Assembly (NCBI RefSeq): GCF_002803515.1
Contig: NZ_PHQX01000001.1
Location: 2,728,001-2,792,000 of the forward strand
Direction of reading: 5' to 3'
DNA: 64,000 nt
DNA from: Stenotrophomonas lactitubi
Lineage (GTDB): Bacteria; Pseudomonadota; Gammaproteobacteria; Xanthomonadales; Xanthomonadaceae
Below are positions 1 to 64,000 of the stretch, piece after piece. Made by a program: the position numbers and the translations under genes. The notes beneath the pieces were generated by a model. That model was not told the DNA's origin. It saw only the letters and a program-made list of their open reading frames with translations, and ran no database searches. The first letter of the stretch is position 1; the number at the start of each line of letters is the position of its first letter.

Positions 1-1385
1 GCCATGCCCAGGCCGGCGATGCGCTTGCCATTCTCGTCGTTGATGCCTCGCACGTAGGCCAGAATCTGCGCGCCCGGGTTGCTGGTCTCCTCGGTCACCC
101 AGCCAACCGCATCGCCCTTCCACACCGGGATCGGCCGCGAATGGGCCACGCAGCGGATTTCATCCGGGGTGCCGTTGAGCTGGCCGGAGGCCTTCATCTG
201 CAGGCCGATCGCGGGAATGCCGGCATGGCTGGCATCGTCACGCTGCACGCTGACCAGCGTGGTCCAGGTGAAGTTCGCCTGCGCACCGCTGCCATCGGTG
301 TTCTGTCCAGCCACGCGCACACGCACGTCGTACTGGCCAAGCTCCACATCGCGACCGTAGCTCACCCGACGGGCTTTCTGCGTGCGCCCCACAAGGTTGT
401 AGTTGCCGAACAACTGCCAGTTGGTGGTGCCTACCGGGCGGTACTGGATCTGGAGCTGCTCGCGGTTGTCCTTGTCCTTGCCCTTGGAGGTCGTGTCCCA
501 CAGACGGAATTCCACGTTCACCTGCAGGCGAAGCGTCTCGGCCGAACTGGTGCGCTCCACCCACGGGCTGGCCACATGCTTGGCGTCGCTGCCGGTATCC
601 AGCAACAGAGCGCCTTCGATCACATCCGCGTTGCTGTAGAGCGGAATCGCTTCGTCCGGCATCTGCGGGAAACCGCGGAACCAGGTGCGCACCCCCTCAT
701 AGCTGGACAGCGGTGACTCACCGTTCTGCAGCGCCTCGACACGGCCGACATTGATGCCTGGGCTCAGGGTCATGCCGACGAACTGCTCATCGCCTTCGAA
801 CCAGGTATAGGGACGGCTGATCAGATCGGGCGCCACGCGCGTGGAGCCGAACAGCAGACCCAGCGGCTCATAGGCGCGCACGCGGTTGCGAGGCGCAGCC
901 AGCGAATAGGCGGTATCGGCAACACCACCACCACCGGGCCGGGGAGGCTTCGGAGTGAGAACCTTGTTGATCAGCACACTGCCGGCCACGTAGACCGCCG
1001 AAGCGGCCAAAGTGCCATAAGTGCCCGCGATCGCTCCCGCACCCCAGGCGGAGCCTGCCGCCAGCGCGCCGATGCCGAAGGTGAAGTAGGTCAGCGCGAT
1101 CATCGCCACCAGCGGGATCACCGCTTTGCCAACCACGCTGCGCACTTCGATCAGCTGCCCATGCCGCGGGCGCACCTGCATCCACTGCTCACGCGGGACA
1201 TCGATACCATCCACGCAGACCTGCCAGGCCTGCCCATCGAGGCCATCGATATGGCGCATGAGGAAGGCGTACAGGCTTTCGCCCGGGCGCAGGTCGACCG
1301 GTACGTTGCGCTGGCCATCCAGCAGCACCGGATGCGGGGTGATGATGAGGCGACCGTCGGTCGCCGGTTGTGGGGTCAGTTCCAT
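1..1385 (-). CDS. Phage tail tip protein, TipJ/gpJ-like (partial, C-terminus beyond the window)
   Basis: The frame opens at an ATG at 1385 and runs without a stop to the left edge, giving 461 residues. The N-terminus reads MELTPQPATDGRLIITPHPV. Around residues 85-145 lies a strongly hydrophobic glycine/alanine-rich segment, then a GGGG linker. From residue 150 follows a region with motifs such as RAYEPLGLLFGSTRVAPDLI, typical of TipJ-family host-specificity proteins, whose N-terminus resembles lambda gpI fused to gpJ. Such proteins form the tail tip and contact the host surface. The start overlaps the end of the NlpC/P60 gene by 10 bases, as expected for a polycistronic tail operon. The family call is from recognition of order and motifs; the receptor-binding end is not visible. 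Confidence 0.8.
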   Translation of the reverse strand, partial: MELTPQPATDGRLIITPHPVLLDGQRNVPVDLRPGESLYAFLMRHIDGLDGQAWQVCVDGIDVPREQWMQVRPRHGQLIEVRSVVGKAVIPLVAMIALTYFTFGIGALAAGSAWGAGAIAGTYGTLAASAVYVAGSVLINKVLTPKPPRPGGGGVADTAYSLAAPRNRVRAYEPLGLLFGSTRVAPDLISRPYTWFEGDEQFVGMTLSPGINVGRVEALQNGESPLSSYEGVRTWFRGFPQMPDEAIPLYSNADVIEGALLLDTGSDAKHVASPWVERTSSAETLRLQVNVEFRLWDTTSKGKDKDNREQLQIQYRPVGTTNWQLFGNYNLVGRTQKARRVSYGRDVELGQYDVRVRVAGQNTDGSGAQANFTWTTLVSVQRDDASHAGIPAIGLQMKASGQLNGTPDEIRCVAHSRPIPVWKGDAVGWVTEETSNPGAQILAYVRGINDENGKRIAGLGM

Positions 1386-1771
1386 GCGTAGTATCCCTCG
1401 ATCCTCAGCCCATATCCGGGCAGGTCACGAACGCGGTGCAGCACGCTGCAGCCGTTCGTTTCATTGCTGTGCAGAACCCAGCCCTCGTGGGCCAGGAAAA
1501 AGAAAACCCCGGCATGGCCGGGGTTGTGTTGTCCGCGTTCGATCATCAGTACCAGGTCGCCGTCCTGCGGAGGGCCCTCGCGGGCTACCGCCTGCGCGCG
1601 CGACAGCGTGCCCAGTTCGGCCGAGCCGCGCCGCCCGCGCGGTCGCCGCCCGGGCAGCTCCACTTCACGGGCGAACAGCGCCCGCTGCACCTGCACCACC
1701 AGATCGGCGCAGTCGCACGCGGCTTCGTCATAGGGAATTCCCACCCATCGCTCGACGTCGACCAGGCGCAT
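1376..1771 (-). CDS. Phage tail NlpC/P60-family peptidase
   Basis: This 131-residue protein has the C40 (NlpC/P60) core: a catalytic cysteine in the CDCADL motif (Cys21) and a histidine in NPGHAGVFF. In lambda-like tails this domain (gpK-like) sits at the tail tip and may cleave peptidoglycan during DNA entry. The ATG at 1771 is chosen because it overlaps the TGA of the upstream gene as ATGA; an open extension to 1849 lies inside that gene and is unlikely to be used. Its 3' end overlaps the tail-tip gene. Length is normal for the family. Confidence 0.88.
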   Translation of the reverse strand: MRLVDVERWVGIPYDEAACDCADLVVQVQRALFAREVELPGRRPRGRRGSAELGTLSRAQAVAREGPPQDGDLVLMIERGQHNPGHAGVFFFLAHEGWVLHSNETNGCSVLHRVRDLPGYGLRIEGYYAWN

Positions 1772-2232
1772 CAGAAGATCCCCGGCAACGTGAAAGGATT
1801 GGCGTGCAGCAGCACGGCCTGCTGGCGCATCAGGAAGTCGACGCCGCACTGGGCGCTGACCGTGCGCGTGTTGACCGATACCTGGGTCATCGGCAGGTCG
1901 TACTCGGCCTCGATGGCATCCGGGTTGGCACGGTCGGTCAGCATCAACCGGGCGGTCACCATCTCGCCCGGGGCCAGTGCTTCCAGGTCTTCGGTGAGTG
2001 CGCGGCCGATATTGTCGATCACCAGCTGCGCACGCGGAGCCTGCCCGCTGACGTCGTCGGGAAGCTGAAAGCCGAATGGTGCGGCGATGAACTCGCTGCC
2101 ATTGCTGGTCCAGTTCACGTTGTCGTTGACGATCCGCAGTACTTCCGGCATCGATGGCGCCGACACTTCCAGCAGCATCAGCGGCCCCTGGGTATCGGCC
2201 AGGCGCTGGCGACGTTCATGGAACGAGCTCAT
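1771..2232 (-). CDS. DUF1833 phage tail protein
   Basis: This 153-residue protein starts MSSFHERRQRLADTQGPL and resembles the DUF1833 family, which is found between tail protein and NlpC/P60 genes in siphophage tail modules. These proteins correspond positionally to lambda gpL-type tail-tip assembly proteins. It has no signal peptide or membrane segment. Both ends use 4-base ATGA overlaps with neighbours (2229-2232 and 1769-1773 areas), which supports the start and shows tight translational coupling. Function beyond tail-tip assembly is inferred from position. Confidence 0.8.
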   Translation of the reverse strand: MSSFHERRQRLADTQGPLMLLEVSAPSMPEVLRIVNDNVNWTSNGSEFIAAPFGFQLPDDVSGQAPRAQLVIDNIGRALTEDLEALAPGEMVTARLMLTDRANPDAIEAEYDLPMTQVSVNTRTVSAQCGVDFLMRQQAVLLHANPFTLPGIF

Positions 2233-2582
2233 CGCATGTACTCCAGCACCAGATCACGCTTGGAGAAACGGAACTGGGTGTTGAGCGGCACCAGGCGGCC
2301 GATCCCCTGCGGAAAGCGGGCGCTGATCGGCTGCCCGGTCCGCGGGTGCTCCATCGTGAACCAGCCGACACGACCGACATCGCGCAGGTACCACTCCTCG
2401 AACGCTTCGGCGTCGGCCGCACTGCGGAACTGCACCGAGGCGTACACATTCTTCATCACCCGGCTGTTGAGCGTGCGCATCTTGCTCGGCCCGCGCTCCA
2501 TGTCGGTCCGCTCTTCGGACGCGACGATCTCCTCGCCATAGTCGGCGAAACGAATCTCTGCATACTCTGGCCAACTGCTCAT
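2229..2582 (-). CDS. Small phage tail-tip protein, family not certain
   Basis: This 117-residue protein (start MSSWPEYAEIRFADYGEEIV) lies between the tape measure and the DUF1833 gene, the slot occupied by lambda gpM-like minor tail proteins. The frame continues to 2600, but the ATG at 2582 fits best because it overlaps the tape-measure stop at 2579. It contains a segment (about residues 40-90) with FEEWYLRDVGRVGWFTMEHP and no recognisable catalytic motif. The assignment as a tail-tip hub protein rests on order alone. Confidence 0.7.
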   Translation of the reverse strand: MSSWPEYAEIRFADYGEEIVASEERTDMERGPSKMRTLNSRVMKNVYASVQFRSAADAEAFEEWYLRDVGRVGWFTMEHPRTGQPISARFPQGIGRLVPLNTQFRFSKRDLVLEYMR

Positions 2583-3649
2583 CCCACTGCCTCCGTCCAT
2601 CCATATCGGGCCCGTCCAATGGCGCCCAGCTCGCCACCGTTGAGGCTGTCGCCCACGATGTCGATCACCAGTCGCCGCACTTCGCTGCCATCCGGCATGC
2701 GTTGTCGCTCTTCCCGGGTATTGACCCGGCTTTCGCCGTAGTTGTTGATTTCCACGTTCATCCCACCCTCGCCGGCACGGGCGATCGGCACCTGCACATA
2801 GCCACCGCTGTCGCCACCGGACAGGCCATTGCCGGTCCGCAGCGACGTGCGCAGGGCGAAGAACGCCGAGGGGCCGCCGAGAGCGGCCATGTCTTCCTGG
2901 CTGAGCACGCCCTCGCCCTTGTGGACGATGCCCGCCGGCTCGTGCTTGCCGCCCGGGCCTGTGTAACCGCCGATGGAAAAGGAGGTGGAAATGGCCTCCT
3001 TCACCGGGGGACCGATGGTGGCCCCGACGACGGCGTTGTAGACGGTATTGAAAATCCCCACCATCGCCCGCTTGATTGCAATACGTGTCAAGTCGGCGAT
3101 GATCGAATCGGCCAGTGACCTGAAGGACAACTTGCCCTTGTCCACGAATGTGTAGAGCGCATCCTCGATTCCCTGGAACGTTTTGGCGAACTCTGCCTTG
3201 CTCTGTGCTGCGGTATCGGTTGCGGCCTTGGCGTAGTCGGCGTATGCGGAGTGGAATCCTTCCCTGAACTTTTCGGCCTGCTGCCAGGGCTTTCGATCCT
3301 TGTCGAAGGACATCGCCTCGACCTTGTCCATCTCCGGTGCCTCGATGGCGAACAGACTCGAATCGTAGGAAATCCGCTCGCGCTCGGGCTGCATGTCCGC
3401 CACCAGTTCCGGCAGGCGGGCCGGTCCGTCATCCTGCGGTGATCCGTTGCCGCCAGCACGGCCAGGGGAGCTGGCCAGATGTGCCGCTGCCTTGCCAACG
3501 CTCCCGATGGATGCCGTCGCCTGGGCCGCCTGGGCCCGAATGGCCGCGAAATTCTGCGCGGCGATTCGATTGAGCTCATTCATCGCAGTGCGGAATTGCG
3601 GTGTGTTGATGCGCGGTGTGATGTCCAAGTTGTGGACTGTAGTGGCCAC
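2579..3649 (-). CDS. Short tail tape measure protein
   Basis: The C-terminal half carries the lambda-type tape-measure signature (FVDKGKLSFRSLADSIIADL followed by RIAIKRA) and a glycine-rich tail with GGYTGPGGKHEPAGIVHKGE. The frame is open to 4069, but everything upstream of about 3784 overlaps the tail-chaperone extension in another frame. The best start is a GTG at 3649 preceded by CAGGAG at 3661-3656, giving 356 residues beginning (M)ATTVHNLDITPRINTPQF; an ATG at 3679 is the alternative. Siphophage tape measures are usually much longer, and this one goes quickly from an N-terminal helical segment to the C-terminal domain, so it may be internally deleted or specify a very short tail. Confidence 0.75.
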   Translation of the reverse strand: MATTVHNLDITPRINTPQFRTAMNELNRIAAQNFAAIRAQAAQATASIGSVGKAAAHLASSPGRAGGNGSPQDDGPARLPELVADMQPERERISYDSSLFAIEAPEMDKVEAMSFDKDRKPWQQAEKFREGFHSAYADYAKAATDTAAQSKAEFAKTFQGIEDALYTFVDKGKLSFRSLADSIIADLTRIAIKRAMVGIFNTVYNAVVGATIGPPVKEAISTSFSIGGYTGPGGKHEPAGIVHKGEGVLSQEDMAALGGPSAFFALRTSLRTGNGLSGGDSGGYVQVPIARAGEGGMNVEINNYGESRVNTREERQRMPDGSEVRRLVIDIVGDSLNGGELGAIGRARYGWTEAVG

Positions 3650-3783
3650 ACATTTCTCCTGTTTGATGAAGGGCCCCATGGGAAGCCCTTGGTTCGTTGG
3701 TCCGGTCACCGCTGCCGGTCCGGCTGTCGATGCCGCCGCAGCCGGAACGAATTCACCGGCTTGTTCGGGCCAGCCGGATCGCG

Positions 3784-4110
3784 CTATTGGCTTGCATTGC
3801 GCTCCGATGCGACCTGGAAAACCTCCAGCAGCTGTTGTGTCCGCAGCTTTGCCTCGACCTCCGGCAAACGACGCTGCTGCACCAGCAGGAAGTCTTCGGC
3901 CGTAGTCGAATTGCCATGCACCTGAGCGAGTACACTGGTCAATTGCGCGAGCATGTCCTGCAATGGTTGATCCATCGGCTCGACGCGGGCAAATGCATAG
4001 ATCTCGGAAAGCTGGCGGGATGTCAGCCCCGCCAGCATCTGGTCCGGATGCGGGAGGCCCAGCCTCCACGCGATCCGGAACTGAAGCCGGCGCTCAGGCC
4101 GGCGGATCAG
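3784..4110 (-). CDS. Tail assembly chaperone T-like extension (made by -1 frameshift)
   Basis: This frame is open from the shift point at 4110 to a TAG at 3784 and encodes 108 residues. It includes MLAGLTSRQLSEIYAFARVE, which resembles the gpT/DUF4035-type C-terminal half of phage tail chaperones. It has no well-placed start at its 5' end. The slippery sequence at the end of the upstream gene puts ribosomes into exactly this frame, giving a fusion of about 222 residues. In lambda the equivalent gpGT fusion binds the tape measure and tube subunits during assembly. Confidence 0.7.
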   Translation of the reverse strand: MIRRPERRLQFRIAWRLGLPHPDQMLAGLTSRQLSEIYAFARVEPMDQPLQDMLAQLTSVLAQVHGNSTTAEDFLLVQQRRLPEVEAKLRTQQLLEVFQVASERNASQ

Positions 4111-4116
4111 TTTTTT
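4086..4116 (-). promoter_or_regulatory. Programmed -1 ribosomal frameshift site
   Basis: Reading the minus strand, the heptamer A AAA AAC (4116-4110) sits in the correct phase just before the TGA (4109-4107) of the tail-chaperone gene. A 6-base spacer (TGATCC) follows, then a perfect 6-bp stem GCCGGC/GCCGGC with a 6-base loop (4103-4086). A -1 slip continues reading at CTG 4110 into the open T-like frame. Slippery site, spacer and stem-loop are all seen directly; use in vivo is inferred from the conserved G/GT strategy of long-tailed phages. Confidence 0.8.
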
Positions 4117-4451
4117 TCCAGCTCTCCCACGGCCGCATCGCCGAGCGCATTGAGCGTCTGCGCGACACGGAACACGCGATCCAGCGCCGCCGCCGATTTC
4201 GCGCCCAGCTGGGCCACCTCATGGTCGGAGAACAGGCGCCCCCCCATTTCGTCGACCAGACACAGGCCGACGAAGCGCGCACGGAAGTCATCCACCTTGG
4301 GCGTATCACCGCCGTAGGTCTCCTGCTCCCAGCGGTCACGGTCGCTGGCCGACATCATCGCCACACGCACATTGCCGCCCCATTCGGGCACGGCGATGTC
4401 CTCATGGCGGCGATCATGTGCATCCAGGATCTGCTGCTTGCCCAGCAACAT
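4107..4451 (-). CDS. Phage tail assembly chaperone, gpG-like
   Basis: This 114-residue acidic protein (MLLGKQQILDAHDRRHEDIA) follows the tail tube gene, as gpG does in lambda. The ATG at 4451 shares one base with the TGA of the tube gene (TGATG); a GTG three bases earlier (4454) is equally in frame. The product ends ...GELEKN at a slippery A AAA AAC just before its stop, so a minority of ribosomes should make a longer G-T fusion. It acts transiently in tail assembly and is not expected in the finished particle. Confidence 0.78.
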   Translation of the reverse strand: MLLGKQQILDAHDRRHEDIAVPEWGGNVRVAMMSASDRDRWEQETYGGDTPKVDDFRARFVGLCLVDEMGGRLFSDHEVAQLGAKSAAALDRVFRVAQTLNALGDAAVGELEKN

Positions 4452-4909
4452 CACGGAGTGCCGCCAGCAGCAGCGGTGACGATGGCGAAATCACGCGGCA
4501 ACAGATCGGCGGTGAAGGTCAGCACCTGGTTGGTACCCGGGGCGACGTTGAAGGCTGCGACCTTGGCCACGAAGGTGGCTGCATCGCCGGTGGGCAGCAC
4601 CATCAGGAAGTGCAGGTCGGCATCCGGATCGGCGTCACGCAGGATTTCCTGACCCGCCGAGCTGCCCACCGGCCAACGATGGCCGGACACCTGTACGGCC
4701 TGGCCGCCGGACAGGCCTGCGATGTTTTCCATCTGCTTCGAACGCAGGTTGGTTGCATCCAGGGTGTTGGCCTGACCACGGCCGAACGGGAAGGCGGTGA
4801 GACCGTCGATCTCGGTGTAGCCAGCCGGATTGTTCGGCGCGGTCGGCGCGGTGCCGGCCTTCACATACAGCGCGGAGTCCTGGGCGGAAATGGCTTGATT
4901 GATGGACAT
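4451..4909 (-). CDS. Phage major tail (tube) protein
   Basis: This 152-residue protein (MSINQAISAQDSALYVKAGT) has the features of a siphophage tail tube subunit: TEIDGLTAFPFGRGQANTLD near the N-terminus and a beta-rich C-terminus ending DFAIVTAAAGGTP. The ATG at 4909 has an AGGAGA ribosome site about 8 bases upstream; the open frame further up crosses a terminator hairpin and is not coding. It is the first gene of the visible tail operon. No head-completion or capsid gene precedes it; the next gene upstream is a chromosomal dienelactone hydrolase on the other strand. Confidence 0.75.
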   Translation of the reverse strand: MSINQAISAQDSALYVKAGTAPTAPNNPAGYTEIDGLTAFPFGRGQANTLDATNLRSKQMENIAGLSGGQAVQVSGHRWPVGSSAGQEILRDADPDADLHFLMVLPTGDAATFVAKVAAFNVAPGTNQVLTFTADLLPRDFAIVTAAAGGTP

Positions 4910-4931
4910 GGTGTTGATTCTCCTGGAAATG

Positions 4932-4953
4932 AAAAAGCCGCCTTGCGGCGGCT
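4932..4953 (-). terminator. Intrinsic terminator upstream of tail tube gene
   Basis: On the minus strand AGCCGCC-GCAA-GGCGGCT is followed by five T residues. It lies about 20 bases before the ribosome site of the tube gene, so it would stop transcription arriving from upstream. Confidence 0.65.
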
Positions 4954-5057
4954 GGGTTTCGGGGTTATCAGGCTCGGGTCGGCCTGGATGTCTTCGTCGC
5001 GGTTGGCCCGGCACAGCCGCCTGTTTCCACGCCGCCCTCGGGCAACGCGCGGACAAC

Positions 5058-5087
5058 AAAAAAGCCCCCGGCTTGCGCCGGAGGCTT
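5058..5087 (-). terminator. Second intrinsic terminator upstream of tail module
   Basis: On the minus strand AAGCCTCCGGC-GCAA-GCCGGGGGCTT (one mismatch) is followed by a run of T residues. Together with the hairpin at 4932-4953 it brackets a short stretch with no recognised gene. Confidence 0.65.
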
Positions 5088-5276
5088 GTATGTCATCCTG
5101 GCTGAAAGCTTAGGCGCCGGGTGTGCACCGGTCAATGCGAAAACCACCATCTGCACCGCCTTGGGAAACCACCGCCATTTCCCCGTAGCCGCCCGATGCG
5201 GCACAGCCGCTGACATCGCGCTAACCCTCACAGCGTCGACAATGCCGTTCTGTTCCCTGCAACGAGGTACCCCCCG

Positions 5277-5948
5277 ATGTCCGAATGGATCACCCTGGAT
5301 ACGCATTACGGTCCGGTCCGTGCCTGGCAGGTCCTGCCCGAAGGCCCTCCGCGTGGCAGCCTGGTGGTGGTGCAGGAAATCTTCGGCGCCAACCCGCACA
5401 TCCGCAGCGTGGCCGAACGTTTCGCGGCCGAGGGCTACGCGGTGCTGGCACCGTCATTCTTCGACCTGGTGGACGGCCCCGAGGCCGATCCGGATGCCCT
5501 GCCCTATACCCCCGAAGGCGTGAAGGATGGCCTGGAACGGGTCACCGCCCTGGGCATGGAAAAGGCGCTGGAAGTGGTCCGCGCCGCAGCCACCCGGCTG
5601 GCGCCGCACGGCAAAGTGGGCACGGTCGGCTACTGCTGGGGCGGCAGCGTCGCGCTGCTGTCCGCGCTGCGCCTGGGCCTGCCCTCGGTGAGCTACTACG
5701 GGGCGCGCAACGTGCAGTTCCTGGATGAAACGCCGAAGGCCCCGGTGATGTTCCACTTCGGCGCGCAGGACAAGAGCATCCCGCCGGCGGCGATCCAGGC
5801 CCACCGCGAGAAGCTGCCGCAGATGGCGACCTACGTCTATCCGGCCGATCATGCCTTCAACCGCGAGGTCGGACATGCGTATGATCCAGACAGCGCCGCC
5901 CTGGCGCTGCAACGCACCCTGGACTTCTTCTCGGAGCATCTTGGATGA
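5277..5948 (+). CDS. Dienelactone hydrolase family protein
   Basis: This 223-residue alpha/beta hydrolase has the dienelactone hydrolase triad: a cysteine nucleophile in GYCWGG (Cys120), Asp165 in GAQDKSIP and His192 in DHAFN, plus the conserved Glu34 in VVQEIFG. Such enzymes open lactone or ester bonds; with no aromatic-degradation genes nearby the substrate cannot be named. It has no signal peptide, so it is cytoplasmic. Its TGA overlaps the ATG of the following HIT gene by 4 bases, so the two are co-translated. Confidence 0.88.
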   Translation: MSEWITLDTHYGPVRAWQVLPEGPPRGSLVVVQEIFGANPHIRSVAERFAAEGYAVLAPSFFDLVDGPEADPDALPYTPEGVKDGLERVTALGMEKALEVVRAAATRLAPHGKVGTVGYCWGGSVALLSALRLGLPSVSYYGARNVQFLDETPKAPVMFHFGAQDKSIPPAAIQAHREKLPQMATYVYPADHAFNREVGHAYDPDSAALALQRTLDFFSEHLG

Positions 5949-6367
5949 GCGATTTCGAACTCGATTCACGCCTGGCCACCGATAGCGTGCTGGTGGCCGA
6001 AGGCCCGTTGTCGCAAGTGCGACTGATGAACGACGAACGATTCCCCTGGCTGGTCCTGGTGCCGCGCCTGGCCGGGGTGACCGAGTGGATCGAGCTGGAC
6101 GGCGATCAGCAGGACAAGCTGCGCACCGAGCTCAACCGCGCCTGCAAGGCGCTGCACGGTTCCGACGGGGTTGAGAAGATCAACATCGGCGCGCTGGGCA
6201 ACATCGTGCGCCAGCTGCATTTCCACGTGATCGGCCGCCACGACGGCGATCCGGCATGGCCGGGACCGGTCTGGGGCAGCGGCCCGGCGCACCGCTATGA
6301 GCCGGCCGCGCTGGACCAGCATGTCGCCTACTGGAAGGAACGGCTAGGATATCCGGCCCATTCCTGA
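5945..6367 (+). CDS. HIT domain protein
   Basis: This 140-residue protein has a histidine-triad-type motif QLHFHVIGRH at about residues 91-100. The first histidine of the canonical HxHxH is glutamine here, a variation found in a subgroup of bacterial HIT proteins. The family hydrolyses or transfers nucleotidyl groups from dinucleotides or nucleotide conjugates. It is translationally coupled to the upstream hydrolase and followed 15 bases later by a small membrane-protein gene, so the three probably form one operon. The substrate is unknown. Confidence 0.8.
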   Translation: MSDFELDSRLATDSVLVAEGPLSQVRLMNDERFPWLVLVPRLAGVTEWIELDGDQQDKLRTELNRACKALHGSDGVEKINIGALGNIVRQLHFHVIGRHDGDPAWPGPVWGSGPAHRYEPAALDQHVAYWKERLGYPAHS

Positions 6368-6382
6368 GCCAGTGCCGACCCG

Positions 6383-6550
6383 ATGCGATTCAATATCGTC
6401 GCCGCCATCCTGCTGATCCTGATTGGCCTGTTCATGCTGGCCAGCAACCTGGGCTGGACCAACCTGAACCTGTCGCGCCTGCTGCTCACCTGGTGGCCGC
6501 TCGGCCTGGTGGCCGTAGGCATCGCGATCCTGTTCGGTCGCGGCAAATAA
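6383..6550 (+). CDS. Small LiaI/LiaF-like membrane protein
   Basis: This 55-residue open frame (MRFNIVAAILLILIGLFMLA) has two hydrophobic helices separated by a short segment with NLGWTNLNLSRLL. It ends GIAILFGRGK. This is the pattern of the LiaI-LiaF-like transmembrane domain (DUF5668). It follows the HIT gene by 15 bases on the same strand and is followed by a strong hairpin, so it is likely the last gene of the operon. Function is unknown; membrane location is inferred from hydrophobicity. Confidence 0.75.
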   Translation: MRFNIVAAILLILIGLFMLASNLGWTNLNLSRLLLTWWPLGLVAVGIAILFGRGK

Positions 6551-6553
6551 GCA

Positions 6554-6575
6554 AAGGCGGCGCATGCGCCGCCTT
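6554..6575. terminator. Bidirectional hairpin between convergent genes
   Basis: The 22-base sequence is a perfect palindrome built from AAGGCGGCG and CGCCGCCTT. It lies between the end of the small membrane-protein gene (plus) and the end of dcd (minus). It lacks a long T run. Confidence 0.55.
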
Positions 6576-6615
6576 CGTGATCACGCAGAACGCCGGGCAT
6601 CGCCCGGCGCCACCT

Positions 6616-7182
<567 letters not shown>

Positions 7183-7261
7183 GCTCTGTCCTGGGTGCAA
7201 GGGGGCGCGAGGATTCTAACAGGGGGCCGGGCGTCGCCGCCGCAGCCCCGCCAGCGGGCCC

Positions 7262-8158
7262 TTACAGCAGCGAGGACAGGATCGGGATCGAGGCGCGCGG
7301 GCGCTTGCCCACCTCCTCGACCAGACGCTGGGCAGCGCGATGGTAGGCCTGGGCCGCCGCCGAATCCGGCTGCGCGGCGGTGATCGGGGTGCCGGCATCA
7401 CCCTGCTCGCGGATGCCGATCTGCAGCGGCAACGACCCCAGCAGCGGCACGCCGTACTGCGCGGCCATGCGCTCGCCACCACCCTCGCCGAACAGGTGCT
7501 CCACGTGCCCGCAGTTGCTGCAGGTATGCACGGCCATGTTCTCGACCACGCCCAGCACCGGCACCTCGACCTTCTCGAACATCTTCAGCGCCTTCTTCGC
7601 ATCCAGCGTGGCGATGTCCTGCGGCGTGGTGACGATCACCGCGCCGGCCAGCGGGATCTTCTGCACCAGCGTCAGCTGGATGTCGCCGGTACCCGGCGGC
7701 AGGTCGATCAGCAGATAGTCCAGGTCGTCCCACAACGTGTCTTCGAACAGCTGGGTCAGCGCCGCCGTCGCGCGCGGTGCGCGCATGATCAGCGGTGTCT
7801 CGTCCTCGACCAGATAGCCGATCGACATGGTGTCCACGCCGAAGGCACGCATCGGCTCGATGCTCTTGTTGTCCGGGCTTTCCGGGCGGCCGGACAGGCC
7901 GAGCATCGCCGGCACGCTGGGGCCGTAGATATCCGCGTCAAGCACGCCGACGCGCGCGCCAAGCTGCTGCAGGGCAACGGCAAGGTTGACCGCCGTGGTC
8001 GACTTGCCCACCCCACCCTTTCCCGAGCCCACCGCGATCACGTTGCGGATGCGCACATGCGGCGCCAGTCCCTTCTGCACCTGGCTGGCATGCGGACGAC
8101 GGGAAGAACTGTTCACTGCGGACTCCGGGGTGAATCGATAAGAAGAGCCGAACATCAT
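7262..8158 (-). CDS. apbC: Iron-sulfur cluster carrier protein ApbC/Mrp
   Basis: This P-loop NTPase (298 residues) has a deviant Walker A motif GKGGVGKS (residues 46-53), the LDADIYGPS segment and a C-terminal CSNC motif (Cys213, Cys216) that in this family bridges a 4Fe-4S cluster across the dimer. It delivers clusters to target apoproteins in the cytoplasm. The DUF59 domain present at the N-terminus of many homologues is absent; only about 40 residues precede the P-loop. The start is ATG 8158 or the adjacent ATG 8155. It is divergent from the first TonB-dependent receptor. Confidence 0.93.
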   Translation of the reverse strand: MMFGSSYRFTPESAVNSSSRRPHASQVQKGLAPHVRIRNVIAVGSGKGGVGKSTTAVNLAVALQQLGARVGVLDADIYGPSVPAMLGLSGRPESPDNKSIEPMRAFGVDTMSIGYLVEDETPLIMRAPRATAALTQLFEDTLWDDLDYLLIDLPPGTGDIQLTLVQKIPLAGAVIVTTPQDIATLDAKKALKMFEKVEVPVLGVVENMAVHTCSNCGHVEHLFGEGGGERMAAQYGVPLLGSLPLQIGIREQGDAGTPITAAQPDSAAAQAYHRAAQRLVEEVGKRPRASIPILSSLL

Positions 8159-8215
8159 ACTAGCTGGACGTACGCTGACTGAAATTCAGGATTGCTACAG
8201 ATTCGTGCACAGATT

Positions 8216-8236
8216 GTTAAGTTCATGTTACGTTCG
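8216..8236 (+). promoter_or_regulatory. Conserved upstream element of receptor 1
   Basis: GTTAAG-N4-TGTTACGTTCG lies 98 bases before the start of the first receptor gene. The same arrangement occurs before receptors 2 and 3, so it is a shared promoter or operator element; its type cannot be decided from sequence alone. Confidence 0.55.
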
Positions 8237-8333
8237 CTGAGCACTGGTTTTGGGCTCCGCGGCTGGTTGTTGCAGCACGCACGATGGCGCATGCGCAGTG
8301 CCGTACTCGTATTTGCTCTTTGAACGGAACTAC

Positions 8334-11129
8334 ATGAAAGACCTTCGCAATTCCGCACGTCGCAACACCCTCGCTGTCGCCTTGATCTCCGCCCTGGTTG
8401 CCGCCTCGCCGGCAATGGCCCAGGACAAGGCCACCAACCTGGACAAGGTCACCGTCACCGGTTCGCTGATCCCGCAGACCCAGGTTGAAACCCAGACCCC
8501 GGTGATGTCGATCTCCGCCGAGGACATCCAGACCCGCGGCTTCAGCAGCGTTGCTGAAGTGCTGCAGCAGTCCTCGCTGACCACCGGCGGCCTGCAGGGC
8601 GGCCAGACCTCGGGCGCCTTCACCCAGGGCGCCGAAGCGGCCGGCATGTTCGGCCTGAACCCGGGCTACACCAAGTACCTGATCAACGGCCGCCCGATGC
8701 TTTCGTATCCGGCGCTGTACAACGGTAGCGAAACCTTCAACAACATCAGCGGCATTCCGATCGACATCGTCGAGCGCATCGAAGTGCTGCCGGGCGGCCA
8801 GTCGTCGCTGTACGGCTCGGACGCGATCGCCGGCGTGGTCAACATCATCCTGAAGGAGCGCATGGACGGCGGCACCGTGACCGTCCGCGGCGGCACCTAC
8901 ACCGAGGGTGGTGGCAACAACATCCGCTTCAGCGCGGCCAAGGGCTTCAACGCCTTCGATGACCGCTTCCATGCCCTGGTCAACGTGCAGCTGGAAAACA
9001 GCAGCCCGATCTGGGGCTTCCAGCGCGACATCACCAAGCAGAACAACCCGGTCGGTTACACCGCGCAGCTGCCGTCCAACGACTTTGCCGTGATCGGCAA
9101 CTCGGACAACAAGCTGTACATGATGGACCCGACCCGCTGCGGCAACGTGGCTGGCCTGTATGACGGCACCACCACCGTCGGCAAGCGCACCTCCGGCGAG
9201 TCCTGCGGCTCGGTGTACAGCGCCGGCTACAAGACCCTGAAGAACGGCAAGGACAGCGGTCAGTTCTACTCGTCGATGACCTTCGACGTGAACGACAACT
9301 TCCAGCTGTTCGCCGACGTGCTGTACAGCAAGGAAAAGACCGAGTTCACCTCCGGCTCCAGCGCCCTGTGGTGGGGCACCAAGTCGGTCATGGGCGGCTT
9401 CTACGACCAGGGCCTGGGCAAGGTCGTCAATCTGCAGCGCGCTTTCGCGCCGGAAGAAATCGGCCCCGGCCACTACGACAACATCCTGAACTCGGATGAG
9501 AGCCGTTCCTACCAGGTCACCCTGGGCGGCAAGGGCATGGTCGGCGACTGGGACTACAGCGCCAGCTTCACCCGCGGTGAGTACCGTCTGGACCAGAACC
9601 GCTTCGTGCGCTGGAAGGACAAGATCGAGGACTTCTTCGGCCAGACCGTGCTGGGCCCGCGCCTGGGCACCACCGCTGATGGCTTCGGCATCTACAACCC
9701 GAACTACGCCGCGTTCTACTCGCCGATCACCCCGGACCAGTTCGCCAGCTTCACCGGCTACGGCACCCACCGCAGCAAGACCTGGCAGAACCTGGCCCGT
9801 GCACAGGTGACCAACGGCTCGCTGTTCCAGCTGCCGGGCGGCGACGCCGGCCTGGCGATCGTCCTCGAGGGCGGCAGTGAAGGTTGGGATTACTCGCCGG
9901 ACCAGGCGTTCGTCGATGGCAACGTGTGGGGCACCACCGCCGTGGCCGGCGCCGGCCATCGCAGCAACTACGCGGTGACCAGCGAACTGCGCATGCCGGT
10001 ACTGGAGACCCTGACCGTCAGCGCCTCGGGCCGCTATGACGCGTTCAAGATCGGCGACGGCACCGTCGACAAGGCCACCTACAGCATCGGTCTGGAATTC
10101 CGTCCGATCGAAAGCCTGCTGTTCCGCGGCAAGTACGGCACCGCCTTCCGCGCGCCGACGCTGTCCGATGCTTACCAGGGCATGAGCGGCTCCTACGCCT
10201 CGAGCCAGAACGACTACTACCGTTGCAGCCAGCTGGGCTACGCCCTGCGCGACGAAGCCTGCTCGTTCTACAAGACCACCTCGGTGTACAGCGAAAAGTC
10301 CGGCAACCCGGAACTGAAGCCGATCACCGCCGACGTGTGGAGCGCAGGCGTGGTGTGGGCTCCGATCAGCAACTTCTCGCTGTCGGCCGACTACTACAAC
10401 TGGAAGATCAAGAACGAGGTCAAGACCCTCAGCACCGACCAGCTGCTGCTGGCCGAGTACCAGTGCCACAACGGTCTGCCGAACAACACCTCGGCCAGCT
10501 GCCAGAACGTGACCGACTGGGTGACCCGCGATGCCGGCGGCAACCTGACCCGCGTGTACACGCCCAAGCTCAACGTTGCCAGCCAGAACCTGGAAGCGGT
10601 GACGGTCAGCGCCAAGTACCTGCAGGACATGGGCCGCTTCGGTTCGCTGCAGTTCTCGGGCAACTACACCAACATGCTGAAGCGTGAAGTGACCCCGCTG
10701 CCGGGTGCACAGAAGCTGGATCTGCTGAGCGATCCGTACAACATGTGGTACTACGACAACTTCGCCAAGGTCCGTGGCGATCTGTCGGTAGGCTGGAACA
10801 TCGGCAAGTTCACCACCACCGTGTATGCCAACTACGTCGGCAGCACCCCGAACTACCTGGCCTACACCGGCCGCAGCTATGACTACGTCCACTCCTCCGG
10901 CGCCAAGGCCGGCAAGTGGGGCTCGTACACCACGTACAACATGAGCCTGAACTACCAGGCGCAGGACGATCTGACCCTGTCGCTGATGGTCAACAACGTG
11001 TTCAACAAGCTGCCGGAAGGCCAGCGCTACAACTACCCGGGCAATGAATCGACCCCGTTCAATGGCGGCTTCTACAGCGTCTACGGCCGTCAGATCTCCG
11101 CCCAGGTGAAGTACGACTTCGGCAAGTAA
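8334..11129 (+). CDS. TonB-dependent receptor, tandem paralogue 1
   Basis: This 931-residue outer-membrane receptor starts at ATG 8334 with a signal peptide cleaved after ...SPAMA (residue 29). Next come a TonB-box-like segment LDKVTVTGS, then a plug domain (about 45-170, with IVERIEVLPGGQSSLYGSDA and GVVNIILKE) and a long beta-barrel. TonB-dependent receptors import scarce substrates using the proton motive force. It is the first of three tandem paralogues that are alike along their whole length. Extracytoplasmic peptidases downstream suggest peptide substrates, but this is inference. It ends ...KYDFGK, with two residues beyond the usual terminal aromatic residue. Confidence 0.93.
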   Translation: MKDLRNSARRNTLAVALISALVAASPAMAQDKATNLDKVTVTGSLIPQTQVETQTPVMSISAEDIQTRGFSSVAEVLQQSSLTTGGLQGGQTSGAFTQGAEAAGMFGLNPGYTKYLINGRPMLSYPALYNGSETFNNISGIPIDIVERIEVLPGGQSSLYGSDAIAGVVNIILKERMDGGTVTVRGGTYTEGGGNNIRFSAAKGFNAFDDRFHALVNVQLENSSPIWGFQRDITKQNNPVGYTAQLPSNDFAVIGNSDNKLYMMDPTRCGNVAGLYDGTTTVGKRTSGESCGSVYSAGYKTLKNGKDSGQFYSSMTFDVNDNFQLFADVLYSKEKTEFTSGSSALWWGTKSVMGGFYDQGLGKVVNLQRAFAPEEIGPGHYDNILNSDESRSYQVTLGGKGMVGDWDYSASFTRGEYRLDQNRFVRWKDKIEDFFGQTVLGPRLGTTADGFGIYNPNYAAFYSPITPDQFASFTGYGTHRSKTWQNLARAQVTNGSLFQLPGGDAGLAIVLEGGSEGWDYSPDQAFVDGNVWGTTAVAGAGHRSNYAVTSELRMPVLETLTVSASGRYDAFKIGDGTVDKATYSIGLEFRPIESLLFRGKYGTAFRAPTLSDAYQGMSGSYASSQNDYYRCSQLGYALRDEACSFYKTTSVYSEKSGNPELKPITADVWSAGVVWAPISNFSLSADYYNWKIKNEVKTLSTDQLLLAEYQCHNGLPNNTSASCQNVTDWVTRDAGGNLTRVYTPKLNVASQNLEAVTVSAKYLQDMGRFGSLQFSGNYTNMLKREVTPLPGAQKLDLLSDPYNMWYYDNFAKVRGDLSVGWNIGKFTTTVYANYVGSTPNYLAYTGRSYDYVHSSGAKAGKWGSYTTYNMSLNYQAQDDLTLSLMVNNVFNKLPEGQRYNYPGNESTPFNGGFYSVYGRQISAQVKYDFGK

Positions 11130-11160
11130 TCCCGTCGTTTTCCGGGTCTGATTCCGGACC

Positions 11161-11190
11161 AGGCCCCGCTTCGGCGGGGCCTTTTTTTTT
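11161..11190 (+). terminator. Terminator of receptor 1
   Basis: AGGCCCCGC-TTCG-GCGGGGCCT is followed by nine T residues, a strong intrinsic terminator 30 bases after the stop codon. Confidence 0.93.
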
Positions 11191-11285
11191 GGGCTGGACA
11201 CGCCGCGCCAAATGCAGCAATGCCTCAATTGTTAATCAAGAAATATTTACACAACATTCATTCCGCCAAACTCGGCAAAGCATCG

Positions 11286-11308
11286 AAGATCTCGCAAGAT
11301 CTTGTTTT
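11286..11308 (+). terminator. Terminator-like hairpin in the receptor 2 leader
   Basis: AAGATCT-CGCA-AGATCTT followed by GTTTTT. It lies 180 bases upstream of the start codon and upstream of the shared receptor element, so it could end a small upstream transcript. Confidence 0.45.
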
Positions 11309-11372
11309 TAAAGGAAATTTGATTAACCTCAAATGCCGAGCCATTGGAGCGTTACAAAGCCGCGCAAATCAA

Positions 11373-11393
11373 GTTAAGCGTGTGTTACGTTCG
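11373..11393 (+). promoter_or_regulatory. Conserved upstream element of receptor 2
   Basis: GTTAAG-N4-TGTTACGTTCG, identical in both blocks to the element before receptor 1, 94 bases before the ATG at 11488. Confidence 0.55.
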
Positions 11394-11487
11394 AAAAACG
11401 CCGCCTTTCTGCGTCTGCAGGCTGCTGAACAATCCATGAGTTCCCAGGAAAGGGAAACGCGTCTCTCACGACCACACGGAGTACCGC

Positions 11488-14295
11488 ATGTCTCGCAATG
11501 GCTTCCCGCGTCACCCGCTCACCCGCGCCGTCCTCAGCGGCCTGATCCTGGCGAGCAGCAGCGCGATCGCGCTCGCCCAGGAGAACACTCCCACCGATCT
11601 CGGACGCGTGACCGTCACCGGCTCACTGATCCCGCAGACGCAGATCGAGAACCACACGCCGGTCCTGACCGTCACCGCCGAGGACATCCAGACCCGCGGT
11701 TTCACCAGCGTGGCCGAGGTGCTGCAGCAGAACTCGCTGACCACCGGCGGCCTGCAGGGCGGCCAGACTTCCGCCTCGTTCACCCAGGGCGCTGAAGCCT
11801 CGGGCATGTTCGGCCTCAGCCCGAGCTACACCAAGTACCTGATCAACGGACGGCCGATGCTGTCCTACCCTGCCCTCTACAACGGCAGTGACACCTTCAA
11901 CAACCTCAGCGGCATCCCGATCGACATCGTCGAGCGCATCGAGATCCTGCCGGGTGGCCAGTCGTCGCTGTACGGCTCGGACGCGATCGCCGGTGTGGTC
12001 AACATCATCCTCAAGGACCGCATGGACGGCGGCGTGCTGAACGTGCGCGGCGGCGGTTACACCGAGGGTGGCGGCAACGATTTCCGCGTCAGCGGCGCGC
12101 ATGGTTTCAACGCCTTCGATGACCGCTTCCACGCGCTGGTCAACGTGCAGTACGAGAAGAGCAGCCCGATCTGGGGCTACCAGCGTGACCTGACCAAGCA
12201 GAACAACACCAAGGGCTATACGCCGCAGGTGCCGACCAACGACTTCCTGGTCTACCTGCCGGGCCAGCAGAACGCTTACGTGATGATGGACCCGACCCGC
12301 TGCGCCAACGTGGCCGGCCAGTTCGGCGGTACCACCGTACTGGGCACGCGTGCGGCCGGTGAATCGTGTGGCTCGCCCTTCAGTGCCGGCTACAAGACGC
12401 TGAAGAACGGCAAGGAAAGCAGCCAGATCTATTCGTCGATGTCCTTCGACGTCAACGACAACTTCCAGCTGTTCGCAGATGCGCTCTACAGCCTGGAAGA
12501 AGTGCAGTACACCGCTGGTTCGGGCTACGCCTTCTGGGGCAGCAATGTCGGCTTCGGTGCCTTCGTCGACCAGGCCAGCGGCGAGTACATGAACCTGCAG
12601 CGCGCGTTCGCGCCTGAGGACATCAGCGCCGCCGGCTACCGCGACATCATGAGCACCGATCGCAACAAGGCCTACCAGGTCACTCTGGGCGGTCGTGGCA
12701 ACGTCGGCAACTGGGACTACAGCGCCAGCTTCAGCCGCGGCGAGTACAAGCTGACCGAGCGCAGTTTCGCGCGCTGGGCCAACGAGATCGACAGCTATTT
12801 CGAAGATCGTGTGCTGGGTCCGGTGCTGGGCGTCAGCGACGACGGCTACAACATCTACAACCCGAACTGGGGCGCGTTCTACTCGCCGCTGCCGGCGGGT
12901 GATTTCCAGACCTTCACCGGCTTCACCTACAACAAGAGCCGCACCTGGCAGAACCTGGGCCGTGCGCAGATCACCAATGGTTCGCTGTTCAAGCTGCCCG
13001 GTGGCGATGCGGGCCTGGCAGTGGTGGCCGAAGCCGGCAGCGAAGGCTGGTCGTATGCACCCGACCAGCGCCTGCTCGATGGCAGCGTCTGGGGCACCAC
13101 CTCGGTGGCCGGCGCCGGCCATCGCAGCAACTACGCGCTGACCAGCGAATTGCGCATGCCGCTGCTGGAGTCGCTGACCGTGACCGCCTCCGGCCGCTAC
13201 GACGCGTTCAAGATCGCCGACAAGACCGTCGACAAATCGACCTACAGCATCGGCGTGGAATTCCGCCCGATCGAAAGCCTGCTGTTCCGCGGCAAGTACG
13301 GCACCGCCTTCCGCGCGCCCAGCCTGTCCGATGCCTTCCAGGGCCGCAGCGGTTACTACGCCAACGACTCGGTCGACTACTACCGCTGTGGACAGCTCGG
13401 CTTCAACCCGAGCGACACGGTGGGCTGTGCGTATGCCAACGAATCGGTGTTCGGCGAACAGTCCGGCAATGCCGAGCTGGAAGCGATCACCGCCGACGTC
13501 TGGAACGCGGGCATCGTGTGGGCCCCCATCAACAACCTGTCGGTGTCGGTGGACTACTACAACTGGAAGATCAAGAACGAGGTCAATACCCTCAGCTCCG
13601 ATCAGCTGCTGCTGGCCGAGTACTACTGCCGCAACGGCCAGACCAACAACACCTCGGCCAGCTGCCAGAACGTGAGCGACTGGATCACCCGTGACGGCAC
13701 CGGCAAGCTGGAGAAGATCTACACGCCGAAGATGAACATCGCCAGCCAGAACCTGCAGGCGGTGACGGCCAGCTTCAAGTACGTGCAGGACATCGGCCGC
13801 TTCGGTGCGCTGCAGTTCTCCAGCAACTACACCAACATGATCAAGCGCGAACTGCAGCCGCAGCCGGGCGACGACTACCTGGACCTGCTGCGCGACCCGT
13901 ACGCGATGTGGAACTACGACCAGTACGCCAAGGTGCGTGCAGATGGTGCGGTGGGCTGGGCGAAGGACAAGTGGACCACCACGCTGTACTTCAACTACAT
14001 CGGCAAGACGCCCAACCGCATGGCATACCTGGGCAAGGGCTATGACTACGTGCATCCGTCTGGTTACGAAGCCGGCAAGTGGGGCTCGTACACCACCTAC
14101 AACCTCAGCGTGAACTACCAGGCGATGGACAACCTGACGCTGTCGATGATGGTCAACAACGTGTTCAACAAGATGCCCGACGGCCAGGCCCACAGCTACG
14201 CCGGCAACATCGACGCGCCGTACAACAGCAGCATCTACAACCCCTACGGCCGTGCGGTCTACGTGCAGGCCAAGTACGAGTTCGGCAAGAAATAA
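11488..14295 (+). CDS. TonB-dependent receptor, tandem paralogue 2
   Basis: This 935-residue receptor has a signal peptide (MSRNGFPRHPLTRAVLSGLI, cleavage after ...AIALA), a TonB-box-like LGRVTVTGS, a plug with GIPIDIVERIEILPGGQSSL and a beta-barrel. It is closely similar to the receptors on both sides, most of all to paralogue 3, with which it shares a nearly identical 167-bp block (13528-13694). Substrate loops (for example residues 250-300 with a CANVAGQFGGTTVLG segment) differ more, suggesting divergence in ligand range. It has its own leader and terminator, so each receptor is probably transcribed separately. The C-terminus is KYEFGKK. Confidence 0.93.
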   Translation: MSRNGFPRHPLTRAVLSGLILASSSAIALAQENTPTDLGRVTVTGSLIPQTQIENHTPVLTVTAEDIQTRGFTSVAEVLQQNSLTTGGLQGGQTSASFTQGAEASGMFGLSPSYTKYLINGRPMLSYPALYNGSDTFNNLSGIPIDIVERIEILPGGQSSLYGSDAIAGVVNIILKDRMDGGVLNVRGGGYTEGGGNDFRVSGAHGFNAFDDRFHALVNVQYEKSSPIWGYQRDLTKQNNTKGYTPQVPTNDFLVYLPGQQNAYVMMDPTRCANVAGQFGGTTVLGTRAAGESCGSPFSAGYKTLKNGKESSQIYSSMSFDVNDNFQLFADALYSLEEVQYTAGSGYAFWGSNVGFGAFVDQASGEYMNLQRAFAPEDISAAGYRDIMSTDRNKAYQVTLGGRGNVGNWDYSASFSRGEYKLTERSFARWANEIDSYFEDRVLGPVLGVSDDGYNIYNPNWGAFYSPLPAGDFQTFTGFTYNKSRTWQNLGRAQITNGSLFKLPGGDAGLAVVAEAGSEGWSYAPDQRLLDGSVWGTTSVAGAGHRSNYALTSELRMPLLESLTVTASGRYDAFKIADKTVDKSTYSIGVEFRPIESLLFRGKYGTAFRAPSLSDAFQGRSGYYANDSVDYYRCGQLGFNPSDTVGCAYANESVFGEQSGNAELEAITADVWNAGIVWAPINNLSVSVDYYNWKIKNEVNTLSSDQLLLAEYYCRNGQTNNTSASCQNVSDWITRDGTGKLEKIYTPKMNIASQNLQAVTASFKYVQDIGRFGALQFSSNYTNMIKRELQPQPGDDYLDLLRDPYAMWNYDQYAKVRADGAVGWAKDKWTTTLYFNYIGKTPNRMAYLGKGYDYVHPSGYEAGKWGSYTTYNLSVNYQAMDNLTLSMMVNNVFNKMPDGQAHSYAGNIDAPYNSSIYNPYGRAVYVQAKYEFGKK

Positions 14296-14319
14296 GCGCC
14301 GCTCTCGCAGCAACCCAAG

Positions 14320-14344
14320 GGCCCCGCTTCGGCGGGGCCTTTTT
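14320..14344 (+). terminator. Terminator of receptor 2
   Basis: GGCCCCGC-TTCG-GCGGGGCC followed by five T residues, nearly the same hairpin as after receptor 1. Confidence 0.9.
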
Positions 14345-14683
14345 CATGCCCGCCAATTGAGACGAATCAAAGTAATAAGTCCCATAAATTAAATAATCAG
14401 AAAGAATTTGAAGGCGACCCCAAGCCTTTGATCCTGAAGACAAATATTGCTATCGAAGCATATTGTTCTGCATCGCAACATTTTGAAACATTCCCAGACA
14501 AACCCGTTTATCCATTGATTACAAAGGAATTTCCCGGGAGCACGTGGCACATCCGTATGACCGCAGCATTTTGACAACGTGAACGCCGTGTTACGGTCCT
14601 GCTGAATGGATTGCAACTGAACAAATCATGAAGATGTCACGGAGGACATCAGCCAGACGACATCGCTCACACGGGGATCCATC
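14345..14683 (+). other. AT-rich leader region of receptor 3
   Basis: This 339-base gap is A+T-rich compared with all neighbouring genes. It holds TTGACA at 14571-14576 and the shared receptor element at 14579-14599. No open frame worth calling was found. Confidence 0.6.
14579..14599 (+). promoter_or_regulatory. Conserved upstream element of receptor 3
   Basis: GTGAAC-N4-TGTTACGGTCC, a slightly diverged copy of the element before receptors 1 and 2, 84 bases before the ATG. A TTGACA hexamer lies just upstream at 14571. Confidence 0.5.
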
Positions 14684-17488
14684 ATGTCTCGCCATCGCTC
14701 CACGCCTTCGCGTCACCCCCTGACCCTCGCCCTGATCGGCACCCTGCTCGCCTCCGGCGCAGCCCACGCGCAGGACAACGCGCCGACCCAGCTCGACCGC
14801 GTCACCGTCACCGGGTCACTGATCCCGCAGACGCAGATCGAGAACCACACGCCGGTCCTGACCGTTACCGCCGAGGACATCCAGACCCGCGGTTTCACCA
14901 GTGTCGCCGACGTCCTGCAGCAGTCCTCGCTGTCGACCGGCGGCCTGCAGGGCGGACAGACCTCTGCTTCGTTCACCCAGGGTGCCGAGGCAGCCGGCAT
15001 GTTCGGGCTCAGCCCCGGCTACACCAAGTACCTGATCAACGGCCGCCCGATGCTCTCGTATCCGGCGCTGTACAACGGCAGCGACAGTTTCAACAACATC
15101 AGCGGCATTCCGATCGACATCGTCGAGCGCATCGAGATCCTGCCCGGTGGCCAGTCGTCGCTGTACGGTTCGGATGCGATCGCCGGCGTGGTCAACATCA
15201 TCCTCAAGGAGCGCATGGACGGCGGCGTGCTCAACGTCCGCGGCGGCGCCTACTCCGAGGGCGGCGGCAACAGTGTGCGCGTGAGTGCGGCGCGCGGCTT
15301 CAATGGTGTCGATGATCGATTCCATGCGCTGGTCAACGTGCAGTACGAAAAGACCAGCCCGATCTGGGGCTACCAGCGCGACCTGACCAAGGTCAACAAT
15401 CCCGACGGCTACAGCCCACAGTACGTCTCCAACGACTTCCTGGTATTGCTGCCGGCCAACAGCAACCGCTACGCGATGATGGACCCGAACCTGTGCGCCA
15501 ACGTGGCGGGCCAGTTCGACGGCACCACCGTGCTCGGTACCCGGCCGACCGGCCAGGCCTGTGGTTCGGTGTATGGCACCGGCTACAAGACCATCAAGAA
15601 CGGCAAGGAAAGCGGGCAGATCTACAGCTCGATGACCTTCGATGTGAATGACAACTTCCAGCTGTTCGGCGACGCGCTCTACAGCCTGGAAGAAGTGAAG
15701 TACGCCACCGGCTCCGGCTACACCTGGTGGGGCACCTCCTCCGGCTGGGGCCGCTTCTATGATCAGGACAGCGGCCAGTACATGAACCTGCAGCGCGTGT
15801 TCGCGCCGGAGGACATCGGCGGCGGCGGCTACCGCGACATCATGAACACCGATCGCAACAAGGCCTACCAGGTCACGCTCGGCGGTCGCGGCACGGTCGG
15901 CAACTGGGATTACAGCGCAAGCTTCACCCGCGGCGAGTACAAGCTGACCGAGCGCAACTTCGTGCGCTGGAACGATCCGATCAACGATTACTTCGAGCAG
16001 CGTGTGCTGGGGCCGGTCCTGGGTACCACCAGTACCGGCTACGACATCTACAGCCCGGACTGGGAAGCGTTCTACTCGCCGCTGCCGAGCGGAGATTTCC
16101 AGAGCTTCACCGGCTACACCTACAGCCAGAGCCGGACCTGGCAGAACCTGTTGCGTGCGCAGGTCACCAACGGTTCGTTGTTCAAGCTGCCCGGCGGCGA
16201 TGCCGGCTTCGCAGTGGTGGTCGAAGGTGGCAGCGAAGGCTGGGACTATACGCCGGATGCACGCCTGGTCGATGGCAGCGTCTGGGGCACCACTGCGGTG
16301 TCCGGCGCAGGCCATCGCAGCAACTATGCAGTGACCACTGAACTGCGCATGCCGTTGCTGGAATCGCTGACGGTAACCGGCTCCGGTCGCTACGACGCCT
16401 TCAAGATCGGCAGCAGCACCGTCGACAAGGCAACCTACAGCGTCGGACTGGAATTCCGTCCGATCGACAGCCTGCTGTTCCGTGGCAAGTACGGCACCGC
16501 ATTCCGTGCGCCCACCTTGTCCGACGCTTTCCAGGGTGTCAGCGGCTATTACGCCAACGGCTCCACCGACTACTACCGTTGCGGCCAGCTTGGCTACGAC
16601 CCGGCCAACACGACGGGCTGCCCGTATGACAGCGTGTCAGTGTTTGGAACGCAGTCCGGCAACCCCGACCTGGAACCGATCACCGCAGATGTATGGAACG
16701 CCGGCATCGTGTGGGCTCCGATCAACAACCTGTCGGTGTCGGTGGACTACTACAACTGGAAGATCAAGAACGAGGTCAACACGCTCAGCTCCGATCAGCT
16801 GCTGCTGGCCGAGTACTACTGCCGCAACGGCCAGACCAACAACACCTCGGCCAGCTGCCAGAACGTGAGCGACTGGATCACCCGTGATGCCTCCGGCGTA
16901 CTCGATGAGATCTATACGCCGAAGATGAACGTGGCCAGCCAGAACCTGCAGGCGCTGACGGCCAGCTTCAAGTACGTGCAGGACCTCGGCCGCTTCGGTT
17001 CGCTGCAGTTCTCCGGCAACTACACCGACATGCTCAAGCGCGAACTGCAGCCGCAGCCGGGCGATGAGTACCTGGACCTGCTGCGCGACCCGTATGCGAT
17101 GTGGGTGTACGACTCGTACGCCAAGGTGCGCGCCGACGGTTCGATCGGCTGGGCCAAGGACAAGTGGACCACCACCCTGTATGCCAACTACATCGGCAAG
17201 ACGCCGAACTACATGGCCTACCTGGGCAACGGCTACGACTACGTCCACACCTCCGGCTACAAGGCCGGCAAGTGGGGCTCGTACACCACCTACAACCTCA
17301 GCGTGAATTATCGGGCGATGGACAACCTGACGCTGTCACTGATGGTCAACAACGTGTTCAACAAGCTGCCGGACAACCAGCGGTACAGCTTCGCCGGCAC
17401 CAGCGGCCAGCCATACAACAACTACCTGTACAACGCCTACGGCCGTGCCATCTACGTGCAGGCCAAGTACGAGTTCGGCAACCACTGA
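14684..17488 (+). CDS. TonB-dependent receptor, tandem paralogue 3
   Basis: This 934-residue receptor has a signal peptide ending ...SGAAHAQD, a TonB-box-like LDRVTVTGS, plug and beta-barrel in the same arrangement as paralogues 1 and 2. A GGGGATCC sequence lies before the ATG. The first 100 mature residues and the 16721-16887 block are almost the same as in paralogue 2, while other barrel segments are more diverged, consistent with duplication plus gene conversion. The C-terminus is KYEFGNH. The ligand is unknown. Confidence 0.93.
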   Translation: MSRHRSTPSRHPLTLALIGTLLASGAAHAQDNAPTQLDRVTVTGSLIPQTQIENHTPVLTVTAEDIQTRGFTSVADVLQQSSLSTGGLQGGQTSASFTQGAEAAGMFGLSPGYTKYLINGRPMLSYPALYNGSDSFNNISGIPIDIVERIEILPGGQSSLYGSDAIAGVVNIILKERMDGGVLNVRGGAYSEGGGNSVRVSAARGFNGVDDRFHALVNVQYEKTSPIWGYQRDLTKVNNPDGYSPQYVSNDFLVLLPANSNRYAMMDPNLCANVAGQFDGTTVLGTRPTGQACGSVYGTGYKTIKNGKESGQIYSSMTFDVNDNFQLFGDALYSLEEVKYATGSGYTWWGTSSGWGRFYDQDSGQYMNLQRVFAPEDIGGGGYRDIMNTDRNKAYQVTLGGRGTVGNWDYSASFTRGEYKLTERNFVRWNDPINDYFEQRVLGPVLGTTSTGYDIYSPDWEAFYSPLPSGDFQSFTGYTYSQSRTWQNLLRAQVTNGSLFKLPGGDAGFAVVVEGGSEGWDYTPDARLVDGSVWGTTAVSGAGHRSNYAVTTELRMPLLESLTVTGSGRYDAFKIGSSTVDKATYSVGLEFRPIDSLLFRGKYGTAFRAPTLSDAFQGVSGYYANGSTDYYRCGQLGYDPANTTGCPYDSVSVFGTQSGNPDLEPITADVWNAGIVWAPINNLSVSVDYYNWKIKNEVNTLSSDQLLLAEYYCRNGQTNNTSASCQNVSDWITRDASGVLDEIYTPKMNVASQNLQALTASFKYVQDLGRFGSLQFSGNYTDMLKRELQPQPGDEYLDLLRDPYAMWVYDSYAKVRADGSIGWAKDKWTTTLYANYIGKTPNYMAYLGNGYDYVHTSGYKAGKWGSYTTYNLSVNYRAMDNLTLSLMVNNVFNKLPDNQRYSFAGTSGQPYNNYLYNAYGRAIYVQAKYEFGNH

Positions 17489-17512
17489 TCCGTCGACACG
17501 TTCGCGTACAGC

Positions 17513-17540
17513 AGAAGACCCCGCCCCGGCGGGGTCTTCT
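17513..17540 (+). terminator. Hairpin after receptor 3
   Basis: A 13-bp inverted repeat (AGAAGACCCCGCC and its complement) 25 bases after the stop; it lacks a T run and is a weaker terminator candidate. Confidence 0.6.
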
Positions 17541-17656
17541 GCGTTGAGGCCCGCCCAGCCTGTCCGGCGGGGGGATTTCACGCCAAGTTGACGGACGAAG
17601 GCTGTTCGTTCATCTTCAGGTCATCTTCCAGTCACGTTGCCAAGGATGCCCTGTAC

Positions 17657-19690
17657 ATGAAAGACGCCCGCCTCGCCGCCCGCCTGGGCATCGCTGCCAC
17701 CCTGCTCGGCCTGGCCGTGGGCCAGGTACTGGCCACCCCTCTGCCTGTCGACGATTTCGCCAAGATCCCGGCCATCCAATCCGTGACCATGAGCCCAGAT
17801 GGCAAGCAGCTGGTTGCGATCATCGCTGCCCCAGGCAGCGACAACGGTGACACCGCACTGGCCAACTGGAACCTGGACAATCTGGGCGCCGGCCCGGTGG
17901 CCATCACGCCTTCCGGCGATCGCATGAAGTTCATCGCCGCCAGCGCCCTGAAGGCCGGCCGCAGCCTTGTCATCGGTCGCCAGGAACTGACCGCGCAGCT
18001 GGCCGGTTGCGGAGAAGGCAACTCGGTGGGAACCACCAAGACCTTTCTGTCGAAGGCTTACCTGACCGACACCAGCCAGGCCAAGTTCGACGAGGCCTTT
18101 GCCGACAATTCGCGCAAGCTCGGCATCAGCGAACAGACACAACGCTGCCTGGAGCTGGCAGGTACCGCGTCGCTGGTGCATTCGCTGCCGCTGGACCCTG
18201 ACAAAGTCATCATTTCGCAGATCAACCAGTCAACGTTCTCTGCAAGCTACTACCTGTTCAACCTCAAGAGCGGCCAGACCGAACTTCTCTTCCGTGGTGA
18301 TGCGCGCTCGACTCCGGGGCTGTTCCACCCCCGCAGCGGCGAGCTCCTGACCAGGACCCAGATCGAACCGGCCGGGTCGAACGAGTACGAACAGCAGATC
18401 CTGATCAAGGACAAGACAAGCGGCAAGTTCGAGAAGCACGATGCGCTGACGACCAAGCTCAGTGAGCGCTACACGATGGACGTGGCCGGCATCGACGACC
18501 AGACCGGCAAGCTCTACATCCTCACCGACAGATACTCCGAGCAGGTGCAGGCCCGCCTGTACGACCCGGCAACCCGGAGCTTCGACAAGGAGCCGTTGGC
18601 CGCACACCCGCAGTACCCGATCAGCGGCCTCATCCTGGGCAGCAAACCCAGCAACTTCAACCAGGTTCTGGGCTTCTATGTGGACGGGCCGCGGCGCGAG
18701 GCGATCTATGTCGACCCGCAGATGAAGGCCCTGTATGACGGCCTGAAGCAGGCCTATCCGGGAAAGTACGTCGCCATCACCGGTTACAACGACGACCTCT
18801 CCCGCGTGCTCTTTACCACCAACGGCGCCAACACTCCCACCACCTATCACGTACTCAGCGACCGCAAGCAGGTGACGACCCTGGGCAGTGAACGCCCGTG
18901 GATCGATGGCAAGCAGATCGGTGAGCAACGCTGGGTGACCTACACCGCTCGCGACGGACGAAAGATTCCTGCCATCCTGGATCTGCCTGCTGGCTGGAAA
19001 GAAGGTGGAGAACCACTGCCCGCGCTCGTGCACCCGCACGGCGGCCCGTGGGCGCGTGACTATGCCGGTTGGGATGTCTCCGGCTGGGTGCCGTACTTCA
19101 CTTCGCGTGGCTACGCCGTCATCCGCCCCCAGTATCGCGGTTCGACCGGCTTCGGTCGCGACCACTGGATCGCAGGTGACAAGCAGTGGGGCCTGACGAT
19201 GCAGGACGACAATGACGATGCGGCGGCGTGGCTGGTGCAGCAAGGGATCGCCGCAAAAGACCGCTTGGCGATCTTCGGATACTCCTACGGCGGCTTCGCT
19301 GCAGCTGCAGCCACTGTCCGCAGCCCCTCTCCTTTCCAGTGCGCCATTGCCGGCGCACCTGTCACCGATCTCGGCAGAGTCGGCATGTCCTGGAGCGAGA
19401 ACCGCCTGCAGCGCATCCTGCAGGGGCAGACCGTCAAAGGCATGGATCCGATACAGAACACGGCCAAGGCGAACATTCCGGTACTGCTGTACGTCGGAGA
19501 TCGTGACGTACGCACTCCGGCGTTCCATGCCCGATCCTTCTACAACGCCGTCCAGGGCAAGGTTCCGGCGAAGTTCGAACTGATTGCCGACATGCCGCAC
19601 AGCATGCCGTGGTACCCGAGCCACTACCGGGCCACGTTGCCGCTGATGGCCGACTTCCTGGCCAAGGACTGCGGCCCCGGCGGCCTGTAA
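17657..19690 (+). CDS. Secreted S9-family (prolyl oligopeptidase-type) peptidase
   Basis: The ATG at 17657 gives 677 residues with a signal peptide (MKDARLAARLGIAATLLGLA, cleavage near ...VLATP). The N-terminal two thirds should form a beta-propeller; the C-terminal third is an alpha/beta hydrolase with nucleophile Ser543 in GYSYGG, Asp617 in GDRDVRTP and His648 in DMPHSM. This resembles S9C acylaminoacyl peptidases, which cut short peptides. Its place between TonB-dependent receptors suggests that it trims imported oligopeptides in the periplasm. An open frame upstream to 17588 is not needed, because the signal peptide begins at 17657. Confidence 0.9.
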   Translation: MKDARLAARLGIAATLLGLAVGQVLATPLPVDDFAKIPAIQSVTMSPDGKQLVAIIAAPGSDNGDTALANWNLDNLGAGPVAITPSGDRMKFIAASALKAGRSLVIGRQELTAQLAGCGEGNSVGTTKTFLSKAYLTDTSQAKFDEAFADNSRKLGISEQTQRCLELAGTASLVHSLPLDPDKVIISQINQSTFSASYYLFNLKSGQTELLFRGDARSTPGLFHPRSGELLTRTQIEPAGSNEYEQQILIKDKTSGKFEKHDALTTKLSERYTMDVAGIDDQTGKLYILTDRYSEQVQARLYDPATRSFDKEPLAAHPQYPISGLILGSKPSNFNQVLGFYVDGPRREAIYVDPQMKALYDGLKQAYPGKYVAITGYNDDLSRVLFTTNGANTPTTYHVLSDRKQVTTLGSERPWIDGKQIGEQRWVTYTARDGRKIPAILDLPAGWKEGGEPLPALVHPHGGPWARDYAGWDVSGWVPYFTSRGYAVIRPQYRGSTGFGRDHWIAGDKQWGLTMQDDNDDAAAWLVQQGIAAKDRLAIFGYSYGGFAAAAATVRSPSPFQCAIAGAPVTDLGRVGMSWSENRLQRILQGQTVKGMDPIQNTAKANIPVLLYVGDRDVRTPAFHARSFYNAVQGKVPAKFELIADMPHSMPWYPSHYRATLPLMADFLAKDCGPGGL

Positions 19691-19712
19691 GCCACCCGGG
19701 TGGAAACCGCCA

Positions 19713-19740
19713 CCCCGCTGGTCAGGCCAGTGGGGTTTTT
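19713..19740 (+). terminator. Terminator of S9 peptidase gene
   Basis: CCCCGCTGG-TCAGG-CCAGTGGGG (one G-U pair) followed by five T residues. Confidence 0.88.
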
Positions 19741-19801
19741 CACGCCCGAACCCCTGAATTTCCCCTTAGCAACAGTGAGTTACACAACGAGGGTATTCAT
19801 G

Positions 19802-19830
19802 TTGCATTTAATTTACGCTGTGCATACACT
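19802..19830 (+). promoter_or_regulatory. Candidate sigma-70 promoter of receptor 4
   Basis: TTGCAT and TACACT are separated by exactly 17 bases and end 37 bases before the ATG at 19868. A GGGGAT ribosome site follows. Confidence 0.5.
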
Positions 19831-19867
19831 CCGTTAACCGAAGCATAACAAGTGGGGATCCGACACA

Positions 19868-22729
19868 ATGCGCAAGACCAACCGCCTTATTACGCCCAGC
19901 CGCCTGCCGCTCGCCCTGGCAGTGCTTGCCTGCCTGCAGGCAGCTCCGGTGCTGGCCCAGGAATCCACCCGCGAGGAAGCAGCGGCGTCAAGTGCTTCGA
20001 AGTCTGACAAGAAGGCAACTGACCTTGACAAGGTCACGGTCACCGGCTCCCTGATCCGTCGGGCGGACTACGAGACCACCTCGCCGGTGTTCACCATCGA
20101 CACCGAGCGCAATGCCGCCCAGGGCCAGACCAGCGTCAGTGAATTCCTGCAGAAGTCGGCGATCGGCGCCGCCGAAACGCAGATCACCAATCAGTTCGGC
20201 GGTTTCACCACCAACGGTGGTACCGGCGTACAGACCTTCTCGCTGCGTGGCCTGGGCGCGAACCGCACGCTGATCCTGCTGGACGGCCAGCGTCCCGGCC
20301 CGGCCGGCACCCGCGGCGCGGTCGGCGCATTCGACCTGAACGTGCTGCCCACCGCTGTCCTGCAGCGCGCCGAGATCGTGAAGGACGGTTCGTCCTCGAT
20401 CTATGGCTCCGACGCCGTGGCCGGCGTGGTCAACCTGATCACCAAGAAGAATTTCGAACGTCCAGAACTGACCATCAGCGGTCGCGTTCCGACCGAGGGC
20501 GGCGGCGAAGTGTTCTCCGCATCGCTGGCCAACGGCTGGAACTTCGACAACGGCAGCATCGTTGCCGCCGTGGAATGGTATCGCCAGAACGAACTGACCC
20601 GCGGCGACCGCGATTTCTTCAAGTGCTCTGAAGACATCGTATGGGACGACAAGGGCAACCGCATCGACCGCGTTGACCGTTCGATCCTGGCCGGCACCAA
20701 TCTGGCCAACTGCCAGAACATGCTGCACAACGTCATCGACGTCGGCACTACCCGCTACGTGCCCAGCACTGATGGCAGCACGGTCGGTCCGTTCCCGGGC
20801 TATCGTCCGCGCGCCAACCAGACCTATGCCAACGGCAATCCGCTGGCGACCTATCAGGAGCCGTACAACTTCCCGGCCTATGGTCAGAGCCAGATCATCA
20901 ACCGCCAAGAGCGCAAGACGGTCTACTTTGCCACTGACTTCGGCTTTGACTCGTTCAACTGGAAGACCCAGTTCCTGTACAACAACCGCACCACGGACAA
21001 CTTCGCCTGGCGCCAGTTCTTCCCGACCGTGCTGATCCCGGGCACCACCACCCGCGCCCAGCCGGTGCTGCCGTTCAAGTCCGCTTCGGAGACCGAAGTT
21101 GACTACTACTACTTCGCCAACAAGTTCGATGGCGGCTTCGGCAGCAGCACCTGGGGCTGGGAAGTCAACGCCAACTACAGCCACTCCAGTGGCAAGTACA
21201 GCAACCTCGGCATCCGCAACTCGATCAGCGGCGACATCGGCCGTCCGGGTTCCGGCACTGCAGCGGCGAACTACTTCGATCCTGGCTATCTGAATGGCTC
21301 GAAGGTCGACGAGCTGGTCTCGATCCTCGGCGTCTGGGCCAAGGGCAAGACCACCTACGATCAGACCACGGTCAACGCCGTGTTCAGTGGTGAGCTGTTC
21401 GATCTGCCGGCCGGTGCCGTGGCCACCGCCGTCGGTGTCGAGTACCGCAACTACAAGATCGACGACCAGCCGGGCGCCGATTTCGCCGACATCTGGGGTT
21501 CGACCACCGCGGGTCGCACCAAGGGCGATGAGAAGGTGAAGGAAGCCTTCGTCGAACTGGACGTGCCGGTCATCAAGGGTGTTCCGGGCATCGAGTCGCT
21601 GTCGCTGAATGGCTCGGGCCGTGTCTTCAAGTACGACACCGTGTCCGGCTCGGACAAGGTGTGGAAGTTCGGCGTCAACTGGCAGATCATCCCGTCGCTG
21701 CGTCTGCGCGGCACCATCGGCACCTCCTACCGTGCACCGGGCCTGTACGAGCTGTATCTGGGCAACCAGACCGGCTTCCAGGCGCAGACCGCCATCGATC
21801 CCTGCATCCGCTGGGCCGAAGGCAACAACAGCAACGCAGCTGCCAACTGCGCCGCTGCCGGTATTCCGGGCGACTACACCGCTGCGGGCAACAGCAGCGC
21901 CACCGTCTTCACCCGCGGCGGCGCTGGCGGCGACCTGAAGCCGGAAACCTCGCGTGCACGCAGCCTCGGCCTGGTGTTCACCCCGGAATTTGCTGACCTG
22001 AGCATTGCGATCGACTACTTCGACTACGAAGTCAGCGACCAGATCACCGCGCTGAGTGCAGCCTCCATCCTGGAAGGCTGCTACGAGTCGAACACCTATC
22101 CGAACCGGTACTGCGACCTGATGCGTCGTAACCCGAATTCGGGTGCCAACGCGAACATGGTCACCGAGGTGTACGCGCAGTACTTGAACATCAACCGCCA
22201 GCGTACCCGCGGTTGGGATCTGACCCTGAACTGGGAACACGAGTTCAGCTTCGGCAAGTTCTCGCTGGATTCGCAGGTCACCTATACCGTTGAAGACACC
22301 GCCGAGCTGTTCGACAGCGCAGCTGCCAGCGGCCTGTCCTCGTCCGATCAGCTGGGTGATTTCGGTCGCCCGGACCTGGTCGGCAACCTGGGCCTGAGCC
22401 TGGAGCGCGGCGACTGGACCTACAACTGGATGACCCAGTACATCGCGTCGACCCAGGACCCGGACCTGTCGGAGACCTTCACCTATCAGGGTCGTCCGAA
22501 TTCGTACCGTGACATCACCGCTGGCAGCCGCTGGTACCACACCGCCTCGGTGAGCTACGAGCAGGCCGATTGGCAGATCCTGGTGGGCGTCTCGAACGTG
22601 TTCGATGCCAAGCCGCCGCTGATCTCCAGCAGCGTGTACTCCTCGCGCTACGGCAACACCCACCCGTTCGCCACCCAGTACGACTACTACGGCCGCACCC
22701 CGTTCGTGCGTCTGAAGTACAAGTTCTGA
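19868..22729 (+). CDS. TonB-dependent receptor (receptor 4, distinct subgroup)
   Basis: This 953-residue receptor has a signal peptide (MRKTNRLITPSRLPLALAVL, cleavage after ...APVLA) and a low-complexity stretch EEAAASSASKSDKKA before the TonB-box-like LDKVTVTGSLIRR. Then come a plug with GANRTLILLDGQRP and AEIVKDGSSSIYGSDAVAGV, and a barrel ending in the usual aromatic residue (RLKYKF). It is clearly less related to the three tandem receptors than they are to each other. It sits between an S9 and an M13 peptidase, which supports a role in peptide uptake, but the ligand cannot be read from sequence. Confidence 0.93.
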   Translation: MRKTNRLITPSRLPLALAVLACLQAAPVLAQESTREEAAASSASKSDKKATDLDKVTVTGSLIRRADYETTSPVFTIDTERNAAQGQTSVSEFLQKSAIGAAETQITNQFGGFTTNGGTGVQTFSLRGLGANRTLILLDGQRPGPAGTRGAVGAFDLNVLPTAVLQRAEIVKDGSSSIYGSDAVAGVVNLITKKNFERPELTISGRVPTEGGGEVFSASLANGWNFDNGSIVAAVEWYRQNELTRGDRDFFKCSEDIVWDDKGNRIDRVDRSILAGTNLANCQNMLHNVIDVGTTRYVPSTDGSTVGPFPGYRPRANQTYANGNPLATYQEPYNFPAYGQSQIINRQERKTVYFATDFGFDSFNWKTQFLYNNRTTDNFAWRQFFPTVLIPGTTTRAQPVLPFKSASETEVDYYYFANKFDGGFGSSTWGWEVNANYSHSSGKYSNLGIRNSISGDIGRPGSGTAAANYFDPGYLNGSKVDELVSILGVWAKGKTTYDQTTVNAVFSGELFDLPAGAVATAVGVEYRNYKIDDQPGADFADIWGSTTAGRTKGDEKVKEAFVELDVPVIKGVPGIESLSLNGSGRVFKYDTVSGSDKVWKFGVNWQIIPSLRLRGTIGTSYRAPGLYELYLGNQTGFQAQTAIDPCIRWAEGNNSNAAANCAAAGIPGDYTAAGNSSATVFTRGGAGGDLKPETSRARSLGLVFTPEFADLSIAIDYFDYEVSDQITALSAASILEGCYESNTYPNRYCDLMRRNPNSGANANMVTEVYAQYLNINRQRTRGWDLTLNWEHEFSFGKFSLDSQVTYTVEDTAELFDSAAASGLSSSDQLGDFGRPDLVGNLGLSLERGDWTYNWMTQYIASTQDPDLSETFTYQGRPNSYRDITAGSRWYHTASVSYEQADWQILVGVSNVFDAKPPLISSSVYSSRYGNTHPFATQYDYYGRTPFVRLKYKF

Positions 22730-22753
22730 TCCAGCAACAAATGCAGTACCCCC

Positions 22754-22786
22754 GACAGACCCGGCTTTTGCCGGGTCTGTCTTTTT
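22754..22786 (+). terminator. Terminator of receptor 4
   Basis: GACAGACCCGGC-TTTT-GCCGGGTCTGTC followed by five T residues, 25 bases after the stop. Confidence 0.93.
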
Positions 22787-22918
22787 CCGGTGCCGGCAAG
22801 GCCCTTGCGCCCGGCCATGACCTTCGACACCCTTGCAGTGCGGGCCGGCGGCGTATCGTTCGGCCCACGGCCGTCACCACGGCCCTTCCCTGACTCACTC
22901 GGCCTGGAGGCCATTCAA

Positions 22919-25024
22919 GTGACCCGTACTCCCAAGATCGTGCTGCTGACCCTGGCCGTTTCGGCCGCGCTGGTCGGCTGCGGCAAGAACGAAACCCCGG
23001 CAAAGGATGCCACCGCCTCCACGCCGGCCGCGGCCGACGCCGCCACCACCTACAAGCTCGACGAGAGCAAGCTGCCGGCCTACAACGCCTTCCAGGCCAG
23101 CGATCTGGACAGCAACCTTGACGCCTGCACCGCCTTCGGCGACTACGTCAACGGCAAGTGGCTGGCCGCCAACGAGATTCCGGGCGACCGCACCAGCTGG
23201 GGCGCCTTCACCATCCTCGACGAGCGTTCGGTGGCCGTGCAGCACCAGCTGGCCGAGCAGGTCGCGCAGGTCAAGAACCCGGCCGGCATCGAGAAGATCG
23301 TCGGCGACCTGTGGGCCACCGGCATGGACGAAGCCAAGGTCAACGCCCAGGGCATCGAGCCGCTGAAGGCCGACCTGGCTGCGATCGATGGCCTGCAGGA
23401 CAAGGCCGCCATCGCCAACTACCTGCGCACCAGCGCCGCCAAGGGCGAGAACGTGCTGTTCGGCTTCGGCGCCGAAGCCGACTTCAAGAACTCGGCCGTG
23501 AACATGGCCTACGCCAGCCAGGGCGGCCTGGGCCTGCCGGACAAGACCTTCTATACCGACGCGTCCAAGGCAGACAAGCTGAAGGCCTACCAGGCCCACG
23601 TGGCCAAGGTGCTGGAACTGTCCGGCGTCGCCGCTGCCGATGCTGCCAAGCAGGCTGAAGAAGTCGTCAAGTTCGAGACCCGCCTGGCCAAGGCATCCAA
23701 GTCCAGCGTCGAGCTGTCGCGCGATGTCTCGCTGTACTACCACCCGGTCAGCCTGGCCGAGGCCGATGCGCTGACCCCGAACTTCAGCTGGACCGAGTTC
23801 TTCAAGTCGCAGAACGTGGCCGCGCCGGAGAAGTTCTCGCTGGCCATCCCGGCCTTCCACCAGGAAGTGAGCAAGGCGCTGGGCGACACCGATCCGTCGG
23901 TGTGGCGCGCCTACCTGCGCTTCCACACCGTGGACAGCGCTTCGCCGTACCTGGCTGATGCCTTCGTGCAGGAAAACTACGAGTTCTACGGCAAGACCCT
24001 CAATGGCCAGAAGGAACAGAAGCCGCGCTGGAAGCGCGTGCTGGGCACCATCGAGAGCGACGCCGGCGAAGCCTTCGGCCAGCTGTACGTGAAGGTTGCC
24101 TTCTCGCCGGAAGCCAAGGCGAAGATGGAAGAGCTGGTGAAGAACCTGGCCGCCTCGCTGAAGGAACGCATCCAGGGCCTGTCCTGGATGAGCGAAGAGA
24201 CCAAGGCCAAGGCCATCGCCAAGTGGGAAACCTTCACTCCGAAGATCGGTTACCCGGACAAGTGGCGTGACTGGTCGGGCCTGCAGACCAACCGTGACAG
24301 CTACCTGGGCAACGTACGCGCGGCCACCGCGTTCAACTACCAGTACAACCTGGCCAAGATCGGCAAGCCGGTGGACAAGACCGAGTGGGGCATGACCCCG
24401 CAGACGGTCAACGCCTACTACAACCCGCTGCAGAACGAGATCGTGTTCCCGGCCGCCATCCTGCAGCCGCCGTTCTTCGACCCGAAGGCCGACGACGCGC
24501 TGAACTACGGCGGTATCGGTGCGGTCATCGGCCACGAAATGACCCACGGTTACGACGACCAGGGCAGCCGCTTCGGGCCGACCGGCAACTTCGAGAACTG
24601 GTGGACCGAAGCCGATTCGAAGAACTTCGCTGGCCTGACCGGCAAGCTGGTCAAGCAGTTCGACCAGTACAAGGTTGACGGCCAGGCCGTGAACGGCCAT
24701 CTGACCCTGGGCGAGAACATCGCCGACCTGGGTGGCCTGGCCACCGCCTACGACGCACTGCAGAAGGCGTCGGCCGGCAAGGAAGACGCGAAGATCGATG
24801 GCTTCACCCGCGATCAGCGCTTCTTCTTCAACTGGGCTACCGTGTGGCGCACCAAGTACACCCCGGAGAACGCCAAGGTCCGCCTGGCAACCGACCCGCA
24901 CGCGCCGGCGCAGTTCCGTGCCATCGGTGCGCCGTCGAACCTGCCGACCTTCACCGCGGCCTTCCAGTGCAAGCCGGGTACGCCGATGTCGCGCACCGGC
25001 GACTCGCAGGTGGTGATCTGGTAA
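22919..25024 (+). CDS. M13-family zinc metallopeptidase, lipoprotein
   Basis: A GTG at 22919, with GGAGG nine bases upstream, gives 701 residues beginning as a lipoprotein signal (MTRTPKIVLLTLAVSAALVG, lipid-modified Cys21); the in-frame ATG at 22790 would bury this signal. The neprilysin/PepO core is complete: zinc motif HEMTH (His539, Glu540, His543), third ligand Glu599 in GENIADLGG, substrate-binding VNAYYNP, and the DPHAP segment with the transition-state histidine. The end, SQVVIW, is typical of M13. It should cleave oligopeptides in the periplasm from a membrane anchor. It follows receptor 4 on the same strand. Confidence 0.93.
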   Translation: MTRTPKIVLLTLAVSAALVGCGKNETPAKDATASTPAAADAATTYKLDESKLPAYNAFQASDLDSNLDACTAFGDYVNGKWLAANEIPGDRTSWGAFTILDERSVAVQHQLAEQVAQVKNPAGIEKIVGDLWATGMDEAKVNAQGIEPLKADLAAIDGLQDKAAIANYLRTSAAKGENVLFGFGAEADFKNSAVNMAYASQGGLGLPDKTFYTDASKADKLKAYQAHVAKVLELSGVAAADAAKQAEEVVKFETRLAKASKSSVELSRDVSLYYHPVSLAEADALTPNFSWTEFFKSQNVAAPEKFSLAIPAFHQEVSKALGDTDPSVWRAYLRFHTVDSASPYLADAFVQENYEFYGKTLNGQKEQKPRWKRVLGTIESDAGEAFGQLYVKVAFSPEAKAKMEELVKNLAASLKERIQGLSWMSEETKAKAIAKWETFTPKIGYPDKWRDWSGLQTNRDSYLGNVRAATAFNYQYNLAKIGKPVDKTEWGMTPQTVNAYYNPLQNEIVFPAAILQPPFFDPKADDALNYGGIGAVIGHEMTHGYDDQGSRFGPTGNFENWWTEADSKNFAGLTGKLVKQFDQYKVDGQAVNGHLTLGENIADLGGLATAYDALQKASAGKEDAKIDGFTRDQRFFFNWATVWRTKYTPENAKVRLATDPHAPAQFRAIGAPSNLPTFTAAFQCKPGTPMSRTGDSQVVIW

Positions 25025-25052
25025 GCCACGGCTGAGGCCACGGTTTGCCTAC

Positions 25053-25085
25053 AAAGGCCCGGGATTTCCCGGGCCTTTGTTTTTT
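25053..25085 (+). terminator. Terminator of the active M13 peptidase gene
   Basis: AAAGGCCCGGG-ATTT-CCCGGGCCTTT followed by GTTTTTT. Confidence 0.92.
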
Positions 25086-25092
25086 CGCGCGG

Positions 25093-25197
25093 GTAGAGGC
25101 CGACCTTGGTCGGCGCATGGCACAAAGTAGCCACCGTGACGCGTGCATCCCGTGCCCATGCCACCCACCCGGTAGCGCCGGGCCATGCCCGGCGGAT
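25093..25197 (+). repeat. Two SMAG-type GTAG palindromes
   Basis: GTAG at 25093 heads a GCCGACC-TT-GGTCGGC hairpin (25099-25114), and GTAG at 25172 heads a CGCCGGG/CCCGGCG hairpin (to 25195). Both are on the plus strand between the two M13 genes. Confidence 0.75.
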
Positions 25198-25278
25198 GCA
25201 CCGTGATGCGTGCATGCCGCGCCCATGCCCGGCTTGCTATAGTTCGCCCGCCCTCAATCCATCACGGATTCGTTCTAC

Positions 25279-27285
25279 ATGCCCAACTTCCGTCCGCTTG
25301 CCATCGCCCTGGGCATCAGCCTGGCGACCCTGGTTCCGACCCACGATGCGTTCGCCGCCAAGAAGAAGGCCGCACGCGCCCCGGCCGTCAGTGCACAGTG
25401 CAGCGACTTCTACGACGCCACCAACGCGGGCTGGCTGAAGGCCAACCCGGTGCCGCAGACCGGTGCCGCCACCGCATTGGGCCAGCTGGTCGACCGCAGC
25501 CGGCAGCAACAGCGTGAACTGCTGGACGCCTCGATGAAGGCGCCGCAGGGCAACGTGCAGAAGCTGCTGGGCGACTTCTGGGCCAGCGGCCTGGACGAAG
25601 CGGCAGTGGAGGCCGACGGTTCCAACCCGATCGCGCCGCTGCTGACCCGCATCAACGCGATCAAGAAGGCCAAGGACATTCCCGCCTCGATCGCCGCACT
25701 GCACCAGGTCGGCATCCCGGTGGCCTTCAACTTCGGTCCGGACGTGGACCTGAAGGCACTGGACCGCCACATCGGTTATTTCATGCAGGGCGGCATGGGC
25801 CTGCCTGATCCGGCCTTCTATACCCGCACCGACGCCGACACCGTTGCGTTGATGGGCCGCTACCGCAACTACGTCAAGCAGATCCTGGCACTGACCGGCA
25901 CCCCGGCGGCCAAGCTGGACGCCGAGTCGCAGGCGGTGATCGCGCTGGAAACCGAACTGGCCCGCAACGCGCAGTCGCTGGCGGGCATCAACAACCCGTT
26001 CAACAACTACGCACCGATCTCCACCAAGGACCTCAACAGCCGCTATCGCAACCTGCAGCTGGATGCGTTCCTGAAGGCGCAGGGCGTCAACGATGACCTG
26101 GTCTCGCTGGCCGATCCGGCGCTGTTCAAGCAGCTCGACGGCATGGTCACCAAGCTCAAGCCGGACCAGTGGAAGGCCTACCTGCGCTGGCGCGTGGGCG
26201 ACTCGATGGCGCCGTACCTGTCCAAGGCGTACCGCGATGCGGAGTTCGAGTTCCGTGGCCGCGTGCTGCGTGGCGAGACCCTGCCGCCGCAGCGCTGGGA
26301 AAGCGTGCTGGACGCGATCAACGTGGCCGCTGGCCCGATGGTCGGCCGCGAATACGCCGCGCGTTACCTGTCTGCCGAAGACCGTCGCCAGGCGGCGTGG
26401 ATCGTCGACAAGGTGCGCGAAGTGCAGATCGAGGCGGTCAAGAACAACAGCTGGATGAGCGCCGAGGCCAAGACCGAAGCGCAGGCCAAGCTGGCCGCGC
26501 TGAAGATCGAGATCGGCACCCCGCTGCGTGACCTGGACTACAGCGTGCAGCCGATGGGCCGTGGTTCGTTCGGCGGCAACATGCTGATCGCTTCCACCTG
26601 GCGCCACCGCGAGGAAATGAAGCGCATCGGCAAGGGCAACGCCGACCGCCGCTGGGACGTGCTGCCGCAGCAGCCGTCGCTGGCCTATGACCTTGCGCAG
26701 AACCGGCTGATCGTCACCGCCGCGATCCTGCAGGGCCCGGTGTTCAACGCCAAGGCCGATGCCGCCGACAAGTTCGGCAGCTTCGGCGGCCTGGTCGGCC
26801 ACGAGCTGACCCGCGCGATCGACGCCAAGGGTGCACTGGTTGATGCCAAGGGCGAACTGCGCAGCTGGTGGACGCCGGCCGACAAGACCGCCTGGACCCT
26901 GCTCGGCAGCCGTGTCGCCACGCAGTACGGCGCCTACGAGTTCCCCGGCGTGAAGGGGGCCAAGGTCAACGGCACGCTGACCCAGGAAGAGAACCTGGCC
27001 GACATCGCCGGTCTGGAACTGGCCTGGGCCGCCTACACCGCGCAGGAGCCGAAGGCCAAGCCGGCACAGCAGCAGGGCTTCTTCCGCGCCTGGGCCGCGC
27101 TGTGGCCGCAGCAGCTGTCGCCGAACGAGGCCGCACGCCGCCTGACCGCCGACATCCGTGCACCGGGCCGCTGGCGCGCCAACGGCCCGCTGTCGAACCT
27201 GCCGGCGTTCGGCGCCAGCTTCAGCTGCAAGCCGGGCCAGCCGATGCAGCGTACCGACGCCGAGCAGATCAAGGTCTGGCGCTGA
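25279..27285 (+). CDS. M13-family peptidase paralogue lacking catalytic histidines
   Basis: This 668-residue protein has a signal peptide (MPNFRPLAIALGISLATLVP ... AFA) and the full M13 fold, including the SCKPGQPMQRT tail shared with its upstream neighbour. The zinc motif, however, reads HELTR (His508 to Arg512), so the second zinc histidine is arginine. The segment that is DPHAP in the neighbour reads DIRAP, so the transition-state histidine is Arg627. The NAYYNP substrate motif is also lost (LAYDLAQNR). The third-ligand motif EENLADIAG is kept. The open frame is intact and ends at its own terminator, so this looks like a maintained pseudo-peptidase with a binding or chaperone role rather than a decaying gene. 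Confidence 0.9.
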   Translation: MPNFRPLAIALGISLATLVPTHDAFAAKKKAARAPAVSAQCSDFYDATNAGWLKANPVPQTGAATALGQLVDRSRQQQRELLDASMKAPQGNVQKLLGDFWASGLDEAAVEADGSNPIAPLLTRINAIKKAKDIPASIAALHQVGIPVAFNFGPDVDLKALDRHIGYFMQGGMGLPDPAFYTRTDADTVALMGRYRNYVKQILALTGTPAAKLDAESQAVIALETELARNAQSLAGINNPFNNYAPISTKDLNSRYRNLQLDAFLKAQGVNDDLVSLADPALFKQLDGMVTKLKPDQWKAYLRWRVGDSMAPYLSKAYRDAEFEFRGRVLRGETLPPQRWESVLDAINVAAGPMVGREYAARYLSAEDRRQAAWIVDKVREVQIEAVKNNSWMSAEAKTEAQAKLAALKIEIGTPLRDLDYSVQPMGRGSFGGNMLIASTWRHREEMKRIGKGNADRRWDVLPQQPSLAYDLAQNRLIVTAAILQGPVFNAKADAADKFGSFGGLVGHELTRAIDAKGALVDAKGELRSWWTPADKTAWTLLGSRVATQYGAYEFPGVKGAKVNGTLTQEENLADIAGLELAWAAYTAQEPKAKPAQQQGFFRAWAALWPQQLSPNEAARRLTADIRAPGRWRANGPLSNLPAFGASFSCKPGQPMQRTDAEQIKVWR

Positions 27286-27308
27286 GGTTGATGCGATAGC
27301 CGTAACGG

Positions 27309-27334
27309 AAAGGGCGCCTTCGGGCGCCCTTTTT
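27309..27334 (+). terminator. Terminator of the second M13 gene
   Basis: AAAGGGCGCC-TTCG-GGCGCCCTTT with a T run. Confidence 0.92.
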
Positions 27335-27346
27335 CGTGGTTCTGGC

Positions 27347-27408
27347 CATCCACGCATGGCGTGGATCTACTGCCGTTGCCTGGGGTGGATCCACGCCAGG
27401 CGTGGATG
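27347..27408. repeat. SMAG-type palindrome pair between convergent genes
   Basis: A minus-strand copy (27347-27370, GTAG head at 27370) is followed by a GTAG-less copy ATCCACGCCAGGCGTGGAT at 27389-27408. The second copy ends five bases before the stop of the next gene. Confidence 0.7.
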
Positions 27409-27412
27409 GGCA

Positions 27413-29068
27413 TCAACCCGGCCTCAACGTTCCGCGGTAATGCACGATCCGCCCCACCACTGGCGCGCCGATCTCCACGTCGAAGACAAAGCATCCGTCC
27501 TCATCACTCTCGAAACTGTTTTCCCCCGGCAGCAGCCATTGCGGCAACGGCATGCCCAACAGCGACCAGCGTCGTGGCACCAGTTGCAGCCGCCCGTTGT
27601 CGACCAGCAGCGCCAACGCTACCGAGATCACGCCGAAGCGCTCGACCAGCAGCGCTTCGTTGCGCCCCTGCCCCTGCGTCTGCAACGAAGAGAAACGACG
27701 GCCGGCAAAGGTCCGCGTCCAGCGCTCACCGCCGGCCTCCGGGGTGAACTCCACACTGACCGGCACACGCGCGCCCGCCGCGGGAAAGCCGAACACCTTC
27801 CCCAGCAACCGCGACAGCAGCCCGCGACCACGCTCGACCGATGCCGTGCCGCTCCAGCGCTTGGCTGCAGACGGCGCATGCAGCGCCTGCACGCTGGCCG
27901 GCAGTTGCGCGTATGCGCTGCCAAGCACGCGCTGGTACAGGCTGGCACCCGGCATGTCCCGGCGGAAACCGGTGTGGATGGTGCGGCCTTCAAACAGGCG
28001 GTCGTAGTCGCTCAACTCCAGCGCATGCGTGGCCGCGCGCGCCCCGGGCGTCGGCCGATCACCGGCCAGCTGCTTGCGGATCACCGCCTCGATCGCCATC
28101 GACGGAATGTACGGACCGTCATCGGCCTCGGCCAGCAGGTGCCAGCTCTGTTCGACGCGCGCACCATCGCGGGTGCCCACCGCGCGTACGATCATGCCGC
28201 CGCGATGTTCACCGAACTTCATCAGGTTCAGTACGGTGTAGAACAACCGCGAGCACGGCTCCAGCGACGGCAGTTTCAGGTGCAGACGCGCCTTGGCCAG
28301 CAGGTTCAGCACGCGATGCAGGATTTCCGGCACCGGGCCAGCCCCCATCCAGATGTCGGTCATCGTCGGATGTTCGGGTGGCAGCACCTGCAGATCGGGC
28401 ACATCCACCAGCGAGAAATGCAGGTTGCGCAGCGGCAGCCGCCCCGGCACCGCGACGGTGAAGCGGCGACTCTCGGCGAGGCCGATGCCGTGCCCATCGC
28501 GACCGTTGCGGCGCAGCTTCACCGGTGCACCGGCATAGCCGACGACCGCACGCATCACATTCAGACCAATGCCGGCATACGGCGATGGCGCGATGCCACC
28601 TTCCACGCTGACGATATCCATGTGCGTGGCCATCTCGCGCAGCACCGCGGCGGTCAGTACCGGGAAGCTGCTGACGCCGGACAGCACGTAGATGCCGGCC
28701 GCCCTGGCCTGCTCGTCGTACTGCGAAACGCCGAATACGAAGTCCGCCGCGTCGGCGAAGTCCAGATAATCAATGCCGGCAGCGATGCAGGCTTCGATCG
28801 CCGTGTAGCGATGTTCGCCGTAGTCCTGGAAAGGACCGGAGGCATCCACCACCAGGTCCGGCCGCTCGGCCTGCAGGGCCGTGGCCAACTGTTGCCGGTC
28901 GACCTGCAGCGGGCGCAGTGTCGATTGCCCCACGTAGCTTGCACAGAAGACCTGCGCCGCCGCCAGGTTGCGGCCACCGATCAGCAGTTCCAGCATCGGC
29001 AGGTCCGCCAGCAAGCGGACCAGACGCCCCCCGAACACCCCATATCCACCCAGAATCAGGATCTTCAC
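27413..29068 (-). CDS. Saccharopine dehydrogenase-like NAD(P)-binding protein with DUF4166
   Basis: A GTG at 29068 gives 551 residues whose first residues (M)KILILGGYGVFGG form a Rossmann nucleotide-binding loop. The first 350 residues resemble saccharopine dehydrogenase-type reductases (VVDASGPFQDYG, ALELSD). The last 180 residues match DUF4166, a domain often fused to or encoded beside this type. The open frame reaches 29263 but lacks the Rossmann start there. The reaction is not known. It is divergent from a VOC-family gene and convergent with the second M13 gene. Confidence 0.82.
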   Translation of the reverse strand: MKILILGGYGVFGGRLVRLLADLPMLELLIGGRNLAAAQVFCASYVGQSTLRPLQVDRQQLATALQAERPDLVVDASGPFQDYGEHRYTAIEACIAAGIDYLDFADAADFVFGVSQYDEQARAAGIYVLSGVSSFPVLTAAVLREMATHMDIVSVEGGIAPSPYAGIGLNVMRAVVGYAGAPVKLRRNGRDGHGIGLAESRRFTVAVPGRLPLRNLHFSLVDVPDLQVLPPEHPTMTDIWMGAGPVPEILHRVLNLLAKARLHLKLPSLEPCSRLFYTVLNLMKFGEHRGGMIVRAVGTRDGARVEQSWHLLAEADDGPYIPSMAIEAVIRKQLAGDRPTPGARAATHALELSDYDRLFEGRTIHTGFRRDMPGASLYQRVLGSAYAQLPASVQALHAPSAAKRWSGTASVERGRGLLSRLLGKVFGFPAAGARVPVSVEFTPEAGGERWTRTFAGRRFSSLQTQGQGRNEALLVERFGVISVALALLVDNGRLQLVPRRWSLLGMPLPQWLLPGENSFESDEDGCFVFDVEIGAPVVGRIVHYRGTLRPG

Positions 29069-29193
29069 GCATCGTCCCTGTCGTGTCGTCTGCCCATGGT
29101 AGCGCGACGCCGCCAGCTCCCGCAGTGCAGCACGATCCGGCATTAACACGACCCATGCTATCGCTGCGCCTTCGTCCACTGCGGAGCCCCGCC

Positions 29194-29676
29194 ATGGCTC
29201 ACAAGAACACGATCTGCGTCTGGTACGACAGCGGTGCGCTCGAGGCTGCCTCGTTCTACGCAAAGACCTTTCCCGACAGTCAAGTAACCGCCGTGCATCA
29301 CGCGCCAGGCGACTTCCCCGACGGCAAGCAGGGTGACGTCCTCACCGTCGAGTTCACGGTCTGCGGTGTCCCCTGTGTCGGCCTCAATGGCGGCCCGACC
29401 TTCAAGCACAGCGAAGCGTTCTCGTTCCAGATTTCCACCGAGGACCAGGCCGAGACCGATCGTTTGTGGAATGCCATCGTCGGCAATGGTGGCCAGGAGA
29501 GCCAATGCGGCTGGTGCAAGGATCGCTGGGGCATCTCCTGGCAGATCAGCCCACGCATGCTGATCGAAGCGGTGACCAGCAAGGACAAGGCCCTGGCCAA
29601 GCGCGCCTTCAACGCGATGATGCCGATGAAGAAGATCGACATCGCCACCATTGAAGCAGCGATCCGTAACGCATGA
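29194..29676 (+). CDS. VOC-superfamily protein, PhnB/3-demethylubiquinone methyltransferase-like
   Basis: This 160-residue protein (MAHKNTICVWYDSGALEAAS) has the PhnB-like glyoxalase-fold pattern, with AASFYAKTFPDSQV, FTVCGVPCVGLNGGP and the conserved SQCGWCKDRWGISWQISP segment. The family was named from 3-demethylubiquinone methyltransferases, but most members have no proven reaction. The ATG at 29194 fits the family N-terminus; the open frame extending upstream to 28918 overlaps the divergent gene. Its TGA overlaps the ATG of the next gene (ATGA). Confidence 0.85.
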   Translation: MAHKNTICVWYDSGALEAASFYAKTFPDSQVTAVHHAPGDFPDGKQGDVLTVEFTVCGVPCVGLNGGPTFKHSEAFSFQISTEDQAETDRLWNAIVGNGGQESQCGWCKDRWGISWQISPRMLIEAVTSKDKALAKRAFNAMMPMKKIDIATIEAAIRNA

Positions 29677-31259
29677 CGACGTGGGACACGATCATCGTTG
29701 GCGGCGGCCACAACGGGCTGGTGTGTGCGGCGTACCTGGTGCGCGCGGGGCAACGGGTGCTGGTGCTGGAGCGCCGCGGTGTACTCGGCGGTGCGGCGGT
29801 CACCGAAGAGTTCCATCCCGGCTTCCGCAACTCGGTGGCCTCGTACACGGTGTCGCTGCTGCAGCCGAAGGTGATCGAGGAACTGCAGCTGCATGCGCAC
29901 GGGCTGCGCATCGTCGCGCGGCCGGCCAACAACTTCCTGCCATTGCCCGATGGTCGCTACCTGCTGTCTGCACCGGGCCGCACCCAGGCGGAAGTGGCGA
30001 AATTTTCCGAGCGCGATGCGCAGGCGCTGCCCGCCTATGAAGCGCGCCTGGAAGTATTTGCCGACGTGCTGCGCGACTGGGCGCTGCGTCCGCCGCCCGA
30101 CCTCGGGGTGACAGCTGGCTGGCGCGCGCTGCCCGCGCTGTGGCAGATGGGCCGGCTGGGGCGCGAGCTGGCCGCGCTCGATCCTGCATTGCGGCAGGAA
30201 CTGCTGGATCTGTTCACGCTGTCGGCCGCCGAATACCTGGACCGCTGGTTCGAGAGCGAGCCGATCAAGGCCCTGTTCGGCTTCGATGGCATTGTTGGCA
30301 ACTACGCCAGCCCCTACACGCCCGGCAGCGCCTACGTGCTGCTGCATCACGTGTTCGGCCAGTGCAACGGGGTCAAGGGTGCCTGGGGCCACGCCATCGG
30401 TGGCATGGGTGCGATCAGCCAGGCCATCGCCGCATCCGCGCGTGCGGCAGGTGCTGAGCTGCGTGTCGATGCCGGCGTGCAGCGCCTGTTGGTTGAAGAC
30501 GAACGCGTGGTCGGCGTCGCGTTGGCCGGCGGTGAGAGCCTGCGCGCACGTGCGGTGGTGGCCAACGTCAATCCGAAGCTGCTGTACGAACAGCTGCTGC
30601 AGCCTGCGCAGGTTCCCGCCACCACCCGCGAACGCATGGCGAACTGGCGCTGCGGCTCGGGCACGTTCCGGATGAACGTGGCGCTGTCGCGGCTGCCGGA
30701 TTTCCGCGCCCTGCCCGGCCCCGGCGACCACCTCAGTGCCGGCATCATCATGGCGCCCAGCCTGGATTACATGGACCGTGCCTGGCTGGATGCACGCCGC
30801 GATGGCTGGTCGCGCGAGCCGATCGTGGAGATGCTGATTCCGAGCACGCTGGACGACTCGCTGGCGCCCCCCGGGCAGCATGTGGCGAGCCTGTTCTGCC
30901 AGCACGTGGCGCCGGAGCTGCCCGATGGCCGTCACTGGGATGACCACCGGGATACCGTCGCCGACCTGATGATCGCTACCGTCGATCACTACGCCCCCGG
31001 CTTCGCCGACAGCGTGCTCGGTCGGCAGGCGCTTTCACCGTTGGACCTGGAACGGACGTTCGGGCTGATCGGCGGTGACATCTTCCACGGTGCGCTCAGC
31101 GCCAACCAGCTGTTTTCGGCACGGCCGATGGTCGGCCAGGCCGGCTATCGCGGCGCCCTGCCCGGCCTTTACCTGTGCGGCGCGGGCACGCATCCGGGCG
31201 GCGGGGTGACCGGTGCGCCCGGGCACAATGCGGCGCAGGTGGTGCTGCAGGACCAGTAG
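29673..31259 (+). CDS. Phytoene dehydrogenase-related FAD oxidoreductase (PYROXD2-like)
   Basis: This 528-residue flavoprotein begins MTTWDTIIVGGGHNGLVCAA, a classic FAD Rossmann loop (GGGHNG, residues 10-15). It has the C-terminal FAD-contact motif GLYLCGAGTHPGGGVTGAPG of COG1233 oxidoreductases. The family includes carotenoid desaturases and the PYROXD2 type; with no carotenoid genes nearby, the latter fits better. It is translationally coupled to the VOC gene by ATGA. Its TAG stop codon is part of the GTAG head of a SMAG palindrome, so the repeat has set the C-terminus. Confidence 0.87.
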   Translation: MTTWDTIIVGGGHNGLVCAAYLVRAGQRVLVLERRGVLGGAAVTEEFHPGFRNSVASYTVSLLQPKVIEELQLHAHGLRIVARPANNFLPLPDGRYLLSAPGRTQAEVAKFSERDAQALPAYEARLEVFADVLRDWALRPPPDLGVTAGWRALPALWQMGRLGRELAALDPALRQELLDLFTLSAAEYLDRWFESEPIKALFGFDGIVGNYASPYTPGSAYVLLHHVFGQCNGVKGAWGHAIGGMGAISQAIAASARAAGAELRVDAGVQRLLVEDERVVGVALAGGESLRARAVVANVNPKLLYEQLLQPAQVPATTRERMANWRCGSGTFRMNVALSRLPDFRALPGPGDHLSAGIIMAPSLDYMDRAWLDARRDGWSREPIVEMLIPSTLDDSLAPPGQHVASLFCQHVAPELPDGRHWDDHRDTVADLMIATVDHYAPGFADSVLGRQALSPLDLERTFGLIGGDIFHGALSANQLFSARPMVGQAGYRGALPGLYLCGAGTHPGGGVTGAPGHNAAQVVLQDQ

Positions 31260-31338
31260 ATCCACGCCATGCGTGGATGTGGGTACAACCCGCCGCCTGC
31301 ATTGCGCGCTGTTGGTAGGCGCCAACCTTGGTTGGCAC
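31256..31338 (+). repeat. Two plus-strand SMAG palindromes
   Basis: GTAG at 31256 with a GATCCACGC/GCGTGGAT hairpin to 31279, and GTAG at 31315 with a GCCAACC-TT-GGTTGGC hairpin to 31338. Confidence 0.8.
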
Positions 31339-31355
31339 AACGTGGCAGAGATGAT

Positions 31356-31414
31356 TGCCAACCGAGGTTGGCATCTACCGGCGTCAAAGCGTGCCAACCA
31401 AGGTTGGCATCTAC
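31356..31414 (-). repeat. Two minus-strand SMAG palindromes
   Basis: TGCCAACC-GA-GGTTGGCA with CTAC at 31375-31378, and TGCCAACC-AA-GGTTGGCA with CTAC at 31411-31414. With the plus-strand pair this makes a cluster of four in 160 bases between convergent genes. Confidence 0.8.
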
Positions 31415-31421
31415 CGGCGTC

Positions 31422-31442
31422 AAATGAGCCTGCGGCTCATTT
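31422..31442 (-). terminator. Hairpin overlapping the rhomboid stop codon
   Basis: AAATGAGCC-TGC-GGCTCATTT, a perfect 9-bp stem containing the TGA of the rhomboid gene; likely a weak terminator. Confidence 0.5.
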
Positions 31443-32111
31443 GACGCTGCGCAGATGATTCGGGCGCTTCGGCGGGCCGGGGGGACGACGCTTGTTGAAC
31501 GGCGGTTGGCCACGCCAGTAGCGGATCAGCAGCCAGCCGAACAGCATGCCGCCCAGGTGCGCGAAATGGGCCACGCCTGGCTGCCAACCGGTCATGCCCA
31601 GCACCAGCTCGCCCACGCCGAACAGGATCACGAACGTACGCGCCTTCATCGGAATCGGCGGGAACAGCAGCATCACCCGCTGGTTGGGGAACAGCATGCC
31701 GTAGGCCAGCAGCAGGCCGAACACACCACCGGAAGCACCCAGCACCGTGGCCGGGTTCTCCAGCATCGTGCCGACCAGCAACTGGCACAGGCCGGCGCCG
31801 ACAACGCACACCAGGTAGTAGATCAGGAAGCGCTTCTCGCGCCAGGTCTGTTCCAGCGGCGCGCCGAACATGAAGACAGCCAGCATGTTGAAGAACAGAT
31901 GCCCGAAGCTGCCATGCAGGAAGCCGTAGGTCAGCAGCTGCCACGGCTGGAAGTTGCCACCCGGCGAGAACGCATCGAAGCCCTGCTGCAGCGGCTGCAG
32001 CATGAACGGTTCGAAGGTCTGCATGCCGAGCAGGAACGGCTGCTGCAGCAGGAACAGGATCGCGTTGGCGATCAACAGGGCCTTGGTAACGGTTGGCAGT
32101 CGCGGGAACAT
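31437..32111 (-). CDS. Rhomboid-family intramembrane serine protease
   Basis: This 224-residue membrane protein has six or so hydrophobic helices and the rhomboid catalytic set: Ser127 in GASGGVFG, His185 in AHFAHLGG, and the oxyanion residues His71 and Asn75 in HLFFNM. It cuts single-pass membrane proteins within the bilayer; substrates are not identifiable. The C-terminus is basic and proline-rich (RRPPGPPKRP). The start at ATG 32111 gives a short cytoplasmic segment before the first helix. It is separated from the downstream convergent oxidoreductase gene by SMAG repeats. Confidence 0.92.
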   Translation of the reverse strand: MFPRLPTVTKALLIANAILFLLQQPFLLGMQTFEPFMLQPLQQGFDAFSPGGNFQPWQLLTYGFLHGSFGHLFFNMLAVFMFGAPLEQTWREKRFLIYYLVCVVGAGLCQLLVGTMLENPATVLGASGGVFGLLLAYGMLFPNQRVMLLFPPIPMKARTFVILFGVGELVLGMTGWQPGVAHFAHLGGMLFGWLLIRYWRGQPPFNKRRPPGPPKRPNHLRSVK

Positions 32112-32204
32112 GGGGACACCGGCATGGAACGGCCTCCATCATAGCCGCAGCACCGGCCCTTTTTGACCCGAGCGGACGGTCGCCCGTTCAGTCGCAGGCA
32201 GCGA

Positions 32205-32543
32205 TCAACCCGGTCCCCATACGGCCGCATCCAGCGCCGCCGCCGGGTCGGTCGCGGGCATCCGCACCCGGCCGTTTTCCACGACGACACCCTCCGCACG
32301 CAGCCGCTGCGATTGTTCGCGCCAGCCGGCCGAACCTTCGGCCATGGCGATGCGCCCATCCGAGCGCAGCACCCGGTGCCAGGGCAGTGTGGGATCCTCA
32401 TTCTGGCCGAGGATGCGCGCGGTCAGCCGGGCGCGTCCGGGCAGGCCCGCGCGCATTGCGACCTGGCCGTAGCCCATCACCTGTCCCGGCGGAATCGCAT
32501 GGATCACCGCCAGGATGCGCGCACGCGCCTGCTCCGGTGTCAG
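32205..32543 (-). CDS. Alkyltransferase-like (ATL) protein, MGMT family
   Basis: The domain runs from LTPEQARARILAVIHAIPPG to the end (about 112 residues) and matches the O6-methylguanine methyltransferase DNA-binding domain. The active-site PCHR is PWHR (Trp55), which defines ATL proteins: they bind O6-alkylguanine and flag it for excision repair rather than transfer the alkyl group. No ATG or GTG fits. A CTG at 32543 overlaps the TGA of the upstream transporter as CTGA, so a CTG start is proposed, with modest certainty. The frame is open upstream but lies inside the transporter gene. Confidence 0.75.
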   Translation of the reverse strand: MTPEQARARILAVIHAIPPGQVMGYGQVAMRAGLPGRARLTARILGQNEDPTLPWHRVLRSDGRIAMAEGSAGWREQSQRLRAEGVVVENGRVRMPATDPAAALDAAVWGPG

Positions 32544-33460
32544 CGGCGCAGCCGCGTCACCAGCAGTACGCCGAGCAGGACCAGCACGGTGCCGGCGATC
32601 TGCGCCGGCCCCATCGGTTCGTCGAGCAGCCATAGGCTCATCACGATGGTGGAAACCGGGCCCAGCATACCCACCTGCGCGGCCAGCGACGAGCCGACGC
32701 GCTGCACCGCCAGCATGATCGCCAGCACCGGCAGCACGGTGCAGACCGTCGCATTGATCAGCGACAGCCACTGCACCGCAGCGGGGGCCTGCCACAGCAA
32801 CGGCAGTGGATGGGTGATGGTGAAATGCAGCAGCACCAGCACACTGGCCACGCAGCTGGCATAGGCGGTCAGACGCACCGCGCCGATACGGGCGACCACC
32901 TGACCGCTGCCGAACAGATAGAGCGCATAGCTGAGCGCACTGCCAAGCACCAGCAGGCTGCCGAGAATGATCTGCCCACCTTCGCGCTGCAGGTCATGGC
33001 CGAACGCGATCAGCACGCCGAGATAGCTGAGCACCAGCGCACCGATCTGCCAGCGACCCGGCCGCTGCCGCGCCAGCAGCACGTTGATCAGCAGCACCAG
33101 GGTCGGGTTCAAGTACAGGATCAACCGTTCCAGGGTCACACTGATGTACTGCAGGCCCTGGAAATCCAGCAGGCTGGACAGGTAGTAACCGGTGAAGCCG
33201 AGCCACAGCACGCGCGCCCGGTCAGCCCAGGACAATCGCTCCGCACGCCGCGACGCCCACACCGCCATCAGCGCGAACAGGGGCAGCGCCATCAGCATGC
33301 GCAGCGCCAGCAGCGTGGTCGCGTCCACGCCATGGCGCAGCCCCAGCTTGACGATGATGGCCTTGCCCGATGCGGCAACGGCGCCGATCGCAGCCAGGCC
33401 GATGCCGCCCAGGGCGATACGCGGGGACGTGGTGGCAATGCGGGTGGAAGAGGTAGACAT
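32540..33460 (-). CDS. DMT-superfamily (EamA) transporter
   Basis: This 306-residue protein has about ten hydrophobic helices in two EamA halves. The first half carries GLRHGVDATTLLALRMLMAL, and the second ends with LDEPMGPAQIAGTVLVLLGV, the typical closing motif of the family. It probably exports or imports a small metabolite across the inner membrane; the substrate is unknown. The ATG at 33460 is preferred, though an in-frame start at 33481 is possible. The downstream ATL gene starts within its stop codon. Confidence 0.85.
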   Translation of the reverse strand: MSTSSTRIATTSPRIALGGIGLAAIGAVAASGKAIIVKLGLRHGVDATTLLALRMLMALPLFALMAVWASRRAERLSWADRARVLWLGFTGYYLSSLLDFQGLQYISVTLERLILYLNPTLVLLINVLLARQRPGRWQIGALVLSYLGVLIAFGHDLQREGGQIILGSLLVLGSALSYALYLFGSGQVVARIGAVRLTAYASCVASVLVLLHFTITHPLPLLWQAPAAVQWLSLINATVCTVLPVLAIMLAVQRVGSSLAAQVGMLGPVSTIVMSLWLLDEPMGPAQIAGTVLVLLGVLLVTRLRR

Positions 33461-33572
33461 CAGGAAGAAGACGGGCCGCACGGGCGGCTGGAAGGAGCCG
33501 GATAGCTTCCAATTGTCTCATGGCACTTCCGGGCGAACGATCCGATTCCCGTTCATGCCCACTGCAATTCCT

Positions 33573-33620
33573 GATCCACGCATGGCGTGGATCTACGTGT
33601 CGACCAAGGTCGACACCTAC
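33573..33620 (-). repeat. Tandem SMAG palindromes
   Basis: GATCCACGC/GCGTGGATC with CTAC at 33593-33596, directly followed by GTGTCGACC/GGTCGACAC with CTAC at 33617-33620. Confidence 0.78.
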
Positions 33621-33639
33621 CAACAGCAACACAGAACGC

Positions 33640-33815
33640 CGGTCCGACAGATCGCAGCAATCTGTCGAAGGCGGGGTGGGTCCGGTTGCGGGGGCGTGAG
33701 CGCCATGAATGGCGCGACCGAGCCTACAGGGACGTATTTACGGCGTCCCCCGCAACCGGACCCACCCCGCCATCCCACGGAATGCCCGCTGTTGCTTCGG
33801 CTGTTGCCGTTGAGG
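33640..33815 (+). repeat. Long palindromic element, copy 1
   Basis: Perfect 24-bp arms at 33671-33694 and 33747-33770 (core GGTGGGTCCGGTTGCGGGGG) enclose a 52-base loop with its own hairpin GCGCCAT/ATGGCGC. Flanking CTGTCGAAG and ATCCCACGGAATGCC are shared with copy 2 at 50226. A SMAG palindrome follows directly, as in copy 2. Confidence 0.8.
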
Positions 33816-33839
33816 TTGCCGGCCAGCGGCCGGCACTAC
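33816..33839 (-). repeat. SMAG-type palindrome beside long element copy 1
   Basis: TTGCCGGCC-AGC-GGCCGGCACTAC, identical to the copy at 50408-50431 beside copy 2 of the long element. Confidence 0.78.
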
Positions 33840-33852
33840 CGTGAGTGTCGGC

Positions 33853-35211
33853 TCAGCGCATCAACACCACTTCTTCAGCAGACGTCGGGTGAATCGCCAC
33901 CGTGTCGTCGAACTGGGCCTTGGTCGCACCCATCTTCACCGCCACCGCGAAACCCTGCAGGATCTCGTCGGCCGCTTCACCCAGCAGGTGTACACCCACC
34001 ACACGCTCTTCCGGCCCGGCACAGACCATCTTGAACAGGCTGCGCTGGGTGCCGTTGGCCAGTGCCTGCAGCATCGGCCGGAACCGGCTGTGGTACACCG
34101 TCACCTGCTCGAAGCGCGCACGTGCGTCTTCCTCGCTCATGCCCACTGCGCCCAGCGGCGGGTGCGAGAACACCACGCTGGCCACGTTGTCATAGTCCAT
34201 CTTCGCGTCCGGGCGGCCACCAAACAGACGATCCATCAGACGACGCGATGCAGCCACGGCAACCGGCGTCAGGCCGACCTTGCCGGCGATGTCACCGACC
34301 GCATGCACGCTCGCCACCGCCGTGGTCTGCCACTCGTCCACCTCCACCTGCTGGTGTTCGCCGATGCCGATACCCAGCGCCTCCAAGCCCAGATCCCTGC
34401 TGTTGCCGCGCCGGCCGGTCGCGAAGAACACGGCGTCGAACACGCTGTCGATCGGGCCGTCATGGCCGAAAGCGCGCACGCGCTCGCCGTCGCGCTTCAA
34501 CTCACGCAGACGGTAATCGAAGTGGATGCGAACACCCTGCTGGCGCAGGTTCTCGGCCAGTTGCGCGGTCAGCTCGTAGTCGAAGCGCTCCAGCAGGCGA
34601 CTGCCACGTACCAGCAGACTCACCTTGCTGCCCAGCGCCTGCAACAGCCCGGCAAGTTCCACCGCGATGTAGCCGCCGCCGATGATGGCGACCTCGGCCG
34701 GTGCCGCACGCAGGTCGAAGAAATCGTCGGACACCAGGCCCAGTTCGGCGCCGGGAATGTCGGGCCGCTGCGGATGGGCGCCGGTAGCGATGAGGATCTG
34801 TGCAGCGCTGTACTGCACGCCATCACTGCACGCCACGGTGTGCGCATCCAGCAGATGGCCACGGGCCGGAATACGCACCACGCCGGTTTCATCCAGGCGC
34901 TTGTGGTAGCTGGTGTGGATGTTGCTGATGTAGGCCTGGCGATGGATCACCAGCTCCTTCCACGACAGTGCCGGACGCGCGTCCACGTCGAAGCCCATCG
35001 CGCTGGCCAGGCTTATGCGCTCGGCCAGATCGGCCGCCAGCCACATCGCCTTCTTCGGCACGCAACCTACATTCACGCAGGTGCCGCCCAGTTCACCCGG
35101 CTCCAGCAGGGCAACACGCTTGCCATGCTGCGCAGCGCGGATGGCGCCGGCCAGGCCAGCGGAACCGCCGCCAAGGACGATCAGATCGTAGTCATAAGAA
35201 GGAGTGTTCAT
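33853..35211 (-). CDS. gor: Glutathione reductase
   Basis: This 452-residue flavoenzyme reduces glutathione disulfide with NADPH in the cytoplasm. Visible features are the FAD loop GGGSAGLAGA (about residues 14-23), the redox-active pair Cys45/Cys50 in GGTCVNVGCVPKK, the NADP loop GGGYIAVELAG, and the C-terminal HPTSAEE with the catalytic His441-Glu446 pair. The ATG at 35211 gives the family-typical N-terminus MNTPSYDYDLIVLGGGSAGL; the long open extension upstream is not conserved. The gene stands alone, with a repeat-filled gap downstream. Confidence 0.94.
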   Translation of the reverse strand: MNTPSYDYDLIVLGGGSAGLAGAIRAAQHGKRVALLEPGELGGTCVNVGCVPKKAMWLAADLAERISLASAMGFDVDARPALSWKELVIHRQAYISNIHTSYHKRLDETGVVRIPARGHLLDAHTVACSDGVQYSAAQILIATGAHPQRPDIPGAELGLVSDDFFDLRAAPAEVAIIGGGYIAVELAGLLQALGSKVSLLVRGSRLLERFDYELTAQLAENLRQQGVRIHFDYRLRELKRDGERVRAFGHDGPIDSVFDAVFFATGRRGNSRDLGLEALGIGIGEHQQVEVDEWQTTAVASVHAVGDIAGKVGLTPVAVAASRRLMDRLFGGRPDAKMDYDNVASVVFSHPPLGAVGMSEEDARARFEQVTVYHSRFRPMLQALANGTQRSLFKMVCAGPEERVVGVHLLGEAADEILQGFAVAVKMGATKAQFDDTVAIHPTSAEEVVLMR

Positions 35212-35413
35212 CGGAATCGCTCGGGTCGACAGGGAACAGGATCGATGGCGGGCGTGCGCCCGCAGAGAAGATCGGCGGGCAGCTGGCTGACGCAGGCGCT
35301 CATGCTGCTGCGAGCATGCCATGGCCCGCTGCAGGCCAGACGTGAGGGTGTACAGCGACACGCGTGGCGATGCACGCAGCCACGCAGGAAGAGATGTGCG
35401 TGGCCTGCATCGA

Positions 35414-36658
35414 TCACCCCTGCCCGGCCCCACGGCGCATCGCTGGCCACTGCTGGTACGTCATCGCACGCCACAGCCATTCCATCGGACCGAAGCGGAA
35501 ACGGCGCAGCCACAGATGGCTGAGGATTACCTGCGCAGCGAACAGCAGCAATGCCAACAGCAGCTGCCAGGCACGCGGCACTGCATCGAACCACCCCAGC
35601 CCGTAGTGATAGAACAGCAACGTACAGACCAGCGATTGACCCAGGTAGTGGGTCAGCGCCATCCGGCCGACCGGCGCCAGCCAGCCCATGCGCGCACGCC
35701 AGTGCACGATCCAGGCCAGGTAGCCCAGGCACATCGGCACGCCGCCCACGGCCACCAGCGCCATTGCCGAGGTGGTCGGCAGGTCATAGACACCCGGGGC
35801 CAGATAGGGCTTCCACAACACACCCGCCAGGGTGACCAGCAGGCCCAGAGGCAGCGCGACCCAGCGCAGGCCGGCATATAACCGGGGGAAACGCTCGGGC
35901 GCGGTCAATGCGCCGCTGCCAGCGAACCAGGCACCCAGCAGGAACATACCCAGCACTTCGGGTCCGGAAATGAACATGCCACCCAGCGACGCGCCGAACT
36001 CATGCAGGCGCTGCACGTTGGCCTGCATCCAGTCGCCCTGGCCATACACCAGACGTTGCTGGTCGATGCCCTGCTGCGCGTCGACCAGCATCTTCTGCAG
36101 GTCCTGCGGGGTGGCCATCGACACCATTGCGCCGACCAGCAGCATCAGCGCAACACCCAGTGCATACACCAGAAGACCCATCCACGGCAGCCAGCTGCGC
36201 GGTGCTTCGCGACAGGCCAGCAACGGCAGCGAGGCCAGTGCATACAGCACCAGGATGTCGCCCGACCAGACCAGCAATGCGTGGCACAGGCCGATCAGCA
36301 GCAGCCCGGCGCTGCGGCGCAGGTAGAACGGAGTGAACGGGCGACCCGCCGTTTCAGCACGCTGGGCCATCACCGCAAAGCCCGCACCGAACAACAGCGA
36401 GAACAGGGTGAAGAATTTTCCCTGCACGAACACATAGACGAATGCATCGGCCCAGTAGTCGATGCCCTGCCAATGCGCGTCGATGCCGGTAAAGGCCAGG
36501 TCCAGCGGCCCGCTGAGGGCCTCGATGTTCATCAGCAGGATGCCCAGCAGGGCAAACCCGCGCAGTATGTCCAGCAGGGCGATGCGTTCGCCGGAAGCCA
36601 CCGGTTGCAGGGAAGGGGAAGCGGTGTTCACGGGGCATCCGGCGTGCAGGTCCGTCAT
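35414..36658 (-). CDS. DUF418 membrane protein
   Basis: This 414-residue protein has around ten hydrophobic helices. It shows the DUF418 hallmarks: an N-terminal ERIALLDILRGFALLGILLM segment and a C-terminal half with GRMALTHYLGQSLVCTLLFY and GPMEWLWRAMTY. The family is related to acyltransferase-like membrane proteins (YeiB type), but its reaction is unknown. The ATG at 36658 is preferred because the start at 36703 lies beyond the hairpin that ends the slyD-like gene. It reads in the same direction as gor, 200 bases upstream. Confidence 0.86.
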   Translation of the reverse strand: MTDLHAGCPVNTASPSLQPVASGERIALLDILRGFALLGILLMNIEALSGPLDLAFTGIDAHWQGIDYWADAFVYVFVQGKFFTLFSLLFGAGFAVMAQRAETAGRPFTPFYLRRSAGLLLIGLCHALLVWSGDILVLYALASLPLLACREAPRSWLPWMGLLVYALGVALMLLVGAMVSMATPQDLQKMLVDAQQGIDQQRLVYGQGDWMQANVQRLHEFGASLGGMFISGPEVLGMFLLGAWFAGSGALTAPERFPRLYAGLRWVALPLGLLVTLAGVLWKPYLAPGVYDLPTTSAMALVAVGGVPMCLGYLAWIVHWRARMGWLAPVGRMALTHYLGQSLVCTLLFYHYGLGWFDAVPRAWQLLLALLLFAAQVILSHLWLRRFRFGPMEWLWRAMTYQQWPAMRRGAGQG

Positions 36659-36708
36659 TATGCCGCCGGCCTGCGGACCGTGGATGGCTCCGCCCTGTTC
36701 CACATACG

Positions 36709-36734
36709 CAACGGCCCGCCGAAGCGGGCCGTTG
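36709..36734 (-). terminator. Terminator hairpin of slyD-like gene
   Basis: CAACGGCCCGC-CGAA-GCGGGCCGTTG, an 11-bp perfect stem just after the slyD-like stop on the minus strand; no T run. Confidence 0.65.
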
Positions 36735-36757
36735 CTGCCATCACGATCGCAGCGCGA

Positions 36758-37240
36758 TCAGTGCTGGTGACCGCCGTCGCCGTGGACGTGGCCGTGTTCG
36801 AGCTCTTCCTTGCCGGCTTCGCGCACGTCGACGATCTCGACGTCGAAATGCAGGTCCTTGCCGGCCATCGGATGGTTCAGGTCGACGTCGACCACGCTCA
36901 TGCCGACCTTCTGCACGGTCACGGCACGCGGGCCGAAGTTGGTCTGCAGCACGACCTGCTGGCCCGGGACCAGCTTGGCGGTACCGAAGTGCTTCTTCGG
37001 CACGCGCTGGGACAGGCCATCACGGCGCTCGCCGTAAGCATCGGCCGCCTTGACGTCGACGTCGAAGGTCGCGCCGGCTTCCTTGTCCATCATGGCGTTT
37101 TCCAGGCCCGGGATGATGTTGCCGTGGCCGATCAGGATCGCCAGCGGCTCGCCGCGGTCCTTGGACGATTCGATCGGCTCCTGGCCGGCCTCGGAGACGG
37201 TGTAGTGGAAGCGGACAACGCGGTCTTTTTCGATCTTCAT
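36758..37240 (-). CDS. slyD: SlyD-type FKBP peptidyl-prolyl isomerase
   Basis: This 160-residue protein (MKIEKDRVVRFHYTVSEAGQ) has the split FKBP domain with GHGNIIPGLENAMMDKEAG and the inserted flap with AYGERRDGLSQRV. This is the SlyD arrangement, an isomerase plus chaperone. The histidine-rich end HGHVHGDGGHQH resembles the metal-binding tail of SlyD, though it is short and lacks cysteines. The ATG at 37240 matches the family start; the open extension to 37357 overlaps the divergent lipoprotein region. It is divergent from the first NlpC/P60 gene. Confidence 0.88.
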   Translation of the reverse strand: MKIEKDRVVRFHYTVSEAGQEPIESSKDRGEPLAILIGHGNIIPGLENAMMDKEAGATFDVDVKAADAYGERRDGLSQRVPKKHFGTAKLVPGQQVVLQTNFGPRAVTVQKVGMSVVDVDLNHPMAGKDLHFDVEIVDVREAGKEELEHGHVHGDGGHQH

Positions 37241-37351
37241 GCGCAACTCTGTCTGGATCTGCCGGAGGCAGGCGGGTTGGGGCGGGTTGTCGCCCGGCGG
37301 GGACGCCGCCATCATGACGGCCAATCCAAGGTCGCGCATTATCCGGAGAAC

Positions 37352-37891
37352 ATGCACATCACGCCAGTTTCGTCCGGCACGCGCCGGCTCCTCGCGCCCG
37401 CCCTGCTGCTGGCCCTGCCCCTTCTGCTGACCGCCTGTGGCGGCGGCAAGGCCGTCCGTTCCGCACCGCCACCGCCTGCGGCAAGCTGGCCCAGCACCAC
37501 ACCGGACAACCCAGAGGCCGCCAATTCGGTGCTGATGCGCGCCATCAGCCTGGTCGGCACGCCCTACCGCTATGGCGGCAACACGCCTGAATCCGGCTTC
37601 GACTGCAGTGGCCTGGTCGCCTACGTCTACCGTGAAATGCTGGATCTGAAGCTGCCGCGGACCTCACGCGACCTGGCGGCGGTACAGGGCCCGAAGATCG
37701 ATCCGAAGCGCCTGGCGACCGGCGACCTGGTCTTTTTTGGCAGCCGCGGCAATGTCAGTCACGTGGGGATCTACGTGGGCGAAGGTCGATTCGTGCACGC
37801 CCCGAGCACCGGCGGAACGGTGCGCCTGGATTCGCTCAGCGGACCCTACTGGAAGGACCACTACACAGGGGCGAAACGCGTCCTTCGCTAA
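37352..37891 (+). CDS. NlpC/P60 peptidoglycan endopeptidase, lipoprotein
   Basis: This 179-residue protein starts at ATG 37352 with GGAGAA just upstream. A lipoprotein signal ends at Cys29 (LLLTAC), and a proline-rich linker leads to a C40 domain with catalytic Cys85 in GFDCSGL, a histidine in VSHVGIYVG and a HAPSTG segment. It should hydrolyse cross-links in peptidoglycan from the outer- or inner-membrane face of the periplasm. A paralogue lies immediately downstream, likely a local duplication. Confidence 0.92.
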   Translation: MHITPVSSGTRRLLAPALLLALPLLLTACGGGKAVRSAPPPPAASWPSTTPDNPEAANSVLMRAISLVGTPYRYGGNTPESGFDCSGLVAYVYREMLDLKLPRTSRDLAAVQGPKIDPKRLATGDLVFFGSRGNVSHVGIYVGEGRFVHAPSTGGTVRLDSLSGPYWKDHYTGAKRVLR

Positions 37892-37987
37892 AATGAACAG
37901 GCGATATGTTCAAAATTGTGACAGGAGTCACTACGCAACTAACGATTTACTAACGGAATTTTTAACTTATTACCGCTTTTACAGGGC

Positions 37988-38800
37988 ATGATGCCCCATC
38001 GTTTTTTTCCTTGTGACCGACGCGTGACGACAAACGACCCGACGTGCCAAGGCCAGACCGCCGCTTCTTCGCGTAGTGTCCGCCCGCTTCTGCTGGGCTT
38101 GGCATTGTGTCTGACCAGCCTTCCCGCCTGGTCGCAGTCCGCTCCCACCCGTACCGATGCGACCCCGGCTGCCACCGCCGAGACCGCTCCCCGCGCAGCC
38201 GCCAAGGCCGACGCCACCGCTCCGCAGCGCAGCCGCGCCGATGCCGCCGCCAGCGCCACCCTGGCCGCCCTGCTGCCGCACCTGGCCGCCAATGACACCA
38301 TTCCGCTGATGGACCGCTCGGCCATGGTGGCCGGTGACCTCAGCCGCCTCCTCGCCAATTACGACACCAGCAGCGCCGCCAATGGCAGCGTCGTGGTCGG
38401 TACCGCTGCCGACAACGGCAAGGTGCAGTCGCTGCTGCGCCGGGCCATGACCCTGCTCGGCACCCCGTACCGTTGGGGTGGCAGCAATCCGGACAGCGGC
38501 TTCGACTGCAGCGGCCTGGTCGGTTATGTGTTCCGCTCGGCCCTGGGCATCGAGCTGCCGCGCGTCTCGCGTGAAATGGCGCATGACGCCAATGCCGAAC
38601 TGATCAACGACCGCGCCGCCCTGGCCGCAGGCGATCTGGTGTTCTTCGGCCGCAAGGGCCGGGTCGACCACGTCGGCATCTATGTGGGCGATGGTCGCTT
38701 CCTGCATGCCCCGAGCACCGGCAAGGACGTCCGCGTCGACACCCTGCTCAGTGGCTACTGGGGCAACAAGTTCATGCAGGCCCGCCGGGTCGACCTCTGA
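37988..38800 (+). CDS. NlpC/P60 peptidoglycan endopeptidase, secreted
   Basis: This 270-residue protein has a signal peptide-like hydrophobic segment (VRPLLLGLALCLTSLPAWSQ, about residues 32-50), an alanine/threonine-rich linker, and a C40 domain whose catalytic GFDCSGL and VDHVGIYVGDGRFLHAPSTG match those of the upstream neighbour closely. It probably acts as a murein hydrolase in the periplasm. The start is uncertain: ATG 37988 or 37991, with AGGG just upstream, or a GTG at about residue 14. The gap before it is A+T-rich and may hold its promoter. Confidence 0.88.
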   Translation: MMPHRFFPCDRRVTTNDPTCQGQTAASSRSVRPLLLGLALCLTSLPAWSQSAPTRTDATPAATAETAPRAAAKADATAPQRSRADAAASATLAALLPHLAANDTIPLMDRSAMVAGDLSRLLANYDTSSAANGSVVVGTAADNGKVQSLLRRAMTLLGTPYRWGGSNPDSGFDCSGLVGYVFRSALGIELPRVSREMAHDANAELINDRAALAAGDLVFFGRKGRVDHVGIYVGDGRFLHAPSTGKDVRVDTLLSGYWGNKFMQARRVDL

Positions 38801-38827
38801 TTCGAGGCCGTCCGCACGTGACCTGAC

Positions 38828-38854
38828 AAGCCGCTGCCCTGCAGCGGCTTTTTT
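38828..38854 (+). terminator. Terminator of the second NlpC/P60 gene
   Basis: AAGCCGCTG-CCCTG-CAGCGGCTT followed by a T run. Confidence 0.92.
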
Positions 38855-38968
38855 GTTGGTTCATTGGGCCGGCGATGGCCGCTGCTCGACGCATGCTGCG
38901 TTGGTCATTGATGTCACGGTCCGTTTGGGCCGCAACCGGCCACCCACGCGTGGCCGCAGCATCCCGGC

Positions 38969-40384
38969 GTGGGGCGGCACACCGATGATGACCTGTCAGC
39001 CGCCCGCGTTGCCCGGATGCTGGGGGAAGGCATGGCGGCAAGCCTGGAGATTCCATCGCGCTGCGTGATCTGGTTCGGCCAGCCACCGGCCGCCGAGCGC
39101 GGCGCGCTGGCGGCCGCCGGATGGCAACTGCGCTGTGTCAGCCCTGCACCTGCCATGGCCATTGGCCTGCGCGGCCGCGATCATCTGGTCGCCGTCGTAG
39201 ATCTTCGCCATCTGGACGCAGAGGCGGCGCAGTTGTTGCTGCCGTGGGTCGAGCAGCACCATCACCTGCCGTGGTTGGCCGTGCTGCCCGCCGGGCTGGG
39301 CAGCCCTCCTCCCGCCTGGGGGGCGTTGCTGCGGGCCTGCCAGGATCAGTTCTCGCTGCCGCTGGAGCTTCCCGACCTGCTGTCGGCGATGCAGCGCCAG
39401 TGCGACGGCGATGACCTGCCACTCGCCGCGCCCCACAACGGTGGCGGTCTTCCTGCACTGATCGGCAACAGCGCCCCCCTGCTGGCCGTCCGCACTGCCC
39501 TGCACAAATTCGCCCCGGTCGAGCTGCCGGTGCTGGTAACGGGAGAAACCGGCACCGGCAAGGAGCTGGCCGCGCAGGCGCTGCATGCGCTGTCCGGGCG
39601 TGCTGGGAAGCCCTTCCTGGCAGTGAACTGCGGTGCCATTCCCGCCAACCTTGTGCAGTCCGAACTGTTCGGCCACGAGCGTGGCGCTTTCACCGGCGCT
39701 TCCCAACGTCGCATCGGCCTGTTCGAAACAGCCCATGGCGGCACCGTATTCCTCGATGAGGTCGGCGACCTGCCTGCGGATGCACAGACCAGTCTGCTGC
39801 GGGTGCTGCAGGAGGGCACGCTGGAACGGGTGGGCAGCAACCAGCCACTGCGGGTGGATGTGCGCGTGCTGGCGGCCACCCATGTCGAGCTGGAACACGC
39901 GGTCGCCCAGGGCCGCTTCCGGCGCGATCTCTACTACCGCCTCAATGTGCTGCGCCTGCCGATGCCATCGCTGCGCGAACGTGGCGCCGATGTCCTGTTG
40001 CTGGCCGAACACTTCCTGCGCGCATTCCGCCAACGTCATGCCGGCCGTGCACGTGGCTTCGATCCTGGCGCGCACCAGGCGATGCGCGGGTTCGACTGGC
40101 CGGGCAACGTGCGCGAACTGTTGAACCGCGTACAGCGGGCGGCGATCGTGGCGGAGGGAGAACTGATCAGCGCGGCCGACCTGGATCTGGCCGAACCCGA
40201 TGCGCCCGCACGGCGTGCGCTGCTGCAGGATGCGCGTGGCCAGGTGGAGCGCGATGTACTGCTGCAGGCCCTGCGCCAGCATGGCTACAACGTGTCGGCG
40301 TGCGCGCGGCACATGCAGATCTCGCGGGTGACGGTCTATCGGTTGTGCCGCAAACATCATCTTGAGCTGCCGGCGCAGCGCTGA
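38969..40384 (+). CDS. Sigma-54-dependent transcriptional activator (probable regulator of the amyloid operon)
   Basis: This 471-residue bacterial enhancer-binding protein has an N-terminal domain of about 160 residues with no clear phospho-acceptor (VAVVDLRHLDAEAAQLLLPW, perhaps a degenerate receiver). A full AAA+ domain follows: Walker A GETGTGKE (192-199), the sigma-54 contact loop GAFTGA (239-244) and Walker B TVFLDEVGD. A Fis-type helix-turn-helix closes the protein (NVSACARHMQISRVTVYRLC). The GTG at 38969 or an internal ATG (Met17) is the start. It converges on the Fap-like operon, whose first gene has a sigma-54 promoter, so it is the obvious candidate regulator. Confidence 0.88.
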   Translation: MGRHTDDDLSAARVARMLGEGMAASLEIPSRCVIWFGQPPAAERGALAAAGWQLRCVSPAPAMAIGLRGRDHLVAVVDLRHLDAEAAQLLLPWVEQHHHLPWLAVLPAGLGSPPPAWGALLRACQDQFSLPLELPDLLSAMQRQCDGDDLPLAAPHNGGGLPALIGNSAPLLAVRTALHKFAPVELPVLVTGETGTGKELAAQALHALSGRAGKPFLAVNCGAIPANLVQSELFGHERGAFTGASQRRIGLFETAHGGTVFLDEVGDLPADAQTSLLRVLQEGTLERVGSNQPLRVDVRVLAATHVELEHAVAQGRFRRDLYYRLNVLRLPMPSLRERGADVLLLAEHFLRAFRQRHAGRARGFDPGAHQAMRGFDWPGNVRELLNRVQRAAIVAEGELISAADLDLAEPDAPARRALLQDARGQVERDVLLQALRQHGYNVSACARHMQISRVTVYRLCRKHHLELPAQR

Positions 40385-40403
40385 CCGCTGGCAGCATGAA
40401 GCA

Positions 40404-40420
40404 GCCGGGCATGGCCCGGC
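40404..40420. terminator. Hairpin between convergent activator and exporter genes
   Basis: GCCGGGC-ATG-GCCCGGC in the 44-base gap between the two stop codons; it can serve both directions. Confidence 0.45.
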
Positions 40421-40428
40421 CGCCCCGC

Positions 40429-41718
40429 CTACAACATGTACGGCACCTTGAAGGCCAGCGTGAAGTCCGGCGCATCCGGGGTCAGGCCGATGCCCAGCAT
40501 CGTCACCAACGTGGTGTGCTGGTTCAACGCGTAGGTCACGCCGAGATTGAGCGACGCTGCATTGGCATCGCTGCCGATCACCTTCACCCATTCACCGCCC
40601 TTGAACCGCGTCGAGGCGCGCGTGCTGATCTTGTCGCTGAAGGAAATGCTCAGGCTGGTGCGCTCGTTGAACGCGAATGCCACACCGGCACCGAAGTACA
40701 CCGAACCACCCAGCTTAACGTCACCGGGGTTGACCGTATCCGGGTTGCTGTCGATATCGCTGAAGCCGCGCGGGAACGAATGGATGTAGCCGGCATTGGC
40801 GAACAGGATGGCCGGATCGGCGGTCTTCACCATCGACACGCCCAGGTTGGCCTGCCATACGCCGTTGCCGGTCGGCTGCTCCTGCGGCACCGCGAAGCGG
40901 ATGTAGTCATCGTCATCGCGCTCGATCACTTTCCAGTCCAGGCCATAGGGTGCGCGACCTGTAGGAGCAGTCACGCCACCGGTCAGTACCGTCTCCGGAC
41001 GCCAGCCGCGTTCGGCGAACAGCCGGTAATTGGCACTCAGGCTGACATCGCCGATGCCGTTGCCGTTGGTTTCTTCCTGCGCGATCGCCGCTGCTGCACC
41101 GCCGGCACCGCCCTTCTGGTAGACCGTGCGCCGGGCCAGGTATGGCACGTCCAGGTTCAAGGTGAGGTTGGGGCTGACGCCCCAGCGCGCGGCCAGGTTG
41201 TAGGTCAACGAATCGGATTCGACATTCTCGATCGCGATGTTGCCGAGGAAGATCGCATCCAGGGCGAGGAAGCCGTTGAGGGTGAGTTGCTTGCGGTCAT
41301 AGCGCGCATAGGTGAGGCCGTTTTCGATGGTGAACCGGCGCGAGAACAACGCCGCCTGCTGCTGCTTGACGTCGTCCACGCTGCGCCGTGCCTCCTGCTT
41401 GGCCTGCTGTGCCTCGGCCGCGCTGCTGGCATAGCCTTCGCTGCTGGGCGGAACGGCGGATGCTGCAGCGGGCGCCAACGGCGCTGCGGGCGTCGTACCG
41501 GGGCCTGCGCGACCGCTCAGCCGCGCCTGCATCGCCTGCACCTGCATGTCCAGTTCGCGCAGGCGTCGTACCTCTTGGGCGTAATTGGCCTTGAGCTGTT
41601 CCAGTTGCGCGATCAGTGCCTGCATGTCGGCGCCCTCATTGGGCGCAGGCTGCTGGGCGAAGGCGGTGGCCGCCAGCGCCGCCAGCGCCAACGGAGTAAG
41701 CCGGAAGAGAGTGTGCAT
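40429..41718 (-). CDS. FapF-like amyloid exporter (outer-membrane beta-barrel with coiled-coil)
   Basis: This 429-residue protein has a signal peptide (cleavage near ...ATAFAQQ), a predicted coiled-coil at about 31-68 (MQALIAQLEQLKANYAQEVR), a proline/alanine linker, a second helix (about 95-125) and then a beta-barrel to the C-terminus, which ends FKVPYML. FapF of Pseudomonas has the same plan (helical coiled-coil, linker, 12-stranded pore) and about the same length; it secretes the amyloid subunits. It is the last gene of the minus-strand operon, as fapF is in Pseudomonas. Confidence 0.75.
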   Translation of the reverse strand: MHTLFRLTPLALAALAATAFAQQPAPNEGADMQALIAQLEQLKANYAQEVRRLRELDMQVQAMQARLSGRAGPGTTPAAPLAPAAASAVPPSSEGYASSAAEAQQAKQEARRSVDDVKQQQAALFSRRFTIENGLTYARYDRKQLTLNGFLALDAIFLGNIAIENVESDSLTYNLAARWGVSPNLTLNLDVPYLARRTVYQKGGAGGAAAAIAQEETNGNGIGDVSLSANYRLFAERGWRPETVLTGGVTAPTGRAPYGLDWKVIERDDDDYIRFAVPQEQPTGNGVWQANLGVSMVKTADPAILFANAGYIHSFPRGFSDIDSNPDTVNPGDVKLGGSVYFGAGVAFAFNERTSLSISFSDKISTRASTRFKGGEWVKVIGSDANAASLNLGVTYALNQHTTLVTMLGIGLTPDAPDFTLAFKVPYML

Positions 41719-41763
41719 GTCGGTGACCTGCGTTGTACGTCGATTCCCCCTGACCAGGCCGTG

Positions 41764-42516
41764 TTACTGGCCCGGGCCCATGCCGCGGTTCATCCCGATC
41801 GCCTGGGCCACGTTCTGGCTCAAGGGCAGGTTGTTGGCCGCGGTGTTGCGTACCAGTTCCAGTTGCAGCCGGTTGCTGGCGGTCTGTCCATCGCCGGCCA
41901 AGGCAATGCCCTGCCCCACGCTGCCGTTGCGGATCCACTGCTGTACCAGGCTCTGCCCGTCGACCTGCAGCAGCAGGCGCGCCTGGTTGCCATCGAGCAT
42001 GGCTGTGGCGGTAGCGCCACCCTGCTGTGCCTGCGCCATGCGGCTGCCGTCGTCGGTCATCGCTGTCGGCACCGCGCCATCACGCACGGTCAGCGTGGTC
42101 ACGTTGCGCGCGGTGTTGCCATCGCCGGCCACCTGCACGCTCTGCACCAGTCCACTGGCATTGGCCAGGCCGGTACTGTCGATGCTGCGCCCTGCCGTGG
42201 TCGGCAACGGAGCGTCAGCGGCGGTGACGTGGACGCTGGGCTGGAAGCTCAGTTTCGGTGTCCCGCCATTGCGGAAATCCATGCCCAGGGTCAGCGCTCC
42301 CTGCACCACTGCACCGTTGGGCCCCTGCCACTGCGAAATCATCGTCACCCCGAACCAGGCCACGTTGTTGCCACCAACGGTGTAGCGGCCACGCATCAGG
42401 TTCAGTTCGGGATCGGGTATTTCCTTCAGGCCACGCCCCGGTGCACCGTCTGCCGCCATCAACGGCGACACCGACAGCATCAGCAGCAGGGCGAGTACTA
42501 CACGTTGGCATTGCAT
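41764..42516 (-). CDS. FapE-position secreted protein
   Basis: The ATG at 42516, with AAGGAGG eight bases upstream, gives 250 residues with a signal peptide (MQCQRVVLALLLMLSVSPLM, cleavage near AADG). The mature N-terminus has IPDPELNLMRGRYTVGGNNV and ISQWQGPNGAVVQGALTLGM, followed by a long beta-rich region with many Gly, Asn and Gln residues. It occupies the position of fapE between the protease and exporter genes; in Pseudomonas FapE is secreted and found in fibres in small amounts. Direct sequence similarity cannot be measured here, so the name is by position and character. Confidence 0.62.
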   Translation of the reverse strand: MQCQRVVLALLLMLSVSPLMAADGAPGRGLKEIPDPELNLMRGRYTVGGNNVAWFGVTMISQWQGPNGAVVQGALTLGMDFRNGGTPKLSFQPSVHVTAADAPLPTTAGRSIDSTGLANASGLVQSVQVAGDGNTARNVTTLTVRDGAVPTAMTDDGSRMAQAQQGGATATAMLDGNQARLLLQVDGQSLVQQWIRNGSVGQGIALAGDGQTASNRLQLELVRNTAANNLPLSQNVAQAIGMNRGMGPGQ

Positions 42517-42529
42517 GATCGTGCCTCCT

Positions 42530-43234
42530 TCAGAACAGGTCGGCGTGGCTGAAGCCGAAGTCGACCAGTTCGGCATCGGTGATCGGTCCCTGCCGCGCAT
42601 ACAACGCGCGGGCACTGGGCCGTTCGCTGGGTTGCAGCAGCGCCGTATTGCGATCGAAGTCGCTGCCGATCACGACGAAAACAGCACGTGACGGCCAGGC
42701 GGCGCTGAACTCTTCCAATGACAGGCTGCGGTTGCCCAGAATCGGATCGGCCACTTCCACCACGCCGTCGCGCACCTGCTTGAGCACGACGAAATGCCGG
42801 AAGCCGCGTACATCCATCAGCACCAGTCCAGGAACCCGCAACGTGCGCAGCCGCGATTCATCGATGCGATAGCCGCGTCCACGCATGCCCAGCGATTCGA
42901 CATAGCGTTTGATGTCCAACAACGAGAAACCGCGTTCCTTGACCAGCTGTGGATCGGATACCCCCATCATTCCCTCGATCACCGTCGCCTCGGTGGTGTC
43001 CAGGTGGTAGGCATAACGCAGGATGGTGGCCAGAGCGGCCGCCCCGCAGCTGTAGTCGGTGTGCTGCCGCACCAGGTTGCGATAACGCCGCTCCTGCATG
43101 CTTTCCACCTTCTGCTGCAGCAGCGCGCCATTGGGCAGCACCCCGCTGAACACCACCTCGCCTGCCCAGCCGGATGCGCTGGTCAACAGCAGCAGGCAGG
43201 GCAGCAAACGCAACCACCAGCGATGACCGGCCAT
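42530..43234 (-). CDS. FapD-like C39-family cysteine peptidase
   Basis: This 234-residue protein has a signal peptide (MAGHRWWLRLLPCLLLLTSA, cleavage after GWA) and the C39 bacteriocin-processing peptidase fold: Cys63 in TDYSCGAAALATIL, His147 in GFRHFVVLKQ and Asp163 in VADPILGN. FapD of Pseudomonas is a periplasmic protease of this type, needed for export of the Fap fibre proteins. The ATG at 43234 has GGAG at a good distance; a GTG at 43246 is the alternative. Two strong hairpins separate it from the upstream C-like subunit gene. Confidence 0.82.
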   Translation of the reverse strand: MAGHRWWLRLLPCLLLLTSASGWAGEVVFSGVLPNGALLQQKVESMQERRYRNLVRQHTDYSCGAAALATILRYAYHLDTTEATVIEGMMGVSDPQLVKERGFSLLDIKRYVESLGMRGRGYRIDESRLRTLRVPGLVLMDVRGFRHFVVLKQVRDGVVEVADPILGNRSLSLEEFSAAWPSRAVFVVIGSDFDRNTALLQPSERPSARALYARQGPITDAELVDFGFSHADLF

Positions 43235-43255
43235 GCTGTTCTCCACGAGAAGGAA

Positions 43256-43326
43256 GGAGCCCCTGCCCCAAGGGGGAGGAGGGACAGGGGCTCCCGGGGG
43301 AACCCGGCCATTGGCGGATGGCCGGG
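43256..43326 (-). promoter_or_regulatory. Two strong hairpins between C-like and D-like genes
   Basis: GGAGCCCCTG (43256-43265) pairs with CAGGGGCTCC (43285-43294), and CCCGGCCAT (43303-43311) pairs with ATGGCCGGG (43318-43326). Lying right after the amyloid subunit gene, they may protect its mRNA end or reduce read-through. Confidence 0.5.
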
Positions 43327-43374
43327 CTTGTTGCGCTCAACGCAGGTTCGCTGCGAAAGCGGTCACACCGTGGA

Positions 43375-44757
43375 TCACTCGCCGCCGCCGGTCCCACCGC
43401 CGGTGCTCGGCTGCGCCACGGCCAATGCCAGGCTGTTGGCCTGCAGGTTGCCGGTACCCGATGCCACGTTCACGCCGATGTTGCCGGACGCGCCGGAGAA
43501 CGCGCTGCCGGAAAGTGCCGAGGTGTTGGTCGCATTGACGTTCACCCAGCGAGTGGTGCTGACCGTGCCACTGAGGCTGGCATACAGGTCGGCCACGCCC
43601 AGCTCGACGAACTGGCTGGTGCCGCTTTCACGCGTATCGAAGCCCAGGCCACCCACTCCCGGCCGGTTCGGGTTCATCGTTGCGTTCTGGATCTCGTTGT
43701 CCAGATCGATGTGCCCGGTCGCATTGCCACCCGGATGCGGCAGATCGCCACTCCACGTATCGAGGTAGTAGTTGGCCATCTGGTAGGCATTGCCGGTGCC
43801 GCGATAGGTACCGGCACCCACGGCCAGGGTACCGCCAGCGACGCGGCCGCTCAGGCCGACCTGCACCGTATCGGTGTAGGACTGCACGAAACCGGCGTTG
43901 GACACGGTGTTGCCGGTGGACACCTGGTTGGAGCTGATGCTCGACTGCGCCATCGCACTGGTGGCTACCGATGCAGCAAGTGCGTTCTTCTGCTCGTTGT
44001 TGTTGCCCGAGGCGATGTTCACACCGATGTTGCCCGATGCACCGCCGAAGGCATTGCCACCGAGGCCTGCGGCGTTGGTGACGCCGGAGTTCATGGTGGT
44101 GTTGCCGAAGCCGGCCTGGTTGACGAACACCTCGGCGTCGGCCATGCCGAAGCTGAAGGAGGCATCCGCAGCCGACAGCGACGCAGCGTTGTCCTGCGCG
44201 TTGTTGTCGCCGGCCACCACGTTGAAGCCGAGGTTGCCGGAGGCACCGGCGCCGACATCATCGGCGATCGAAGCGCTGTTGGTGACCAGGCTGTTGCCGG
44301 TGAGGTTGTTGCTGATCGACTGGCGGTTGTCGATCACGGCGATGGCGGCCGAATCCAGATCGATGTCACCGGTGATGGTCGGATCGCCGGAGAAGTTGAT
44401 GTCCGAACTCAGCCGCAGGTCCTTCTCCAGGTTCACGTCGACGCCGTGGTTGTTCTTTTCCTTGCGCTCGTCGGCCTGGATGTTGCTGTTCTTCTGCACC
44501 TGCTCGTTGACGTTCACCGTGCGATTGCGGGTCACGTTCGAGGTGTCGGTGTTGTTGCGTACCGTGGTGTTGCTGCGGGTCCAGTTGCGGACTTCGTTGT
44601 CGGTGTGGTTGTGCGTGTCGTTGCGGGTTTCGGTCACGACGTGGTTGTGGTTGATGTTCGCGTTGGCGTTCTGGTTGTCCCAGCCATTGGCCGCAGCAGC
44701 GGTCGAGGCAGTGGCAATTGCCATGGCGAGTACGGTCTTTTTGACAGTCGCTTTCAT
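43375..44757 (-). CDS. FapC-like major functional-amyloid subunit
   Basis: This 460-residue protein has a signal peptide (MKATVKKTVLAMAIATASTA, cleavage near AAANG) and an Asn/Thr/His-rich segment (about 28-90). It has three imperfect repeats: GASGNLGFNVVAGDNNAQDN at 171-190, GASGNIGVNIASGNNNEQKN at 239-258 and GASGNIGVNVASGTGNLQAN at 422-441. They are spaced by long linkers, the architecture of Pseudomonas FapC, where such repeats build the fibre core. It ends with a glycine-rich tail. No cysteine pair is present at its end. It is the longest of the two repeat proteins, so the likely major fibre subunit. Confidence 0.78.
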   Translation of the reverse strand: MKATVKKTVLAMAIATASTAAAANGWDNQNANANINHNHVVTETRNDTHNHTDNEVRNWTRSNTTVRNNTDTSNVTRNRTVNVNEQVQKNSNIQADERKEKNNHGVDVNLEKDLRLSSDINFSGDPTITGDIDLDSAAIAVIDNRQSISNNLTGNSLVTNSASIADDVGAGASGNLGFNVVAGDNNAQDNAASLSAADASFSFGMADAEVFVNQAGFGNTTMNSGVTNAAGLGGNAFGGASGNIGVNIASGNNNEQKNALAASVATSAMAQSSISSNQVSTGNTVSNAGFVQSYTDTVQVGLSGRVAGGTLAVGAGTYRGTGNAYQMANYYLDTWSGDLPHPGGNATGHIDLDNEIQNATMNPNRPGVGGLGFDTRESGTSQFVELGVADLYASLSGTVSTTRWVNVNATNTSALSGSAFSGASGNIGVNVASGTGNLQANSLALAVAQPSTGGGTGGGE

Positions 44758-44799
44758 GGTGCCCTCTCTCTCATCAGTGATACATCGGGTGGGTGGTAC

Positions 44800-45414
44800 T
44801 CACGGGTTGCCCTGCACGACCAGGCCCAGAACATTGGCCGTATCGTTTCGCGCTCCCGCGATCTGATTGAGTTGCAGGACACCGTCGAAGCCCCGCAGTG
44901 CCGTCGAGGAAACGCCGACACTGCGGATACCCGCCGCAACACCGTCACCGGTATCGCCCTGCCCCCCTGCTGACGCGATGTCCGAGGCGGCCAACGCCGT
45001 GTCATCGGACTCGCGTATTCCTTGCCGGGCCAGCGTCGCGCTGACGACATTGAGCGTCGTGTTGGCGATGCCGCTGGCCTGGTTGATCGATGCAATGCCG
45101 CTGGCCCCTGCCAGCGCCTGTCCGGCGATGTGCGCGCTGGCTTCCAGTGGTGCCGACAGCACGACATCGTTGCTGTGCTGCTGCCGTGCGGCGATGGCCA
45201 CGTCGGCGCGGTCGCCGCTGACCATGCCATGCAGGTTGGCCTGGATGTTGAGATCGCCCGCGGCCTGGTTGATGGCGATGGCACCACTGGCACCGGCCAG
45301 CGCGCGGCCGTCGATGCGGGTCACATCGAGGTAGGCCAGCATCCCGCTGTAGTCGTCGGCCAAGGCTACGGCCGGTACTGCCAGCCAGGCCGCCAGCAGC
45401 ACTGCGCGCTTCAC
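44800..45414 (-). CDS. FapB-like minor amyloid (nucleator) subunit
   Basis: This 204-residue protein has a signal peptide (MKRAVLLAAWLAVPAVALA) and three repeats related to those of the C-like protein: LAGASGAIAINQAAGDLNIQ (39-58), LAGASGIASINQASGIANTT (101-120) and a weaker LRGFDGVLQLNQIAGARNDT (173-192). FapB in Pseudomonas is the smaller repeat protein thought to nucleate fibres. The start is a GTG at 45414 whose GTGA overlaps the stop of the upstream gene, showing translational coupling. It lies directly upstream of the C-like gene, as in fapBC. Confidence 0.75.
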   Translation of the reverse strand: MKRAVLLAAWLAVPAVALADDYSGMLAYLDVTRIDGRALAGASGAIAINQAAGDLNIQANLHGMVSGDRADVAIAARQQHSNDVVLSAPLEASAHIAGQALAGASGIASINQASGIANTTLNVVSATLARQGIRESDDTALAASDIASAGGQGDTGDGVAAGIRSVGVSSTALRGFDGVLQLNQIAGARNDTANVLGLVVQGNP

Positions 45415-45950
45415 TTGCCACCCGCCTGCGCCGGTGCGCCCAGCGGGAACTGCGACAGTGCGCCGCGCACGGTATCGCCGATGCCGCGTGTGGTATTGCC
45501 GACCGCACCCAGCGGGCCGCTCATCGCACCGCTGAGGCTGCTGCCACTGATCATCCCCTCGCCCGAGCGGCCAAGGGTTCCGCCCAATGCCTGCTGGGTC
45601 ACCCGCTCGACGGTGGTGACACCGTGCGCGTGCACGCTGCCGGACTGACCGGCGCCGAGACCGGCGTAGTCGTCGTCACTGAGTTCATCCATGCCGCTGG
45701 CGGCGCCGCTGCTGCCGAGTGCGGCAGCGATCTCCTGTTGCGGTTTCGGATCGGCGATCAACGCCACGCCGGGCGGCGCCATGCGGTAGGCCGGGCGCGT
45801 GGCCACGTCGCGCAACAGGACGATTTCGCCAGGCTGCGCCTTCACCCCTTGGCGGGCGCCCGAAGCAGCGGCCGCCAGCGGAACGGCCAGCACCAGCAGC
45901 AGCGCAAGCTGCCGGCCAGAAACAGTGATAAGGGTGGTGCTGCCGTCCAT
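45411..45950 (-). CDS. FapA-position secreted protein
   Basis: The ATG at 45950, with GGGAGA six bases upstream, gives 179 residues. The N-terminus (MDGSTTLITVSGRQLALLLV ... AAAASG) is a signal peptide. The mature part has GEIVLLRDVATRPAYRMAPP and MDELSDDDYAGLGAG, then a Gly/Ser-rich tail. It is the first gene of the operon, the fapA position; Pseudomonas FapA is a periplasmic protein affecting which subunits enter the fibre. No strong sequence motif allows a firm homology call. A sigma-54 promoter lies about 35-50 bases upstream. Confidence 0.6.
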   Translation of the reverse strand: MDGSTTLITVSGRQLALLLVLAVPLAAAASGARQGVKAQPGEIVLLRDVATRPAYRMAPPGVALIADPKPQQEIAAALGSSGAASGMDELSDDDYAGLGAGQSGSVHAHGVTTVERVTQQALGGTLGRSGEGMISGSSLSGAMSGPLGAVGNTTRGIGDTVRGALSQFPLGAPAQAGGK

Positions 45951-45982
45951 GCCGCTCTCCCGTTGCATATGCGAGGGGAATG

Positions 45983-45999
45983 AGCAGCTTTCGTGCCAA
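45983..45999 (-). promoter_or_regulatory. Sigma-54 (-24/-12) promoter of the Fap-like operon
   Basis: Reading the minus strand, TTGGCACGAAAGCTGCT matches the consensus YTGGCACGRNNNTTGCW with one mismatch (C for T in the -12 element), and GG and GC are separated by exactly 10 bases. The predicted transcript starts near 45973, about 23 bases before the ATG at 45950, leaving room for the GGGAGA ribosome site. Confidence 0.8.
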
Positions 46000-46031
46000 C
46001 ACCGGGAGGCCGTCGCAGCGGGGGTTTGACG

Positions 46032-46067
46032 GGTAACACCGCGGCGGCATGACGCCGCAGTGTTACA
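46032..46067. promoter_or_regulatory. Candidate activator-binding inverted repeat 1
   Basis: GTAACACCGCGGCG and CGCCGCAGTGTTAC form an inverted repeat with one mismatch, centred about 50 bases upstream of the -24 element. The GTGTTAC half-site recurs in the next element. Confidence 0.5.
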
Positions 46068-46128
46068 ACTTCGTTCGGATTCCGTTCGCCTTAACGCGCA
46101 GGAAACACCACTGCGCAAGGCGCCACCG

Positions 46129-46166
46129 GGGCTGTATCAGCAGTGTTACAGGTACTGATACAGCCC
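46129..46166. promoter_or_regulatory. Candidate activator-binding inverted repeat 2, or transporter terminator
   Basis: GGGCTGTATCAG and CTGATACAGCCC are perfect 12-bp arms around CAGTGTTACAGGTA, which repeats the GCAGTGTTACA of the first element. It is about 150 bases upstream of the sigma-54 promoter, a usual enhancer distance, but it also lies just after the stop of the symporter gene. Confidence 0.5.
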
Positions 46167-46180
46167 GTTGCAGTGCCGCT

Positions 46181-47515
46181 TCAGGCGCGCGGCGGGCTCG
46201 GGTCGGGATCATCGATGCCGACGTTGGTGGACGGGTTGTCGTACACCGTCTGGTCGAGCAGGCCCGTTTCCTTGGCCACCAGCACCGGCACCAGCATCTG
46301 ACCGGTCACATTCGTCATCGTGCGCATCATGTCCAGGATGCGATCGATCGCGTACAGATAGCCGATGGTTTCCAGCGGCAGGTTGGCCGCGCTCAGCACC
46401 ACCGTCGCCATGATCACCGCCGTACCCGGCACGCCGGCGGTACCGAAGCTGCCCAGCACCGAAGCGATCAGCACCACCACGTACTGCTCGGGCGTCAGCG
46501 GCACACCGCTGTACTGGGCGATGAACACCGCGCACAGCGCCGGATAGATCGCGCCGCAGCCGTCCATCTTGATGCTCGCGCCCAGCGGCACCGCGAACGA
46601 ACCGTAATCCTTGTTCACGCCCAGGTTGTGGGTGATCGAACGCAGCGCAACCGGCATCGCCGCGAAGCTGGAGGAGCTGACGAAGGCCACCTGCATGCCC
46701 GGCGCCGCACCGCGGAAGAACTTCAGCGGATTCAACCCGTGCGCCAGCAGCAGCGCGCTGTACACCACCACGATGTGCAGCGCGCAGGCCACGTACAGCG
46801 CCAGCACGAAGTGGCCCAGCGGCAGCAGCTTCTCGAAGCCATAGCTGCCGACCAGGCCGGCGATCAGGCCGAAGGTGCCGATCGGAGTGACTTCCAGCAC
46901 GAAGCGGGTCACCTGGATCATGATGTCGCTCATCTGCCCGACCAGCTTGCGCGCTTCGGTCACCTTCTCGCCGAGCTTGACGATGGCAAAGCCGACCAGG
47001 CCTGCGAAGAAGATCACCGGCAGGATCGAACCACGGCCCGCCGCCAGCACGGTCTCACCGGCGGCGTTGACCTTGGTGCCGATACCCGACAGCGCGTAGA
47101 ACACGTTGGACGGCACCACATCCAGCAGCACCTGCACCACGCTGGGCACTTCGCGCGGCACATAGTTGCTGGCCATCGACAGCTGCAGGCCACCGGCGCC
47201 GGGCTGCAGTACCGTACCCACGCCCAGGCCCACGCATACCGCGAGCGCGGCGGTGATCACGAACCACAGGAACGTGCGCCCGCTGAGCGCGGCGACCGAT
47301 TTCTGGCCGTGCAGCGAAGAGATCGCGTTGATGACCGCGAAGAACACCAGCGGCACCGCGATCATCTTGATCAGGGTGACGTACAGCTCGCCGAGCGGGC
47401 CGAACCAGGTTTCAGCCGCCGGGCCAAGCGCCCAGCCGGCCAGCGCACCGAGCACGAAGCCACCGACCACGCGCTGCCAGAATGGAATCCGCAGCCAGGC
47501 AGAGACCAGCTTCAT
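46181..47515 (-). CDS. Dicarboxylate/amino acid:cation symporter (DAACS family)
   Basis: This 444-residue inner-membrane transporter shows the family landmarks: the serine-rich re-entrant loop SSSSFAAMPVALRS, the TM7 motif KMDGCGAIYPAL in place of the usual NMDGT, the second re-entrant loop GSFGTAGVPGTAVIMA, and the TM8 motif DMMRTMTNVTGQ that binds substrate carboxylate and amino groups. It imports dicarboxylates or acidic amino acids with sodium or protons. The ATG at 47515 (MKLVSAWLRIPFWQRVVGGF) fits the family start. It reads in the same direction as the Fap-like operon downstream, but that operon has its own promoter. Confidence 0.92.
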   Translation of the reverse strand: MKLVSAWLRIPFWQRVVGGFVLGALAGWALGPAAETWFGPLGELYVTLIKMIAVPLVFFAVINAISSLHGQKSVAALSGRTFLWFVITAALAVCVGLGVGTVLQPGAGGLQLSMASNYVPREVPSVVQVLLDVVPSNVFYALSGIGTKVNAAGETVLAAGRGSILPVIFFAGLVGFAIVKLGEKVTEARKLVGQMSDIMIQVTRFVLEVTPIGTFGLIAGLVGSYGFEKLLPLGHFVLALYVACALHIVVVYSALLLAHGLNPLKFFRGAAPGMQVAFVSSSSFAAMPVALRSITHNLGVNKDYGSFAVPLGASIKMDGCGAIYPALCAVFIAQYSGVPLTPEQYVVVLIASVLGSFGTAGVPGTAVIMATVVLSAANLPLETIGYLYAIDRILDMMRTMTNVTGQMLVPVLVAKETGLLDQTVYDNPSTNVGIDDPDPSPPRA

Positions 47516-47669
47516 AGGCAATCCAAGGGGGTAGGAAGGGATGCTGGCACGATAGCCCAAGGCGGGCTGCAGAACGACCGCCCACGTGGCAAATCAGTGT
47601 GTCATCGGCGTGCCTTGCGAGGCCGGGCATAATGAACGTCCCGTTTCACTTTGTGAGATCCCAGCGTCC

Positions 47670-49376
47670 ATGCGTCGTTCCGTCTCCCTGTTGGCCGCCT
47701 GCGCCACGACCCTGCTGCTCGGCGCCTGCGCCAGCACCGCCCCCGCGTCCGCTCCGGCCGGCCTGAAGGTCAGCGTCGCCCCCGTTGCCCACCCTGCCGG
47801 TGAAACCCCGCAGTGGTGGTACCGCAGCGGTGCCGCCCAGGCAGCCGCCAATGGCGCGATGGCCGGCAAGGCCAAAAACGTCATCCTGTTCCTGGGTGAT
47901 GGCATGAGCCTGACCACCGTGGCCGCCTCGCGCATCTACGAAGGCCAGCAGAAGGGCGGCTCGGGCGAAGAGAACCTGTTGTCGTGGGAGCGCTTCCCGG
48001 CCACCGCGTTCAGCAAGACCTACAACACCGATTCGCAGACGCCGGATTCGGCCGGCACCATGACCGCCATCACCACCGGCGTGAAGACCCACATGGGTGC
48101 GATCGGCGTCAGTGCCGGCAGCCGCACCGACTGCGCCGACAGCCTGTCCAAGGGCCTGCTGACCTGGCTGCAGCTGGCCGACAGCGCCGGCCTGGCCACC
48201 GGCGTGGTCTCCACCGCACGCCTGACCCATGCCACGCCGGCCGCGACCTACGCGCACTCGCCCGAGCGCAACTGGGAAAACGACACCGACCTGACCGAAG
48301 CGGCCAAGGCCGCCGGCTGCAAGGACATCGCCCAGCAGCTGCTGTCGACCTCGCGCTACGGCCGCGGCCCACTGGTCGCCCTGGGCGGTGGTCGCGGTGA
48401 GTTCACCACCGTGGAAGAGCGCGACCCCGAGTACGACGACAAGGTCGGCCAGCGCCTGGACGGCCGCAGCCTGGTGCAGGAATGGCAGCAGGCGCACCCA
48501 CAGGGCGCCTACGTGTGGAACAGCAAGCAGCTGCAGGCCGCCGCCAACGCACCGGCGATTCTTGGCCTGTTCGAGCCGGACCACATGCGCTACGAGTACG
48601 AACGTCCGCAGGACCCGGCCGGTGAGCCGAGCCTGGCCGAGTTGACCGCTGCAGCGATCAAGAACCTGTCGCGCCATCAGGAAGGCTACGTGCTGATGAT
48701 CGAAGGCGCGCGCATCGACCACGCCAACCACAGCGGCAACGCCTACCGTGCGCTGACCGAGACCGTGGCCCTGTCCGATGCCGTGCGCGTGGCCAACGAG
48801 CTGACCTCGGCCGACGACACGCTGATCATCGTCACCGCCGACCATTCGCACACCCTGAACTTCGTCGGCTACCCGGCCCGTGGCAACCCGATCCTGGGCA
48901 AGGTGAAGGACAAGGGCGGCGAAGACGGTGCGGGCAAGCTCGACCTGGCACTGGATGGCAACGGCCAGCCCTACACCACCCTGAGCTATGCCAACGGCCC
49001 CGGCCACACCGGCACCAGCAACCAGCAGCCGGCGGGCCCGAAGCGCTACCCGCACAACCCCAGCAGCTTCGAGCCGGCCAACGGCCGCCCGAACCTGCAC
49101 GATGTCGATACCGAGCATCCGGACTACATGCAGGAAGCGTTGGTACCGATGAAGTCCGAATCGCATGGTGGCGAGGACGTCGGCATCTGGGCACGCGGCC
49201 CGGGCAGCAAGGCGATCCGCGGCACCCTGGAACAGAACGCGATCTACCACATGATCGTGCAGGCCACCCCTGCCCTGCGCGACCGCCTGTGCAAGGCCGG
49301 CACCTGCGACGACAAGGGCGTACCGGTGGAACTGCCGGCACCGGCCACCTTCGAGCGCAAGGCTGACAGCAAGTGA
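47670..49376 (+). CDS. Alkaline phosphatase, lipoprotein
   Basis: This 568-residue protein has a lipoprotein signal ending at Cys20 (LLLGAC). The PhoA-type core has metal ligand Asp77 in LFLGDGMS, the nucleophile Ser127 in TPDSAGTMTA, a conserved EGARIDHANHSG and TADHSHT for zinc binding. It releases phosphate from phosphomonoesters outside the cytoplasmic membrane. Lipid anchoring is unlike E. coli PhoA. The ATG at 47670 starts the signal; the open extension to 47586 is not needed. The next gene starts within its stop codon. Confidence 0.93.
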   Translation: MRRSVSLLAACATTLLLGACASTAPASAPAGLKVSVAPVAHPAGETPQWWYRSGAAQAAANGAMAGKAKNVILFLGDGMSLTTVAASRIYEGQQKGGSGEENLLSWERFPATAFSKTYNTDSQTPDSAGTMTAITTGVKTHMGAIGVSAGSRTDCADSLSKGLLTWLQLADSAGLATGVVSTARLTHATPAATYAHSPERNWENDTDLTEAAKAAGCKDIAQQLLSTSRYGRGPLVALGGGRGEFTTVEERDPEYDDKVGQRLDGRSLVQEWQQAHPQGAYVWNSKQLQAAANAPAILGLFEPDHMRYEYERPQDPAGEPSLAELTAAAIKNLSRHQEGYVLMIEGARIDHANHSGNAYRALTETVALSDAVRVANELTSADDTLIIVTADHSHTLNFVGYPARGNPILGKVKDKGGEDGAGKLDLALDGNGQPYTTLSYANGPGHTGTSNQQPAGPKRYPHNPSSFEPANGRPNLHDVDTEHPDYMQEALVPMKSESHGGEDVGIWARGPGSKAIRGTLEQNAIYHMIVQATPALRDRLCKAGTCDDKGVPVELPAPATFERKADSK

Positions 49377-49918
49377 TGGCTCGGCCGGCACGCCCTGCCC
49401 TGGCCAGCCTGCGCCATGTGCGCTGGCTGGCCCTGCTGGGCGTGCTGGCCAGTACCTGCGCGTCAGCGCAGGGGCCGGCCTGCAAGGTCATGACCGAAGA
49501 ACACGGGTTGTGGATGCTGCCCGGCTGCGAGGTCGTCGATGGCAAGCCGCAGATCAGCGCGGACACCCTGCAGGATCTTCCCTACGACGGCGACGGCCTG
49601 GCGTTGGTACAGACCGCCGACGGCTTCCACTACGTCGACCGTCGCGGCCGCAGCCAGGCGGTGATCACCTGGGACAACGGCGCAGACTCCCTGCAGGAAG
49701 GCCTGTTCCGCGGCCGCGTCGGCGATCGCGTGGGCTACTTCAACGCTGCCTTCGAGCAGGTGATTGCGGCCACGTTCGATTTTGCCTGGCCATTCCAGGA
49801 CGGCGTGGCCGAGGTCTGCAACGGCTGCCGCCGAGGCACGCCCGATGGCGACGGGCATACGCCGATGGAAGGCGGCGAGTGGTTCCGCATCGATCGTTCC
49901 GGTCGCCGGCTGAAGTAA
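49376..49918 (+). CDS. WG-repeat-like secreted protein
   Basis: This 180-residue protein starts at an ATG that shares the A of the phosphatase TGA (TGATG), so it is translationally coupled. It has a signal peptide (MARPARPALASLRHVRWLAL ... CASAQ). Motifs such as FHYVDRRGRSQAVI, GDRVGYFNAAFEQVIA and EWFRIDRSGRRLK resemble degenerate WG repeats, a beta-rich module of unknown function. It has four cysteines in the mature protein. Its link to the phosphatase suggests an envelope role, but nothing more can be said. Confidence 0.7.
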   Translation: MARPARPALASLRHVRWLALLGVLASTCASAQGPACKVMTEEHGLWMLPGCEVVDGKPQISADTLQDLPYDGDGLALVQTADGFHYVDRRGRSQAVITWDNGADSLQEGLFRGRVGDRVGYFNAAFEQVIAATFDFAWPFQDGVAEVCNGCRRGTPDGDGHTPMEGGEWFRIDRSGRRLK

Positions 49919-49929
49919 GGGGTTTATCG

Positions 49930-50107
49930 GCAGGGCTGCGCCCTGCACCTGCCGAAACAACGGCAACAGCCGAGCAACAGCAACAGCGGCATTCTGTGGG
50001 ATGGCGGGGCGGTGTCGGATTGCGGGGACGCCGTGAACCCGTCCATGGGGGCTTGGCAGCCGCATCCATGCGGCTGACACCCCGCAATCCGACACCGTCC
50101 CACCTCT
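49930..50107 (-). repeat. Long palindromic element, copy 3 (diverged, inverted)
   Basis: Arms GGTGTCGGATTGCGGGG (50011-50027) and its complement (50080-50096) enclose a loop with GCCGCAT/ATGCGGC. In minus orientation the flank ATCCCACAGAATGCC and the following GGTGCAGGGCG/GCCCTGCC block match copy 2, although the arm sequence itself has changed in a compensated way. Confidence 0.7.
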
Positions 50108-50126
50108 GACAGTTTCCCGGTGGCCA

Positions 50127-50150
50127 GTAGGTCCACGCCATGCGTGGATG
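50127..50150 (+). repeat. SMAG-type palindrome
   Basis: GTAG followed by GTCCACGC/GCGTGGAT, lying between two copies of the long palindromic element. Confidence 0.75.
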
Positions 50151-50177
50151 AATCTCTTTCAGATATCGAAATCAATC

Positions 50178-50220
50178 TGGGGTCAGATCCGTTTTCCTAC
50201 GGAAAACGGATCTGACCCCA
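50178..50220. repeat. Perfect 20-bp GGGGTCAGA-type palindrome
   Basis: TGGGGTCAGATCCGTTTTCC and its exact complement are separated by TAC. GGGGTCAGA-type hairpins are common extragenic palindromes in this group of bacteria. Confidence 0.75.
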
Positions 50221-50225
50221 AGAGC

Positions 50226-50407
50226 AATTCCGACAGATCGCGGGAAACTGTCGAAGGCGGGGTGGGTCCGGTTGCGGGGGTGTGAGCCGCATGGATGCGG
50301 CGACCGAGCTTACATGGACGTACTTGCAGCGTCCCCCGCAACCGGACCCACCCCGCCATCCCACGGAATGCCGGCTTTTGCTTCGGCTGTTGCTGTTGCT
50401 GCTCAGG
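50226..50407 (+). repeat. Long palindromic element, copy 2
   Basis: Perfect 24-bp arms at 50257-50280 and 50333-50356 (core GGTGGGTCCGGTTGCGGGGG) are identical to copy 1, with a loop that differs at several sites but keeps the inner hairpin GCCGCAT/ATGCGGC and CGACCGAGCTTACATGGACG. The flanks CTGTCGAAG and ATCCCACGGAATGCC are shared. Confidence 0.8.
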
Positions 50408-50431
50408 TTGCCGGCCAGCGGCCGGCACTAC
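50408..50431 (-). repeat. SMAG-type palindrome beside long element copy 2
   Basis: TTGCCGGCC-AGC-GGCCGGCACTAC, identical to 33816-33839. Confidence 0.78.
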
Positions 50432-50484
50432 CGCTTCGGCGGGTGCAGGGCGCCGCCCTGCCGACCCACCCTATACTTGCCGCC

Positions 50485-51771
50485 GTGACTGCCTTCCCGC
50501 CCCCCGCTACGCTGGATGCACCGCTGCTGGTCGGCTACAGCGGTGGGCTGGATTCGACCGTGCTGCTGCACTGGCTGTGGCAATCGGCGCAGGCCGCCGG
50601 CACGCCGCTGCGTGCCATCCATGTCCACCACGGCCTGCAACCGGCTGCCGATGATTGGGTGCGCCACTGCCAGCAGCAATGTGCTGCGCTGGGCATCGAG
50701 CTGGCCGTGCACCGCGTGCAGGTCACGCGTGAGGGCGGCCATGGCCTCGAAGGTGCCGCCCGGCTGGCACGCCGCGCTGCATTCACCGCCGAGTTGCAGG
50801 CTGCGGAAACTCTGGCGCTGGCCCAGCACCAGGATGACCAGGCCGAAACCTTCCTGCTGCGCGCGTTGCGCGGCTCGGGCATTGATGGGCTGGCGGCGAT
50901 GACCGCTGACAGCCACCTCGACGGCCATCGGCTGTGGCGGCCATTGCTCGATGTGCCTCGCAGCAGCCTGCAGACCTACGCCACGACTCACGGCCTGCAG
51001 TGGATCGAAGACCCCAGCAACGGCGAAGACCACGCTGACCGCAATTTCCTGCGTCTGCGGGTGTTGCCACTGCTGCGCCAGCGCTGGCCACACGCCACCG
51101 CCGCATTGGCGGGCAGCGCCGCGCATAGCGCGCAGACGCGCGCGCTGCTCGACGAAGAAGATGCCGAGCTGCTCGCTCACCTGGAAGTAGCACCACGGGT
51201 GCTGTCGTTGGAGCTGCTGCGCCAGGTCGCACCGGAACGTGCTGCGCGCGTGCTGCGTGCGTGGGTACGCCAGCACAACGCAGCGCCGCTGCCGGCGCAT
51301 GTACTGCGGCAGGCACAGAACGAATTGATGGTCGCCGGCGCCGATCGGCAATCGCAGGTGCGTTGGCAACAGCACGTCATCCGCCAGTGGCGCCAGCACG
51401 CCTACCTGCTGCCGGCAGAGCTGCCGTCACTGCCGAAGGACTGGCAGGCGGCGTGGGACGGCCGCGCGCCGCTGCAGCTGCCCGACGGCGGCCAGCTGCG
51501 CCTGCTCGGCGCGGACGGCTTCGAACACCCGCTGCAACTGCGCGCCCGCCAAGGGGGCGAACGCATCGTGCTGCCCGGGCGTACGCATTCATCCGCGCTG
51601 AAGGACTGCCTGCAACGCGAACACCTGGCGCCCTGGCGACGCGCGCAGTTGCCCCTGCTGTTCGACGGTGGTCAGCTGCTGGCGGCCGCCGACGTGGTTG
51701 TTTCCGCACCGGCGCAGGCCTGGCTGCAGGCCCGCAATGCACAGTTGCAGTGGCATCCGGGCGGCTGGTGA
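50485..51771 (+). CDS. tilS: tRNA(Ile)-lysidine synthase
   Basis: This 428-residue enzyme attaches lysine to the wobble cytidine of the AUA-reading isoleucine tRNA. It has the PP-loop YSGGLDSTVLLHW (residues 18-30) and family motifs HVHHGLQPAADDW, AQHQDDQAETFLLRALRGSG and EDPSNGEDHADRNFLR, plus a C-terminal TilS domain. The start is a GTG at 50485 (TAFPPPATLDAPLLVGYSGG follows); the frame is open far upstream but crosses repeat DNA. A TATACT sequence at about 50472 is too close to be its main promoter with a normal leader. Confidence 0.94.
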   Translation: MTAFPPPATLDAPLLVGYSGGLDSTVLLHWLWQSAQAAGTPLRAIHVHHGLQPAADDWVRHCQQQCAALGIELAVHRVQVTREGGHGLEGAARLARRAAFTAELQAAETLALAQHQDDQAETFLLRALRGSGIDGLAAMTADSHLDGHRLWRPLLDVPRSSLQTYATTHGLQWIEDPSNGEDHADRNFLRLRVLPLLRQRWPHATAALAGSAAHSAQTRALLDEEDAELLAHLEVAPRVLSLELLRQVAPERAARVLRAWVRQHNAAPLPAHVLRQAQNELMVAGADRQSQVRWQQHVIRQWRQHAYLLPAELPSLPKDWQAAWDGRAPLQLPDGGQLRLLGADGFEHPLQLRARQGGERIVLPGRTHSSALKDCLQREHLAPWRRAQLPLLFDGGQLLAAADVVVSAPAQAWLQARNAQLQWHPGGW

Positions 51772-51807
51772 ATTGACCCTCGCGCGCGCGCCGTCCACAC
51801 TTGTCGC

Positions 51808-52068
51808 ATGGCCAAGAAGTCCCCCGAAAACGCCTCCCCGGTCGCCCAGTTCGAGCAGTCGCTCGAATCGCTGGAACAACTGGTGGAGCAGATGGAAACC
51901 GGCGAGCTGAGCCTGGAAGCGTCGCTCAGTGCTTACGAACGTGGTGTCGGTCTGTACCGCCAGTGCCAGCAGGCGCTGGAGCAGGCCGAACTGCGCGTGC
52001 GCCTGCTCAGCGATCCGGCCCAGCCCGAAACCGCCGAACCCTTCGATCCGCCCAGCCATGACGGCTGA
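51808..52068 (+). CDS. xseB: Exodeoxyribonuclease VII small subunit
   Basis: This 86-residue protein ([20 protein letters not shown]) has the XseB helical hairpin: [20 protein letters not shown] followed by [20 protein letters not shown]. It binds the large subunit XseA, which is not in the window, to make the single-strand-specific nuclease. Its end overlaps the ispA start by 11 bases, the usual xseB-ispA pairing in proteobacteria. Confidence 0.95.
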
Positions 52069-52936
52069 GGCGTTGTTCGCGCGCTGGCGCGACCGTATCG
52101 AAAGCCAGCTCGACGCCGCCCTGCCCTCACCGGCCGAAGCCCCGCAACGCCTGCACCAGGCAATGCGCTATTCCGTACTCGGTGGCGGCAAGCGCATGCG
52201 TCCCTTGCTGGTCTATGCCGCCGGCCAGGTGTTCGGCGCCCCGTTGGACAAGCTCGATGCTGCAGCGATGGCGGTGGAGCTGATCCACGCCTACTCGCTG
52301 GTGCACGACGACCTGCCGGCCATGGACGACGACGCCCTGCGCCGTGGCAAGCCCACCACCCACATCGCCTTCGATGAAGCCACCGCCATCCTCGCCGGTG
52401 ACGCACTGCAGACCCGTGCGTTCGGCCTGCTGGCCGATGCGCCGCTGCCGGCGGCATTGCGCGTGGCATGCCTGCAGACCCTGGCCCACGCCTCCGGCGC
52501 GGCCGGCATGTGCGGCGGCCAGGCGCTGGACATCGATGCCACCGGCCAGCAGCAGTCGCTGGCAGCGCTCACCCGCATGCATGCGCTGAAGACCGGTGCG
52601 CTGATCCGCGCTGCCGTGCGCATGGGCGCGCTGTGCGGTGAAGCGCCCGAACCCGTGCTGGCCCAGCTCGACGGCTTCGCCGATGCGCTCGGCCTGGCCT
52701 TCCAGGTCCGCGATGACATCCTCGATGTCGAAGCCAGTTCCGAGCAGCTGGGCAAGACCGCCGGCAAGGACCAGGCCCAGGACAAGAGCACCTTCCCTGC
52801 CCTGCTCGGCATGGACGGCGCCAAGGCGCAGCTGCGCGAACTGTCCGCGCACATGCAGCAGGCGCTGGCGGGCTATCACGAAGAAGCCGATGCGCTGCGC
52901 GCGCTGGCCACGCTGGCGGTGGAACGCGACCACTGA
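52058..52936 (+). CDS. ispA: Farnesyl diphosphate synthase / geranyltranstransferase
   Basis: This 292-residue prenyltransferase condenses isopentenyl diphosphate with dimethylallyl and geranyl diphosphates. The first aspartate-rich motif is DDLPAMD (84-90) and the second is DDILD (219-223); GGGKRMRP (42-49) binds diphosphate. The ATG at 52058 lies within xseB, giving translational coupling. It feeds ubiquinone, undecaprenyl phosphate and other isoprenoids. No dxs follows; the next gene is on the other strand. Confidence 0.96.
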
Positions 52937-52965
52937 TCACAGCAATGGAGCTGCCGCGCTGCGCG

Positions 52966-52990
52966 CTCGCCGGGCCTGGCCCGGCGCTAC
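52966..52990 (-). repeat. SMAG-type palindrome after ispA
   Basis: CGCCGGGCC-TGGCCCGGCG with CTAC at 52987-52990, directly before the ispA terminator. Confidence 0.65.
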
Positions 52991-53008
52991 CATACGCGCC
53001 GCATACGG

Positions 53009-53039
53009 AAACGCCCGGCATTGCCGGGCGTTTCTTTTT
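53009..53039. terminator. Terminator between ispA and DUF4870 gene
   Basis: AAACGCCCGGC-ATT-GCCGGGCGTTT followed by CTTTTT on the plus strand; it lies between convergent genes and can serve both. Confidence 0.9.
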
Positions 53040-53059
53040 GCGTCGTTGATCGTTACCGC

Positions 53060-53422
53060 TTACTTGATCAGGCGCAGCGCGAACGGGTAACGGTAAGCTT
53101 CGCCGTTGTTGGCCTTGACCGCAGCGATGATGCTGAAGACCAGGCTGATCAGGCCGACGATCGGCATCAGGATCGCGCCGATGACCACGATGGTCAGGAT
53201 GATGCACACCACCATTGCGATGGCCACGGTGATCTGGAAGTTCAGCGCTTCCTTCGACTGGTCAGTGACGAAGGCCTTGCTGGCGTCATCCTTGTTGATC
53301 AGCCAGATGATCAGCGCGCCGATGAAACCGGTGAAGATGCCCAGCAGGTGCGCTGCCAGGGCCATGGTGCGCTGGTCGGCAGGCACGCTGCTCGCCGCCG
53401 GGACGTTCTCGAATTCGCTCAC
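53060..53422 (-). CDS. DUF4870 small membrane protein
   Basis: A GTG at 53422, with AAGGAG seven bases upstream, gives 120 residues. After a short polar N-terminus (SEFENVPAASSVPADQRTMA) come three hydrophobic helices with the DUF4870 motif AAHLLGIFTGFIGALIIWLI, KDDASKAFVTDQSKEALNFQ and a C-terminal VFSIIAAVKANNGEAYRYPF. The function is unknown; the family may sit in the inner membrane. It is convergent with ispA and reads in the same direction as pmbA, 88 bases further upstream. Confidence 0.88.
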   Translation of the reverse strand: MSEFENVPAASSVPADQRTMALAAHLLGIFTGFIGALIIWLINKDDASKAFVTDQSKEALNFQITVAIAMVVCIILTIVVIGAILMPIVGLISLVFSIIAAVKANNGEAYRYPFALRLIK

Positions 53423-53509
53423 GACAAAACTCCTTTTTATTGGGTGGTCTTGACCGACCGGCGGCAAGCCGGTCGCGTCAGGCGGGCCTAGCTTACGCCA
53501 TCAATGGCA

Positions 53510-54877
53510 TCAATCATTGCCGGCGATCGTCATCCGTCCCACCAGGATCGAGCCGGTGCGGATATGCGAGCGCGGATCGACGTCGCTGCCGACCGCCTCG
53601 ATGGCCATGAACATGTCGCGGAGGTTGCCGGCGATGGTGATGCCGTCCACCGGATACTGGATCTGGCCGTCCTCCACGCGGAAGCCGCCGGCGCCGCGCG
53701 AGTAGTCGCCGGTCACCCCGTTCACCCCCTGCCCCATCAGCTCGGTCACCAGCAGGCCGTTGCCCATCTGCGCGGCGATCTCCTGCAGCGAACCGGCATT
53801 GGCCGCCAGCTGCAGGTTGTGCACGCCGCCGGCATTGGCGGTGGTCTGCAGGCCCAGCTTGCGTGCCGAATAGCTGCCCAGCACGTAACGCTGCAGCACG
53901 CCGTCGCGGACCAGGGCCGACGCACGCGTGGCCACGCCGTCGCCATCGAAGGCGGCCGAGCGCAGGCCACGGCGCAGGTGCGGCAGCTCCTCGATCTGCA
54001 TCCAGTCGGGGAACAGCTGCTGGTCGACGCTGTCCAGCAGGAAGCTCGCCTGGCGGTACAGTGCGCCGCCGGACACCGCCGACAGCAGATGGCCCACCAG
54101 GCTGCGCGCTACTTCCGGCGCGTACAGCACCGGCATGCTGCCGGTCGGCAACGAGCGCGGCTGCAGGCGGGCGACCGTGCGCTCGGCGGCGCGGCGACCG
54201 ACGCTGGCCGGATCTTCCAGGTCCTCGCGGGCCAGTGCGCCGGTGTACCAGCCGTCGCGCTGCATGCCATCGCCGGTGCCGGCAATCAGCGCACAGCCGA
54301 TCGAATGATGGGTACCGCGCTCGCGGCCGATGAACCCATGCGAATTGGCGTAGACCGACACGCTCTGCATGCTCGACACCGAGGCGCCATCGGAATTGCG
54401 GATCTGCGCATCGGCTTCGCGGCCCGCTGCCTCGCAGGCCAGTGCCAGGTCCACCGCCTCGTCGGCCTGCAGCTCCCAGGGGTGCCAGCCGTCCAGTTCG
54501 GGGAAGTCGCGGGCCATCAACCCCGCCTCGGCCAGGCCGGCGGCCGGGTCGTCCTCGGTATGGCGGGCGATCGCGCAGGCCTGCTCGACGGTGGCCAGCA
54601 GGCTGGCCTCATGCAGGTCGGCGGTGCTGGCACTGCCCTTGCGCTGGCCGAAGTAGACGGTCACGGCAATGCCGCGGTCACGGGTGGACTGCACGGTCTC
54701 GACCTCGCCGAGACGGACATTGACCTCCAGCCCGCGGTCCTCGCTGCAGCTGACCTCGGCCTGGCTGGCGCCCAGCGCGCGGGCACGCTGCAGCAGCTGC
54801 TGGGAGATGTCGGCCAGCCGTTCCAGCCGGGCCGGGCTGTCGTCGCCGACGGCAACTTCAGGGGCGATCACGTTCAA
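53510..54877 (-). CDS. pmbA: Metalloprotease PmbA/TldE
   Basis: This 455-residue protein is the TldE half of the TldD/TldE protease, which processes small peptides such as microcins and modified-peptide precursors. Motifs include AEVSCSEDRGLEVNVRLGEV, GCALIAGTGDGMQRDGWYTG and the C-terminal GVTGDYSRGAGGFRVEDGQI. As expected for TldE it lacks the HExxxH zinc motif, which is in TldD (55578-57023). It is divergent from darP; the arrangement pmbA-darP-tldD keeps the two protease genes close but in separate units. Confidence 0.94.
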   Translation of the reverse strand: MNVIAPEVAVGDDSPARLERLADISQQLLQRARALGASQAEVSCSEDRGLEVNVRLGEVETVQSTRDRGIAVTVYFGQRKGSASTADLHEASLLATVEQACAIARHTEDDPAAGLAEAGLMARDFPELDGWHPWELQADEAVDLALACEAAGREADAQIRNSDGASVSSMQSVSVYANSHGFIGRERGTHHSIGCALIAGTGDGMQRDGWYTGALAREDLEDPASVGRRAAERTVARLQPRSLPTGSMPVLYAPEVARSLVGHLLSAVSGGALYRQASFLLDSVDQQLFPDWMQIEELPHLRRGLRSAAFDGDGVATRASALVRDGVLQRYVLGSYSARKLGLQTTANAGGVHNLQLAANAGSLQEIAAQMGNGLLVTELMGQGVNGVTGDYSRGAGGFRVEDGQIQYPVDGITIAGNLRDMFMAIEAVGSDVDPRSHIRTGSILVGRMTIAGND

Positions 54878-54899
54878 TGCTTTATCCTGTGCGGGTTGG

Positions 54900-54928
54900 G
54901 CCCGGCATCACGCCGGGCGACTTTTTTT
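54900..54928 (+). terminator. Terminator-like hairpin in the darP leader
   Basis: GCCCGGC-ATCAC-GCCGGGC, three bases, then seven T residues, ending 17 bases before the darP start codon. It looks like a true intrinsic terminator facing darP, so it may be an attenuator. Confidence 0.6.
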
Positions 54929-54945
54929 GAAATCAGGTATGGACG

Positions 54946-55536
54946 ATGCGCGGACGCGACGAAGAAACCGGTGAATTCCACGACAAGAGCCGCAGCCAGA
55001 ACCGGCGCGATGCGCTCGACGTCCTGGCCCTGGGCGAGAAGCTGGTGTCGCTGACCCCGGCCCAGCTGGCGCGCCTGCCGATCCCGGAGGACCTGCTGCC
55101 GCACATCGCCGAGTGCAAGCGGATCACCGCCCATATCGCGCACAAGCGGCAGCTGGCGTTCCTGGCCAAGCACATGCGCCGCGAGGACGATGCCGCGCTG
55201 GACGCGATCCGCGATGCGCTGGACGCCAACAGTGACACCGGCCGCCGCGAAGTGGCGATGATGCACCGTGCCGAAGACTGGCGCGAACGCCTGATGAACG
55301 AGGGCGACACCGCGCTGGCCGCACTGCTCAACGATTACCCGCAGGCCGACCGCCAGCAGCTGCGCACGTTGGTGCGCAACGCCCAGGCCGAAAAGGCCAA
55401 GAACAAGCCGCCGCGCGCCTACCGCGAAATCTTCCAGGTGCTGCGCGCGCTGATGCTGCCGGCCGCGCTGGGCCTGAAGGCATCCGGTGAGGATGTCGAG
55501 GCGGACGCGCCGGTCGACGACACCGACGAGGACTGA
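54946..55536 (+). CDS. darP: Ribosome biogenesis factor DarP (YjgA)
   Basis: This 196-residue, highly charged protein ([20 protein letters not shown]) matches the YjgA/DarP family: [39 protein letters not shown] and [16 protein letters not shown]. DarP assists late 50S subunit assembly. The ATG at 54946 has AGG eight bases upstream; an earlier ATG at 54939 opens only a very short frame. The acidic tail ([14 protein letters not shown]) is usual. It is divergent from pmbA, a neighbour seen in many gamma-proteobacteria. Confidence 0.93.
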
Positions 55537-55577
55537 GTCCCCGTCCGGCATGGCGGTGGCTGTGGCCATCGCCGTGC

Positions 55578-57023
55578 TCAGGCCTGGGTACCGCCGACGG
55601 TGATGCCCTCGATCAGCAGCGAAGGCTGGCCGACACCGACCGGCACGCTCTGCCCGTCCTTGCCGCAGATGCCCACGCCCTCGTCCAGGGCCAGGTCGTT
55701 GCCGACCATGCGCACCTTCTGCATGGTTTCCGGGCCGTTGCCGATCAGGGTCGCGCCCTTCACCGGAGCGGTGATCCGGCCATCCTCGATCAGGTAGGCC
55801 TCGGTGGCCGAGAACACGTACTTGCCGCTGGTGATGTCGACCTGGCCGCCGCCGAAATTGACTGCGTACAGGCCCTTCTTCACCGAACGGATCATTTCCT
55901 GCGGATCGTGCTGACCGGCGCGCATGTAGGTGTTGGTCATGCGCGGCATGGTCATGTGCGCGAACGATTCGCGACGGCCGTTGCCGGTCGGCGCCACGCC
56001 CATCAGCCGCGCGTTGAGGCTGTCCTGCATGTAGCCGACCAGGATGCCGTCCTCGATCAGCGTGGTGCACTGGGTCGGATGGCCTTCGTCATCGATGTTG
56101 AGTGAACCACGGCGCCCATCCAGGGTGCCGTCGTCGACGATGGTCACGCCCGCGGCAGCCACACGCTCGCCGATCCTGCCGGCGTAGACACTGGTGCCCT
56201 TGCGGTTGAAGTCACCTTCCAGGCCATGGCCGACCGCCTCGTGCAGCAGCACGCCCGGCCAGCCCGGCCCCAGCACTACCGGCATCACTCCGGCCGGTGC
56301 CGGCACCGCCTCCAGGTTCACCAATGCCTGCCGCAGCGCCTCGCGCGCGAAGGCTTCCGGGCGGCCATCGGCAAACAGCACTTCATAGCCGTAGCGACCA
56401 CCGCCGCCGGAATAACCCGACTCGCGGCGACCGTTCTGTTCAACGATCACCTGCACGTTCAAGCGCACCAGCGGGCGCACGTCGGCGCCCAGCACACCAT
56501 CGGTGCGGGCAACCAGCACGGTATCGACGCCACCGGACAGGCTGACCATCACCTGCTTCACGCGCGGGTCGGCCGCGCGCAGGTAACCGTCCAGGCGCTT
56601 GAGCACCTCGACCTTGGCTTCGTTGCCGAGGCCGTCGATCGGGTCCAGTGCCGGATACAGCACGCGCGCATCGCCGCGCAGCAGCGAGCGTCCGGTCTGT
56701 GCGCCACCTTCGCGCGAGATCGCACGTGCCGACTGCGCCGCCGCCAGCAGTGCACCGGCGTGGATGTCATCGGAATAGGCAAAGCCGGTCTTCTCGCCGG
56801 AAATCGCGCGCACGCCCACGCCCTGCTCGATGGAATGGGCGCCGTCCTTGACGATGCCGTCTTCCACGCTCCAGCTTTCGCGCCGGGCGTGCTGGAAGTA
56901 CAGGTCGCCAAAGTCCACACCGGGGCCGAGCAGTTGGCCGAAGGTGCGCTCCAGGCCGGCGGTATCCAGGCCACCGGGGCGCAACAGGCGATCTTGGGCA
57001 AGCGTCAGGGCGTTGTCAGTCAT
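55578..57023 (-). CDS. tldD: Metalloprotease TldD
   Basis: This 481-residue protein carries the zinc-binding [11 protein letters not shown] motif (His261, Glu262, His266), the active half of the TldD/TldE protease. Other conserved segments are [34 protein letters not shown] and [20 protein letters not shown]. It works with PmbA, encoded at 53510-54877. The gene is downstream of yhdP on the same strand with a 64-base gap, and converges on darP. Confidence 0.95.
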
Positions 57024-57087
57024 GGTCTCGATCTGGGGGTGTGAAGGCGGCCAGGCAAGTCCGCCGGGGGAAACGGGGACGCCGGGC

Positions 57088-60000
57088 TCAACGCGGCGGC
57101 GGTGGTTCGGTGACGGTCGGCGGCACGGCCGGCAATGGTTGTATGCGCGGCGGCGGTGCCGGCGCTGGCTCTCGTTCGCGGCTGCGCTCGATCACTTCCA
57201 CCTTGGGCTCCTTCCACGGGCCGGTCACCTTGTAGGTGCGGGCGCCGATCTCGCCCAGTGGCTTGGACAATACCGCATTGGTGGCGGCGCCCAGCGCCGC
57301 ACCGACCGGGCCGCCGGCCACCGCGCCGACCACGGTCAGCAGGTTGCCCGCGCGCGGGTTGACGTCGATGGTCTGGTCGAACTGCTGCTTGCGCAGGTCG
57401 GCCTCGCCACGGATGGTGATGTTCGCTGCCGGCCCTTCGATCAGCACCTTGTCGGTACGCGCCATGCCCTCGCCGAACTGCACGCTGCCCTCGACCTGGT
57501 TGAACGCGAAGCCCTTGGAGAAGAAATCGCGGAAGTCGAACATCAGCCGTCGCGGCAGCTGGGCGACGCTGAGCAGGCCCAGCACGCGGCCGGCACCCGG
57601 TTCCAGCTCCAGCAGCTGGCCATTGCGGGCGTTCACATCGAGCTGGCCCTGCAGGTTGCCCAGCTGGAAATCGGAAGGACCACCGGGCCACGACGCCTGC
57701 AGCTGGGCGTGGCCGGAGCCGCCGCGCAGCTGGCCGCCGTAGTCGAGGTTCTGCAGCAACCCGCCCAGGTCTTCACTGCGCACCTGCGCATCAAGCGCGG
57801 TGCGCGAGCCGCCGCCCTTGCCGAGCCAACGACCACGGATGTCGATCTCCTGGCTGGGGGCACGGAAGCGCAGTTCTTCCACGCTCAGGCCATTGGCAAC
57901 CGGCCGCGTGCGCAGCACTGCCTGGCCCAGCACGACCTTGCCGAACTTCAGATCGGCGATGTCCAACGCGAACGGCGGCAGTTTGGCCGGGTCCATGTCG
58001 TCGGCGCCGGCCTGCACCCGTGCCGGTGCCGCGGTCGCTCCGGGAAGGGTCGGCAACGATTGCCAGTACACCCGCTCAAGCTGGCCGCTGATGGTGCCGC
58101 CATCGGCGTTGGGTACGGTCAACTTGCCAGCCAGCGAGGGGCCATCCAGGCGCACGTCCAGCGCCTGCGGGCCGGGATGCAGCTGCAGGCGGGTCTGCTC
58201 GAACACGCCGCCGATCAGCATCAGCTGGCCGACCTGCACGTCCACTGCGCGCAGCGGCATCGGATCGCCATCGCCGCCGGCGCCACGGGCCAGGCCGATC
58301 CATTCCAGCGCATCCAGCGTCGGGCTGCGGCCATTGATGGTCAGCCCGCTGGGCGGCGGTTCGCGGTCAACACGGTCGCTGCCCAGGGTGACCTGCACGC
58401 CGGTCTGGTTGTTGTGGCTGCGCGCGGCCAGCGCCAGACGCTGGCCGAATGCCACGTCGATGCGGCCAGCGCCCATCGGCAACTGCGCGGCCACGGTGGT
58501 CGGCAGCGGCTCGCTGGCCGGCTTCTGCAGCGGTGCCGGCAGGTCCAGGCGGGTGCCCACCAGGTCCGAGCGCAGGCGCAGCTCACTCGGCGGCGCGGGC
58601 GCACCCGGTGCGACCTTCGGCAGGTTCACCGCGATGGTCCACGGCGAGGTGCCATTGATGTAGGGCTTCAGCCACGCCATTTCCGGTGCGCGGTCGATCA
58701 GCACGCCCGCGTCGAGCGTGGCGGCCAGTTCCGATTCGAAGGCCAGCTTGGGGTCACGCACGAAACCACCGGCGCGCAGGCTCAGCCGTCCGTCCTGGCC
58801 GAGGTGGCGCACCGCCAGTTCCTCGGCGGCGAAGCCGGCGTTGCTGTAGCGGGCCTGCCCGCGCATGTTGTCGAATTCCAGCTGGAAGCGCTTGTCGACC
58901 AGCTTCAGCCCAGCCAGGTCCACCGTGCCCTGCAGGTGGCCGCCGCCCTGGTCATGGTGCAGCGGTTGCAGCAGATCGAAATGCACGTTGGCCGGGCCGC
59001 TTGCCGCGAGGTTGTCCAGGGTGTCGCCGTATTCCTTGTGCAGCGGGCTCTGCCGCAGCATTGCCAGCAGCTTGCCGGCATCGCCCTGGCTGTCGGCGCG
59101 CACGTACAGCGGCTGCTGGCCGAAGTCCTGGATGCCGGCTTCGAACTTCTGTACCGCTACGCCGGCCAGATCGCCGCGGCCCTGCATGTGGAAGCCTGGG
59201 CCGATGAAGGCGACATCGGCGTCCACCTGGCTCATCAACGGCCAATCATGCTGGAAGCGGATGTCACCGTTGGTGATGTGGCCGGTGGCCTCGAAGCGGC
59301 CGTCGTTGTTGTCGAACGGCCAGTCGTCCAGATCACCGCTGACCAGGCCGATGCCGTTGCGCACCTGGCCACCGGCCAAGGCCATGTCCAGCCAGTCGGT
59401 GGCGCCCTTGCTCATTTTGGAATGGATCCAGAAACGTTTGGCGGCGGTCATCGGCACGTCGTCCAGCTTGGCCGCCAGCTGCATCCACGGCCGGGTGCCA
59501 TCGCCCTGGAACCAGAGGCCACCGCGCACGTCGGCGGCGTAGTCGGTGCCTTCCACGCGCATCGCCGGGGTGCCGATGCGCCAGCCACCGGCCTCGTCGC
59601 GCCAACCGACGATCTGCCCGGCCAGGTGCAGGTCATGGCGCACGCCGAAACCGGTCGGCCAATCGAACTGCAGCTGACGTTGCGGTTGCAGCTGCAGGCT
59701 GAAGCCATCGGCATCGCCCTCGAAGCGGCCGCCCAGGCCGCGCAGGCCCGGCGAGTTGCCAACGCTGGCAAAGCCCAGCGACTGCAGTTCGCCCTGTACC
59801 CACAACGGGCCATCCTGCTGGCCGCGCACCTGCAGCTGCGCCACGTCCAGCTGCGGCTTGGCCAGGTACAGCCAATGGCGCAGGCCCGCATCCAGCCGGT
59901 CGCTGAGTGCCAGCGCGCGCAGCGCGAGACCCGCCTGCGCCGCCCCGGCCTGCACCTGCATCTGCTTGCCCATCCGCACTTGCAGGCCGTCCAGCTGCTG

Positions 60001-60957
60001 CTGGCTGCCCTCGGCCTGCAGGCGCAGGCGCGGCACCTGCAGCGCCCACCCGTCTGCGGTCCGCTGCCAGCGCAGGCGCGCCTGCAGCCGTTGCAGCTGC
60101 ATCTGCGGACCCGCGATGCCGGGCATCGGTGCGCCTTCGATACGCAGATCGCGCAGGTCCGAATCGGTGGTCAGCGCCACCGGCGCGAAATCACGCAGGG
60201 TCAGCCACAGGTTGAGTTCGCCCTTGCCCTCGCGCAGGCGCATCCCACCGGCCGCCAGCAACGGCGACCAGGCGCGGAAATCAACCGGGTCGGCACCGAG
60301 CCAGGCCTGGCCGTTGCCGCGCTGGCGATCCAGGTCCAGCACCGCCGTCAGCGGCAAGGCGTCGATCTGTGCCCAGGCACGCACGCCCACCCGCAGGCGG
60401 TCGCCATCCACGCGCAGGCGCAGATCGATGCGTGGCAGGTTGGCGTCGACGCCCAGCGCAGGTGCATGCACGCCCAGGCGGCCGCCTATCACCTGCAGTT
60501 CGCCCAGCCGGCGCAACGCGTCCAGTGGATCGCCGCCAGCACTGGACTGCGGCAGGCCACGCACCGACCAGCGGCCATCGGCAGCCTGCTGCAGATCCAG
60601 TGCCAGGCCGCGCAGGCGCAGTTCGGTCAGCGAGCGGCCCGGCAGCAGGCCGCTGTACATCGACACCAGCACCTCGGCTTCGCCGATGGCCAGGCCCTGG
60701 CCCGCGCCGATGCGCAGGCCCTTCAACTGCAGCAATGGACCGCGTCGGGTCCAGGTAGTGTCCAGGCGTTCAAAGCGCACCGGTTGTCCGGCGCGCGCGC
60801 TCAGCCAGGCCGCGATCCTGTCCGGATGGCGCTCAGCCAGCGGCAGCAGCTGGCTGAGGGTACCGACCAGCAGGGCAAGCCCGACCAGGCCGACCGCGCA
60901 TGCGGCGATGAAATGACGGCGGATCCTTCGCAGTCGCAGGCGCGGCGGCGCGCTCAT
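57088..60957 (-). CDS. yhdP: YhdP-family AsmA-like envelope protein
   Basis: This 1289-residue protein has one N-terminal membrane helix (about residues 15-37, [20 protein letters not shown]). A very long periplasmic region follows with DUF3971/AsmA-type beta repeats, for example [20 protein letters not shown] near the N-terminus and [20 protein letters not shown] near the C-terminus. YhdP, TamB and YdbH form bridges that move phospholipids to the outer membrane. The end is proline-rich with [16 protein letters not shown]. It lies between rng and tldD, the usual rng-yhdP-tldD order of proteobacteria. Confidence 0.93.
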
Positions 60958-60987
60958 CGGCCACCGAAAGCAGACAGTCGGCCTGGA

Positions 60988-62475
60988 TCAGAGCAGAACA
61001 ACATCGAACTGCTCCTGCAGGTACTGCTCATCCGCCTGGAAGCGGATGCTCTTGCCGAGGAACTCCTCCAGCTCGGCCACCGCCGTGGATTCCTCATCGG
61101 TGATCCGCGCCACCACCTTGCTGGAGGCGATCACCAGCAGGCGCGCGGCATCGAACTGGCGCACCGCACGGGTGATCTCGCGGAAGATTTCATAGGTCAC
61201 CGTTTCGGTGGTCTTGATGGTGCCGCGGCCACTGCACTGCGGGCAGGTCTCCGACAGCTGGCGCTCCAGGCTTTCCACCGTGCGCTTGCGGGTCATCTCC
61301 ACCAGCCCCAGCGGCGAGAAGTCGTACACCGTGGTCTTGGCATGGTCGCGGGCCAACGCCTTTTCCAGCGTGCGCAGCACCTGGCGGCGATGCTCGGCAT
61401 CATCCATGTCGATGAAGTCGATGATGATGATGCCGCCCAGGTTGCGCAGGCGCAGCTGCCTGGCCACCGCCTGCGCGGCCTCCAGGTTGGTGCGGAACAC
61501 CGTCTCTTCCAGGTTGCGCTGGCCGAGGAACGAGCCGGTATTGACGTCGATGGTGGTCATCGCCTCGGTCTGGTCGATCACCAGATAGCCACCCGACTTC
61601 AGCGGCACCTGCTTGTCCAGCGCACGGCCGATCTCGTCCTCGACCCCGAACATGTCGAAGATCGGACGATCGCCGCTGTACAGCTCGATCTTCTCGGCCA
61701 GCACCGGCATGTACTTGGCCACGAAGGCCTGCAGCTGGGCGAAAGTCTCCTTCGAGTCCACCTTCACCTTGTCCACGTCCTTGCGGATCAGGTCGCGCAC
61801 CGAGCGCAGCGGCAGGCTCAGGTCTTCATAGATGTTGCTGCACGACGCCGCCTCGCGGCCGCGACGCTCGACCACGTTCCACACCCGTGACAGGTAGGCG
61901 ATGTCTTCGGCGATGGCCTCGGCCGGCTGGCCCTCGGCATTGGTGCGCACGATGTAGCCGTAGCCGCCGTGCTGGGCCGACAGTTCGGTCACCAGCGTCT
62001 TCAGCCGTGCGCGCTCGCCTTCGTCCTCGATACGCGCCGACACGCCCACCACCTTCGATTGCGGCAGCAGCACCATGTAGCGCGAGGGAATGCTGATCTG
62101 GGTGGTCAGGCGTGCGCCCTTGGTCCCGATCGGATCCTTCACCACCTGCACCACGATGTCCTGGCCGTCGCGCAGCAGTTCCACGATCGGCACGCTGGAC
62201 GGCGGCGGCAGGGTCGTGTTCTCGGTATCGGCACTGGCCACCGGCGCCGGCCGCACCACGTCGTTGGCGTGCAGGAACGCGGCGCGGTCCAGCCCCACTT
62301 CGACGAAGGCCGCCTGCATGCCCGGCATGACCCGCTGCACCTTGCCCTTGTAGATGTTGCCGACCACACCCCGGCGCCAACCGCGCTCGATGTGCAGTTC
62401 CTGCAGCATGCCGTTCTCGATCACCGCGACCCGGGTTTCGCGCGGGGTCACATTGACCAGGATTTCCTCAGACAT
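60988..62475 (-). CDS. rng: Ribonuclease G
   Basis: This 495-residue endoribonuclease ([20 protein letters not shown]) has the S1-like RNA-binding start ([20 protein letters not shown]), the catalytic region with [20 protein letters not shown] and [20 protein letters not shown], and a zinc-link CPQCSGRG. RNase G matures 16S rRNA ends and degrades some mRNAs. The ATG at 62475 fits the family start and overlaps the end of maf by 8 bases, so maf and rng are coupled, with yhdP and tldD downstream. Confidence 0.96.
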
Positions 62476-63076
62476 CGGCAGCCTCCCTGGCGGCATCAGC
62501 AGTTGGGGCCAGCACGCCGCAGCGGGCCAGCAGACGATCGGTATGCAGCAACGGCAGCCCCATGACACCGGAGTAGCTGCCGGAAAGGTGTTCGATCCAG
62601 CGCTCGGCGCCGCCCTGGATGGCATAGGCGCCCGCCTTGTCCAGCGGCTCGCCGGTGGCGACGTAGGCGGCGATGTCGGCGGCACTGATCGGGGCGAAAG
62701 TGACTTCGGAAACGACCAGTTCGCTGTCCAGCCCCTGCGCGTCCACCACCACCACGGCGGTCATCACCTGATGGGTGCGCCCGGCCAGCCGCGCCAGCAT
62801 CGCCCGCGCGTCGGCGGCATCGGCCGGCTTGCCGAATACGTCGCCATCGAGCACCACTTCGGTATCCGAGCCCAGCACCCGCGCCTGCGGGTCCTCGGCC
62901 AGCACCCGCGCCAGGCCGGCGCGCGCCTTGTCGGCGGCGACCCGGCACACATAGTCCTGGGCACTTTCAGAGGCCGCGCGCTGCTCGACGACCTCCAGGT
63001 CCAAGGCCTGGAAAGGGCGTCCGAGTCGGGCCAGCAGCTGGTTGCGTCGGGGGGAGCGGGAAGCAAGATAGAGCAT
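62468..63076 (-). CDS. maf: Maf-family nucleotide pyrophosphatase
   Basis: This 202-residue protein ([20 protein letters not shown]) has the Maf signature SRSPRR, then [20 protein letters not shown] and [20 protein letters not shown]. Members remove pyrophosphate from dTTP, UTP or modified nucleotides and can slow cell division. The segment after the catalytic Asp is of the dTTP/UTP type (YhdE), consistent with the pairing with rng found in E. coli. The ATG at 63076 is chosen because the SRSPRR motif must lie near the N-terminus. Confidence 0.93.
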
Positions 63077-63206
63077 CGACACAGCATAACCTGACGCCGG
63101 TACCTGAATCGTCGGACAATCCTTCCCCGGCGCCTGCAACCCCGAACGGACTCACAGCGCGTTCATCGCTACGACACCACCCTCACCGCCACAACAAGGA
63201 GATCCC

Positions 63207-63944
63207 ATGCGCCGCACCGCCACCCCGCTGCTGCTTGCCCTGTCCCTCGCTCTTGGAGCTTCGATGACCGCCCATGCCGACCCGTCGTCGCCGTCGATCG
63301 CCGCTGCGGCCGAAGGCACGCTGCTGAACATCTCGGCCAACGCCGAAGCCACCCGCGTGCCGGACGTCGCCACCCTGTCGGCCGGCGTGGTCACCCAGGC
63401 CGCCGACGGCAACAGCGCGATGCGCCAGAACGCCCAGCAGATGGACAAGGTACTGGCCGCGATCAAGGCCGCCGGCATCGCCGAGCGCGACGTGCAGACC
63501 AGCGGCGTCAGCCTCAACCCGCAGTACCGCTATGCCGACAACGAAGCACCGAAGATCACCGGCTACCAGGCCAGCAACACCGTCAGCCTGAAGGTCCGCG
63601 ACATCGCCAAGCTCGGCAAGGTGCTGGACGCGCTGGCCGCGCAGGGCGCCAACCAGATCAACGGCCCGCAGTTCGAGATCGACCAGCCCGAACCGGTCTA
63701 TGACGAAGCCCGCCTGGCGGCACTGAAGAAGGCCCAGGCCCGCGCCCAGACCTATGCGAAGTCGCTTGGCCTGCAGGTGCGCCGTATTGTCAGCATCTCC
63801 GAGAACGCTGGTGGCGGTTTCCGCCCGCCGATGATGATGCGATCGATGGCAGCGGGCGCGGCGATGGACAAGGCCACCCCGGTCGCCCCGGGTGAGTCGA
63901 CCGTCTCGGTCAACCTGGACGTGGTGTTCGAACTGGGCCGCTGA
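63207..63944 (+). CDS. SIMPL-domain (DUF541) periplasmic protein
   Basis: This 245-residue protein has a signal peptide (MRRTATPLLLALSLALGASM, cleavage after ...TAHA) and a SIMPL domain: LLNISANAEATRVPDVATLS near its start, DVQTSGVSLNPQYRYADNEA and an alanine-rich ending with VVFELGR. AAGGAG lies at the right distance before the ATG. The family (named from mouse SIMPL; bacterial members include YggE) is linked to oxidative-stress defence in E. coli, but its reaction is unknown. It is divergent from maf. Confidence 0.9.
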   Translation: MRRTATPLLLALSLALGASMTAHADPSSPSIAAAAEGTLLNISANAEATRVPDVATLSAGVVTQAADGNSAMRQNAQQMDKVLAAIKAAGIAERDVQTSGVSLNPQYRYADNEAPKITGYQASNTVSLKVRDIAKLGKVLDALAAQGANQINGPQFEIDQPEPVYDEARLAALKKAQARAQTYAKSLGLQVRRIVSISENAGGGFRPPMMMRSMAAGAAMDKATPVAPGESTVSVNLDVVFELGR

Positions 63945-63964
63945 AGCCCCTGCCCGCTTCCTGC

Positions 63965-63990
63965 AACGGCGCCCTGCGGGGTGCCGTTTT
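63965..63990 (+). terminator. Terminator of the SIMPL gene
   Basis: AACGGCGCCC and GGGTGCCGTT (one G-U pair) with a short T run, 21 bases after the stop. Confidence 0.7.
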
Positions 63991-64000
63991 CGTTTCCGTC

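Follow-up and report, generated by a model that had tools for sequence, protein, structure and literature searches.

We have identified, in a 64,000-nucleotide window of the Stenotrophomonas lactitubi genome, a run of minus-strand genes (45950-40429) that is near certainly a complete fapABCDEF operon, the gene set behind an exported amyloid fibre of biofilms. The operon adjoins a gene for a sigma-54 activator of the BrfA type, is preceded by a -24/-12 type site and TGTAACA boxes, and contains a conserved pair of RNA hairpins between fapC and fapD. Control of the operon by BrfA and sigma-54 is likely, and we hold the joint claim of Fap identity and BrfA/sigma-54 control with high confidence. 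Since Fap in Stenotrophomonas has been in print since 2013, the operon itself is not new, and as the available text of PMC3792158 already names Stenotrophomonas as a fap genus, the surprise is smaller than the initial annotation supposed. What the analysis adds is the activator linkage, the upstream site and boxes, and the twin-hairpin RNA.

A complete fap operon

The initial annotation described six consecutive minus-strand genes in the order fapABCDEF. The open reading frames are present, and in the profile search that it proposed against the FapA-F families (NCBIfam) each protein has its own Fap profile as best match, in gene order:

45411..45950, minus strand: fapA, 179 aa, putative periplasmic chaperone (FapA, 1.9e-10)
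44800..45414, minus strand: fapB, 204 aa, minor fibre subunit / nucleator (FapB, 4.6e-23); GTG start codon, overlapping fapA
43375..44757, minus strand: fapC, 460 aa, major fibre subunit with three Fap repeats (FapC, 3.4e-48)
42530..43234, minus strand: fapD, 234 aa, C39 cysteine peptidase (FapD, 8.1e-78)
41764..42516, minus strand: fapE, 250 aa, secreted minor component (FapE, 1.8e-22)
40429..41718, minus strand: fapF, 429 aa, outer-membrane exporter, N-terminal stretch and beta barrel (FapF, 6.3e-112)

Judged by these profile scores, the agreement across the six genes is far beyond chance. None of the six proteins reaches its NCBIfam equivalog cut-off; the cut-off was apparently set for a narrow group, since FapE matches above it occur in 0 of 370 genomes of the class. 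A Pfam search alone does not pick up FapA, FapC or FapE. The order A to F on one strand, fapA included, is kept in all 74 Stenotrophomonas loci. A plasmid search for FapF returned distant matches only, in 18 records, none with at least 80% query coverage.

FapC matches solved fibrils (PDB 9nqd, 3e-12). Three repeats of the GASGNIGVNxASG type had been claimed for it, and three are found, starting at residues 171, 239 and 422 (GASGNLGFNVVAG, GASGNIGVNIASG and GASGNIGVNVASG); the exact motif is present in two, the first being a variant. Counted by a short motif, 137 of 150 FapC sequences have three repeats, 11 have two and 2 have four. The second and third repeats in the window protein lie 183 residues apart, making a long second linker. 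In the structure prediction that had been suggested for the repeat proteins, run as one model of FapC, the repeats come out as beta structure (block pLDDT mostly 80-87) and the front ~110 residues as disordered (pLDDT 33-43).

The protease and exporter, on which the initial annotation had thought its reading might fail, both have Fap profiles as their best matches. FapD matches Pfam Peptidase_C39 (6.2e-20), and an alignment of 14 FapD sequences shows no variation at the Cys, His and Asp of the C39 triad, bearing out the C39-like protease proposed for the D position. FapF matches the solved FapF pore PDB 5o65 (7.7e-79) over residues 109-428, in keeping with the beta-barrel exporter expected at the F position, and on this homology FapF is predicted to be the outer-membrane pore.

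Conservation was assessed in the 74 genus loci and in named loci drawn from the best 80 of 576 relatives, which lean to close relatives because only the best 80 were kept. The two sets are not independent, because they share genomes; the independent part is the 39 loci outside Stenotrophomonas. Shuffles were single-base for the sigma-54 genus count, all hairpin tests and the G-run counts in fapF and fapD leaders, and dinucleotide for the TGTAACA box test and the relaxed sigma-54 test.

A twin-hairpin RNA element between fapC and fapD

The gap between the last fibre-subunit gene and fapD contains an element whose parts, with a candidate partner, are:

43249..43332, minus strand: the whole twin-hairpin RNA element, lying between fapC and fapD and single-copy in the genome
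43328-43301, minus strand: hairpin 1, loop CCGCCA
43295-43255, minus strand: hairpin 2, loop UCCUCCCCCUU
41745..41751, minus strand: AGGGGGA, within the fapF leader and perfectly complementary to the UCCCCCU of the hairpin 2 loop; candidate partner

Of 112 distinct fapC-fapD gaps, 109 show twin hairpins with C-rich loops under a looser test, compared with 2 of 336 single-base shuffles. A strict core test on 112 gaps recovers hairpin 1 in 96 and hairpin 2 in 92; the two follow in order in 74 gaps, against 0 of 560 single-base shuffles; because this test could count canonical pairs only, its counts describe kinds of stem change, not a breakage rate. A strong hairpin occupies 111 of the 112 gaps and just 4 of 183 other fap gaps longer than 30 nt, and two hairpins are present in all 47 hand-picked loci. 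The stems vary by compensating pairs while the loops are the conserved part. RNAalifold on MAFFT alignment A6 (46 of the 47 hand-picked loci, L189 excluded) missed hairpin 2 because stems with differing bulge patterns were misaligned, so covariance model R1, built from A6, was set aside; alignment A7, which carried a hand structure, was dropped for the same misalignment.

Rfam gives no match to the element at threshold, and we found no description of this structure. The closest family is 6C RNA (RF01066), which shares hairpins with C-rich loops, but the element scores 33.9 bits, with further scores of 36.3 and 40.5, against a gathering score of 47. Six loci (L069, L080, L101, L158, L170 and L193) have no 6C RNA match at E 0.5, and L069 has a sub-threshold Scr3202 match in its place. 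Both 6C RNA and sX13 differ from the window element, which lies inside the fap operon and has two hairpins with other stems.

The most likely role of the hairpins, about as probable as all other roles taken together, is to shield the 3' end of the fapABC message or to set where that end lies. Their position and the missing T run, the whole basis of this stabilizer role, point in that direction. Fibre subunits would then outnumber FapD, FapE and FapF.

It is possible, though improbable, that the element is instead the source or body of an sX13-style regulatory RNA whose C-rich loops pair with G-rich leaders, that of fapF in cis and perhaps those of other mRNAs in trans, tying the amyloid to other programmes. 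The conserved loops on compensating stems are of this kind, as are the sub-threshold 6C RNA matches, and the UCCCCCU of hairpin 2 is a motif that the accessible part of PMC3771888 reports both in loop 3 of Xanthomonas sX13 and in the H. pylori HPnc5490 loop. Within the 64-kb window the complementary heptamers AGGGGGA and TCCCCCT occur only in the fapF leader and the hairpin 2 loop. GGGGG is present in the 80-nt fapF leader in 65 of 74 genus pairs (27 in single-base shuffles), and its commonest end point is 27 nt ahead of the start. It accompanies 58 of the 60 gaps that have UCCCCCU and 7 of the 14 that lack it, a co-occurrence in which kinship is uncontrolled. However, UCCCCCU is present in just 1 of the 39 gaps outside Stenotrophomonas, the excess of GGGG in 60-nt fapF leaders over all loci is modest (80 of 115, against 54.6 in single-base shuffles), and Rfam is silent at threshold. 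GGGG in the fapD leader (99 of 109) is supplied by hairpin 2's own arm. Nor is the element the same RNA as sX13, since sX13, from what is accessible of its description, is an RNA of three hairpins encoded downstream of polA. A slightly more tentative proposal is that the C-rich loop pairs with the G-rich fapF leader, and perhaps with others, so that the fibre message would restrain the pore until it is in balance with subunit and chaperone.

We think it unlikely that the hairpins act as an attenuator, terminating transcription in part so that only some polymerases go on into fapDEF. A strong hairpin at that place in nearly every gap would suit such a device, and L107 and L118, from outside the order, have a hairpin of terminator type there, with a T run. 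Within the order, however, a T-rich stretch past hairpin 2 is rare (TTTT among the next 8 bases in 3 of 112 gaps), and termination has no need of conserved C-rich loops.

A BrfA-type activator and its candidate sites

The regulatory features lie on either side of the operon:

38969..40384, plus strand: brfA-type sigma-54 activator gene, convergent with fapF and encoding a VpsR domain, an AAA+ domain with GAFTGA and a Fis HTH; ATG 39032 is the probable start
45983..45998, minus strand: TGGCACGAAAGCTGCT, a sigma-54 (-24/-12) type site ahead of fapA, by pattern match
46061..46067, minus strand: TGTAACA, candidate proximal activator box, 69 bp ahead of the -24 element
46133..46150, minus strand: candidate distal palindromic box TGTAACACTGCTGATACA, the palindrome's sole occurrence in the genome

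The activator gene and FapE are present in the identical 74 of 81 genus genomes and missing from the identical 7. In 73 of the 74 genus loci brfA lies on the strand opposite to fap, and among the named loci (from the best 80 of 576 relatives) 78 of 79 have a sigma-54 activator adjoining fap on the opposite strand; each set has one exception, at a contig end. Outside Stenotrophomonas, 12 of 13 loci also have a BrfA-like activator as a neighbour of fap. One clade, with 28 of the 74 genus loci, has brfA upstream of fapA and divergent from it; the trees covered 38 hand-chosen loci, including 7 of these 28. G[AS]FTGA is kept in 151 of 151 activators, some genomes being in the set twice. The window activator matches the VpsR domain weakly (26.3 bits, cut-off 23.7), and 5 of 33 activator N-termini lack the match. 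The genome has one VpsR-domain protein and two rpoN genes.

This arrangement resembles that in P. fluorescens PF07, where, in the available portion of PMC9207406, brfA is a reverse gene downstream of fapF, the fap genes are significantly down in brfA and rpoN deletions, and the fapA transcript begins at a -24/-12 promoter. The PF07 protein is an RpoN-dependent Fis-family regulator in the same position, the difference being the upstream, divergent brfA of the 28 Stenotrophomonas loci. On position and architecture we class the window activator as BrfA type, the putative BrfA orthologue. Vibrio cholerae VpsR and Pseudomonas FleQ, both among its solved relatives, share its VpsR domain, AAA+ and HTH. 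VpsR is not known to use sigma-54; the family of the window activator keeps G[AS]FTGA. FleQ differs in that its c-di-GMP contact residues are not conserved in the activator-FleQ alignment. Binding and sensing of c-di-GMP are reported for PF07 BrfA, as far as the accessible account goes, and the window activator may likewise respond to c-di-GMP and would bind at the boxes.

A -24/-12 site lies ahead of fapA in 74 of 74 genus loci. A relaxed sigma-54 pattern is found within 200 bp in 76 of 76 named loci among the best 80 of 576 relatives, against a shuffle mean of 0.46. Fifteen named loci from the same best 80 have the relaxed pattern only, the strict pattern not being found, and their scores with the genus-site matrix are at best 6.1 and fall to -8, compared with a training minimum of 18.3. 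TGTAACA boxes lie upstream of fapA in 74 of 74 genus loci and in 2.2% of dinucleotide shuffles; beyond Stenotrophomonas they are found in just 20 of 39 loci.

We consider it very unlikely that a FleQ-like or other activator controls the operon with brfA a mere neighbour. There are 8 strong sigma-54 activator domains in the genome, and the effect of c-di-GMP on fapB requires FleQ in P. ogarae F113, according to the available text of PMC9279365. Against this stand the distributions of brfA and fapE, which are identical over 81 genomes, the persistence of the linkage where brfA has shifted to the opposite side of the operon, and the adjoining BrfA-like activator in nearly all the loci outside the genus.

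The convergent activator gene, the promoter site and boxes, and the fapC-fapD hairpins were not among the features of the initial annotation.

Relation to known systems

The window operon shares with Pseudomonas fapABCDEF its six genes, their order and the Fap profile matches, and its FapF and FapC each match a solved chain bearing that name. It departs from the Pseudomonas system in scoring below all six equivalog cut-offs and in the 460-residue FapC with its front disordered in the model and its long second linker. The solved FapC chain has a C-x-x-C near its end, unlike 140 of 150 FapC sequences, which have no Cys after residue 25. By analogy with Pseudomonas, these genes would form fibres by the same export route.

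That the genes are a Fil-type (FilB/FilC) or autotransporter/adhesin relative and not a fibre system is scarcely credible: FapD matches FilB (2.4e-35), FapF matches FilC (4e-23), and in Pfam FapF matches Phenol_MetA_deg above cut-off and Autotransporter weakly, but the Fap profiles lead Fil by 138 and 292 bits, FapB, FapC and FapE are all there, FapC has Fap repeats, and the solved relative is FapF. The initial annotation had also raised the prospect that FapB and FapC are autotransporter or adhesin fragments. This is ruled out, as fibre-subunit profiles match both and FapC matches solved FapC; Pfam at cut-off finds no adhesin or autotransporter family for either, and FapB has a sub-threshold Saf-pilin match.

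Discussion

We propose that a complete Fap functional-amyloid operon has been kept vertically and would run as one regulated module. When on, the BrfA-type activator with its VpsR domain would bind the TGTAACA boxes, which lie ~70 and ~150 bp ahead of the -24 element, and drive sigma-54 RNA polymerase at fapA. Sec would carry FapB and FapC into the periplasm, where FapA would prevent their aggregation and FapD would process them or gate export. FapB, FapC and FapE would cross the outer membrane through FapF, and outside the three FapC repeats would stack into the fibre. The transcript 3' of fapC would fold into two GC-rich hairpins with C-rich loops, which would protect or define the fapABC 3' end.

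A Fap fibre can be built only if a highly aggregation-prone subunit, made in excess, finds both a chaperone and an open pore every time. In the portions of the literature available to us we found no account of how a fap operon sets the ratio of subunit to exporter. The single-copy, covarying RNA element sits where the fibre-subunit genes end and the export machinery genes begin. The fap-BrfA linkage is widened from Pseudomonas to the order and, though the evidence there is weaker, to further families in the class. The dedicated activator and its boxes make the switch testable, in a genus that has both biocontrol and clinical members.

Identity of the fap operon

The six consecutive minus-strand genes that the initial annotation read as a Fap-like amyloid operon are present at 40429-45950, and their order is fapABCDEF. 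For each of the six proteins the top NCBIfam match is its own Fap model (FapA 1.9e-10, FapB 4.6e-23, FapC 3.4e-48, FapD 8.1e-78, FapE 1.8e-22, FapF 6.3e-112); none of the six reaches the NCBIfam equivalog cut-off. The protein at the D position has the proposed C39 peptidase domain, with a clear Pfam match (6.2e-20), and the exporter FapF matches the solved FapF 5o65 in sequence over residues 109-428 (7.7e-79). The Pfam match of FapF is Phenol_MetA_deg (8.9e-8), and the Pfam search of the window proteins returned no family for FapA, FapC or FapE. FapC itself matches solved FapC in sequence (9nqd, 3e-12; 9u4u, 4.8e-12).

All 74 loci read from the genus carry fapA-F in this order, and the nearest named relatives of FapF, among the best 80 of 576, are almost all labelled Stenotrophomonas. 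Across the class, FapE was detected in 15 of 370 genomes. It is near certain that this is a fap operon of a known kind in a known genus. The identification was correct, yet already known, because Stenotrophomonas is among the genera named in a 2013 survey (PMC3792158) and S. maltophilia is repeated as a fap carrier in a 2018 review (PMC6173800). The survey reports fapABCDEF as the common order, and an average identity to P. aeruginosa of 17-39% outside Pseudomonadales, with FapC at 18% (PMC3792158). Two genomes (loci L103 and L104) have a FapE of 294 residues, about 40 longer, whose match falls in two pieces. A record titled Bacillus subtilis SK7B5 (L135) holds a Stenotrophomonas-type fap locus, the assembly being probably mislabelled or contaminated.

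The repeats of FapC start at residues 171, 239 and 422. In an AlphaFold model built from 43 sequences (mean pLDDT 60), stretches 136-197, 204-265 and 409-448 are predicted as beta, with block mean pLDDT mostly 80-87, so that as modelled the three repeats conform to expectation. Residues 20-133 are modelled without structure at low pLDDT (33-43), and the second linker also has low pLDDT. The Asn/Thr-rich front of the protein (residues 25-136, window 44685-44350; about 110 residues, modelled as disordered) varies in length within the order; FapC linker variation is already known (PMC3792158).

The surroundings of the operon include, upstream, a dicarboxylate symporter (46181-47560; SDF, 1.4e-108) and an alkaline phosphatase (47586-49376; 6.6e-125), an adjacent NlpC/P60 pair beside the activator gene (36002-37891 and 37988-38800) and a YhdP family protein of 1289 aa (57088-60957; 5.6e-213).

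A linked sigma-54 activator and a sigma-54 type site at fapA

38969-40384, plus strand: brfA-type sigma-54 activator gene, convergent with fapF
48 bp ahead of the fapA start: sigma-54 type site, TGGCACGAAAGCTGCT

The window activator combines a VpsR domain (6.5e-6, barely over the cut-off) with AAA+ and Fis HTH domains and has the GAFTGA motif. No other VpsR-domain protein was found in the genome, where 11 sigma-54 activator domains pass the cut-off, 8 of them strongly, and two rpoN genes are present. FapE occurs in 74 of 81 Stenotrophomonas genomes, the window's own counted, and the activator (E at most 1e-120) likewise in 74; the same seven genomes lack both, two of them being assemblies of 76% and 85% completeness.

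In 73 of the 74 genus loci brfA lies on the strand opposite fap, the remaining locus meeting a contig end. The gene is downstream and convergent in 45 and upstream and divergent in 28. These upstream loci (L038-L065) include S. maltophilia-type genomes and have 312-398 bp between brfA and fapA. Trees were built from 38 selected loci, 7 of these 28 among them; the 7 form one group both for BrfA (100/100) and for FapF (100/99), and the simplest reading is a single relocation of brfA with its linkage to fap retained.

Linkage extends to 78 of 79 named loci from the best 80 of 576 FapF relatives (the single miss is at a contig end), and a BrfA-like activator adjoins fap in 12/13 loci outside the genus, drawn from 12 genomes, three of one genus (one is a partial match at a contig start). 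G[AS]FTGA is kept in all 151 activators (104 with A, 47 with S). The VpsR domain was found in 8 of the 10 outside-genus activators scanned; L118 is an eleventh, outside this set of ten, and its frame lacks GAFTGA. Two fap loci belong to one genome (L108 and L113), and in the stretch read only one shows a BrfA-like activator.

Each of the 74 genus loci has a sigma-54 type site between 34 and 56 bp ahead of the extrapolated fapA start; about 1% of single-base shuffles score equally high. Among named loci from the best 80 of 576, a relaxed sigma-54 pattern occurs within 200 bp in all 76, where dinucleotide shuffles average 0.46; the strict pattern is missing from 15 of these, which also have low scores on the genus-site matrix. 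The box TGTAACA or its complement stands upstream of fapA in all 74 genus loci, against 2.2% of shuffled regions, and at least twice in 64. The boxes fall into two zones, 50-79 bp and 140-189 bp upstream of the -24 element, and recur in 20 of 39 loci outside Stenotrophomonas. The palindrome TGTAACA-N4-TGNNNCA has its sole genomic occurrence at the fap locus.

The arrangement resembles that of P. fluorescens PF07, in which brfA follows fapF in reverse orientation, the fapA promoter is of the -24/-12 type, and deletion of rpoN or brfA is reported to lower fap expression (PMC9207406); here too brfA is on the opposite strand downstream of fapF and fapA has a -24/-12 type site. Sensing of c-di-GMP has been reported for BrfA (PMC13101488), and this literature calls factors of its type widespread in Pseudomonas. 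Control of fap by BrfA and sigma-54 is likely. Among the papers listed on fap regulation and on fap in Stenotrophomonas or Lysobacter, none deals in its title or abstract opening with the activator in this order.

A conserved RNA structure between fapC and fapD

43328-43301, minus strand: first hairpin (hp1)
43295-43255, minus strand: second hairpin (hp2)

The fapC-fapD gap has a median length of 137 nt, against medians of -4 to 46 for the other fap gaps, and in 74/74 genus loci folds below single-base shuffles (z under -2, median -4.6). Within the order, a strong hairpin is present in 111 of 112 distinct gaps (11/336 shuffles), two in a row in 109 (2/336), and CCC in the strongest loop in 105 (48/336); other fap gaps longer than 30 nt have one in 4 of 183 cases. 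Of the 39 gaps in this set from outside Stenotrophomonas, 38 carry the twin hairpins.

With the hairpins anchored on their cores and related sequences counted apart, both sides of the stem change in 39, 29, 17, 8, 6, 18 and 21 sequences at inner pairs 1-7 of hp2, and in 19, 9, 22 and 17 at pairs 1-4 of hp1. The loops are retained as CCGCCA in hp1 (65/96) and CCCC in hp2 (88/92), and hp2 ends a median of 22 nt before fapD. We regard the RNA as a well-supported conserved structure.

The element has one copy in the genome (next match E 0.43). Rfam gave matches to 6C RNA below the threshold of 47 bits (window 33.9, L038 36.3, L090 40.5) and a sub-threshold Scr3202 match at L069, and none at L158, L170 or L193. 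No earlier description was found in Rfam or in a single literature search on fapC, fapD and terminator, whose one paper mentions Rho in another context.

The fapC-fapD gap in 13 loci across the class, outside the genus
L111 (same family): same twin hairpins
L107, L118: terminator-like hairpin with T run
L112, L113, L115: single long hairpin
L114, L116, L117: at least two long hairpins
L109: short hairpin only, 37-nt gap
L106, L110: no fapC-fapD gap
L108: no fapC

L110 has a FapC-like region with many repeats, its fapF lying about 6 kb off beside the activator. A locus labelled Eremiobacteraeota (L191) has a full fap-brfA set (FapF 57%) with the twin hairpins, reflecting transfer or a binning error.

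Possible roles of the fapC-fapD RNA

41745-41751, minus strand: AGGGGGA in the fapF leader

The conserved loops ask for more than a terminator, stabiliser or processing site. The UCCCCCU of hp2 is also the motif in loop 3 of sX13, a Xanthomonas sRNA reported to repress mRNAs carrying G-rich motifs near their starts (PMC3771888), and the AGGGGGA of the window fapF leader is its exact complement. Pairing of the hp2 loop with this leader is a lead, though less likely than not. In its favour, GGGGG occurs in 65 of 74 genus fapF leaders (27 in shuffles), most commonly 27 nt ahead of the start and with varying flanks, and accompanies 58 of the 60 gaps that contain UCCCCCU, compared with 7 of the 14 that lack this motif; the window holds only two such heptamers, with 6.1 expected. 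These co-occurrence counts, however, ignore kinship, UCCCCCU hardly occurs outside the genus (1/39), and when all loci are taken together the fapF leader shows only a modest excess of GGGG (80/115 versus 54.6 in shuffles).

Since a T run is rare in the order, with TTTT following hp2 in 3 of 112 gaps, the hairpins more probably serve to stabilise the 3' end or as a processing site than as a plain terminator; in that role they may keep fapABC in excess.
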